Shown: positions 1 to 33,161 of the stretch, one piece after another
Numbering within the stretch: position 1 is the stretch's first letter
Layout: the number at the start of each line of letters is the position of its first letter
Translations under genes and position numbers: made by a program
Assembly (NCBI GenBank): GCA_025056655.1
Contig: JANWVL010000042.1
Location: 1-33,161 of the forward strand
Length of the DNA: 33,161 nucleotides
Direction of reading: 5' to 3'
From: Candidatus Methylacidiphilales bacterium
GTDB taxonomy: Bacteria; Verrucomicrobiota; Verrucomicrobiia; Methylacidiphilales; JANWVL01
The notes under the pieces: generated by a model
What the model was told of the DNA's origin: nothing
What the model saw: only the letters and a program-made list of their open reading frames with translations
Database searches by the model: none

Positions 1-3000
1 TCTGGGCATCACTTCGATTGGCGAAGCTGTTCGTGAGGGGACGAAATTCAAGCATATCGCTTCGCTTCTAATTCCTGAAGATTTTGCCGAAACAAAAAAC
101 GCCGCCGCCCGCCGCCGCATGTTCCGGACGCGCCTAGCCCATAAAGCCCGCGAAGCCTGGCTCGACGAGGTTTGGAAAAAGGCCGGCCTAGAGCTTCCGC
201 GAAAGCGAATCGTCGCTAAATACGACGAAAACGGAAACGAAGTCTCCGGCAATAAAAGAGGCACTTGGAAATTAAAGCAAACAGCAGACCCGCGACTCGA
301 ACGCGAATTTGCCTCCGGAAACGATTCTACCTGCTACACTTCCTGCCTCCTTCGCATCAAGCTCCTGCGTGGAGAGAAACTCGAACCCTGGCAAATCTAC
401 AAAGCCCTTCATTCCGCTATCCAAAAGCGCGGCTATGATCCTAATATCCCTTGGAAAGCCGCCGAAGCACGCCGAGCAGGAAAAACTATCGAAGAAATCG
501 ATGAGGAGGAACGGAAGGCTGACGCAGAACTCGCCAAAAAAGATCCCGCTTACCAAGCCGCTCTCAACGCCTGGCGCGCCTTCAAAACACAAGTGCCTCA
601 AAACTATCACTTTCCCTGCTACTACGACGCCCACAAAATGAAATTGTGGGATCCATCAAAACCCGACGAGCTTAAAACCAAAACCGATCACACAGCGGAA
701 TCTACGCAGAACGTCCGCTTTGATCGCACAGACGTGGCCAAGGAAATTCAGGCTTTGGCCCAGGCGGCGGTCAAACAAATCCCCGCCCTCGCGGCTGCCG
801 CACCTCCAGGCGTCAGCTTTGCTGACTACCTTTGCTACGGCCCTACCGGCAAGCCTTACGCCTCCTACGATCCGAAGCTACGTAAGCGATACAACCTTCA
901 CCTCGGCTCCGAAGAAGACTGGCAAGGCGTCCTTGGCCAAAAAATCCCCCGCTTCGATAACCGCATCCTCGCTCCCTGCGCCCTGATCCCGAGGTTTCAC
1001 ACATGCAGGGCTGATGACCCGCTTGTGATGGAGGTCACCTACCTGATGAAGCTAAAAAACATCCTCGTCGAGCGATGTGGAATCCAACAGCGCCTCACAC
1101 CTCAAGACATTCAAAAGCTCTTCAACGAAGACAAGCCCGTATCTTTAAGTTTCACCCCCACCCAGTGGAAAAAATGGTGTAAGGAAAACGGATATTCACC
1201 CCTGCCTGGCCATGAAAAAATCGATCCTCCCAAGAAAACAGGCCGTTCACGCTTTTCGCGTCCGGCTTTACGACTGGTGAAAGAATTGATCCTTTCTGGA
1301 AAAAATCCGAAAGATTTTTACAAGGATCAAAAAACGAAAATCATCAATACCGATCCGAAGAAAGGTCTCATCCTTGCTGATCTCAAATTCATAGCCGATC
1401 TCGGTGACACAAGCTGGGAGTCATTTTATATTCCGGACCAAAGGCTCGATGCTCTGGAAACCAAGCACTCACAAAACGGCCAGTTAGATAAAGACGCCGC
1501 GATCCGCGAAGTTATCGGATCAATCAATGATCCCATCGTCCGCCATCGGCTCACGACCTTCAACCAGCGACTAATCAAGCTAGAGAAAAAATTTGGCATG
1601 CCTCATGAGGTTGTTTTGGAATTCGTGCGTGAAGACTTCATGGGAGAAAAAGCAAAAAGAGAACTCAAAAAATTTCAGGAAGAACGGCGGAAAGAGCGCG
1701 AAAAATCTGCCAACGAAGCTTCCCAATTCAGCACCGCAAGCTCCGCTCCTCTCAAGCTACAACTCTATCGCCAGCAAGGAGGCATTTGTCTCTACACCGG
1801 CGAGCCTTTGAGCGAACATCATCTCGATCAATATGAAATTGAACACATCGTGCCGCGTGAATTAGGCGGCCCCGATGCCATGCTGAATTACGTGCTGACA
1901 AAGCGAGAAACCAACAAAGAGAAAGACAGACGCATCCCCTTTGACTGGTTCAAGCAAACCAAAACCCAAAACGAATGGGAAGCCTACAAACAGCGTGTCG
2001 AATCAGCAGCCATTAATAACAAGAAAAAACAGCTCCTCCTCCGCGCTGATGCATCGGAGCTTGTGGAACGTTACACCGCGCTGGCCGAGACGGCTTGGAT
2101 CTCCAAGCTCGCGCAGAAAATCGTCTCGCTTCGCTTTGGATGGCGCAATGGAATAGATGCAAGCGGCAACAAGCGTATCATCATCATCTCAGGCGGACTT
2201 ACCGGGCGTATCCGTCGCAAATACCGCTTGAACCATGTCCTCAATCCCACCGCTCAGACTGAGGAAGAGGCTGAAAAAAAGAATCGTGATGACGACCGCC
2301 ATCATGCGCTTGACGCCATGATCATCAGCTTCCTGCCTGGATGGATGCGGGACAAATCCAAGCAGCATTTCTTCCGCTTCCCTGAGGAAGTCCAAAAAAA
2401 TCCGCCCGGTTTCTTTTCTAACTGCATCAAAAACGTCGTCCCAGAAAATCTGGCCTATCCCAAGCCGCGCTTAGCTCAGACAATTTACGGACTGCGCAGA
2501 GATAAGGAATCCAAGGTCATCGTCCAACGCGTCAGCCTTCTGAAATTGGCCTACAAAACTCTGAATATGCGAGAAACCTACGATCTCGAATATCTTCAAA
2601 AACAAATCACGTCCGTTCGCGATGACAATATCCGCAAGACCTTAGCGGCTTTTGCTCAAAGCAAACCCAGCGAGCAAGATTGGAAAAACTTTTGCGCCTC
2701 CTTCCGTCAACCTTCAAAAAATGGGCGGCAGGGACCTCTCATCAAAAAACTTTGGGTCAATGTAGGTGATCCGGAATCCTACCGCGACCTTTCTAAAGAC
2801 GGATCAGGAGCCTACTTCCAAGCCGAAAAATCTCATAAAGGACAGATCATCTACATCGAGCTAAAAAAGGACAAATCCGGCAAGATCACCGAGACTCCTC
2901 GTGTTGCCCCCGTTTATGTCTTTGACTCAGTGGCAAAAGTCAAAAAACGTTTGCTAGAGGAATTCGGCGACACAATCCGCATTTACGGTTTCTTCCAATC

Positions 3001-3187
3001 CGGCTGCACCATCGAAATCACCCAAGACCTCGTTCACAGCTCCACCGTGACATTACCCGCAGGCAAATACCGGCTGAATACAATCAAAGAAAAAAATGAG
3101 GTTGTTGTAACTTCTCCTTCAGGTAATAAGAGCCCAGCGATCGGCCTGAAAAAATTCATCGCAGCCGGTCTGCGCCGGGTAGATTAA
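1..3187 (+). CDS. cas9: CRISPR-associated endonuclease Cas9, type II-C, 5'-truncated by window edge
   Basis: RNA-guided DNA endonuclease, the effector of a type II CRISPR system. The frame is open from base 2, giving 1061 visible residues; numbering here starts at that codon. Residues 2-7 (GITSIG) are the end of RuvC motif I, so its catalytic Asp should be the codon ending at base 1 (a T, consistent with GAT). The Arg-rich bridge helix follows at about 33-55 (AAARRR). RuvC-II is at LEFVRE with E540. The HNH domain has EHIVP with H615, then LNYVLT and TNKEK. RuvC-III is HHALDA with H768 and D771. The remainder is the C-terminal PAM-interacting region. Glu stands where many Cas9s have Asp before the HNH His. 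All nuclease motifs look intact. The first in-frame ATG (119) lies inside the bridge helix and is not the start. The gene leads cas1 and cas2. Confidence 0.96.
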   Translation, partial: LGITSIGEAVREGTKFKHIASLLIPEDFAETKNAAARRRMFRTRLAHKAREAWLDEVWKKAGLELPRKRIVAKYDENGNEVSGNKRGTWKLKQTADPRLEREFASGNDSTCYTSCLLRIKLLRGEKLEPWQIYKALHSAIQKRGYDPNIPWKAAEARRAGKTIEEIDEEERKADAELAKKDPAYQAALNAWRAFKTQVPQNYHFPCYYDAHKMKLWDPSKPDELKTKTDHTAESTQNVRFDRTDVAKEIQALAQAAVKQIPALAAAAPPGVSFADYLCYGPTGKPYASYDPKLRKRYNLHLGSEEDWQGVLGQKIPRFDNRILAPCALIPRFHTCRADDPLVMEVTYLMKLKNILVERCGIQQRLTPQDIQKLFNEDKPVSLSFTPTQWKKWCKENGYSPLPGHEKIDPPKKTGRSRFSRPALRLVKELILSGKNPKDFYKDQKTKIINTDPKKGLILADLKFIADLGDTSWESFYIPDQRLDALETKHSQNGQLDKDAAIREVIGSINDPIVRHRLTTFNQRLIKLEKKFGMPHEVVLEFVREDFMGEKAKRELKKFQEERRKEREKSANEASQFSTASSAPLKLQLYRQQGGICLYTGEPLSEHHLDQYEIEHIVPRELGGPDAMLNYVLTKRETNKEKDRRIPFDWFKQTKTQNEWEAYKQRVESAAINNKKKQLLLRADASELVERYTALAETAWISKLAQKIVSLRFGWRNGIDASGNKRIIIISGGLTGRIRRKYRLNHVLNPTAQTEEEAEKKNRDDDRHHALDAMIISFLPGWMRDKSKQHFFRFPEEVQKNPPGFFSNCIKNVVPENLAYPKPRLAQTIYGLRRDKESKVIVQRVSLLKLAYKTLNMRETYDLEYLQKQITSVRDDNIRKTLAAFAQSKPSEQDWKNFCASFRQPSKNGRQGPLIKKLWVNVGDPESYRDLSKDGSGAYFQAEKSHKGQIIYIELKKDKSGKITETPRVAPVYVFDSVAKVKKRLLEEFGDTIRIYGFFQSGCTIEITQDLVHSSTVTLPAGKYRLNTIKEKNEVVVTSPSGNKSPAIGLKKFIAAGLRRVD

Positions 3188-3200
3188 ATCTTGGAGGCCT

Positions 3201-4157
3201 ATGAGCCACCACGTCCTGCACATCTTCAGTCACGGCAGCGCGCTGGCGAAAGAGCGCGGCTTTTTCGTCTGCAAATCGCCCGAGGCTGAAGAGCGACGGA
3301 TGCCGCTCGAAGACATCCGCGCTGTCGTCATCGCCGCGCGTGGAGTGCAGATTTCATCGAGCGCCATCTCTGCCCTGCTGGATCAAGATGCGATCCTGCT
3401 GCATTGCAATGAGCGTTACCAGCCTTGCGGCTGGACAGCGCCGATCAACCGCATCACCGACCTGCGCGCCTTTCAGAATCAAGTCCGCCTCCCCGCCCGT
3501 CTCAATTCTCGACTCTGGCAGGAGATGCTCCGCTACAAGACGATCAACCAAAGCCACGTCCTCCGCGCCGAGGGTCTTGCCTCCGCTCACCTGGAGCGCG
3601 CCGCCAAGCAGCCACAAATCAATGAAGCGGATTGCGCCCGCCGCTACTGGCAACTCTTCTTTCCCGCCATCGGCTATGTCGCCTCGCGCCGCGACCGCAA
3701 GGAAAACTCGCCCCCCAATCAAATGCTCAACTACGGCTACAGCGTCCTGGCTGCGCTCTGCCACCGCGCCCTCATCATTCACGGCCTTCTCCCGCAGCTC
3801 GGTCTTCACCACAAGCCACGCTATCGCAGCGAGCCGCTCGTCTATGATCTGATGGAGCCGTTCCGCCCCATGGTGGACTGGATGTTGGCGGAGTTTTTGA
3901 AGACAAGCGAAGAGCTGTCCCTTTGCGCTTGGGCTAAAAAAGTAGGCACTGGTCTTAGAGAGCTGCGGTTATCCAAAGGCAATTACACTCTAAAACTTCT
4001 TGATGCGATCGATGTCGCAGCATCTTCATTGGCACGCGCTTATGCGTTTCAAAGCGCTGCTGCATTATGGATTCCCGAGCTTATGATCCCGAGCAGCTCT
4101 GCAAATGGCGATCGAGAAATCCCCCAAGCCCCTTCTCCCTCCTCGAGCGAAGAATGA
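3201..4157 (+). CDS. cas1: CRISPR integrase Cas1 (type II)
   Basis: Metal-dependent integrase subunit that, with Cas2, inserts new spacers into the CRISPR array. The 318 residues fit type II Cas1 (usually about 290-310). The family's metal ligands are visible: E142 in NEADCARRYW, H203 in GLHH, and E219 in DLMEPFRPMVD. The N-terminal beta domain carries ISSSAISALL and the typical LLHCNERYQPCGW stretch. The ATG at 3201 follows a GGAGG at 3193-3197, close but clear, 13 bases after the cas9 stop. The gene ends in an ATGA overlap with cas2, so the three genes form one operon. The C-terminal 25 residues are Ser/Pro-rich and look like a disordered extension. Confidence 0.96.
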   Translation: MSHHVLHIFSHGSALAKERGFFVCKSPEAEERRMPLEDIRAVVIAARGVQISSSAISALLDQDAILLHCNERYQPCGWTAPINRITDLRAFQNQVRLPARLNSRLWQEMLRYKTINQSHVLRAEGLASAHLERAAKQPQINEADCARRYWQLFFPAIGYVASRRDRKENSPPNQMLNYGYSVLAALCHRALIIHGLLPQLGLHHKPRYRSEPLVYDLMEPFRPMVDWMLAEFLKTSEELSLCAWAKKVGTGLRELRLSKGNYTLKLLDAIDVAASSLARAYAFQSAAALWIPELMIPSSSANGDREIPQAPSPSSSEE

Positions 4158-4546
4158 ATACCAGCCCTTTTACTATGGGATGGCTTATGGCGATGTTTGA
4201 TCTACCGGTGACAACCGAGGATGAGCGCCGCGCGGCAACCCGCTTCCGAAACGATCTCCTCGAGGACGGTTTTTTGATGATCCAATACAGCGTCTATGCG
4301 CGACCTTGCGTCCACTTTGAGCAAATGCAGAAGCACGCTGAGCGAATTCGAAAAATTGCCCCTCGGGCTGGCAACGTGCGCATTCTCTTCGTTACGGATC
4401 AGCAGTGGGTGAAAAGCATTAACATCGTCGGTGAACGCCCGTTTGAGGATGAGACGAGTGCTTCATCTAATCCTTCTCCAACAAAACATAAAGATCGCCG
4501 AAGCCGACAAAAACATATACCGGGACAGATCGAGTTTTGGGAATAA
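4154..4546 (+). CDS. cas2: CRISPR adaptation protein Cas2
   Basis: Small ferredoxin-fold partner that bridges Cas1 dimers in the spacer-integration complex. I start it at the ATG at 4154, which overlaps the cas1 stop as ATGA. The reading frame is open further upstream but that part lies inside cas1. The 130-residue product has the conserved early Asp in MAMFDLPV (D16), then a QYSVYARPC strand and a VRILFVTDQQW strand typical of type II Cas2. A start at codon 8 or 12 would bring the length closer to the usual 100-110 residues. The C-terminal tail after about residue 95 is Ser/Lys/Arg-rich and ends in GQIEFWE. It is the last cas gene of the operon. Confidence 0.94.
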   Translation: MNTSPFTMGWLMAMFDLPVTTEDERRAATRFRNDLLEDGFLMIQYSVYARPCVHFEQMQKHAERIRKIAPRAGNVRILFVTDQQWVKSINIVGERPFEDETSASSNPSPTKHKDRRSRQKHIPGQIEFWE

Positions 4547-4599
4547 AATCCTGATAGCTCAGCCAAGCTGTGTAGCAAACAAGCACAAACTAAAAGGAC

Positions 4600-4635
4600 G
4601 GCCGCTCTACCGTGCAAGCAGTGGGTAGAGCGGCC
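4600..4635 (-). terminator. candidate minus-strand terminator hairpin downstream of cas2
   Basis: A perfect 12-bp stem pairs 4600-4611 (GGCCGCTCTACC) with 4624-4635 (GGTAGAGCGGCC) around a 12-nt loop. Read on the minus strand, the stem is followed by GTCCTTTTAGTTT, a modest U tract. On the plus strand it is followed by ATAGATTAG with no U tract. It therefore fits the end of a minus-strand transcript better than the end of the cas operon. Either role is inferred from shape alone. Confidence 0.45.
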
Positions 4636-4651
4636 ATAGATTAGTTAAGTC

Positions 4652-4743
4652 TTTCCCCAAGAAGACAGGCTGAACTCTGCTAAAATCGCCTATCTCAAGT
4701 GCTTTTGCAAGTTCTATTCTAACAGCCTGTCTTCTTGGGGAAA
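4652..4743. repeat. long perfect inverted repeat, 21-bp arms, 50-nt loop; possible small RNA
   Basis: The left arm at 4652-4672 starts TTTCCCCAAGAAG and ends GACAGGCTG. The right arm at 4723-4743 is its exact reverse complement. The 50 bases between are AT-rich. There is no U tract on either side and no obvious target-site duplication, so it is neither a simple terminator nor a clear transposon end. It is next to cas2 and just upstream, on the minus strand, of the hairpin at 4600-4635. A tracrRNA or other CRISPR-linked RNA, a cruciform site, or a dispersed palindromic repeat are all possible. Confidence 0.7.
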
Positions 4744-4888
4744 AGGGGGATGATTGGAGGCGGGCTTTGGTTGTGTGAATTAAAAGGGAGTATTGGTTGT
4801 GTTTTATGAGTTATTTGAGATGTGGCGTGCGGGGGGTGATGTTGCCTTGAGTTGCTCGATTGGGGAGGAGTTTGGGTTTTTAAGGGGG

Positions 4889-4929
4889 AAGCCCCAGTGC
4901 AGGGGTTAGGAGCTCCTGCGCTGGGGCTT
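4889..4929 (-). terminator. probable terminator of the 4956-5393 gene
   Basis: Fifteen-base arms at 4889-4903 and 4915-4929 (core AGCCCCAG / CTGGGGCT) pair with a single mismatched position around an 11-nt loop. It begins 27 bases past the stop codon of the minus-strand gene. On the minus strand the hairpin is followed by CCCCCTTAAAAA, so the U tract is weak. The odd position is a G-U wobble if transcribed on the plus strand and a C-A mismatch on the minus strand. Confidence 0.5.
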
Positions 4930-4955
4930 GTGGGTGGGGTTATTGGGGGGATGGT

Positions 4956-5393
4956 TTAGTCTTGGTCTTCGTCTTGTTCTTTTTGGAAGCTTAGGGACCG
5001 CCTTGCCCATCGGCAGGCATTTTCATCCATAGGGATCCAATCCCTATCGAAGGCTTCTAGGCTTTCGAGAGGGTCGGATCGGTCTTCGTCGTGCTCTTGT
5101 AGGAACTTGGTTTCGATAGGGTCATCTTCTCCACGTTCCTGTATTTTTTGGATTCGACTCATCACGTAACGAATGGCTTTTCCGAATCCATCGGGATCCT
5201 CGTGGGGGAGGATCATGATGTCGCGATATGGGAGTTTGTCGAATCCGCTGAGAATGATCGCACAGGCGACCACCGTTCGAGCGTCGTGAACTGCAAGTGC
5301 CCAATTTTCGTTGACCTTGATCAGTTCACTTTTGATTCCTTTTGCGGTTAAAGCCTTTTTGAAGGCTTTGATGGCTTGTAAGTGTTTGCTCAT
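4956..5393 (-). CDS. hypothetical acidic protein, 145 aa
   Basis: I do not recognise this family. The N-terminal part has a basic helix (HLQAIKAFKKALTAKG), then a compact alpha/beta-looking segment with ALAVHDARTVVACAIILSG and DIMILPHEDPDGFGKAIRYVM. The C-terminal third is strongly acidic and ends in EQDEDQD. There is no signal peptide or membrane helix, so it is probably cytosolic. It is a single-gene unit: a promoter lies directly upstream and a hairpin follows the stop. It is convergent with the cas operon, but nothing in it suggests a CRISPR function. The frame is clean and the start ATG at 5391-5393 is the first available. Confidence 0.7.
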   Translation of the reverse strand: MSKHLQAIKAFKKALTAKGIKSELIKVNENWALAVHDARTVVACAIILSGFDKLPYRDIMILPHEDPDGFGKAIRYVMSRIQKIQERGEDDPIETKFLQEHDEDRSDPLESLEAFDRDWIPMDENACRWARRSLSFQKEQDEDQD

Positions 5394-5402
5394 CGGAAAT
5401 CG

Positions 5403-5433
5403 ATTATGCGAGGGTAGGATGATGTTTTGTCAA
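5403..5433 (-). promoter_or_regulatory. sigma70-like promoter for the 145-aa gene, almost leaderless
   Basis: On the minus strand there is a perfect TTGACA (5428-5433) and CATAAT (5403-5408, five of six matches) separated by 19 bases. Transcription would start near 5396, only about three bases before the ATG. The spacing is at the long end of the usual range. Confidence 0.5.
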
Positions 5434-5567
5434 GTGAATGATGGAGGTAGGGGGAGGATGAGGTTGTCTTGGGTGGAGGGTAGGATTGGAGCCTGATCTT
5501 TGGAGGTGGGAGTGGTTGGTTTGAACGGGTAAGAGTTGTCAGCAAAAAGAGGAGGGTGGGCGGTTAG

Positions 5568-7547
5568 CTACGCTCGGATGCCTTGTCGGCGAGCCATTTC
5601 TGCGAAGTGTCCACCAGCAGCGAGGAGTTCGGAGAAGGTGCCTGTCTCGACGATGGCGCCTTTGTGCATGACGATGATGCGGTGCATTTGGGCGAGTGTG
5701 GAGAGGCGGTGGGCGATGGCGATCACAGTGCGTTCCTCGGAAAGGCGGTCTATAGCGGCTTGGACGATGCTTTCGGCTTGGGCGTCGAGGGCGGCTGTGG
5801 CCTCGTCGAGGATGAGGATGGGGGCGTTGCGGATGAAAGCGCGAGCGATGGCGATGCGTTGGCGCTGGCCGCCGGAGAGGCGTGAGCCGCGCTCGCCCAA
5901 GACAGTGTCGTAGCCGTGGGGCATTTGTTCAATGAATTCATGGGCGTAGGCGGCTTTGGCGGCGGCGATGATTTCATCTCTTGTGGCGTGTGGCTTGCCG
6001 AGGGCGATATTTTCAGCGACTGTTTTATTGAAGATGGCGACTTCTTGGCTGACTAGGGCGATGAGGGATCGGATGGTGGAGAATGAGAGATCTTTGATAT
6101 TGATGTCGTCGAATAGAATTTCGCCGGAGGTCGGATCGAAGAAGCGGAGGAGTAGATTGATGAGGGTGCTTTTGCCGCTGCCGCTTTCGCCGGCGATACC
6201 GAGGCGAAGACCTTTGGGGATGGTAAGGGTGATGTTTTTTAGGACTGGCTCTTCATCGTCGTAGGAGAAGGTGACGTTGCGGATCTCGATGGCGCGGGTG
6301 AAATGAGGTAAGGGGACTGGCTCAGCGGGCTCGCGGATTTGGGGTTGTTCGTTGAGGAGGGTGAAGAGACGTTTGACGTTGACACTGCTTTGGGCGAGCT
6401 TGAGGTTAACGCTGGCGAGAGATTTGATGGGGTTAAAGAGTAGGCCGACTGCGAGCATGTAGGTAAGGAGATCCGCGATTTTCATTTCTGTGATGAAGAC
6501 ATACATGAAGATGGTGCCAACGGCGAAGGCCATGATCATTTCGACGAGGGGATTGATGAGGCTGGAGGCTTGGCCTTGCTTCATTGAGTAATGGATGAGC
6601 TTGGCGGAGTGTTTGTCAAACTCATCGAGCTGGTGTTTTTCGAGGTTGTAGGCTTTCACGACGCGGATGTTTCCTAGGGCTTCGAATATTGCGCCGCCTT
6701 GTTTGATGCTGACTTCGATGTTTTTTTCGACGGCTTTTTTGATTTTTTTGGTTAGGACTCGCATGGGGACGGCGACGAATGCGATAAAGAAGAGTGCGAT
6801 GAGGGTGAGCTGCCAATTGATGGCGAACATGGAGATGACGATGCCGAGGATGGTGGCTGGATGTTTTAAGTAGTCGTTTAGTGTGATATTCATGGTGTCG
6901 AAGATCGAGGCTGAATCTTGACCTAGTCGCGTGCTGATGTCGGCGAGGGTTGATTTGTTAAAGAAATTCATGGAGAGCGAGTAGAGTTTTTCGAGGACGT
7001 CGTGGCGGAGGTCGGTGATGAAGCGTTGGCTGACCCAGCGAATGCAGTAGGAGTTAGTGTAATTGAATATGCCTCTGATGAGCACGATTGCTGGAAAGAG
7101 AAGGAGCCCGCCGATGAATTGCCGCCAGTCGAGAGGGCGCCCATACTTGGGGAACCATGGGTCCATGATTTGTCCGAGCTGGTCTGCCCATTTTTGAGCT
7201 TTTGTTTTGAGGTTGTGAAGGGTTTGTTTGAAGGCGATGCGGATGTTATTGAGACGTTGAAGGAGCGGATAGGTAGGTTGGGAGAAATTGTCTATGGAAT
7301 CTTCGTTCATCGCTTGGTTGGGAGAATGTGGGTCTGAGAGAAGGGGGAGAGCCGGGTTGGCAGGGGATAAGGCAGCTTGCGTGGCTGATCGGCTCTCCAT
7401 CCTTGAGCTGAGATATTTCAAAGCCCAGATGGAGGAGACATTCATGGCGGCAAAAAGCAGGCCACTAAGAATTCCGACGGTAAATCGAAACCAGTAGCGC
7501 CTGAGATAAGGCCAACCAAAGATAAGCGTATCCCAAAGAAGTTTCAT
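5568..7547 (-). CDS. MsbA-like ABC exporter (fused membrane and ATPase domains)
   Basis: Half-transporter that would homodimerise in the inner membrane and flip lipid A-core or a similar lipid. I start it at the ATG at 7545-7547, which overlaps the upstream epimerase stop as ATGA. The frame extends to 7583 but only inside that gene. The product has 659 residues. A first membrane helix (about 17-40) is followed by an unusually long polar segment of roughly 110 residues before the next helix; MsbA normally has a short loop there. The ATPase domain has Walker A (GESGSGKST, about 450), the signature LSGGQRQRIAIARA (about 557), Walker B ILILDEATAALD, and an AHRLST switch. The epimerase partner hints at a glycolipid or glycan cargo. 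Confidence 0.88.
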   Translation of the reverse strand: MKLLWDTLIFGWPYLRRYWFRFTVGILSGLLFAAMNVSSIWALKYLSSRMESRSATQAALSPANPALPLLSDPHSPNQAMNEDSIDNFSQPTYPLLQRLNNIRIAFKQTLHNLKTKAQKWADQLGQIMDPWFPKYGRPLDWRQFIGGLLLFPAIVLIRGIFNYTNSYCIRWVSQRFITDLRHDVLEKLYSLSMNFFNKSTLADISTRLGQDSASIFDTMNITLNDYLKHPATILGIVISMFAINWQLTLIALFFIAFVAVPMRVLTKKIKKAVEKNIEVSIKQGGAIFEALGNIRVVKAYNLEKHQLDEFDKHSAKLIHYSMKQGQASSLINPLVEMIMAFAVGTIFMYVFITEMKIADLLTYMLAVGLLFNPIKSLASVNLKLAQSSVNVKRLFTLLNEQPQIREPAEPVPLPHFTRAIEIRNVTFSYDDEEPVLKNITLTIPKGLRLGIAGESGSGKSTLINLLLRFFDPTSGEILFDDINIKDLSFSTIRSLIALVSQEVAIFNKTVAENIALGKPHATRDEIIAAAKAAYAHEFIEQMPHGYDTVLGERGSRLSGGQRQRIAIARAFIRNAPILILDEATAALDAQAESIVQAAIDRLSEERTVIAIAHRLSTLAQMHRIIVMHKGAIVETGTFSELLAAGGHFAEMARRQGIRA

Positions 7548-8572
7548 ACAGCAGCGAAACGATAGCCGTATTCTCGATACCAAGCGATAAAACGTTTGAG
7601 ACCCTCTTCAAGGGGAGTAGAGGGCTGAAATCCGACCGCTGCATGAAGTGCTGTGACGTCTGCTGCTGTAGCTAGGACATCTCCTTGGGCCATTCCGCGG
7701 TATTCGATTTTAGCTTTTTTGCCTAAGAGTCGCTCCAGCGTGGCGATAAAGTCATTAAGCTCGATAGGGGTGTGATTGCCGATGTTGTAGATACGGAAGG
7801 GAGCGATGCTAGTAGCTGGATTAGGGCGCTCTGGATTCCACTCGGGATCGGGTTGTGGTGGTTTATCAAGCAACCGCAAGATGCTTTCGACGACGTCATC
7901 GATATAGGTGAAGTCGCGGCGCATCTGTCCGTTGTTATTGACATAAATCACATGATCCCGAAGGATCGCTTCAGTGAAGCTGTAGTAAGCCATGTCGGGA
8001 CGTCCCCAGGGACCATAGACAGTGAAGAAGCGAAGACCTGTGCAAGGGATGTTGTAGAGATAACTGTAGGTGTGGGCCATGAGTTCGTTGGCTTTCTTTG
8101 TGGCTGCGTAGAGACTTACGGGATGATCGACGTTGTCAGATTCTCGGAATGGGATAGCGGCATTGAGGCCGTAGACCGAGCTAGAGCTCGCGTAAATTAG
8201 GTGTTTGGCTTGGACAGCGCGTGCGCCTTCGAGGATGTTTAGGAAACTGACGAGGTTAGATTGGGCGTACGCATGCGGGTTGGCGATGCTGTAGCGCACC
8301 CCAGCTTGGGCAGCTAAATGGATGATATGGGTGAATTGTTGCTTGGCAATAAGAGACTCCATAGCTGGACGATCGGTCAAATCCATCAGGAGAAAATCGA
8401 AGTGCTCGGAATGTGGTGTTTGTTCCAGGAGACGGACACGGGCTTGCTTGAGGCGTGGATTGTAGTAGGCGTTGAGGTTATCGATGCCCCATACGCGTAG
8501 GCCTTGTTGAAGCAAGGCATGGGTGACGTGATACCCGATGAAACCAGCGGCTCCTGTGACCAGTATTTTCAT
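7544..8572 (-). CDS. NAD-dependent nucleotide-sugar epimerase (UDP-glucuronate 4-epimerase-like)
   Basis: Extended short-chain dehydrogenase that epimerises a UDP-sugar, most like UDP-glucuronate 4-epimerases, giving UDP-galacturonate for surface polysaccharide. I start at the ATG at 8570-8572 so that the protein opens MKILVTGAAGFIG, the NAD-binding glycine motif, as in the family. An alternative start at 8587 adds five residues. The catalytic triad is visible: serine in YASSSSVYG (about 131) and Y155/K159 in YAATK. The substrate-side motif RFFTVYGPWGRPDMA is also typical. The length of 342 fits. It is translationally coupled (ATGA) to the MsbA-like gene. GalE or dTDP-glucose dehydratase are less likely alternatives. 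Confidence 0.88.
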   Translation of the reverse strand: MKILVTGAAGFIGYHVTHALLQQGLRVWGIDNLNAYYNPRLKQARVRLLEQTPHSEHFDFLLMDLTDRPAMESLIAKQQFTHIIHLAAQAGVRYSIANPHAYAQSNLVSFLNILEGARAVQAKHLIYASSSSVYGLNAAIPFRESDNVDHPVSLYAATKKANELMAHTYSYLYNIPCTGLRFFTVYGPWGRPDMAYYSFTEAILRDHVIYVNNNGQMRRDFTYIDDVVESILRLLDKPPQPDPEWNPERPNPATSIAPFRIYNIGNHTPIELNDFIATLERLLGKKAKIEYRGMAQGDVLATAADVTALHAAVGFQPSTPLEEGLKRFIAWYREYGYRFAAV

Positions 8573-8695
8573 CAAGCAGCGGATCATCGCATAGGTTCAG
8601 AACCTTGGCGATTGATTTTATCACTGAGGGGTGAACGTGTCGGATGTGTTGCGTGAGTTTGACTTTTTCCCCTCGCCTGCCCTAGTTTGCGTAGC

Positions 8696-9604
8696 ATGTC
8701 ATCAAAACCCGCACTTGGCCGAGGTCTGAAAGCTCTCATCGGCACAGCGCCAGCTATCGCTTCTCCTGAGCCTGTGATTGAGAAAGGCGAGCGCGTGCAG
8801 AATGTGCAAATCGAAAGAATTGTTTCCAGTCCTTTTCAACCTCGAAAAGTTTTTCGAGAGGAAGAATTGACTGAGTTGAAGGATTCAATAAAGGCAGTAG
8901 GTATCCTTCAACCCCTTATTGTCCGTGCACAGCAAGATAAATATGAACTGATAGCTGGAGAACGGCGTTGGCGTGCAGCGCAAGCACTAGGACTTAAAGA
9001 AGTTCCCGTCATTGTGCGCTCAGCTACTGACCGAGAAGTCCTAGAGTTCGCCCTAACAGAAAATCTCCAGCGGGCAGACCTTGATCCAATCGAAGAAGCA
9101 CAAGCCTATGTGCAGTTAATCGAGCAGTTTGGTCTGACCCAAGAAGAAATCGCTCAGCGCGTGGGTAAAAATCGTGCTACCATAGCAAATAACATCCGTC
9201 TTCTCTCGCTCAGCCAAGAGGTCATCACATACATTCGGGAAGGGAAGCTCTCTGTGGGCCACGCTAAGGTGCTTCTTTCGCTGGACGAACAAGCCAAACA
9301 AGATTTACTCGCTCGCCGTGTCATTAAGGAAAACATCACAGTTCGTCAGCTTGAGAAGCTTGTCGCTCAAATATCCTCATCCTCTTCATCTTCACCTAGA
9401 AACCACAAAATTAAAATCGATGAAGCCCAAAACAAAGCTGTGCATTATCAGCTCCGAGATATTCAGACGCGGCTTCAGCAACATTTTGCTACAAAAGTCA
9501 CTGTGCATGGCAATCTAGAGTGTGGTAAAATCGAAATCGCTTACTACTCAAGCGCAGATCTCGATCGGCTACACCGACTTCTGTTACCTCATGAGCAGAC
9601 GTAA
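8696..9604 (+). CDS. parB: chromosome-partitioning protein ParB
   Basis: CTP-dependent DNA clamp that loads at parS sites and organises origin segregation. The N-terminus KPALGRGLKALIG is the ParA-interacting motif. The ParB/Srx domain has PFQPRKVF and GERRWRAAQALG (CTP/parS-loading motif), followed by the TENLQRADLDPIEEAQAY segment. The helix-turn-helix is LTQEEIAQRVGKNRATIANN. A C-terminal dimerisation region follows a Ser-rich linker. I choose the ATG at 8696; a TTG at 8687 is also in frame. No parA is adjacent, which is unusual because the pair is normally an operon. I saw no parS site in the window. Confidence 0.95.
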   Translation: MSSKPALGRGLKALIGTAPAIASPEPVIEKGERVQNVQIERIVSSPFQPRKVFREEELTELKDSIKAVGILQPLIVRAQQDKYELIAGERRWRAAQALGLKEVPVIVRSATDREVLEFALTENLQRADLDPIEEAQAYVQLIEQFGLTQEEIAQRVGKNRATIANNIRLLSLSQEVITYIREGKLSVGHAKVLLSLDEQAKQDLLARRVIKENITVRQLEKLVAQISSSSSSSPRNHKIKIDEAQNKAVHYQLRDIQTRLQQHFATKVTVHGNLECGKIEIAYYSSADLDRLHRLLLPHEQT

Positions 9605-9680
9605 CCGAGCCTCACCGTCCTGATCAGAAAGCTATTGCCACGCCCAAAGTCATCATCCATAGTTTTACCAAAGGAGGAAT

Positions 9681-11087
9681 ATGGGAATTTTTAATTTTTT
9701 CAAAAAAAACAAGACACCTAAGGAGAATCAGGCTTCCCCAAACATCCAGCCAGCTCAGGCTACCGCCCCACCTCCACCTACTGTAGGTGCATATCCGCCT
9801 GTATCAAAGCCCGCTCAGGCACCGGCTATGCCTTCACACAAAGCAGCCTCACCAGGTGCAATTACAACCCCAATCATCACTTCGGGTGAAATAAAAGCCG
9901 CACCTGCGAGTCCCGCCCCCGCCCCCGAAAAATCCACTCCTTCCGAATCGACAGTTGCACCCCGTCCAGCAGCGGTCAATCCCCCGAAAAATGCACCTAG
10001 TGTCTCCACACTCCCCACGCCCAAAACAAGCAGTTCGATTGGTCCCACGGGGCGCCCACCTCTCTCAGCAAGCCAGATGATTAGGCCAGCAGGCTTGAAG
10101 GTTCCTGCCAAATATGTTCCCCCATCGGGGTTCCGGCCTGCCCCTCCGCCGCCTCAGTTTCCGACCACCGCAAACAAGGAAAATCCTAATTCACCACAAA
10201 ATTTCACTCCACCGAAGCCCAAGCAAGTGCTTTCATCATCTCCCACTTTATCAGGTGAACCCCTGCCGCCTCCAAATACATCTGGATCCCCCACACTGTC
10301 TGCTGCCTTGACCAATAAGCAACCGGCTACTACGCCGAATCAGGTCTCCTCCACCACTCAGACGACAGAGGCGCCCACCAGTGAGTCTACTGTAGCATCT
10401 CCTCCAGATGGTGTCGCCAGCCCGGCTTCGGTCTCATCATCCCAGGCCCCTGAATCATCCATCGCACCCCAGTCTCCAAGCGACTCAGGTGAAAGTGCGA
10501 CGCTCGACTTGAACTCTTGCTCAGTAGCTGAATTACTGCGAATCCCGAATCTTCCAAGGCGATTGGCAGAAGCTATCGTTCAATATCGCGAGACGCATGG
10601 CGCTTTCCGTGCACTGGAAGATCTTCTGCAGGTGCCGGAAATGACTCCGGTAGCGTATGCAATGATCACGGGGCAAGAGGCACCACCTAATTACAAACAT
10701 ACCAAAAACATTCGCCAACTCCTCAGCATTCCACAGGATCAAACGCTCACAGCAAAACTTGTCGTTGAGAAAATTGCTGGCTGGCCTGATGTGGTGGGTT
10801 GCGTTCTCTCCAACAAGGACTCCTCCGTGATCGCCTCTCACCTCATGGGAACCCTCTCAGCTGAAAAAATCGCCCAAGCCGCAGCACAGTTTCTTAGTTT
10901 CACTCAAAATCAACTTGAGCCTCTTCAGCAAAGCCAGGCTCCTGAAATTATCATCCCAGGCCCATCAGCTAGCTTTTGTTTCATGGCCAGCAACAAGGTG
11001 CATTTGACTCTTATCTACTCGGTTATGATTCCACCGGCTCGTCACTTGGAAATTCTTCGCGCCATCATCTCACAAATAGAAGTCTAG
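9681..11087 (+). CDS. proline-rich protein with helix-hairpin-helix and Roadblock-like domains
   Basis: A 468-residue protein with one of the few strong Shine-Dalgarno sites here (AAGGAGG, 9671-9677). A short basic N-terminus (MGIFNFFKKNKTPKEN) leads into about 250 residues rich in Pro, Ser, Thr and Ala, likely disordered. From about 272 there is a ComEA-like helix-hairpin-helix segment (LDLNSCSVAELLRIPNLP, then ALEDLLQVPEM). The C-terminal 120 residues look like a Roadblock/LC7 fold (IAGWPDVVGCVLSNKDSSV, then a helix with LSAEKIAQAAAQFL). Such domains serve as scaffolds or regulators of small GTPases, so a regulatory or scaffolding role is possible. No signal peptide is seen. The domain calls are from pattern only. 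Confidence 0.72.
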   Translation: MGIFNFFKKNKTPKENQASPNIQPAQATAPPPPTVGAYPPVSKPAQAPAMPSHKAASPGAITTPIITSGEIKAAPASPAPAPEKSTPSESTVAPRPAAVNPPKNAPSVSTLPTPKTSSSIGPTGRPPLSASQMIRPAGLKVPAKYVPPSGFRPAPPPPQFPTTANKENPNSPQNFTPPKPKQVLSSSPTLSGEPLPPPNTSGSPTLSAALTNKQPATTPNQVSSTTQTTEAPTSESTVASPPDGVASPASVSSSQAPESSIAPQSPSDSGESATLDLNSCSVAELLRIPNLPRRLAEAIVQYRETHGAFRALEDLLQVPEMTPVAYAMITGQEAPPNYKHTKNIRQLLSIPQDQTLTAKLVVEKIAGWPDVVGCVLSNKDSSVIASHLMGTLSAEKIAQAAAQFLSFTQNQLEPLQQSQAPEIIIPGPSASFCFMASNKVHLTLIYSVMIPPARHLEILRAIISQIEV

Positions 11088-11107
11088 CACTTCACATCTC
11101 CACTCCT

Positions 11108-11269
11108 ATGCGCACCCATGCAATCGAAAGAGCACAGACATTTTGGGACTACGTCGTCGTGATAGCAATAGTCTTTTTAGTAACCTCCTTTATAGTTCAC
11201 CGATTCAAGGAACCATTGGAAGCCCTCCTAACACGCCCCAAGACAAACATCCAGCTGCAGAACCCATAA
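11108..11269 (+). CDS. small single-pass membrane protein, 53 aa
   Basis: This short frame fills the gap between the Roadblock-like gene and the yyaL-type gene. From the ATG at 11108 it encodes a 53-residue protein with one membrane helix (YVVVIAIVFLVTSFIV, about 15-30) followed by a basic, amphipathic tail (HRFKEPLEALLTRPK). The topology suggests a bitopic inner-membrane protein with a cytoplasmic C-terminus. There is no clear Shine-Dalgarno site. The reading frame is also open upstream inside the preceding gene, so translation is not proven. Confidence 0.45.
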   Translation: MRTHAIERAQTFWDYVVVIAIVFLVTSFIVHRFKEPLEALLTRPKTNIQLQNP

Positions 11270-11341
11270 TCTGGGATTCCAGAAAACAGCCGCTACAACA
11301 CATTTGCATTTCCCACGACTACGCCTTGTTTATCAACGTAT

Positions 11342-13516
11342 ATGACCCCATCATCCGCTGGCCTGCGGAATCGTCTTCAAAATGAAAAAAGTCCCTATCT
11401 ACTCCAACACGCCCACAACCCCGTTGCTTGGCAACCCTGGGACGAAGAAGCTTTACTACTAGCACGGAAACTGCAGCTCCCGATATTTCTCTCGATAGGT
11501 TACTCCACTTGCCACTGGTGCCACGTAATGGCTCGCGAATCTTTTGAAGACGCAGAGACAGCGGCTATTCTAAATAAATATTTCATCCCCATAAAAGTGG
11601 ATCGCGAAGAACGCCCCGACCTCGATTCCATCTATATGGCCTACGTTCAAGCAACGACAGGTCACGGAGGCTGGCCGATGAGCGTTTTCTTGACTCCAGA
11701 GCTTCACCCGTTTTTCGGGGGGACATATTTCCCTCCCGAAAACAATCCCTACGGCCGTCCCTCATTTCGTTCTATCCTCAAACAGATCGCCGATGCGTGG
11801 CAAAAACATCATGCCGAAATCTCCGAAAAAGCTAGGCTAGCCACAGCACGATTCATTGAAGTGACTCAAGTAACCGAAGCAATCTCAAATTCCGTCCCGC
11901 CTCTTGAAAAAACCCTTCAGCTTTCGATCCGCCAAGCTCAGAAAAACTTCGATCCGCTCAACGGAGGTTTCTCATCCGCTCCAAAATTTCCCCGTCCCAC
12001 ACTATTAAGCTTCCTGCTTACCACTGCCACTCACCCTCTTGCTTCCGCCTCTCAGCCGTCTGCCCTAGAGATGGCTGACCGCACCCTCACGAGCATCATC
12101 AAAGGAGGCATTCACGACCATCTGGGCGGAGGATTTCACCGCTACTCCGTAGATAGCTATTGGCACATTCCGCACTACGAAAAAATGCTTTACGATCAAG
12201 GTCAACTTCTCACAGCCCTGGCTCAGGCATACGCGCTCACCCAAAAAAAAAGTTACCTGCAATCAGCGGAAAAACTGATCTACTACCTCCAAAGCCGTCT
12301 CAAATCTTGCTGCGGTGCTTTTTATTCCGCTGAAGATGCCGACAGCCCACGACCCGAAAACCCTCAAAAACACGGCGAAGGCGCATACTACACATGGTTC
12401 GAAAAAGAAATCCGAGAAGTTCTAGATCCATTAGAAGCCGAGATTGCGATTCTACGTTTTGGTATCCGGCCAGAAGGCAACGCCCCTATCGAATCTGATC
12501 CTCACGGTGAACTCAAAAATCTCAACACCCTTAGAATAAGCGCATCGATTGACCATCTCGTATCGCAATACAATCTTCCCGTAGAAGAAGTGGAGCAAAT
12601 CCTTGCCAGAGCCGAGAAAAAACTTTTACTCAAACGAGAAACGCGTCCCCACCCTCACCTCGACGATAAAATCATCACTGCATGGAATGCTTATGTCATC
12701 TCTGGCTTATGTGCCTGGGCTGACTTTGAACCGTCCTTAGCACCGACAGCTCTCCCCTTAGCCCGCGCCGCGGCAGAGTTTATCCTCGAAGAACTCCTCG
12801 ATCAAGAATCAGGCCTCCTATACCGCTCGTATCGCCAAGGACGATCCAGTATTCGTGCCTTTGCTATAGACTATGCAGCGCTGATCGCTGCACTGCTAGA
12901 TCTCTATCACAGCACAGCTGAGCCTGCTTGGCTTCGGCAAGCCCTTTCTTTGCAGACCCAGATGGATTCTCTTTTCTGGGATGAAAAACAAGGCAGCTTC
13001 TTCAACGAAGATGGGCGAGATCCATCTCTCCTCTATCGAACACACGGAGACGAAGATCACGCTGAACCCTCTGCGAACTCCGTAGCAGCCTTAAACCTTA
13101 TCCGAATAGCCGACATTTTACACAATCCCAAACGCCGTGAGCAGGCTTCTCGAATTTTATGCCGCCAAAGCTCCATATTAGAAAAATTTCCATTTGCCTC
13201 CCCTCACCTCACAACGGCTTTAATCCATTATCACACTGAACCCACCAATATTGTAATCGTAGGAGAGCGCTCCCATCCGCAGACCATAGAATTATTCACA
13301 GAGGCCAAGCGCCACTTTCTTCCGGCGCTCACAGTATTACTGGTCGATGGAGAAGCCAATTCAGATTTTCTTGTGAAACACACCCCCTGGATCATAGATT
13401 TCAAGATAATCGATGGAAAAGCAACAGCCTACGTTTGCCGACACTTTTCTTGTCAAAAGGTTATCCACACGATCAGTGAGCTACGCGAGAGCTTAGCGGC
13501 CGGAGTTACAAAATGA
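11342..13516 (+). CDS. yyaL: YyaL/SSP411-type thioredoxin-domain protein (DUF255)
   Basis: Large 724-residue protein of the family that joins an N-terminal thioredoxin-like domain to an (alpha/alpha)6 barrel resembling glycosidase or epimerase folds. The start of the protein has the family signature [19 protein letters not shown]. The CxxC redox pair is C57-H-W-C60 in [18 protein letters not shown]. Further family motifs are [23 protein letters not shown] and GGTYFPP. The barrel part carries [10 protein letters not shown] and HFEKMLYDQ-like (HYEKMLYDQ) segments. No signal peptide is seen, so it should be cytoplasmic. The biochemical activity of this family is not established. It is followed after 43 bases by rplT. 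Confidence 0.93.
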
Positions 13517-13559
13517 AAATTCTGTTGCCAAACTAAAACAAGAGGCTAAACGACTCCCT

Positions 13560-13910
13560 ATGGCTCGAACTACAAACGCCCCAGCATCACGCGAACGTCG
13601 CAAGCGCATGCTGAAAGCCGCAAAGGGCTTCCGCGGCAACCGTAGCAAGCTCTTCCGCTATGCGAAAGATGCCTTGATGAAGGCCAAATACTGGTCCTAT
13701 CGCGATCGAAAAACACGCAAAAGAAATTTCCGTTCCCTCTGGATTATTCGCATCAACGCTGCTTGCCGCTCTCTGGGCATCACTTACAACCGCTTTATCG
13801 AGCAGCTCAAAAAATCCAAGATTTCCATCGATCGCAAAATCCTCGCTGATCTGGCCGTGCGCGAGCCTAAAGCCTTCGAAGCGATCGTAGCCGCGGCTAA
13901 AGCGAATTAA
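13560..13910 (+). CDS. rplT: 50S ribosomal protein L20
   Basis: Binds 23S rRNA early in large-subunit assembly. The 116 residues have the family's basic N-terminal half ([21 protein letters not shown], with SRERRKRML before it) and the globular end ([20 protein letters not shown]). The length is normal. In most bacteria infC and rpmI sit directly upstream; here a yyaL-type gene does, so the usual infC-rpmI-rplT order is broken. pheS follows 63 bases downstream. I see no clear L20-like autoregulatory leader in the 43-base gap upstream. Confidence 0.97.
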
Positions 13911-13973
13911 ATTCCCTCACCACTCCCCTCTCAGACGGGTCCCCTGCTTCATAGCCATCTCATTCCCAGCCTC

Positions 13974-14999
13974 ATGAATTCTCAACTTGAAGCGCTCACC
14001 CAAGAAATTCTCACCGCGATTGAGCAAGCCAAAGACGCCAAAGCACTCGACTTTATTCGGACGAAATATTTCTCAAGACAAGGAGCGTTCTCACTTTTAC
14101 GACAGACGATTACCCAGCTTCCTCCCGAGGAGCGCCGGGCTTTTGGACAAGCCGTAAATGCTGCCTACGAGAAACTACAATCAGCCCTATCTTCACGCGC
14201 CGAAAGTTTTGCTCCACTCGAATCGCTGTTTCCTCCGGATCCTACCCTACCGCCTCGGACATACCCTCAAGGCTCGCTTCACCCCGTGTTAACGCTCCTT
14301 TCACGGTCGGTAGAAATCTTTCGCTCCTTAGGTTTCGCTTTAGCCGATGGCCCAGAGGTGGAATATGAATATTTCAACTTCGATGCTTTAAATACCCCGC
14401 CAGACCATCCAGCTCGCAACGAGCAAGACACCTTTTATATCGATCCCCCCGAAAAAGCCCATCCGAAGTGGGGCCGACGTCTACTCCGCACGCAAACTTC
14501 GCCGATACAAATTCGCGTCATGCAATCCCAAAAGCCGCCAATCCGCATAATTGCCCCAGGGCGCTGCTATCGCCGTGACGAGATCGATGCCACCCACTCT
14601 CTCTCATTTCATCAAATCGAAGGCCTATACGTGGATCAAAACGTCACCTTAGCCCAGCTCAAAGGCACACTCGAATACTTCTTCCGCTCCCTTTTGGGCA
14701 ACGATCTAGAGTTCCGTTTTCGCCCGCACTTTTTTCCATTCACAGAACCGAGTTTTGAAGTGGACTGCGCCCGATCGGACACCGTTTACAAAGGCAAAAA
14801 ATGGCTAGAAATCTGCGGCTGTGGTATGGTGCATCCTAAAGTTTTGGAAGAGTCTGGAATTGATCCCGAGAAATATACAGGCTTTGCATTCGGATTTGGC
14901 CTCGAGCGAATCGCAATGCAGATCCACGGCGTGACCGATCTGCGGATGTTTACCGAAAATGATATCCGCCTCTTAAGCGCGCTTACTCCACCAATTTGA
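13974..14999 (+). CDS. pheS: phenylalanyl-tRNA synthetase alpha subunit
   Basis: Catalytic subunit of the class II (alpha-beta)2 synthetase that charges tRNA-Phe. The N-terminal coiled-coil region (about 1-85) is followed by the catalytic core: FNFDALNTPPDHPARN, the motif 2 loop RCYRRDEIDATHS (about 195), GLYVDQNVTLAQLKG, PHFFPFTEPSFEVD, and motif 3 GFAFGFGLERIAM (about 302). The 341 residues match the normal size. pheT normally follows directly; here a lipoprotein gene does, so the beta subunit must be encoded elsewhere. It probably shares a transcript with rplT. Confidence 0.97.
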   Translation: MNSQLEALTQEILTAIEQAKDAKALDFIRTKYFSRQGAFSLLRQTITQLPPEERRAFGQAVNAAYEKLQSALSSRAESFAPLESLFPPDPTLPPRTYPQGSLHPVLTLLSRSVEIFRSLGFALADGPEVEYEYFNFDALNTPPDHPARNEQDTFYIDPPEKAHPKWGRRLLRTQTSPIQIRVMQSQKPPIRIIAPGRCYRRDEIDATHSLSFHQIEGLYVDQNVTLAQLKGTLEYFFRSLLGNDLEFRFRPHFFPFTEPSFEVDCARSDTVYKGKKWLEICGCGMVHPKVLEESGIDPEKYTGFAFGFGLERIAMQIHGVTDLRMFTENDIRLLSALTPPI

Positions 15000-15048
15000 C
15001 TGTGCTAACTCGCGGGAGATCCAGGCAAAAATTATTCCTCAAATTTAT

Positions 15049-15076
15049 TTGACAATCTACGTAAAAAGGATAAGAA
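15049..15076 (+). promoter_or_regulatory. candidate sigma70-like promoter for the lipoprotein gene
   Basis: A perfect TTGACA (15049-15054) is followed after 16 bases by TAAGAA (15071-15076), a weak -10. AT-rich sequence lies just upstream. It sits 38 bases before the ATG at 15114, in the gap after pheS. Confidence 0.4.
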
Positions 15077-15113
15077 AGAACCGTTCTATACAGATCCGAA
15101 ATTCGTGTGTCAT

Positions 15114-16082
15114 ATGAAAGTACAATACTTAATCCCAATTTCGGTAGCCAGCTTATCGCTATTGGCCTGTCAACCTGCGCAAACCGAAAAGGATGTCTTA
15201 TCCAAAATCAAGCCAGAGGATCTCGTCAGAGGTGAATCTAATCCCCAACCACCCAACCAGCAAGCCAATCAAGCCCCGACTAACGTCACACAACCCCCTC
15301 AGCCCATGAGCCTTGCAGAGCTACAGGCTCGCGCCGCACAACTTGAAATCAACAATTCGGCCATCTTTGAAGAAAATAAAGGACAATTCGGCCCAGGAGC
15401 AGAGACCATCATATACCGCGCTACAGGGCGTGACTTCCAGTTCTACATCCGCACAGACGGATGGAGCAACGTTCTCAGCCAGTTCATTCCCGATCCTAAT
15501 CAGCCCAAAGAAAAGCCTGAGCCCGGAAGACCTCCTCGCCCACCGACCGGCAGAATCACGACCCACCGTGTCGACTTCCAATGGATCAATCCCAATCCAA
15601 ACGCAATTGTAGAACCTCAAAACCCCTCCCAAGAGACGCGCAATTTCCTAGGCACACAGGCCGGGGATATCATGGGCGTTCGTCTCTTTGGCAACATTAA
15701 ATTTAGAAGCCTTTTCAATAACATAGACCTAGATATCAGCGCGCCGAAAAACGTCCGCCACCATACCTACACCCTCAGCCCAGGAGCAAACATTTCAGAC
15801 CTTAAATTCATCCTCCGATACGCCGATGACGTCAAACTCGAAAACGACAAGCGAATGATCGTTCACACCACCCTTGGCGAACTCCCATATACCTTACAAA
15901 TCGAGCAAAACGGCAAAGAAATTGATGGAAAGTTCATCCTATCCCCAAAAGGTCCTCCTCGCCCCAAGTCTAAAAAGAAAGATGAGCCATCCCAACCCGG
16001 TCCTGATGTGGAAATCTCAATCCAGTTAACAGGAACAGTCGACCCTTCTATGCCATACACTGTAACTCTAATCGAAAAATAA
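15114..16082 (+). CDS. lipoprotein with ENKGQ-type domain (DUF7948-like)
   Basis: Secreted, lipid-anchored protein of unknown role. I start it at the ATG at 15114, giving MKVQYLIPISVASLSLLAC: a signal peptide with lipobox SLLAC and modified Cys at 19. A Pro/Gln/Asn-rich linker (about 20-70) leads to IFEENKGQFGPGAETIIYRATG, the pattern found at the front of large beta-propeller (SBBP-type) surface proteins. The later segments FLGTQAGD, LFGNIKFRSLFNNIDLDIS, YTLSPGANISDLKFIL and LGELPYTLQIEQNGKEI also follow that domain. Here it stands alone, without propeller repeats. It has its own probable promoter and a strong terminator. Confidence 0.75.
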   Translation: MKVQYLIPISVASLSLLACQPAQTEKDVLSKIKPEDLVRGESNPQPPNQQANQAPTNVTQPPQPMSLAELQARAAQLEINNSAIFEENKGQFGPGAETIIYRATGRDFQFYIRTDGWSNVLSQFIPDPNQPKEKPEPGRPPRPPTGRITTHRVDFQWINPNPNAIVEPQNPSQETRNFLGTQAGDIMGVRLFGNIKFRSLFNNIDLDISAPKNVRHHTYTLSPGANISDLKFILRYADDVKLENDKRMIVHTTLGELPYTLQIEQNGKEIDGKFILSPKGPPRPKSKKKDEPSQPGPDVEISIQLTGTVDPSMPYTVTLIEK

Positions 16083-16102
16083 AATTCTCCTTAGACACAC
16101 CC

Positions 16103-16138
16103 AAAAGGCGTGATACATAACCATCACGCCTTTTTTAT
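16103..16138 (+). terminator. rho-independent terminator after the lipoprotein gene
   Basis: A 12-bp stem pairs AAAAGGCGTGAT (16103-16114) with ATCACGCCTTTT (16123-16134) around an 8-nt loop, and the T run continues to 16136. It starts 20 bases after the stop codon. It is the clearest terminator in the window. It also shows that upstream starts proposed for polX, such as the GTG at 16110, are unlikely. Confidence 0.88.
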
Positions 16139-16163
16139 TGCCTTTTTGCCTTACGTTTTTTCC

Positions 16164-17924
16164 ATGGATAAAAACCAAATCATTCAAGTTCTAGAAGAAA
16201 TAGCCACACTTCTAGAACTAAAAGATGAAAACCGATTTAAAGTAATCGCCTACCGCAACGCCGCACGCGCTCTAGAAACACTCCCCAAGCCGCTAGAAGA
16301 CTACATCCAAAACAACACCCTTCACGAAATCAAAGGGATCGGAACGGCAATCTCAGAGAAAATTACTACCTTGTATAACCAAGGAACTCTTCCCTACTAC
16401 GACGAATTAAAGTCCTCAATTCCTCAAGGACTTTTAAGCCTTTTAGAGATTCCAGGTCTTGGCCCCAAAAAGGTCAAGCTCCTCTATGATCAACTACAAA
16501 TTGACTCCATCGAAAAGCTGGAAAAAGCCTGCCAAGCAGGACAGCTTGAAAGTCTCAAAGGATTCGGAAAAAAAACCGAAGCAAATATACTTGAGGGAAT
16601 CGCCCAGCGCCGCCTCTTCTCTAATCAATTCCTTACAGGAAATATAAGACCACTGGCGGAGTCCCTACTTGACACACTGCGGGCGCACCCAGCAACCATA
16701 CAAATCGCTATAGCTGGCAGCCTCCGACGCTGGAAAGAGACCATTAAAGACATCGACCTAATCGCCTCTTCATCATCACCTCATGATCTAATGCAAGCCT
16801 TTGTTTCACTGCCGGCAGTCCAGCGTATTTTGAATCACGGCGAGACTAAATCTTCCGTGATCCTACAAAATGGCATCCAGTGTGATTTGCGGGTAGTTCC
16901 CGATAAAATCTATCCTTACGCTCTAGCTCATTTCACCGGCAGCAAAGAACACAACATCGCGTTGCGTCAGCGAGCCATTCACCAAGGTAAAAAACTCTCT
17001 GAATGGGGACTCTTCCAAATCGGCAAAAACGGAGAGGAAATCCTTGTCCCATGCCGCTCAGAAGAAGAGCTACATCAAGCGCTCGGCCTAGATTTTATTC
17101 CACCCGAATTACGCGAAGACTTGGGAGAAATCGAGGCATCAGAGTCTCATCGCTTACCTCGACTCATCGAGTGGACAGAAATCAAAGGCACCCTTCATTG
17201 CCATACCACCGAAAGTGATGGCGCTTCCACACTGGAAGAAATAGCACATTCCGCAATTGAACTAGGCCTTCAATACCTAGGCGTCAGCGACCATTCTCGT
17301 TCCCAATTCCAAGCCCACGGCCTTGATGAGACCCGCCTACTCAATCAAATCCGCACAATTAAAAATTGGAATCAACTCCATGCCCCCACTTACGGCCTCC
17401 ACCTTCTCGCAGGTTGTGAAGTAGATATCCTGAAAGATGGCTCGCTAGATTTCCCGGATACGGTATTAGCTGAGCTCGATTTTGTTATCGCATCGATTCA
17501 CTCCGGCTTTTCACACGACGAAAACGCCATGACACAACGACTCCTTGCTGCAATTCAAAATCCATACGTCACTGTTATCGGCCACCCCACAGGTCGGCTT
17601 TTACTGCAACGACAACCTTATCCCCTCGACATCCCACGCATTCTTGAAGCAGCAGCTAAGACAGGCACTTGGATTGAGCTAAATGCCACCCCCTCTCGTC
17701 TCGATCTGGATTGGCGTTGGTGGCGGAAAGCACGCGAACTCGGCGTGCGTTGCGTCATTACGACCGATGCTCATCACGCCGACCAACTTCATTACCTTCG
17801 ACTCGGCACCCAACTTGCACGCAAAGGATGGCTGGAAAGCAGAGATGTAGTCAACACTGCACCCTGGCCCAAATTCAAAGCCTTATTGCAAGAAAAAAGA
17901 AAACGCTTCGGGCTAGGTCCCTGA
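16164..17924 (+). CDS. polX: family X DNA polymerase with PHP domain
   Basis: Gap-filling repair polymerase with a C-terminal PHP nuclease/phosphatase domain, 586 residues. I start it at the ATG at 16164 (MDKNQIIQVLEEIATLLELK, the family start), past the terminator hairpin. The 8-kDa-like domain has helix-hairpin-helix motifs IKGIGTAIS, IPGLGPKKVK and LKGFGKKTE. The palm carries AGSLRRWKETIKDIDLIA with the D-x-D metal ligands (about 197-199) and the third Asp in QCDLRVV. The PHP domain starts at LHCHTTESDGAS (about 344) and includes GVSDHS, AGCEVDI, IGHPTGR and TTDAHH. It is bacterial PolX-type. Its stop is one base from the convergent pseudopilin gene. Confidence 0.95.
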   Translation: MDKNQIIQVLEEIATLLELKDENRFKVIAYRNAARALETLPKPLEDYIQNNTLHEIKGIGTAISEKITTLYNQGTLPYYDELKSSIPQGLLSLLEIPGLGPKKVKLLYDQLQIDSIEKLEKACQAGQLESLKGFGKKTEANILEGIAQRRLFSNQFLTGNIRPLAESLLDTLRAHPATIQIAIAGSLRRWKETIKDIDLIASSSSPHDLMQAFVSLPAVQRILNHGETKSSVILQNGIQCDLRVVPDKIYPYALAHFTGSKEHNIALRQRAIHQGKKLSEWGLFQIGKNGEEILVPCRSEEELHQALGLDFIPPELREDLGEIEASESHRLPRLIEWTEIKGTLHCHTTESDGASTLEEIAHSAIELGLQYLGVSDHSRSQFQAHGLDETRLLNQIRTIKNWNQLHAPTYGLHLLAGCEVDILKDGSLDFPDTVLAELDFVIASIHSGFSHDENAMTQRLLAAIQNPYVTVIGHPTGRLLLQRQPYPLDIPRILEAAAKTGTWIELNATPSRLDLDWRWWRKARELGVRCVITTDAHHADQLHYLRLGTQLARKGWLESRDVVNTAPWPKFKALLQEKRKRFGLGP

Positions 17925-17925
17925 C

Positions 17926-18363
17926 TTATTGTTTCCAATTACCGATGTCATCGGCCGTCCCCTCCTGACGGTCTGGTCCCTTAGAAAAGAGATCGAACGA
18001 ATTCGTATTTTTTGTCCCAGGATAACGATATACATATTTCTCCCCCCAGGGATCGACAGGAATTTCTGTCATCAATTGTCGCCATTTCCTTGGTTGCGGC
18101 TCCCCTCCAGGACGCGAAACTAAAGCCTCAAGGCCTTGCTGCGTAGTCGGGAGAGTCAAGTTCAACATTTCATACGTTCGCAACTGAGTAGAAATCGTCT
18201 TAATATCACTCTCAGCTCGCTGCTCTCGGGCAATATCCACATTTCCAGCTATTTGATTGATCGCGAACGCCGCAAAGATCGCTATGATTCCCACAACAAT
18301 CATTATCTCAAGTAGCGTGAACGCTTTCTTAGCCCTACAAATTTTCATATATGAAGTTTTCAT
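17926..18363 (-). CDS. type II secretion-like pseudopilin (GspG family)
   Basis: A 145-residue prepilin-like protein processed by a PilD-type peptidase. The N-terminus has a short basic leader, then A14|F15-TLLE with Glu at +5 and a hydrophobic helix (IMIVVGIIAIFAAFAI). The C-terminal part follows GspG: LPTTQQGLEALVSRPGG, VDPWGEKYVYRYPG and FDLFSKGPDRQEGTADDIGNW. The Ala at -1 replaces the usual Gly. I chose the ATG at 18361-18363 because the promoter overlaps the longest possible start (18414); the ATG at 18348 is also plausible. No other secretion genes are nearby, so the partner apparatus must be elsewhere. Confidence 0.88.
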   Translation of the reverse strand: MKTSYMKICRAKKAFTLLEIMIVVGIIAIFAAFAINQIAGNVDIAREQRAESDIKTISTQLRTYEMLNLTLPTTQQGLEALVSRPGGEPQPRKWRQLMTEIPVDPWGEKYVYRYPGTKNTNSFDLFSKGPDRQEGTADDIGNWKQ

Positions 18364-18391
18364 ATGCACACACTCATGCATCTTTACATGA

Positions 18392-18419
18392 ACTATACTA
18401 ATTTTATTTATCAAGTCAA
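18392..18419 (-). promoter_or_regulatory. sigma70-like promoter for the pseudopilin gene
   Basis: On the minus strand TTGACT (18414-18419) and TATAGT (18392-18397) are 16 bases apart. Transcription would start near 18385, about 22 bases before the chosen ATG. It lies in an AT-rich divergent interval shared with pyrD. Confidence 0.6.
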
Positions 18420-18512
18420 TAAAAAATCATTGCAACTTATTCGTAGATAAATAGTTCAAAAAAATAGAATTTTTTTATTCTTAGGCAAATAATTTCCCTC
18501 TACTTTAATCCA

Positions 18513-19544
18513 ATGAATTTTTACCGACTTATATTCCCAATCTTAAGTGCCTTACTTCCACCTGAGCCCGCTCATCAAATTGCCTTAAAAATCCTTTCTT
18601 CACCTTTAACCATTCGCCTCATCAAGGCAATCAACCACAAAATCAACTTCCACTTTGCTCCTCAGAACATATGCGGAGCTGTTTTCCCAAACCCTATCGG
18701 CCTCGCTGCAGGCTTCGATAAAAACGCTGAGGCTCTGCCCGCCTGGCAAGCTCTGGGCTTTGGTTTCGTTGAAATTGGGACTGTTACTCCCTTACCACAA
18801 GATGGAAACCCTAAACCTCGTTTATTTCGTGTCTGTAAAGAGCACGCCCTAATCAATCGCATGGGATTCCCCAACATTGGTGCAGCAGCTGTAGCTCAAC
18901 GCTTAAGCAGACTAAAAAACTCCGGGCTCTACCCCACCATCCCCATAGGCATTAACGTTGCCAAAAACAAAAACACACCCATAGAATCTGCATCTGAGGA
19001 CTATGCACAAGCCGTCAAAATCCTTAACCCCTACGCTGACTACTTCACATTAAACATCAGCTCCCCCAATACCCCAGGCCTACGTCTCCTCCAGTCACCA
19101 GAATCCATCCAAGAAATTGTCCAAGCTTGCCGCAATGTTACTCAACGCCCTCTTTTTATAAAACTCGCTCCAGACTTAGACCTTTATGTCTTCCTTCGTA
19201 TCTTGGAATATTGCCGCACAGCGCCAATCCAAGGACTTGTTTTGACTAACACTCTCCTAGAACGCCCATTAAGATTTTCCTCAAATGAAAAAGGCGGTAT
19301 TAGCGGTCGCCCACTTCATCATGCTGCTGTGGACCGTGTTCGAATCGCCTCAGAAAGTCTAAGCGGAACCCAAATTAAAATCATCGGCGTCGGTGGAATA
19401 GAGTCACTCAACACTCTCCGCGACTTTATCGATGCTGGAGCTCATCTCGTTCAATTATACACTGGACTCGTATATCAAGGCCCATCTCTTCTCAATGAAT
19501 TTGCCCGTTCATGGCACCTGATTCAATCACAACGTCCTCTATAG
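18513..19544 (+). CDS. pyrD: dihydroorotate dehydrogenase (quinone), class 2
   Basis: Membrane-associated flavoenzyme that oxidises dihydroorotate to orotate in pyrimidine synthesis and passes electrons to quinone. It is 343 residues, typical of class 2, with the amphipathic N-terminal helices that contact the membrane (FYRLIFPILSALLPPEPAHQ). FMN and substrate motifs are clear: NPIGLAAGFDKNAEAL, GFVEIGTVTPLPQDGNPKPR, INRMGFPN, and NISSPNTPGL with the class 2 catalytic Ser. The barrel ends with VGGIESL and QLYTGLVYQGP. The ATG at 18513 is the natural start. It lies divergent from the pseudopilin gene and 46 bases before a tRNA. Confidence 0.97.
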   Translation: MNFYRLIFPILSALLPPEPAHQIALKILSSPLTIRLIKAINHKINFHFAPQNICGAVFPNPIGLAAGFDKNAEALPAWQALGFGFVEIGTVTPLPQDGNPKPRLFRVCKEHALINRMGFPNIGAAAVAQRLSRLKNSGLYPTIPIGINVAKNKNTPIESASEDYAQAVKILNPYADYFTLNISSPNTPGLRLLQSPESIQEIVQACRNVTQRPLFIKLAPDLDLYVFLRILEYCRTAPIQGLVLTNTLLERPLRFSSNEKGGISGRPLHHAAVDRVRIASESLSGTQIKIIGVGGIESLNTLRDFIDAGAHLVQLYTGLVYQGPSLLNEFARSWHLIQSQRPL

Positions 19545-19590
19545 TCATCCTTGCCAGCTCCTACTGCCAAGCATATTCTTACAACTATCC

Positions 19591-19664
19591 GGTCCCGTAG
19601 CTCAGTAGGATAGAGCAGGGCTTTCCTAAAGCCAAGGTCGCGCGTTCGATTCGCGCCGGGACCA
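19591..19664 (+). tRNA. tRNA-Arg (anticodon CCU)
   Basis: A 74-nt cloverleaf. The acceptor GGTCCCG pairs with CGGGACC. The D stem is GCTC/GAGC, the anticodon loop is TTCCTAA (CCT reads AGG), and the T arm is GCGCG-TTCGATT-CGCGC. The anticodon stem has a G-A mismatch at its outermost pair. No CCA is encoded. It follows pyrD by 46 bases and faces a convergent tRNA-Ala one base away. Confidence 0.95.
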
Positions 19665-19665
19665 A

Positions 19666-19738
19666 TGGAGCCTAGGGGATTCGAACCCCTGACCTCCTCA
19701 ATGCCATTGAGGCGCTCTACCAACTGAGCTAAGACCCC
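19666..19738 (-). tRNA. tRNA-Ala (anticodon GGC)
   Basis: A 73-nt cloverleaf on the minus strand. The acceptor GGGGTCT pairs with AGGCTCC through one G-U pair. The D arm contains GCTCAGTTGGTAGAGC, the anticodon arm is CCTCA-ATGGCAT-TGAGG (GGC reads GCC), and the T arm is CAGGG-GTTCGAA-TCCCCT-like. No CCA is encoded. Its 3' end is one base from the 3' end of the tRNA-Arg. The AT-rich 217 bases upstream (19739-19955) must hold its promoter; I see no strong match. Confidence 0.95.
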
Positions 19739-19955
19739 ATATCTCAATGAAAAACTAAAGACTATTTAGTTCACCATCCACCAATTGCGCAACCTATTTT
19801 TCACATAACTTATTCAGACAAATAAAAATTCAACTAAATAATCCATTAAAAGAAATAAAAATTTAACACGCATTAAAATTTTATTTATCTAAGGTCACTG
19901 TATTCAAAACAAACTTCAAAAACCTCTGACTCACAACTAATTTGCAGCCACCGTC

Positions 19956-21071
19956 ATGCCTAGAACCAGGATTATACTCATACTCCCTCTTGTCCAAGCT
20001 CTTCTTGACAGCTTCATCCCCACTCATGCTCAGACTCACACACAATGGAAGCAAGCATTATCTCCTCACCCTTGGTCATTTCCCAAAGACCACGGCAATC
20101 ATCCCGAATATCGCACAGAATGGTGGTATTTCACTGGTAACCTGACTGATTCAAAACAAAAAAACTATGGCTACCAGCTAACATTCTTTCGACAAGGGGC
20201 AAGACGAGATACCCCTCCTCTCAAAAGCCGATGGACATTCCGCGACCTATACTTTGCACACTTTGCTATATCTGATCCATCAATTCCGCTTTTTCTGAAG
20301 GCCCAAAAAATTTCAAGAGCGGCACTTGATACTGCTGGATCCGCTTTAGATGCCCTCCATGTGTGGATTGATGACTGGCGAGCTACCGAAATTAACCCAT
20401 CTCAGTTCAGGCTCTCAGCCGACGCAGGAAACTTTGCTCTCGATTTATTATTAACAACCAAAAAACCGCCTATTCTTCATGGACGAGATGGACTGAGCCA
20501 AAAATCCACCCGCAAAGGATATGCATCGCATTATTTTTCATACACTCGTTTACTCACCCACGGCGTCATACGAATACATAACGTCGAATATCCCGTAAGC
20601 GGCACCAGTTGGTTCGACAAAGAGTTCAGCTCATCCATGTTAGATACAGACCAAGTAGGATGGGATTGGTTCTCAATCCAATTCGACAACGACTGTGAAC
20701 TCATGCTCTACCTGCTCCGTCATTCTGACGCCTCTACATCCTATTCAGGTGGCACTTGGGTTGAATCCGACGGGCAAAAAATAGATATTTCCCATCGCCA
20801 ATTTTCCGTGATTCCACGCAGAGAATGGACGAGCCCCCACACTCAGATCACCTACCCATCTGGATGGACAATTCGAGTGCCCTCATTAAATCTCGAAATA
20901 GAATTCCTACCCCGCACACCAGACCAAGAGCTCTCGTTTCAACTTGCAAATCGTCCCTTAAACTACTGGGAAGGCGCCTGCGTCGCCCAAGGCATATACA
21001 AAGGCAAACCCATCCGTGGTCATGGTTTTGCAGAGCTTACAGGCTACGACGGCATGCGTCCCCTACGCTGA
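19956..21071 (+). CDS. secreted AttH/CrtC-like lipocalin-domain protein
   Basis: A 371-residue protein with a signal peptide (hydrophobic IILILPLVQALLDSFI, probable cut near THAQ at 24-27). The mature part begins with the family's signature PKDHGNHPEYRTEWWYFTGN (about 43-62). Later family motifs are GYQLTFFRQ, YFAHFAISDP, YASHYFSYTRL, GTSWFDKEFSS and GWDWFSIQFDN. The family covers predicted carotenoid hydratases and AttH, an accessory protein of an ABC transporter. Hydratase activity is not implied, and no carotenoid genes are nearby. The gene lies 21 bases before an ABC-2 permease gene, so a role in handling an exported hydrophobic or glycan substrate is a reasonable inference. Confidence 0.85.
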   Translation: MPRTRIILILPLVQALLDSFIPTHAQTHTQWKQALSPHPWSFPKDHGNHPEYRTEWWYFTGNLTDSKQKNYGYQLTFFRQGARRDTPPLKSRWTFRDLYFAHFAISDPSIPLFLKAQKISRAALDTAGSALDALHVWIDDWRATEINPSQFRLSADAGNFALDLLLTTKKPPILHGRDGLSQKSTRKGYASHYFSYTRLLTHGVIRIHNVEYPVSGTSWFDKEFSSSMLDTDQVGWDWFSIQFDNDCELMLYLLRHSDASTSYSGGTWVESDGQKIDISHRQFSVIPRREWTSPHTQITYPSGWTIRVPSLNLEIEFLPRTPDQELSFQLANRPLNYWEGACVAQGIYKGKPIRGHGFAELTGYDGMRPLR

Positions 21072-21092
21072 CCGAGCTATGATAAATCTATC

Positions 21093-21860
21093 ATGAACTC
21101 CCTGGCTCACTACGTCCATCTCATCCGTTTGTGCACACATGCACAATTAAAGGCTGAAACTCACCGCTCCTACCTCGGTTACTTCTGGTGGATACTTGAA
21201 CCACTCCTCAACACTTTTCTTTTTTACTCCCTTTTCTTTCTTTTCCTAGGCAAACGCACCCAACAATACCTTGAATTCCTCCTCGTCGGCACCCTCCTCT
21301 GGCAATGGATTCAAAGCACCTTGCAACTTGCTACCACCTCGATACTCGAAAAACCTCACCTCCTTCGTCAAATTAAAATCCCACTCTCCCTCTTCCCTAT
21401 CACCAAGACATTAGCCAACACCACAAAATTTATCATCATATATCTAATCTTGCTCGTTTATCTGATCCTGCAAAACTTCCTCCCCTCACCTATTTGGCTT
21501 TTGCTGGTCCCCTTACTCCTTTTGCATACGTTACTCATTTTCAGCTTTGCCCTTCCCCTGGCCCTTCTGACTCCATTCGCTCCCGACATCAAAACCATAC
21601 TTGACGCGCTCCTGCGCTTTCTGATGTTGCTTTCGGGCATCTTCTTTACTGTTGAATCCATACCCGCACATCTTCTGCCCTATTTTTATGCCAATCCTTT
21701 TGCTCACATACTTGAAACCCATCGTTCAATTCTCCTTCACAACCAAATCCCTCCCCCTCACCACTGGATAAACTCAGCTCTATTCATTCTCCTGCTTCTT
21801 CCAATCGGCCTAGCATTGCTTCGTTTTGCGGACGGCCGCATCCCAAAAATCCTAAAGTAA
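21093..21860 (+). CDS. ABC-2 type permease, Wzm/polysaccharide-exporter-like
   Basis: A 255-residue inner-membrane permease with about six hydrophobic helices. The start region LKAETHRSYLGYFWWILEPLLN matches the amphipathic interface helix of O-antigen and teichoic-acid exporters (Wzm/TagG). The later RQIKIPLSLFPITKTLAN and the final FADGRIPKIL are also family-like. The partner ATPase follows after eight bases. With that ATPase it should move an undecaprenyl-linked or other glycan, or a glycolipid, across the inner membrane. The upstream lipocalin and downstream HlyD-like adaptor are not standard Wzm/Wzt neighbours. No glycosyltransferase is in the cluster. Confidence 0.88.
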   Translation: MNSLAHYVHLIRLCTHAQLKAETHRSYLGYFWWILEPLLNTFLFYSLFFLFLGKRTQQYLEFLLVGTLLWQWIQSTLQLATTSILEKPHLLRQIKIPLSLFPITKTLANTTKFIIIYLILLVYLILQNFLPSPIWLLLVPLLLLHTLLIFSFALPLALLTPFAPDIKTILDALLRFLMLLSGIFFTVESIPAHLLPYFYANPFAHILETHRSILLHNQIPPPHHWINSALFILLLLPIGLALLRFADGRIPKILK

Positions 21861-21868
21861 CATCTTCC

Positions 21869-22576
21869 ATGGAAACAGTGGCCCCTTACCTCATTCAAGC
21901 CAACAAAATCAGTCTCTACTATCGCATCCAGAAAGGTTTTATCCGCGGCTTCAAAGCCCGATTCCAAGCCCTTCACGAAGTCTCTCTCACCCTTCGATCA
22001 GGAGACCGGATCGGCCTCATCGGTCGCAATGGTGCTGGTAAAACCACGTTACTACAAATTCTTGCCCGCATCATACGCCCCGATAAAGGCACTCTTACGA
22101 CAGCCCCACACATACGCACCCTCTTACTCTCGATCGCAGCAGGTTTTGAAAGCTCTCTCACAGGCCGCCAAAACGCTTTATTAAGCGCTCTCTATCTAGG
22201 GCTCGACCACGCAACTGCCACATCCCGGCTGCCCGAAATCCAATCATTCTCTGAGCTCGAAGACTTCTTCGACCAACCTCTTTACACCTACTCATCTGGC
22301 ATGGTTTCCCGATTAGGCTTTGCCGTCGCACTACAGACGGATCCAGATGTCCTACTCATTGATGAAATTCTCTCAGTCGGTGATCATCACTTCCAAGAAA
22401 AATCCAAAAACGCCTTACTCCATCGCCTTCGCCCCTCACAAGCAGTTTTGATCGCAACTCACGACCTGTCACTCCTACAACAAATCACCACACACACTCT
22501 CTGGCTAGAAAATGGACGCGTCCGATATTTTGGGCCGACCCCCGAAACTCTCGACCTTTACCAGAAAAATTCCTAG
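21869..22576 (+). CDS. ABC transporter ATPase, Wzt/TagH-like
   Basis: The 235-residue nucleotide-binding subunit of the exporter. It has Walker A GRNGAGKTT (about 52-60), the polysaccharide-exporter signature YSSGM (about 140), Walker B VLLIDEILSVGD (about 160-170) and the switch ATHDLS. These are characteristic of Wzt, KpsT and TagH. Wzt proteins that bind a capped O-antigen carry a C-terminal carbohydrate domain; this one stops after the ATPase domain, so it is more like KpsT-type ATPases. Its start ATG is eight bases after the permease stop, pointing to tight co-translation. Confidence 0.9.
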   Translation: METVAPYLIQANKISLYYRIQKGFIRGFKARFQALHEVSLTLRSGDRIGLIGRNGAGKTTLLQILARIIRPDKGTLTTAPHIRTLLLSIAAGFESSLTGRQNALLSALYLGLDHATATSRLPEIQSFSELEDFFDQPLYTYSSGMVSRLGFAVALQTDPDVLLIDEILSVGDHHFQEKSKNALLHRLRPSQAVLIATHDLSLLQQITTHTLWLENGRVRYFGPTPETLDLYQKNS

Positions 22577-22599
22577 CCTTACCTCCCCCAACACTCACC

Positions 22600-23760
22600 A
22601 TGTGCCGCATACTTCGAAATCCCATTTCCCTCACTCTTCTCACACTCATTCTGCTTTACTGCCTCACACGCTCATTTCCCAACATTCCCCCGTTTTCTAT
22701 CCTTGCCTCTATCTTCCCAGGCATCCCCTCCGCACAAGTCATTCAGCCAACCATAGGACGCGCCATCTCAGCAGTCTATGCGACGGTCACAGTCGAACCA
22801 ACCCAACAGACTCTTATCCGCACCCGTCATTTCGGCCACGTTCGCGCCATCCACGTCTCCCCAGGTCAAAGCGTCACTCAAGATGCCCCTCTTGCTGACA
22901 TCATTGACGAAACTACCTACCGTGAAATTGAACTCGCCAACGCTGAGCTAGCCCAAGCTCGCCTCCGCCACTCTCTTGGCCCTCCATCCCTCCCACTCCT
23001 CAAAAACAAAGAAGCCGAACTCAAAAAACTCAAAGCTCTTCTCGATGCAGGAAACATCGCCCCAATCGAGTATCAGCGCGCAGAAAACGAACTCCGTTCC
23101 CTTCAAGATCGCGTAAAAATCGAAACCGCCTCTCTAGATCACGACCTTCAAGTCGCCGAGCAACGCCTCAAAACTCAAATCCAAGAAAAAAACCAGATGA
23201 CCCTCCGATCGCCACTCAATGGCACAGTGCTAGAAATCTACGCCACCCTCGGGGAATTCCTCCCCCCACAGTCACAAATCATGCGCATCGGCTCTAGCAC
23301 CCTGCACCTCACGGCCTTTATCAACGAAGAAGATATAGGCCGCCTCAAACCCAAAATGAAGGGTAACGTCAAACTCTTCGCCTACCCCGAACTCACCCTT
23401 ACTGCCACTCTCACTCAAATCCTCCCCCAAGCCGAAAATCAATCCTATCGCGCACTTTTCACATTGGATGAACCGCCTCCTATGCTCCTCCCTGGCATGA
23501 CCGGCGAAATTAACATCATCACTGATACCCGCGAGCAAGCACTCCTCATCCCGACACGCGCACTCCTTCCCGGCCCAGCTGTTTACACAGTCTCCCCATC
23601 AGGTCGCATCCGCCTTACCCCAGTAACGATCGGCTTCCGTTCCATCGAAACCACGGAAATCCTCTCTGGCCTCACGCCGAACGACCGTCTCATCGCCGAT
23701 GAGCTTCACCGTTACGCCCCTGGCCAAGTCGTGCGCATCATCAAACAACATACACGATAA
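22600..23760 (+). CDS. HlyD/RND-type periplasmic adaptor protein
   Basis: A 386-residue membrane-fusion protein. It has an N-terminal membrane anchor (ISLTLLTLILLYCLT, about 13-27), a lipoyl half-motif (GHVRAIHVSPGQSV), a coiled-coil hairpin (about 105-200, rich in E, L, K and Q), the second lipoyl half (RSPLNGTVLEIYATLGEFL) and beta-barrel plus membrane-proximal domains (LPGMTGEI, LIPTRALL). Such adaptors link an inner-membrane transporter to an outer-membrane channel. They usually partner with RND pumps or MacB-type permeases, whereas this one follows a Wzm/Wzt-like pair by 23 bases. No outer-membrane TolC gene is in the window. Confidence 0.88.
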   Translation: MCRILRNPISLTLLTLILLYCLTRSFPNIPPFSILASIFPGIPSAQVIQPTIGRAISAVYATVTVEPTQQTLIRTRHFGHVRAIHVSPGQSVTQDAPLADIIDETTYREIELANAELAQARLRHSLGPPSLPLLKNKEAELKKLKALLDAGNIAPIEYQRAENELRSLQDRVKIETASLDHDLQVAEQRLKTQIQEKNQMTLRSPLNGTVLEIYATLGEFLPPQSQIMRIGSSTLHLTAFINEEDIGRLKPKMKGNVKLFAYPELTLTATLTQILPQAENQSYRALFTLDEPPPMLLPGMTGEINIITDTREQALLIPTRALLPGPAVYTVSPSGRIRLTPVTIGFRSIETTEILSGLTPNDRLIADELHRYAPGQVVRIIKQHTR

Positions 23761-23838
23761 ATAAAAAGCCGGATTGCTCCCTCGAAAGCATAAAGTCAAT
23801 TTCAAAGCTAAGAATTTTGGATTAAAATCCCTCTCAAG

Positions 23839-24957
23839 TTGAAAATCATATACCGCTTACTCTACCTTCAACTCTTCAAAGTCACGACTATTGCAATAGC
23901 AGTCGTCACGACACTATTCGTTTTGCTGAACGTATTAAAAGACGTCATCGCCCTATTGATGAATAGCGTCGTCCCCGCACTCACCATTGCACAAATGGTG
24001 CTGTTACTAGTCCCATTCGTCTTAATGTTTACCATTCCATGGGGATTCTTAATCGCAGTCCTTCTCGTCTTTGGACGTCTTTCCCAAGATAGAGAAATAC
24101 TAGCTCTCAAATCAAGTGGTATCAGCTTAGTCGTGCTGGCTGCTCCCACAATTATCCTAGCTCTCGCAGCCTGCCTGTTGCTCTTGTATATCAACACGAC
24201 GCTTTCACCTGCTGCACGATTTGCTTTTAAGCAGATCGTAGCCGAAGTTCTCCGCAAAGACCCGACAGCTTTATTCGTGCCTGGAAAATCTATCGAACAA
24301 TTCCCTGGCTATCGCATCTACATCAGAGAGAAAAACGGTCCGCACCTCACAGACATACATCTCTGGACCATCGATACAGAAGGCAATCCAATTCGATCTC
24401 TACGAGCAGACCACGGCCGATTAGAACTCGACCAAAAAAATGAACGGATAATCATTCACTTGCACAATTCACGTCAAGAAGAACGACGCCGAGGAGACTC
24501 TGCCGACACTGCTTACGTCGTGCCTGGCGTCAGCGCAGAATATATACCATTGACTCTTTCTCTTGAAGGTCTTTTCAAAAAGGCTGAGCGCAAACTATCA
24601 CCCAGCAATATGACTATCTCCCAACTCAGGCGACATCTGGCTTCGCATGCTTCTTCCCTTGATCCCTCCTCAATCGCAGCGATCCTCACAGAGGCCAATA
24701 AACGGCTTGCCTTAGCTTTTGCCCCACTCACATTTACGCTCATCGCTATCCCGCTTGCCATACAGACTCGAAGAAAGGAAACCTCTACGGGAGTTGCGCT
24801 CAGCTTAGCAATCGTGCTGACTTACTTCTTCATGCTAGTGCTCGCAGAAGCCTTCAAGCGCAACATCGCACTTCATCCCGAGATGCTTGTGTGGCTACCC
24901 AACATCATATTTCAAGCACTAGGAGTCTTTTTACTGATTCGGGTCAATCGCCTTTAG
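23839..24957 (+). CDS. LptF/LptG family permease (YjgP/YjgQ)
   Basis: A 372-residue inner-membrane permease of the family that extracts LPS for the Lpt bridge. Three N-terminal helices (within 1-115) carry the family motif FGRLSQDREILALKSSGIS. A periplasmic beta domain follows (about 130-265), then three C-terminal helices (within 280-370). The start is a TTG at 23839 (MKIIYRLLYLQLFKV, a normal family start); no in-frame ATG precedes it and no Shine-Dalgarno site is visible. The second permease and LptB are not nearby. It lies 78 bases after the adaptor gene and may share its transcript, which would link the cluster to outer-membrane lipid or glycan traffic. LptF cannot be told from LptG here. 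Confidence 0.85.
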   Translation: MKIIYRLLYLQLFKVTTIAIAVVTTLFVLLNVLKDVIALLMNSVVPALTIAQMVLLLVPFVLMFTIPWGFLIAVLLVFGRLSQDREILALKSSGISLVVLAAPTIILALAACLLLLYINTTLSPAARFAFKQIVAEVLRKDPTALFVPGKSIEQFPGYRIYIREKNGPHLTDIHLWTIDTEGNPIRSLRADHGRLELDQKNERIIIHLHNSRQEERRRGDSADTAYVVPGVSAEYIPLTLSLEGLFKKAERKLSPSNMTISQLRRHLASHASSLDPSSIAAILTEANKRLALAFAPLTFTLIAIPLAIQTRRKETSTGVALSLAIVLTYFFMLVLAEAFKRNIALHPEMLVWLPNIIFQALGVFLLIRVNRL

Positions 24958-24969
24958 TATAGATTAGTA

Positions 24970-26679
24970 TCAACTCTTAAACAGTTGTCCCATTTTTTGG
25001 CCCAGAATTTTTGAGGCAAGTCCAAGACAAATCGCCAAGAGAATCATAGCGAGCACTCCCATCGCGCATGCAATCGCCGGAGCAGCAGGAATTATACGGC
25101 CTAGCAATGCGTAGATGGCTTTGGTGATAGGATAAAATGGCGTTTCCTGAGCTAATATCATTCCCTTCGAGACATCTAGCATCGCAAAAGAAAAGGTCAT
25201 AATTGTGCCGGCAATCAAATTCGCATAGATCAGAGGTAACGTAATACGCCAGAGGGTTGTCAGAGGCTTAGCACCCAGATTGGCTGAGGCTTCCTCTAGC
25301 GTGACAGAAGTTTGTTGCAACCCTGCAACAGCCGCTCGCACAATATATGGCAGACGATGCACTGCGTAAGCAATGACGAGCAGTAATGTTGGATTCTGTC
25401 GCGGATCGAGCCACTCCACTCCGTCGAAAGGTGGCCGAGTAAAGGCAACGTAGTAAGCAAAGGCCGTGACGAGCCCTGGCAACGCCAATGGAAGCATGGA
25501 GAGCACATCCAAAACGATTTTGCCTTTGAATTGTTGGCGAACGAGAAGATATGCAATAATCACGCCTAAAATCAGATCTAAAAGCGAGGAAAACAAGGCA
25601 TATTGAAGCGAGTTTTTTACGGACATCGCCGTCATATGCATGCTAAAAATTTCTGCGTAGTTGGCCACTGTCCATTCCTGAGGCAACACATTCATGAACC
25701 ACCGTTGAGAGAATGAATTGATAACCACACCCAAGTGAGGAAGAATAGAAATGAAAATGACAAGTCCCACCAGACCAGTGACAATCCAGCCCATCAAGGG
25801 AGAAAAACGTTTAATGTCATCATAGCTTGCGCTTCGCGCCATCATCGCGTAGTTGCCCTCCCCCAGACGTTTCCCCAGCACGAAAAAGATCGTTACTACG
25901 ACTAAAGCCAAGACTACAAGCGCATAACCGATGGGATTATCGGACTGAGTCACCAAATTAAAAATTTGCGTCGGCACCGTCGTTTGAAAATCAAACATCA
26001 GCGGCACCCCAAGATCAGTAAACGCAAAGACAAAAACAATTGCGCATCCAGAAAAAATTCCCGGAGTCGCGAGAGGAACTGTGACCGTTCGAAAAATCCT
26101 CAAGCCCCCTGCACCCAGATTTCGCGCGGCATCGCGCAAGGAGGGATCAACGTTCGCCATCGCGGCTTGCACGCTCAGAAACATGATCGGATAGAGATGA
26201 AGCACTTCCAGTATGATAATCCCAGCAAATCCCCCTTCACCTAACCAGTCCGGTGGATGCTGCAAATCGACTATGCCTAGCTCTGCAAGTAGTAAATTCA
26301 GACTACCAAAACGCGCGAATATTTGCTTCAACCCAATAGCGCCAACGAATGGCGGAAGGATTAAGGGCATCAAAATTGCCGAACTCCAAAAAAATTTTAA
26401 CGGAAAATCCCAACGAAGAAAAAGGTTGGCTAAAGGTAAACTCAACACCAGGCAGATTGCTGTAGTCCACCCCGCAATAGCGATCGAATTCAGAAAACAA
26501 TCCCGATAAAAAGGATTAGAAAAAATTAACTCAAAATATTCCAGCGATAGACGCGTAACAACTTCACCTTCCTTGACTGACTGCACCCAAAAAGCACCCT
26601 GAAGAATTGTAAAGAGGGGATAAATAAGAAAAAAACCAAAAAACAAATAAAGCAGTGCGAGTAGGCCATATTTTTTCAT
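24970..26679 (-). CDS. Fe(III)-type ABC transporter permease, fused double domain
   Basis: Inner-membrane permease of about 569 residues with two tandem BPD-type halves. The first half has DAARNLGAGGLRIFRTVTVPLATPG-like EAA-loop sequence (about residues 183-208) and the second EEASANLGAKPLTTLWRITLPL (about 472-493), the sites that contact the ATPase. This two-in-one form is typical of FbpB/AfuB-type iron(III) and related importers. I take the ATG at 26677-26679 rather than the preceding GTG; GAGGGG lies eight bases upstream. It is the last gene of a minus-strand operon after the binding-protein and ATPase genes. Its stop is 12 bases from the convergent LptF/G gene, with no hairpin between. 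Confidence 0.9.
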   Translation of the reverse strand: MKKYGLLALLYLFFGFFLIYPLFTILQGAFWVQSVKEGEVVTRLSLEYFELIFSNPFYRDCFLNSIAIAGWTTAICLVLSLPLANLFLRWDFPLKFFWSSAILMPLILPPFVGAIGLKQIFARFGSLNLLLAELGIVDLQHPPDWLGEGGFAGIIILEVLHLYPIMFLSVQAAMANVDPSLRDAARNLGAGGLRIFRTVTVPLATPGIFSGCAIVFVFAFTDLGVPLMFDFQTTVPTQIFNLVTQSDNPIGYALVVLALVVVTIFFVLGKRLGEGNYAMMARSASYDDIKRFSPLMGWIVTGLVGLVIFISILPHLGVVINSFSQRWFMNVLPQEWTVANYAEIFSMHMTAMSVKNSLQYALFSSLLDLILGVIIAYLLVRQQFKGKIVLDVLSMLPLALPGLVTAFAYYVAFTRPPFDGVEWLDPRQNPTLLLVIAYAVHRLPYIVRAAVAGLQQTSVTLEEASANLGAKPLTTLWRITLPLIYANLIAGTIMTFSFAMLDVSKGMILAQETPFYPITKAIYALLGRIIPAAPAIACAMGVLAMILLAICLGLASKILGQKMGQLFKS

Positions 26680-26694
26680 CACCTTATCCCCTCA

Positions 26695-27693
26695 TCATGC
26701 AGTTACTGGATATTTTCTTAAACGATCCTCAGGAACTGAAAAACGAACAGCAGCCCCTTCTTCAAAGTAGCGCGATGTCCAGGCTTTTACGGTTTCTCGT
26801 TCCTCTGTCTCAAGCAATAATTCATTCTTGCTGCCGAGATATGTCCGTCGTTTCACACGTGCAGCTATTCCCCCGTGAGCATGATCGACATCTACAACTA
26901 CAACATCCTCAGGCCTAAAACCGACCTGTTCACCCTGATTCGCTCCAAATATCCGGCCTAGAACTGTGTGAGATTGAAAGAAGTTCATCTCTCCAATAAA
27001 ATTCGCCACAAAAGCCGTCTTGGGATAATTATAAACTTCGTATGGCGTCCCAATTTGTTCGATCTTGCCGGCATGCATGACGCCAATCCGTGAAGCAAGA
27101 GAAAGAGCCTCTTCTTGATCATGAGTCACGTAAAGGCTGGTAATACCAGTCTCCGCCTGCAGTCGCTTAATTTCATCTCGCATTTCAATTCGTAACTTTG
27201 CATCAAGGTTAGAGAGAGGTTCGTCAAAAAGAAGCAAGTCAGGCCTAACCACGATAGCACGAGCAAGAGCGACGCGCTGCTGTTGCCCTCCCGAAAGGCT
27301 AGTCGGCTTGCGATCCTTTAGTGCTGCAAGCTTAACCTGTTCTAAAGCCTCCATCACACGGCGAGTTAGCTCAGGTTCCTTAATTTTTCTCACGCGAAGA
27401 CCATAGGCGACATTTTCAAAAAGCGTCATATGAGGCCAGACTGCATAGTTTTGAAAAACCAGCGCAGTGTTCCTCGAATGAGGAGGCACATCATTCATCC
27501 GCCGATCACCAAAATAAATATCCCCCTCATCTGGACTATAGAAGCCCGCGAGCATCCTTAAGATCGTTGTTTTCCCACAGCCAGAGGGACCTAGTAAAAA
27601 GAACATTTCCCCTGAGCGGAGTGAAAAATCGACCCCTTTAACGATCGGGTTGCCATCAAAACGCTTTACAATCCCTCGTAAATGTATGTCCAT
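26695..27693 (-). CDS. ABC transporter ATPase, FbpC-like
   Basis: The 332-residue ATPase of the importer. It has Walker A GPSGCGKTT, the Q-loop QNYAVWPHMT, the signature LSGGQQQRVALARA, Walker B LLLFDEPLSNLDAKLR and the switch VTHDQEEAL. A C-terminal TOBE-like regulatory domain begins near GEMNFFQSHTVLG and contains GFRPEDVVVV. This architecture is shared by iron(III), spermidine and sulfate importers; the binding-protein and fused permease partners favour the iron type. It lies 12 bases before the permease start and 16 bases after the binding-protein stop, so all three genes are one operon. Confidence 0.92.
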   Translation of the reverse strand: MDIHLRGIVKRFDGNPIVKGVDFSLRSGEMFFLLGPSGCGKTTILRMLAGFYSPDEGDIYFGDRRMNDVPPHSRNTALVFQNYAVWPHMTLFENVAYGLRVRKIKEPELTRRVMEALEQVKLAALKDRKPTSLSGGQQQRVALARAIVVRPDLLLFDEPLSNLDAKLRIEMRDEIKRLQAETGITSLYVTHDQEEALSLASRIGVMHAGKIEQIGTPYEVYNYPKTAFVANFIGEMNFFQSHTVLGRIFGANQGEQVGFRPEDVVVVDVDHAHGGIAARVKRRTYLGSKNELLLETEERETVKAWTSRYFEEGAAVRFSVPEDRLRKYPVTA

Positions 27694-27709
27694 ATCGGTT
27701 GGTTCCTAA

Positions 27710-29113
27710 CTACTCTTGGCCCTTGCAAATGTTCGTCATGTGCATCCCCCCCTCATCTCCAATAACTGCAAACTTAGTCGCAACTTCTATAACTTCCTGA
27801 TATCTCCTAACAGCACCTTCCATCCATTCATTCGCCATGCGACGCGCACGCACTTTGTCTTTCCTCCAATAAGAAGCCAGCTCAATCGCTTCCGATTCAG
27901 TGACGAACGGCTTTTTGATTTTACGCAAAAGCTCTTGCCTCACTACTTCATCTTGGACCTTTGATGCAGCTCGCCACGCCCTGCGTAACCAACGATGCAC
28001 ATCTATGATGGTCTGGCCAATAAGATCGTTCAAAACATGCCAACGCCTACTGCCTAATTCACTATTGTAACGAAATCCAATCTCACCCTCCCCAACCTGA
28101 AAAGGATTGAAAGGAACTAAAAGTTTACTCAAATCGTTCGGATACAGCTTGGGTAACACCCCCATGCGCGTAATATTGAAACGCAAAGCTCCACCTTCAG
28201 TGCCCTTAGGTTTCATCCAAAGCTTTTGCCCTTTTTCAGATAAAACAAATTCTACAAAAAGTTTTGCAGCTTCTAAATTCGGCGCGCCCCGCAAAATTGC
28301 AATGCCATCAGGCGTGACCACAGATACCCCCCGCGGAATCCGATAGATAACGTTTTCCTCCCCTAAGAAACTCTGTTGAGTCAATCCATTAATATCTATC
28401 GTCACGGCAAAAGCTGCATCACCCGCTGACACCTCTTTCACCGGTGCAGAGCTATTCTGTAGAAAAGAACGCACGTTTCCACTCATCCCGTAGATCACTC
28501 CCCACCCCTCATCCCACCCATAAGCCTGAAGAATAATCTCGTAAATCATATGCACACTTCCACTTTTTCGTGGATCTGTAGAACTCACCCAACCCGCCAG
28601 ACGACTATCTGCTAGATCTCTCCAAGTCTTCACTTCAGGCAGCCCGAGTCGTTGTGTCACTCGACGGTTCTCAAGAATTCCAAATGAAGACAATGCCGTC
28701 CCGTAGTAAGCATAATCCTCACCGATGATTCTCACTCCAGAAAAGCTTTCCGGCAAATCCTTCAATACCTCATCCGACACTCGGTAAGGATATAATAAAC
28801 CTCTTCGATGTAAGTTCTCAAAAGGATCCATTCCCCCACCAAAAAAAACGTCCATTCCACAACTATCCGGCGTCGCTTGATAAGTAGCCACCAAAGCTTT
28901 TTCTATCTGTGAAGCCCCCCCTAAATCTCGCCAGCGCACGCGAATCGCCTTTCCTACGTTTTCCTGATACCAAGCCTCAAATGCACGGCCAAATTCGTAT
29001 TGAATCCCTTCCCAGTGCGGCGACACGATGATCAACTCGTTCTCTTTTGAGCAAAGCCCGCTCACGACAGAGAACACCGCCACAAGACATAGCCTTACTC
29101 TAGAGCACCACAT
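27710..29113 (-). CDS. extracellular solute-binding protein of the Fe(III)-type importer
   Basis: A periplasmic binding protein of about 467 residues. A signal peptide (hydrophobic LCLVAVFSVVSGLCS) precedes LIIVSPHWEGIQYEFGRAFEAW, the family's first strand. Later TWRDLADSRLAGWV, SGSVHMIYEI and VTPDGIAILRGAPNLEAAKLFVEFVLSEKGQ are typical of group 1 iron-type binding proteins. The SGLC site is a poor lipobox. I take the ATG at 29111-29113, not the TTG just upstream. It is longer than FbpA (about 340) because of an extra C-terminal helical segment from about residue 370, rich in Arg, Trp and Glu. The cargo could be iron or another small anion or metal complex. Confidence 0.85.
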   Translation of the reverse strand: MWCSRVRLCLVAVFSVVSGLCSKENELIIVSPHWEGIQYEFGRAFEAWYQENVGKAIRVRWRDLGGASQIEKALVATYQATPDSCGMDVFFGGGMDPFENLHRRGLLYPYRVSDEVLKDLPESFSGVRIIGEDYAYYGTALSSFGILENRRVTQRLGLPEVKTWRDLADSRLAGWVSSTDPRKSGSVHMIYEIILQAYGWDEGWGVIYGMSGNVRSFLQNSSAPVKEVSAGDAAFAVTIDINGLTQQSFLGEENVIYRIPRGVSVVTPDGIAILRGAPNLEAAKLFVEFVLSEKGQKLWMKPKGTEGGALRFNITRMGVLPKLYPNDLSKLLVPFNPFQVGEGEIGFRYNSELGSRRWHVLNDLIGQTIIDVHRWLRRAWRAASKVQDEVVRQELLRKIKKPFVTESEAIELASYWRKDKVRARRMANEWMEGAVRRYQEVIEVATKFAVIGDEGGMHMTNICKGQE

Positions 29114-29191
29114 CAAAACTTATTTTCCGCCGTCGCCCATCGGTTAGTCAAACACACGTCTAATTCCGAAGCGTAAAAATCCAGAAACAAA

Positions 29192-29213
29192 ATTGTTACA
29201 ATTTTGTAACAAT
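29192..29213. promoter_or_regulatory. perfect palindromic operator candidate between divergent transporter genes
   Basis: Arms ATTGTTACAA (29192-29201) and TTGTAACAAT (29204-29213) are exact reverse complements two bases apart. The site is 78 bases before the binding-protein start and just upstream of the divergent DMT-like gene. It includes a TACAAT that could act as a plus-strand -10. It does not match a Fur box. The form suggests a dimeric repressor controlling one or both directions; the regulator is not in the window. Confidence 0.65.
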
Positions 29214-29253
29214 ATCCTTGCCCTCGCTCTCCGCTTTCATTATCGCTTTTGCA

Positions 29254-30336
29254 ATGGAAATCATCATTGTCTTGTTGATCATCAACGCCGCATTAGGTTC
29301 CCAAAAACTCCTCAACCAAAAAGCCCGCACTACGGCTGATCTCGGCACCGACACTACGCGCCCAAGTAGCGGCCTTCAGGAATTTGGCACCGCCACTGCA
29401 TTAACTTGGTGGCGGGAACTCTTCAAGCTCTCATGGACTGTCGTCGCGGTTATCATCGAGGCTTTCAAAGGGCATCCTGCACGTTATTTTTGGCCAGGAC
29501 TGGCTTCAGTTATCACCGTTTCGATATGCTCTTTCACTGGCGTCATTGAAAACATCGGCTTCTACACCATCTCTCGCTACTCCCCACACCTCTGGGTGCC
29601 TTATATTAACTTCTACCTCGTCGCCTTACCCATCTTTACTGGCCTGATGTTTGGATCCACCGTGCGAAAAGAACATTGGATCGGAACGATACTCGTAATT
29701 ATTGGCCTTTTCTTAAATTCGTATCGCTTTGAAGGCGCTCTCGCTTCACTCAATCAAATCATCATGAAAAGCGCAGTCCCAAGTCAGTTTGAAGCCTCAG
29801 CGGCTGAACGCCTCAACGCCCTCGATTTGCAAGCCTACATTTGGATTATTGTAATCAATTGCTGCCTCTGCTCGCAACAAGTGCTCAACAACAAGTCCGT
29901 CCAGCTCGCCACACATAAAGTCTCAGCCAACGCCTTTGTTCTATGGCGAGAGATTTTTAAGTTCACCTATGCATCTTTATTCCTCGGCATCACAGCTTTG
30001 ATCACAGGCAAAACCTTTATTCACTTCCTGTATTTCGGACAAGACGCCGCATCATTCAGCTACGAAGCAATTGTCTATGCGTTAGCAGCAGGCCTTACGG
30101 GATACATTTATAGTTGGGGTTTCTTTAAACTTTCCAAATATCCAGTTCATATCTGGGTGCCTTTCACCACCATTTATGTCGTCGCGATGCCTTTCCTCAG
30201 CGTGCTTTTTGTTGCAGGAGCTAAAGTCACTCTTGCACAACTCCTCGGTGCCATCTTTAGCGGAGCTGGCCTTTTTGTTGGCCTCTCCGACTATCACTCC
30301 AACAAGATCGAAACAATCACCGATAAGCAAAACTGA
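29254..30336 (+). CDS. internally duplicated DMT-like multi-pass membrane protein
   Basis: A 360-residue inner-membrane protein of roughly ten helices that I do not assign to a named family. The two halves are clear repeats. NAALGSQKLLNQK with WWRELFKLSW in the first matches NCCLCSQQVLNNK with LWREIFKFTY in the second. SRYSPHLWVPYINFYLVALP likewise matches SKYPVHIWVPFTTIYVVAMP. This two-fold design and length suggest a drug/metabolite-transporter-like carrier. A TTG at 29218 would add 12 residues, but the ATG at 29254 aligns the first helix with its counterpart in the second half. It is divergent from the iron-type importer across a palindrome, so metal- or cofactor-linked regulation is possible. 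Confidence 0.72.
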   Translation: MEIIIVLLIINAALGSQKLLNQKARTTADLGTDTTRPSSGLQEFGTATALTWWRELFKLSWTVVAVIIEAFKGHPARYFWPGLASVITVSICSFTGVIENIGFYTISRYSPHLWVPYINFYLVALPIFTGLMFGSTVRKEHWIGTILVIIGLFLNSYRFEGALASLNQIIMKSAVPSQFEASAAERLNALDLQAYIWIIVINCCLCSQQVLNNKSVQLATHKVSANAFVLWREIFKFTYASLFLGITALITGKTFIHFLYFGQDAASFSYEAIVYALAAGLTGYIYSWGFFKLSKYPVHIWVPFTTIYVVAMPFLSVLFVAGAKVTLAQLLGAIFSGAGLFVGLSDYHSNKIETITDKQN

Positions 30337-30457
30337 GCCCTTACTGCTAATCAAAATTCAAATTTCAACAAACTACGTAACAAAAATTCTTAGCAATTAA
30401 ACTCGACTCCCATCAGGTTCCCGGGCATAGCTAAATCAACTCACGCTCGATAACCTC

Positions 30458-31621
30458 ATGCGAACTAAATTCCTAACACTCGTCTTTCTTCTCCTCCCCT
30501 TCATAGCTCACACCGAAGACACAGATTCACAACAATCCGACTCAACCCATGCCGCTCCATTACCCCCTTCTGAGTCTGTAATAAAAAAAATCGCCATCGG
30601 TTCCTGTCATAACCAAAAGAAACCCGCTCCAATATGGAAAGCCATAACGGAAGCATCCCCGCAACTCATCCTTCTCTTGGGTGACAACATCTACTCAGAT
30701 ACACACGACCCCGAAGAATATCGATCCGTTTACAAAGAATGGAAAAAAATACGCCCTTTCAAATCTCTCTTCACCTCCATCCCCATGCTCTTCATTTGGG
30801 ATGATCACGATTACGGAAAAAACGATGAAGGCCGCGACGATCACCCCACTCGTGAGCAAATTCAACGGGTCTTCCTAGAAGAACTCTACATCCCTACGGA
30901 CCGCCGGGCTTGGCAAAGCGAAGGAATCTATGACGCCTACATCTTCGGACCAGAAAACAAACGCCTACAAATTATTCTCCTCGATACACGAACCTTTCGC
31001 TCCCCACTCTCCACCCATCCATACGGCAAACGCATCACTCCCTCCGGCGCCCTTCTCGGAAAATACATCCCCACCGATGACTACACTACCACCATCCTCG
31101 GCGAGGCTCAATGGCAGTGGCTCGAAGAACAACTCCGCATCCCAGCACAAATCCGCCTAATTGCTTCCTCCATCCAAGTCCTCTCCAACGAACATGGCTG
31201 GGAATGTTGGGGTAACTTCCCACATGAGCGTCAACGCCTTTTACGCCTGATTCGCGACACCCACGCCGAGGGCGTCATCCTCTTATCCGGAGACCGCCAC
31301 ATGGCAGAATTCTCACGTCTCCCTGTTGATGACCCTCTCTCTCCTGGCTATCCCATTACAGAATTCACTTCCAGCTCCCTAAACATGTCTGGCTTCAAAA
31401 ATCCAGCCGAACCCAACCCCTATCGAATCCCAGAAACCAAGCAGATCACAGAAAATAACTTCGGCCTGATCGATATAGATTGGGATTCGGACGATCCCCT
31501 CATCACCCTATCAATCTGCAGCGAAAGAAATAAAAACCTCCAAACAATCCAGTTCCCCCTATCCAGCCTGCAAATCACATCCCCCACCAAAGATGTCACC
31601 AACGACAGCTCGTCCGATTAA
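30458..31621 (+). CDS. secreted PhoD-like phosphatase/metallophosphoesterase
   Basis: A 387-residue exported protein with a signal peptide (FLTLVFLLLPFIAHTE, about 5-20). The metal-binding metallophosphoesterase motifs occur in order: IGSCHNQ, LLGDNIYSD (about 75), IWDDHDYGKND (about 114-122) and LSGDRHMAEFS (about 275-285). This pattern matches alkaline phosphatase D-like enzymes, which hydrolyse phosphodiesters or phosphomonoesters outside the inner membrane. The substrate cannot be told. It is preceded by a 121-base gap with no strong promoter match and runs convergent to the rhomboid-like gene, 19 bases apart. Confidence 0.9.
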   Translation: MRTKFLTLVFLLLPFIAHTEDTDSQQSDSTHAAPLPPSESVIKKIAIGSCHNQKKPAPIWKAITEASPQLILLLGDNIYSDTHDPEEYRSVYKEWKKIRPFKSLFTSIPMLFIWDDHDYGKNDEGRDDHPTREQIQRVFLEELYIPTDRRAWQSEGIYDAYIFGPENKRLQIILLDTRTFRSPLSTHPYGKRITPSGALLGKYIPTDDYTTTILGEAQWQWLEEQLRIPAQIRLIASSIQVLSNEHGWECWGNFPHERQRLLRLIRDTHAEGVILLSGDRHMAEFSRLPVDDPLSPGYPITEFTSSSLNMSGFKNPAEPNPYRIPETKQITENNFGLIDIDWDSDDPLITLSICSERNKNLQTIQFPLSSLQITSPTKDVTNDSSSD

Positions 31622-31640
31622 TTAAGTCGCGCATTCTTTA

Positions 31641-32516
31641 TTAATCCCCCTTAGACAGCGCAGCACTATGCTCCTCAAGTAGTTTTCTCTCAGCTGGAGA
31701 CAAGCTGTCCAATCCATGAGCCGCAATCTTATCTAAGATTAAATCAACTTCCTCTTCTTTCTTTCGGAGAGCTACATCAGCGGAAACCCGATCATTTATC
31801 TTTCGGCCCGTTATAATTTTACCTGTAGCCTTTTGCTTCGCTAGACGCCTTACTCTCGGTCGATTAAACTTCGATTCTAACCACGTCCGCACAGAAAAAA
31901 AGAAACTCTCCCAATTCCATCTTAAAATCATCCAGACCAATAAGACGCTCGCCACAAAAAAAGCCAGATCAATCCATGCACGCTTTGCAAACATCGACAA
32001 CACCCACAAGCCTCCGATCCCGCATGCCAACCAGCGCGCCTGCAACGTAAAAATCAACTCCACTCTTGGATATATCATCGCAAAAGCCGTGAATACGCAA
32101 AAATTCAATACTCCACTGCCATGATACACCACTCCCCCTAGCCAAGCTCCCCCCACCGCCAACACCCACACAGGCACCAACCACAACAGTCCATAAAAAA
32201 TAAAAAACATTCGCCTCCCCAAATACTTCTCAAGTTCGCTCCCAAACCAATACAGCATCACCATCTCCACTCCAAACCATAACGACGGATAATTCATCAA
32301 TGGGTAAGTAAAGATCTGCCACCACTTCCCTGCCCAAAAAGCTTCGCTCGAAAACACCAGATTTAACCATATCCCATCCCCGCTCACGCTCTGAGACAAA
32401 GCGACAAACACCATCCCAATGCAATAGGCAACAATCAACACCACCGTCGCATATACAGGCCTCCCACCGATCCAAAAGAGCGGTTCCCGGTTTTGAAACT
32501 CCGAACCCCAAATCAT
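31641..32516 (-). CDS. rhomboid-like membrane protein, probably not a protease
   Basis: A 291-residue protein with about six membrane helices in the first 200 residues. The family L1 loop is visible as GKWWQIFTYPLMNY (about 63-76), but the helix-2 His/Asn residues are missing. The serine motif reads HGSG (S134) instead of G-x-S-G, and the region where the catalytic His should sit (IDLAFFVASVLLVW) has none. It is therefore likely a pseudoprotease that binds membrane proteins. A cytosolic tail ends in LDKIAAHGLDSLSPAERKLLEEHSA, a short helical motif found at the end of rhomboid-like proteins in this kind of bacteria. Next upstream on the same strand is the glycosylase gene, 28 bases away. Confidence 0.78.
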   Translation of the reverse strand: MIWGSEFQNREPLFWIGGRPVYATVVLIVAYCIGMVFVALSQSVSGDGIWLNLVFSSEAFWAGKWWQIFTYPLMNYPSLWFGVEMVMLYWFGSELEKYLGRRMFFIFYGLLWLVPVWVLAVGGAWLGGVVYHGSGVLNFCVFTAFAMIYPRVELIFTLQARWLACGIGGLWVLSMFAKRAWIDLAFFVASVLLVWMILRWNWESFFFSVRTWLESKFNRPRVRRLAKQKATGKIITGRKINDRVSADVALRKKEEEVDLILDKIAAHGLDSLSPAERKLLEEHSAALSKGD

Positions 32517-32544
32517 ATCCTTACTGTATAGCCAGCGTTAACTT

Positions 32545-33135
32545 TCAAGCAAGCCCTCCTCGCCACACCATCCGCCAAGGTTTTTGCGACCATATCTCTC
32601 CAGCATAATCCACCCCTATCCGAGGTGTGTAGCAAACCTCAGCATCCGGTATCTCCACACCGCGATCCTCTATCCAAAGCCTTGTCCCAGTTAGCGACAC
32701 CCCGTTATCTTTAATCGTCACTCCCAGAGCCTTTGTCACGCAACCAGGACCGATCCCCCACCTCTCGCGAGGCACCCCTCGCCTCCTACTCTTTACAACA
32801 GCCTCTCCCTCCTCAATTTTCACCCCACGGAGCAATACAGCACAAGGCACATCACGAGGGCCTGTCACAAAGTTAAGCATATGATGTAGCCCGTAACACA
32901 AATAAACATAAGCCACTCCTCCTGGCCTATACATGATCTCTGTCCTCGAAGTCCTTCTCCCTCCTGCCGCATGACAAGCTAAATCCTCCTCTCCCCCGTA
33001 AGCTTCCGTCTCTATAATCCACCCCCCAACCCTTCCCTCCGGCGTCACACTCACGATATACTTTCCCAAGAAAAAACGCGCCAATTCGACAACATTCTCC
33101 TGTTGATACACCTCACGGCTTATCTTCTTCCCCAT
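32545..33135 (-). CDS. mpg: DNA-3-methyladenine glycosylase (AAG/MPG family)
   Basis: Base-excision repair enzyme that removes alkylated purines such as 3-methyladenine. The 196-residue protein has the family core: ARFFLGKYIV, IIETEAYGGEEDLACHA with the catalytic-type Glu E44 and Tyr Y46, MYRPGGVAYVYLCYGLHHMLNFVT, AVLLRGVKI and GPGCVTKALGV. The conserved C-terminal TPRIGVDYAGE and KPWR are present. Size and motif order match monofunctional bacterial AAG proteins. The ATG at 33133-33135 is the first start in frame. It is the first gene of a possible two-gene unit with the rhomboid-like gene. Confidence 0.95.
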   Translation of the reverse strand: MGKKISREVYQQENVVELARFFLGKYIVSVTPEGRVGGWIIETEAYGGEEDLACHAAGGRRTSRTEIMYRPGGVAYVYLCYGLHHMLNFVTGPRDVPCAVLLRGVKIEEGEAVVKSRRRGVPRERWGIGPGCVTKALGVTIKDNGVSLTGTRLWIEDRGVEIPDAEVCYTPRIGVDYAGEIWSQKPWRMVWRGGLA

Positions 33136-33161
33136 ACTGCCATCATTCTAATTTTCCAAAC

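Follow-up and report, generated by a model that had tools for sequence, protein, structure and literature searches.

The window, by which the whole analysed stretch of 33,161 nucleotides is meant, carries a cas9-cas1-cas2 operon followed on the opposite strand by what is most probably the tracrRNA of this Cas9 (4589-4709) and the terminal, truncated repeat of a collapsed, spacerless CRISPR array (4716-4743), a reading to which a probability of about 0.92 is assigned. The tracrRNA belongs to a family that is not matched by Rfam 15 and serves a little-studied group of Cas9 proteins, for which repeats, anti-repeats and terminators of 14 loci are now available. The spacerless state, if true, would represent a natural CRISPR-Cas9 system with its memory reset to zero, and hence a case for asking whether such systems restart acquisition or take another role. 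The coordinates of the features are collected in Table 1.

Table 1. Features of the cas9 locus in the window, with strand and supporting details
Feature	Position	Strand	Remarks
cas9	2..3187	+	about 1,081 aa including about 20 N-terminal residues on contig C1; NCBIfam Cas9d 1076 bits, Cas9 TIGR01865 235 bits
cas1	3201..4157	+	TIGR03639 161 bits; agrees with 14 relatives at all 42 columns that are invariant in them
cas2	4154..4546	+	TIGR01573 63 bits; 28 of 28 invariant columns kept
tracrRNA gene (by homology)	4589..4709	-	5' end estimated, 3' end after the U tract; covariance model R1 matches 4589-4665(-)
tracrRNA 3' hairpin/terminator	4600..4635	-	apical loop CACUGCUUGCAC at 4612-4623 conserved in relatives
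tracrRNA anti-repeat	4645..4672	-	ending ..GGGGAAAGACTTAAC; position and ending (..GUCUUAAC type) as in relatives
leader of array and 5' region of tracrRNA	4673..4715	-	TTGACAGA-like box found after the repeat in relatives is weak here
single CRISPR repeat left, with 28 of 36 nt	4716..4743	-	crRNA sense TTTCCCCAAGAAGACAGGCTGTTAGAAT; matches repeats of L036, L052 and L035 (ATTCTAACAG..)
possible repeat-borne extended -10 promoter TGTTAGAAT	4716..4724	-	motif seen in the sequence; promoter role by analogy with II-C (PMC8092290)
site at which the repeat lacks its 8 spacer-proximal nt	4744..4751	.	AGGGGGAT instead of about GACAAAAC

Genomic setting, cas genes and subtype

The window is the entire contig C42 of a metagenome-assembled genome (2.44 Mb in 178 contigs). 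At its start it overlaps the end of contig C1, and at its end the start of contig C102, in both cases by exactly 141 identical bp. Exact overlaps of this length are characteristic of assembly with MEGAHIT at k = 141. Contig C42 begins about 20 codons inside cas9, with cas1 and then cas2 following, and the missing start of cas9, in which the RuvC aspartate (..WAFDLGITSIG) is encoded, is found on contig C1. Upstream of cas9, contig C1 carries a divergently oriented gene with a product that reads as cytochrome c oxidase subunit I, and neither an array nor a further repeat copy was found in the 20 kb of this contig searched there. Cas9 keeps nearly all residues that are invariant in 14 relatives, the exceptions being two encoded on contig C1 and one glycine in a gap.

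The operon consists of cas9, cas1 and cas2 without csn2 or cas4, and its gene content is II-C-like, with a strong match of Cas9 to the NCBIfam model labelled Cas9d (1076 bits at a cut-off of 375 bits). The protein resembles Cas9d of type II-D (PMC9755519, PMC11706934) in scoring far above this cut-off but differs in size, since the published Cas9d structure is that of a 747-aa protein (PMC11706934) as compared to about 1,081 aa here, and in the presence of cas1 and cas2 in the operon, which only few Cas9d loci contain (PMC9755519).

Inverted repeats downstream of cas2

The sequence-only reading of this DNA had described two perfect inverted repeats next to the cas operon, and both were recovered exactly. 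The arms of the 21-bp repeat (4652-4672 and 4723-4743) are 100% complementary and lie 50 nt apart, and those of the 12-bp hairpin (4600-4611 and 4624-4635) are likewise 100% complementary at a distance of 12 nt, with the short U tract claimed to follow the hairpin present as the minus-strand tail GTCCTTTTAG. The number of perfect 21-bp inverted repeats expected in 33 kb, at a spacing of up to 200, is about 1e-6. Folding of both strands, proposed at that time as a check, gave z = -8.0 for the minus strand, on which the segment 4570-4770 folds at -79.8 kcal/mol, and z = -4.9 for the plus strand.

Perfect palindromes are common beside gene ends, and the two structures might on this ground be taken for unrelated hairpins, that is a REP or MITE-like element next to a plain terminator. 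A further check proposed earlier, the search of the genome for other copies of the arm, returned its 20-nt core only in the two known copies at up to three mismatches in the 2.44-Mb assembly, and it is therefore not a REP-like element, for which many dispersed copies rather than a single genomic locus would be expected. Since the homologous position in relatives also speaks against unrelated hairpins and the covariance model match described below refutes them, they are left with a negligible probability. The arm recurs exactly once in another genome (G056), but this copy was rejected as a chance match, being located within an apparent coding gene as judged by eye, and a DNA search of 60 relatives of the order with this region of the window returned no homologue. 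A separate near-perfect inverted repeat of 15 bp, without a clear U tract, is located at 4889-4929 downstream of a hypothetical gene (4956-5393, minus strand).

Identification of a tracrRNA gene by homology

Related loci were obtained from Cas9 searches (L036, L048-L052, L081-L084, L087, L088, L090, L093 and the Akkermansia-labelled bin L035/L086). The named nearest Cas9 relatives are mostly from Verrucomicrobia, Akkermansia and Spartobacteria bins, with one labelled Blastochloris, and relatives share 33-57% identity with the window Cas9. Fourteen related loci have a common order of cas9-cas1-cas2, a minus-strand anti-repeat with a hairpin (apical loop CACUGC..GCAC) and then the array, which comes after cas2 in all related loci (L090 and L035 read directly). 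The anti-repeat of these relatives, situated between cas2 and the first repeat, ends in GUCUUAACUGA or a near variant and is followed by the hairpin and, in most, by a U tract. Their repeats are 36 nt long with a 66-bp period and, in crRNA sense, most read GTTTTGAC..., with a TAGAAT/TACAAT-like hexamer at the end. In the window, the minus strand reads ...CAGCCTGTCTTCTTGGGGAAAGACTTAACTAATCTAT-GGCCGCTCTACC-CACTGCTTGCAC-GGTAGAGCGGCC-GTCCTTTT, and its repeat arm lies 66 nt from the CUUAAC box, a distance that ranges from 57 to 88 nt for the first repeat of relatives.

A covariance model (R1), derived from 13 relatives but not from the window itself and having 13 of its 16 pairs changed on both sides, matched 4589-4665(-) of the window over its full length (55.8 bits, E 5.6e-10), this being its single match in the genome. 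Over 365 genomes of the class, the model found 11 loci in 10 genomes, namely the window's own and nine others, and all nine others carry this Cas9; no match was obtained in two genomes of the order that lack this Cas9, and in most relatives lacking a match a contig end truncates cas9. The window is the lowest-scoring of the full-length matches, the others having 57-92 bits. Given the model match and an occurrence only together with this Cas9, the minus-strand RNA predicted at 4589-4709 is therefore a tracrRNA by homology, presumably transcribed. Its gene lies about 43 bp after cas2 and its occurrence follows this Cas9 across the 365 genomes, its anti-repeat is homologous to those of relatives and pairs perfectly over 21 bp with the remaining repeat, and its 3' tail contains the hairpin with intrinsic terminator covered by the model, with an apical loop conserved in the clade. 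Thus, the original guess of a structured minus-strand RNA with a terminator, possibly a tracrRNA, is supported in 3' hairpin, direction and position by the homologous loci and by the model, and the suggestion that the two arms are a repeat and its anti-repeat gains support from the same loci through the anti-repeat ending GUCUUAAC. The Rfam 15 scan of the window returned tRNAs only, and its sub-threshold matches to miRNA families were dismissed as long-hairpin artefacts.

Among known systems, the window comes closest in its parts to the type II tracrRNAs of verrucomicrobial and Akkermansia-like cas9-cas1-cas2 loci with II-C content, having an anti-repeat followed by the conserved UUAACUGA, and a 3' hairpin with terminator, all placed between cas2 and the array and opposite to the cas genes. 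It differs from these loci in that the array amounts to one truncated repeat, the leader motif is weak and the lower stem of the repeat is missing. The repeat parts of crRNAs would find their pairing partner in the anti-repeat (4645-4672), and the 12-bp hairpin, whose apical loop is conserved, is the 3' hairpin and terminator of the tracrRNA.

The remaining repeat and the missing array

The segment 4716-4743 reads ATTCTAACAGCCTGTCTTCTTGGGGAAA, comparable to ATTCTGACAGACC.. in L052, AATCTAACAGAACC.. in L036 and ACTCTAACAGACCTC.. in L035, and the full repeat deduced from the anti-repeat is GTTTTGTCTTTCCCCAAGAAGACAGGCTGTTAGAAT. Absence of the last 8 nt removes a 3-bp lower stem and a 2x2 internal loop that 14 of 14 relatives form; apart from this lower part, the repeat:anti-repeat duplex of the window (-42 kcal/mol) has the stem found in relatives. 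A weak point is the poor conservation of the leader motif TTGACAGA adjoining the repeat, for which the window has TTGCAAAA. Further or decayed repeats above chance were not found in 4540-5600, nor were other copies in the rest of the genome by pattern and model searches. What is present is hence one truncated repeat instead of at least two repeats with spacers, and the earlier remark that no array is visible was borne out, with the second arm being this single repeat and the array absent from the assembly.

Divergence of the distal terminal repeat at its spacer-proximal end is seen in five of 11 readable arrays of relatives (L048, L049, L081, L082 and L087), where it affects between a single base and over half of the repeat. 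Since the remaining repeat of the window is intact on the leader side and diverged on the trailer side, recombination of the first with the terminal repeat is the preferred explanation for the missing array. The array has thus most likely collapsed to its terminal repeat with the loss of seemingly all spacers, most simply by such a recombination event. The main rival to this collapse keeps the assignment of tracrRNA and repeat but takes the array to be intact in living cells, the assembler having passed directly between the leader-side and the terminal repeat and omitted the spacers; it is considered rather unlikely. In its favour, this is a metagenome assembly of 178 contigs, several relatives have contigs that break off at the array or within cas9, and the 28 nt retained would be common to the first and the terminal repeat, as a jump at short k would leave. 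Against such a jump, the 141-bp overlaps at the contig ends point to a graph with k = 141, and collapse of a 28-bp repeat is not expected there; moreover, an array present in the reads should branch the graph rather than give a clean path into the next gene, and the bin is without any repeat-bearing contig.

A natural single-guide RNA would offer another use for the two arms, in which a minus-strand transcript from upstream of 4752 joins repeat and anti-repeat in cis and provides Cas9 with a fixed guide. One strand indeed carries guide side, repeat, loop, anti-repeat and tail in the order of an sgRNA, and the same strand has the z of -8.0, but this cis order is normal in relatives too and follows from the layout of the locus, and the guide-proximal 8 nt, and with them the lower stem of 14 of 14 relatives, are absent. 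Furthermore, the longest match of the supposed guide to the cas9 promoter is 8 nt (chance 0.28), with no more than an 11-nt match in the locus, and this explanation is accordingly held to be very unlikely. A comparable case is tracr-L of S. pyogenes, a natural single guide: both have a repeat-like element and an anti-repeat on one strand that are able to fold in cis, but the window has no cas-promoter match for its guide, lacks the lower stem and owes the cis order to its locus layout.

Possible function after the proposed array collapse

In type II-C systems each repeat of the array contains a promoter, from which transcription proceeds in the direction of the leader (PMC8092290). The window would agree with this arrangement: the crRNA sense corresponds to the minus strand, the leader faces the tracrRNA, and the repeat ends in TGTTAGAAT, which has the form of an extended -10 element. 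Transcripts started in the last repeat of a collapsed array would run into the tracrRNA, and the remaining repeat may still serve as its promoter; a scan with the sigma-70 consensus found no tracrRNA promoter. If expressed, the tracrRNA would be without a crRNA partner from this locus, and Cas1-Cas2 could in principle still integrate a spacer at the leader-repeat junction. An extension of this proposal, in which Cas9, Cas1, Cas2 and tracrRNA are intact beside a spacerless one-repeat array and the repeat is retained either because its 3' end is the tracrRNA promoter or because its hairpin with the anti-repeat in cis gives a fixed natural guide RNA with a non-defence role, is regarded as improbable.

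Variation among related loci

A TTGAC(A/G)GA-like box adjoins the first repeat on the tracrRNA side in L036, L049, L052, L081-L084, L087, L088, L090 and L093, and this conserved box could possibly represent the -35 box of the tracrRNA, an anchor in the leader for spacer integration, or both. In a member of the same order (L037, 7800-10153 in G029:C114), cas9 is split by stops and frame changes, its best segment having 57% identity, and may be either a pseudogene or the product of a low-coverage assembly error. The Akkermansia-labelled bin (L035) contains two tandem minus-strand copies of the tracrRNA (4754-4832 and 5043-5121), of which the first keeps the leader motif with no adjacent repeat, and the array starts after the second copy.

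Follow-up and report, generated by a model that had tools for sequence, protein, structure and literature searches.

Genes of several envelope-export machines side by side in a Candidatus Methylacidiphilales bacterium: a probable adaptor of a tripartite glycolipid exporter next to a Wzm/Wzt pair

In cyanobacteria, the DevBCA-HgdD exporter is made up of a MacB-like FtsX permease, a separate ATPase, an HlyD-type adaptor and a TolC-type channel, and its cargo is the heterocyst glycolipid, as described in the available portion of PMC8277102; both this set of components and the glycolipid cargo resemble those considered here. Among polysaccharide exporters, the O1/O2 transporter of Klebsiella has a Wzt devoid of the carbohydrate domain (PMC11231755, in the part accessible). 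Homologues of the lipocalin AttH are linked to an ATPase and to a double-FtsX permease (PMC2954199, within its accessible text). Finally, the sphingolipid cluster of Caulobacter harbors LptC2/F2/G2, and a second Lpt set has been proposed for transport in a 2024 paper, the available part of which also notes that the mechanism carrying bacterial sphingolipids from the inner membrane to the outer one is unknown (PMC11324152).

The window, i.e., the whole stretch of 33,161 nucleotides that was analysed, contains a run of five export-related genes (Table 1), separated by 21, 8, 23 and 78 bases. The ORF and profile scans bore out the positions, the + strand and the spacings of the five ORFs given in a preliminary description of this DNA. 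A single transcript spanning the run is plausible, and LptF may be transcribed separately from the preceding genes; promoter-like patterns (9 vs. 5.6 ± 2.6 expected by shuffling) and terminators (3 vs. 4.3 expected) did not exceed chance. The preliminary description had read the run as one export machine and had proposed a survey of its gene order; none of the other genomes examined had the complete AttH-Wzm-Wzt-HlyD-LptF set in this order, the window's own family having only one member among the genomes compared. The reading that we prefer, with a probability of roughly 0.7, is that four different machines have contributed pieces to the run, a mosaic whose HlyD comes from a tripartite glycolipid exporter and is linked to the Wzm/Wzt flippase.

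Table 1. The export-related gene run and the longest gap within it (positions in the window).
Feature	Position	Strand	Matches and remarks
AttH-like secreted double-lipocalin, 371 aa	19956-21071	+	CrtC 187.7 bits, Lipocalin_9 129.4 bits
Wzm-like ABC-2 permease, 255 aa	21093-21860	+	ABC2_membrane 59 bits
Wzt-like ATPase, 235 aa	21869-22576	+	ABC_tran 73.9 bits; no Wzt_C
HlyD/MacA-type periplasmic adaptor, 386 aa	22600-23760	+	HlyD_3/HlyD_D23, NCBIfam RND_mfp
78-base gap before LptF	23761-23838	+	Promoter-like match 23801-23828; pattern count not above chance
LptF-type LPS-export permease, 372 aa, TTG start	23839-24957	+	LptF_LptG 210.5 bits

The scores of HlyD against TIGR01730 (RND_mfp, 133.2 bits, cut-off 94.9) and HlyD_3 (66.5 bits, cut-off 22.2) place it in the HlyD family, and its closest solved structure in the PDB is MacA (E = 8e-9). 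An FtsX permease is the neighbour of HlyD in all the 33 loci of the class outside the order and in all the 12 relatives of the order, that is, in 45 loci; the exporter ATPase was recognised in 31 of the 33 class loci, and in the relatives two OEP genes stand in front of HlyD. The exporter permease carries the MacB_PCD and FtsX domains, as in MacAB-TolC, whose MacA is the nearest solved adaptor; unlike in MacAB-TolC, the ATPase is a separate protein and the top NCBIfam model of the permease is lolCE rather than MacB (173 vs. 27 bits). The differences from DevBCA-HgdD are the two OEP genes in the operon of the relatives, the nearby serine palmitoyltransferase (SPT)-like gene and Wzm/Wzt, and the score of the window HlyD in the DevB subfamily model TIGR02971, which lies under the cut-off (46.6 vs. 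129 bits). Judging from sequence, the window HlyD is orthologous to the adaptor protein of exporters with the layout OEP-OEP-HlyD-LolCE/MacB-like-NBD; its link to this exporter is one of orthology, since no permease, OEP or lipid-biosynthesis gene adjoins it. In the HlyD tree (in which row L202 is a wrong-frame ORF with a branch of 9.8, and from which G119, locus L251, was left out), it groups with the sequences of G004, G029, G048 and G028 (support 97/81). HlyD would thus be the adaptor joining two outer-membrane channel proteins to the LolCE/MacB-like FtsX permease and its ATPase. A role as adaptor of an RND pump was discarded, the HlyD orthologues of the relatives being always beside an FtsX permease.

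The remaining parts of such an exporter are scattered in this genome. A LolCE/MacB-like FtsX permease is encoded at C55:52613-53872, an ATPase falling in the exporter ATPase clade (support 100/99) lies at 83 kb on the same contig, and homologues of OEP1 and OEP2 are located on contig C22; the genome therefore encodes the FtsX permease, ATPase and OEP of a MacAB/DevBCA-like exporter, with adaptor and permease in separate places. The outer-membrane partner sought by the preliminary description does exist as a family, which precedes HlyD in the relatives, but here it is found on C22 rather than linked to the run. Two large inner-membrane ORFs, RND-pump-like by eye, adjoin OEP genes on C32 and C94. 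Assembly breaks were rejected as the sole cause of the scattering, since the parts lie inside contigs (permease and ATPase about 52 and 83 kb into a contig of 139 kb, HlyD 9 kb away from a contig end). The GC content of the fetched stretches ranges from 0.43 to 0.57, so that one of the contigs carrying the scattered parts, C22 above all, may be mis-binned. Under the preferred reading, the operons of at least two machines would have come apart in this genome.

The part of the preliminary description that tied the membrane-fusion protein to Wzm/Wzt found support in the relatives. When Wzm and Wzt from the window served as queries (an earlier count had drawn some of its queries from the very loci under test), Wzm/Wzt was detected within about 10 kb of the exporter in 16 of the 33 class HlyD loci vs. 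none of 19 control loci (p = 1.3e-4), while no match occurred within the fetched stretch in the other 17. The controls were the regions around LptF in 19 of the same 33 genomes, all outside the order; L268, a placeholder of 10 bases, was excluded from them. The window's Wzm type is present in 6/12 HlyD-bearing relatives of the order vs. 0/47 lacking HlyD (p = 2e-5), and class-wide in 7/41 vs. 2/166 (p = 2e-4); related loci are phylogenetically non-independent, and the Fisher p-values therefore overstate the evidence. In two of the four genomes closest in the HlyD tree, Wzm/Wzt lies about 11-13 kb from HlyD. It might be argued that orphan genes were juxtaposed by rearrangement and that the proximity of HlyD and Wzm/Wzt in this genome is a coincidence, as the scattered parts of two other operons, and a pheS placed behind L20 with no pheT following, might suggest; against the linkage and co-occurrence just described, we consider this quite improbable. 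The pairing of HlyD with Wzm/Wzt is probably not accidental, and the neighbourhood seen in the window would be what is left of a locus conserved in many Verrucomicrobiota.

Concerning the pair itself, Wzm matches the profiles of TarG (6jbh, 9e-26) and of a Wzm-type permease (6m96, 3e-11), and strong homologues (E ≤ 1e-38) occur in 6 of 59 relatives. The adjacent ATPase, in which Walker A (GRNGAGKTT), signature (YSSGM), Walker B and H-loop motifs can be recognised by eye, completes the gene pair of a Wzm/Wzt exporter, and a Wzt match follows Wzm in 32/34 Wzm loci. The lack of the Wzt carbohydrate domain, which the preliminary description had pointed out, was confirmed, but it is no anomaly: an ABC-2 permease with a short ATPase devoid of this module is also the arrangement of the Klebsiella O1/O2-type transporter (PMC11231755, in its available part). 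Unlike that type, the window pair has no adjoining glycosyltransferase genes, none being detected among the window ORFs scanned, and it scores far under the family cut-offs (the best NCBIfam model of the ATPase is that of the galactan exporter, 151 bits, cut-off 400). Glycosyltransferases are present at the loci of the relatives G004, G029 and G002. Wzm-Wzt would move a lipid-linked glycan or a glycolipid across the inner membrane.

The two outer genes of the run appear to belong elsewhere. AttH has a signal-peptide-like N-terminus (by eye) and both the CrtC and the Lipocalin_9 domains of the AttH-type lipocalins; its best structural match is PDB 2ich, annotated as "putative AttH" (E = 8e-55). 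This is NE1406, which occurs with a LolD-like ABC transporter and shares the same two-domain lipocalin. In the relatives, too, AttH is linked to an ATPase and a double-FtsX permease, directly downstream of the latter in 19/29 loci of the order, a lipocalin/ABC-transporter set known as AttEFGH. Here, unlike in the NE1406-type system, the lipocalin is apart from its permease (C171:28829-31387) and likely ATPase (C45). No Wzm/Wzt, HlyD or LptF stands beside AttH in 29 short-flank loci of the order, and AttH is near Wzm/Wzt or HlyD in none of 11 wider AttH regions and 33 HlyD regions, and near Wzm in none of 34 Wzm loci. Moreover, genomes with HlyD tend to lack it (AttH in 4/12 HlyD-bearing vs. 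30/47 other genomes of the order, p = 0.10). AttH was thus rejected as the periplasmic carrier of this gene set; it is best read as a bystander that a rearrangement would have put into the run and whose own machine is an AttE/AttF-type ABC system.

LptF belongs to its family (PF03739, cut-off 27.9), is matched in 57/60 genomes of the order set and 195/208 class-wide, with a single strong orthologue in most genomes, and scores under the NCBIfam LptF equivalog cut-off (168.7 vs. 230 bits). Being near-universal and rarely near HlyD (within 6 kb in only 2/12 relatives of the order, G018 and G048, and in none of the 33 class loci), it was ruled out as a dedicated member of the set and is best read as an ordinary LPS exporter permease, again a bystander. 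The original idea of one dedicated machine, in which Wzm/Wzt moves the lipid, HlyD docks on Wzm, AttH acts as periplasmic carrier and LptF assists, would account for the gaps of 8-23 bases among the first four genes, for the class-wide HlyD-Wzm/Wzt linkage and for the lipid-binding-type fold of AttH (2ich). It is very unlikely, however, given that HlyD has a permease of the FtsX type, not Wzm, in every relative's locus examined, that AttH accompanies Wzm/Wzt or HlyD at no other locus examined and is missing from 8/12 HlyD-bearing relatives of the order, and that LptF is found nearly everywhere.

The preferred mosaic reading assigns a lipid to the exporter. An SPT-like gene occurs in the HlyD region of 7/33 class loci vs. 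0/19 controls (p = 0.039) and of 3/12 relatives of the order, ten loci in all, and adjoins OEP1 in three of the four genomes closest to the window HlyD. The top PDB match of its product is serine palmitoyltransferase 3a2b (293 bits; 206 bits to the best entry named only 2-amino-3-ketobutyrate CoA ligase); it also resembles BioF and, with 369-396 bits, lies under the NCBIfam SPT equivalog cut-off of 640, the nearest solved proteins being SPTs. In some relatives of the order, the locus also contains an ACP-dehydratase fusion, a ketosynthase and glycosyltransferases; in this genome, an ACP-dehydratase is located on C72 and an SPT-like gene is cut by contig ends (C93/C133). On the basis of this gene content, a glycosylated lipid of amino-acyl, possibly sphingoid, type is the likeliest cargo, in agreement with the lipid or glycolipid suggested by the preliminary description. 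An alternative is that drugs or lipopeptides, and no lipid, are pumped out by the HlyD-FtsX-ATPase-OEP exporter, which would simply form a stable border of O-antigen-like loci. The linked Wzm/Wzt belong to several subfamilies, some with Wzt_C, so that the exporter may be no more than a neighbour of glycan loci; one of these Wzm/Wzt pairs stands with a GDP-mannose dehydratase (L217), and macrolides are among the MacAB cargoes (PMC8277102, available portion). We regard such a pump as unlikely, since it leaves unexplained both the SPT-like gene in ten loci and the LolCE-like match of the permease.

If the cargo is a lipid, its synthesis and glycosylation would occur in the cytoplasm-facing part of the cell envelope, before Wzm/Wzt or another flippase turns it over; the FtsX permease would then extract it and pass it through HlyD and OEP toward the surface, the physical complexes of the exporter parts and the direction of transport being those that we infer. 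As in the Caulobacter cluster, sphingolipid genes, here putative, lie beside envelope-transport genes, with a tripartite OEP-HlyD-FtsX exporter in place of the second Lpt set (PMC11324152, available part). A locus with the exporter, Wzm/Wzt and an SPT-like gene was found described in none of the titles and opening lines of abstracts searched (including PMC4594306, PMC8277102 and PMC11334938). It might be proposed, very tentatively, that Verrucomicrobiota export a glycosylated sphingoid/amino-acyl lipid across the envelope by a route not described so far, consisting of OEP1-OEP2-HlyD-permease-ATPase plus Wzm/Wzt, of which the window would retain an adaptor-flippase remnant.

The run also indicates that tight spacing alone can be a misleading guide in genomes with broken-up operons. 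The tripartite exporter, the glycan/glycolipid flippase and the SPT-like gene occur together in several families of Verrucomicrobiota, and such a locus represents a concrete candidate for the transfer of sphingolipids between membranes; if the proposed route is real, a tripartite exporter would deliver bacterial sphingolipids to the outer membrane, in contrast to the second Lpt set proposed for Caulobacter.

The open reading frames confirmed the order, the common strand and the intergenic spacing (21, 8, 23 and 78 bases) of the five genes from AttH to LptF as given in the preliminary description; their profile-search families are reported in the table. The nearest solved structures are 2ich ("putative AttH") for the AttH gene, TarG/Wzm for the Wzm gene and MacA for the HlyD gene. 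The proposal that the five genes form one cluster exporting a lipid or glycolipid entailed a conserved gene order, which was not found among the relatives surveyed. The window is contig C42 of its genome (2.44 Mb in 178 contigs, 96% complete, 3.1% contaminated), which is the sole representative of its family among those sampled. By its tree labels and related records the group falls within Verrucomicrobiota; family f8 resembles Methylacidiphilaceae. On the two sides of the run lie, just upstream of AttH, two tRNA genes placed back to back with zero gap and, adjoining LptF, a complete-looking ABC importer still intact as a unit. The contig end carries consecutive genes for a Cas9-like protein (HNH_4, RuvC_III), Cas1 and Cas2, and a search of positions 1-5600 showed no regular CRISPR array.

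Features in the window, on other contigs (C) of its genome and in loci (L) of other genomes
Feature	Location	Strand	Family or content
Cas genes	119-4546	+	Cas9-like, Cas1, Cas2
L20 and pheS	13560-14999	+	ribosomal protein L20 followed by pheS
tRNA pair	19591-19739	opposite	tRNA-Arg (CCT), tRNA-Ala (GGC)
AttH	19956-21071	+	CrtC/Lipocalin_9
Wzm	21093-21860	+	ABC2_membrane
Wzt	21869-22576	+	ABC_tran without Wzt_C
HlyD	22600-23760	+	HlyD/RND_mfp
LptF	23839-24957	+	LptF_LptG
ABC importer	24970-29116	-	two-domain permease, ATPase, binding protein
OEP1-OEP2	C22		
Exporter permease	C55:52.6 kb		
Exporter ATPase	C55:83 kb		
ACP-dehydratase fusion	C72:3383-4231		
SPT-like gene	L207:14439-15644		
SPT-like gene	L208:5235-6434		
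SPT-like gene	L209:13707-14891		
SPT-like gene	L213:13501-14730		
SPT-like gene	L117:1767-3077		
Split Wzm and Wzt	L203:12556-14952		family f12/f14

AttH, found in 34/59 order relatives, immediately follows a gene whose product is homologous to an 852-residue double-FtsX permease in 19 of 29 relatives' loci, and another ABC ATPase adjoins it in four more; Wzm, Wzt, HlyD and LptF are absent from the approximately 1.5-kb flanks in all 29, as well as from 11 wider AttH regions. A link between LolD-like ABC transporters and AttH-type proteins has a precedent in print (PMC2954199). In the window's genome, a copy of the double-FtsX permease lies on contig C171 and the likely ATPase of the AttH system, nearest to those adjoining the AttF-like permease, on C45. 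LptF has a strong match in nearly all genomes (57/60 of the order, 195/208 of the class). Neither gene is kept as a partner in the export set.

All 12 order relatives that have a strong HlyD orthologue, and 33/33 class loci outside the order, show a permease of about 415 residues as its neighbour. Scans of three examples showed MacB_PCD and FtsX domains, and the nearest NCBIfam model of the window genome's copy is LolCE. The exporter ATPase was recognised in 31 of these 33 loci and OEP genes in 13, a count from which remoter OEPs may have escaped with the queries used; the complete operon OEP1-OEP2-HlyD-permease-ATPase is present in G005, G006, G007 and G012. An outer-membrane partner accompanies HlyD in some relatives; in the window's genome the OEP genes are on C22, and the ATPase on C55 falls within the exporter's ATPase clade (support 100/99). 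Since the partner genes of both HlyD and AttH are on other contigs, the operons of two exporters have come apart here; pheS, which follows the ribosomal protein L20 gene with no pheT after it, is a further sign of operon break-up.

Wzm/Wzt and HlyD are truly linked: 16/33 HlyD regions matched the window's own Wzm or Wzt, vs. 0/19 LptF control regions of the same genome set (Fisher p = 1.3e-4). The window's Wzm type is found in 6/12 order relatives with HlyD vs. 0/47 without it (p = 2e-5), and at class level in 7/41 vs. 2/166 genomes (p = 2e-4). None of these p-values takes account of shared ancestry. Additional Wzm/Wzt queries, some from the tested regions themselves, gave 17/33. The pair is inside the HlyD region in 3/12 order relatives (G002, G004, G029); G048 has Wzm immediately after the ATPase gene of the exporter, on a different contig. 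Among 34 Wzm loci from named genomes, one (L175, a Puniceicoccaceae single-cell genome) has OEP-HlyD-permease-ATPase beside Wzm-Wzt; L172 and L182 appear to match G048 and G029, and the others, mostly gammaproteobacterial, harbor no exporter genes in the stretches examined. For a short Wzt without carbohydrate module, Klebsiella O1/O2 offers a precedent (PMC11231755). In families f12 and f14 (L203, L204, L206, L208, L211), Wzm and the ATPase gene of the exporter are convergent, and Wzt is divergent from Wzm, an unusual split of the pair onto opposite strands; the Wzt of L203 has Wzt_C. About half of the loci of family f20 (L216-L249) carry a different Wzm subfamily and a Wzt beside the same exporter, in L217 with a GDP-mannose 4,6-dehydratase, which suggests that the glycan genes are swapped and the exporter stays.

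As for the cargo, G004, G029 and G048, with which (and with G028) the window's HlyD clusters (support 97/81), carry a gene like that of serine palmitoyltransferase (SPT) divergent from OEP1, and an ACP-FabZ-type fusion. G004 and G029 additionally have a ketosynthase, a GT28 glycosyltransferase similar to diglucosyl-diacylglycerol and MGDG synthases, and GT4 enzymes, followed by Wzt-Wzm. An SPT-like gene (58-62% identical), at times accompanied by an acyltransferase and glycosyltransferases, occurs in 7/33 out-of-order HlyD regions vs. 0/19 controls (p = 0.039, shared ancestry ignored), in several Verrucomicrobiota families; in L209 it is accompanied by genes for an acyltransferase, a glycosyltransferase and two radical-SAM proteins, one B12-binding and one of the SPASM type. 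The ACP-dehydratase fusion (44% identity) is also encoded in the window's genome, as is an SPT-like gene cut by contig ends (C93, C133; 56-61% identity). The SPT-like protein scores 369-396 bits, below the curated cut-off of 640; its best solved matches are nevertheless SPTs.

Directly established are the gene identities, the scattered partners and the conserved linkages. A lipid would be synthesised at the cytoplasmic face and glycosylated there, and Wzm/Wzt or a different flippase would carry it across the inner membrane; the FtsX permease and its ATPase would then extract it and hand it on through HlyD and the OEP channels. Glycolipid export by such an assembly has a precedent in cyanobacterial DevBCA-HgdD (PMC8277102). 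Of the earlier interpretation, the pairing of HlyD with Wzm/Wzt and the lipid or glycolipid cargo are retained, and its carriage by a five-gene machine is not. The run of five genes is a mosaic, of modest interest alone; it is the linked exporter/lipid locus behind it that merits testing.
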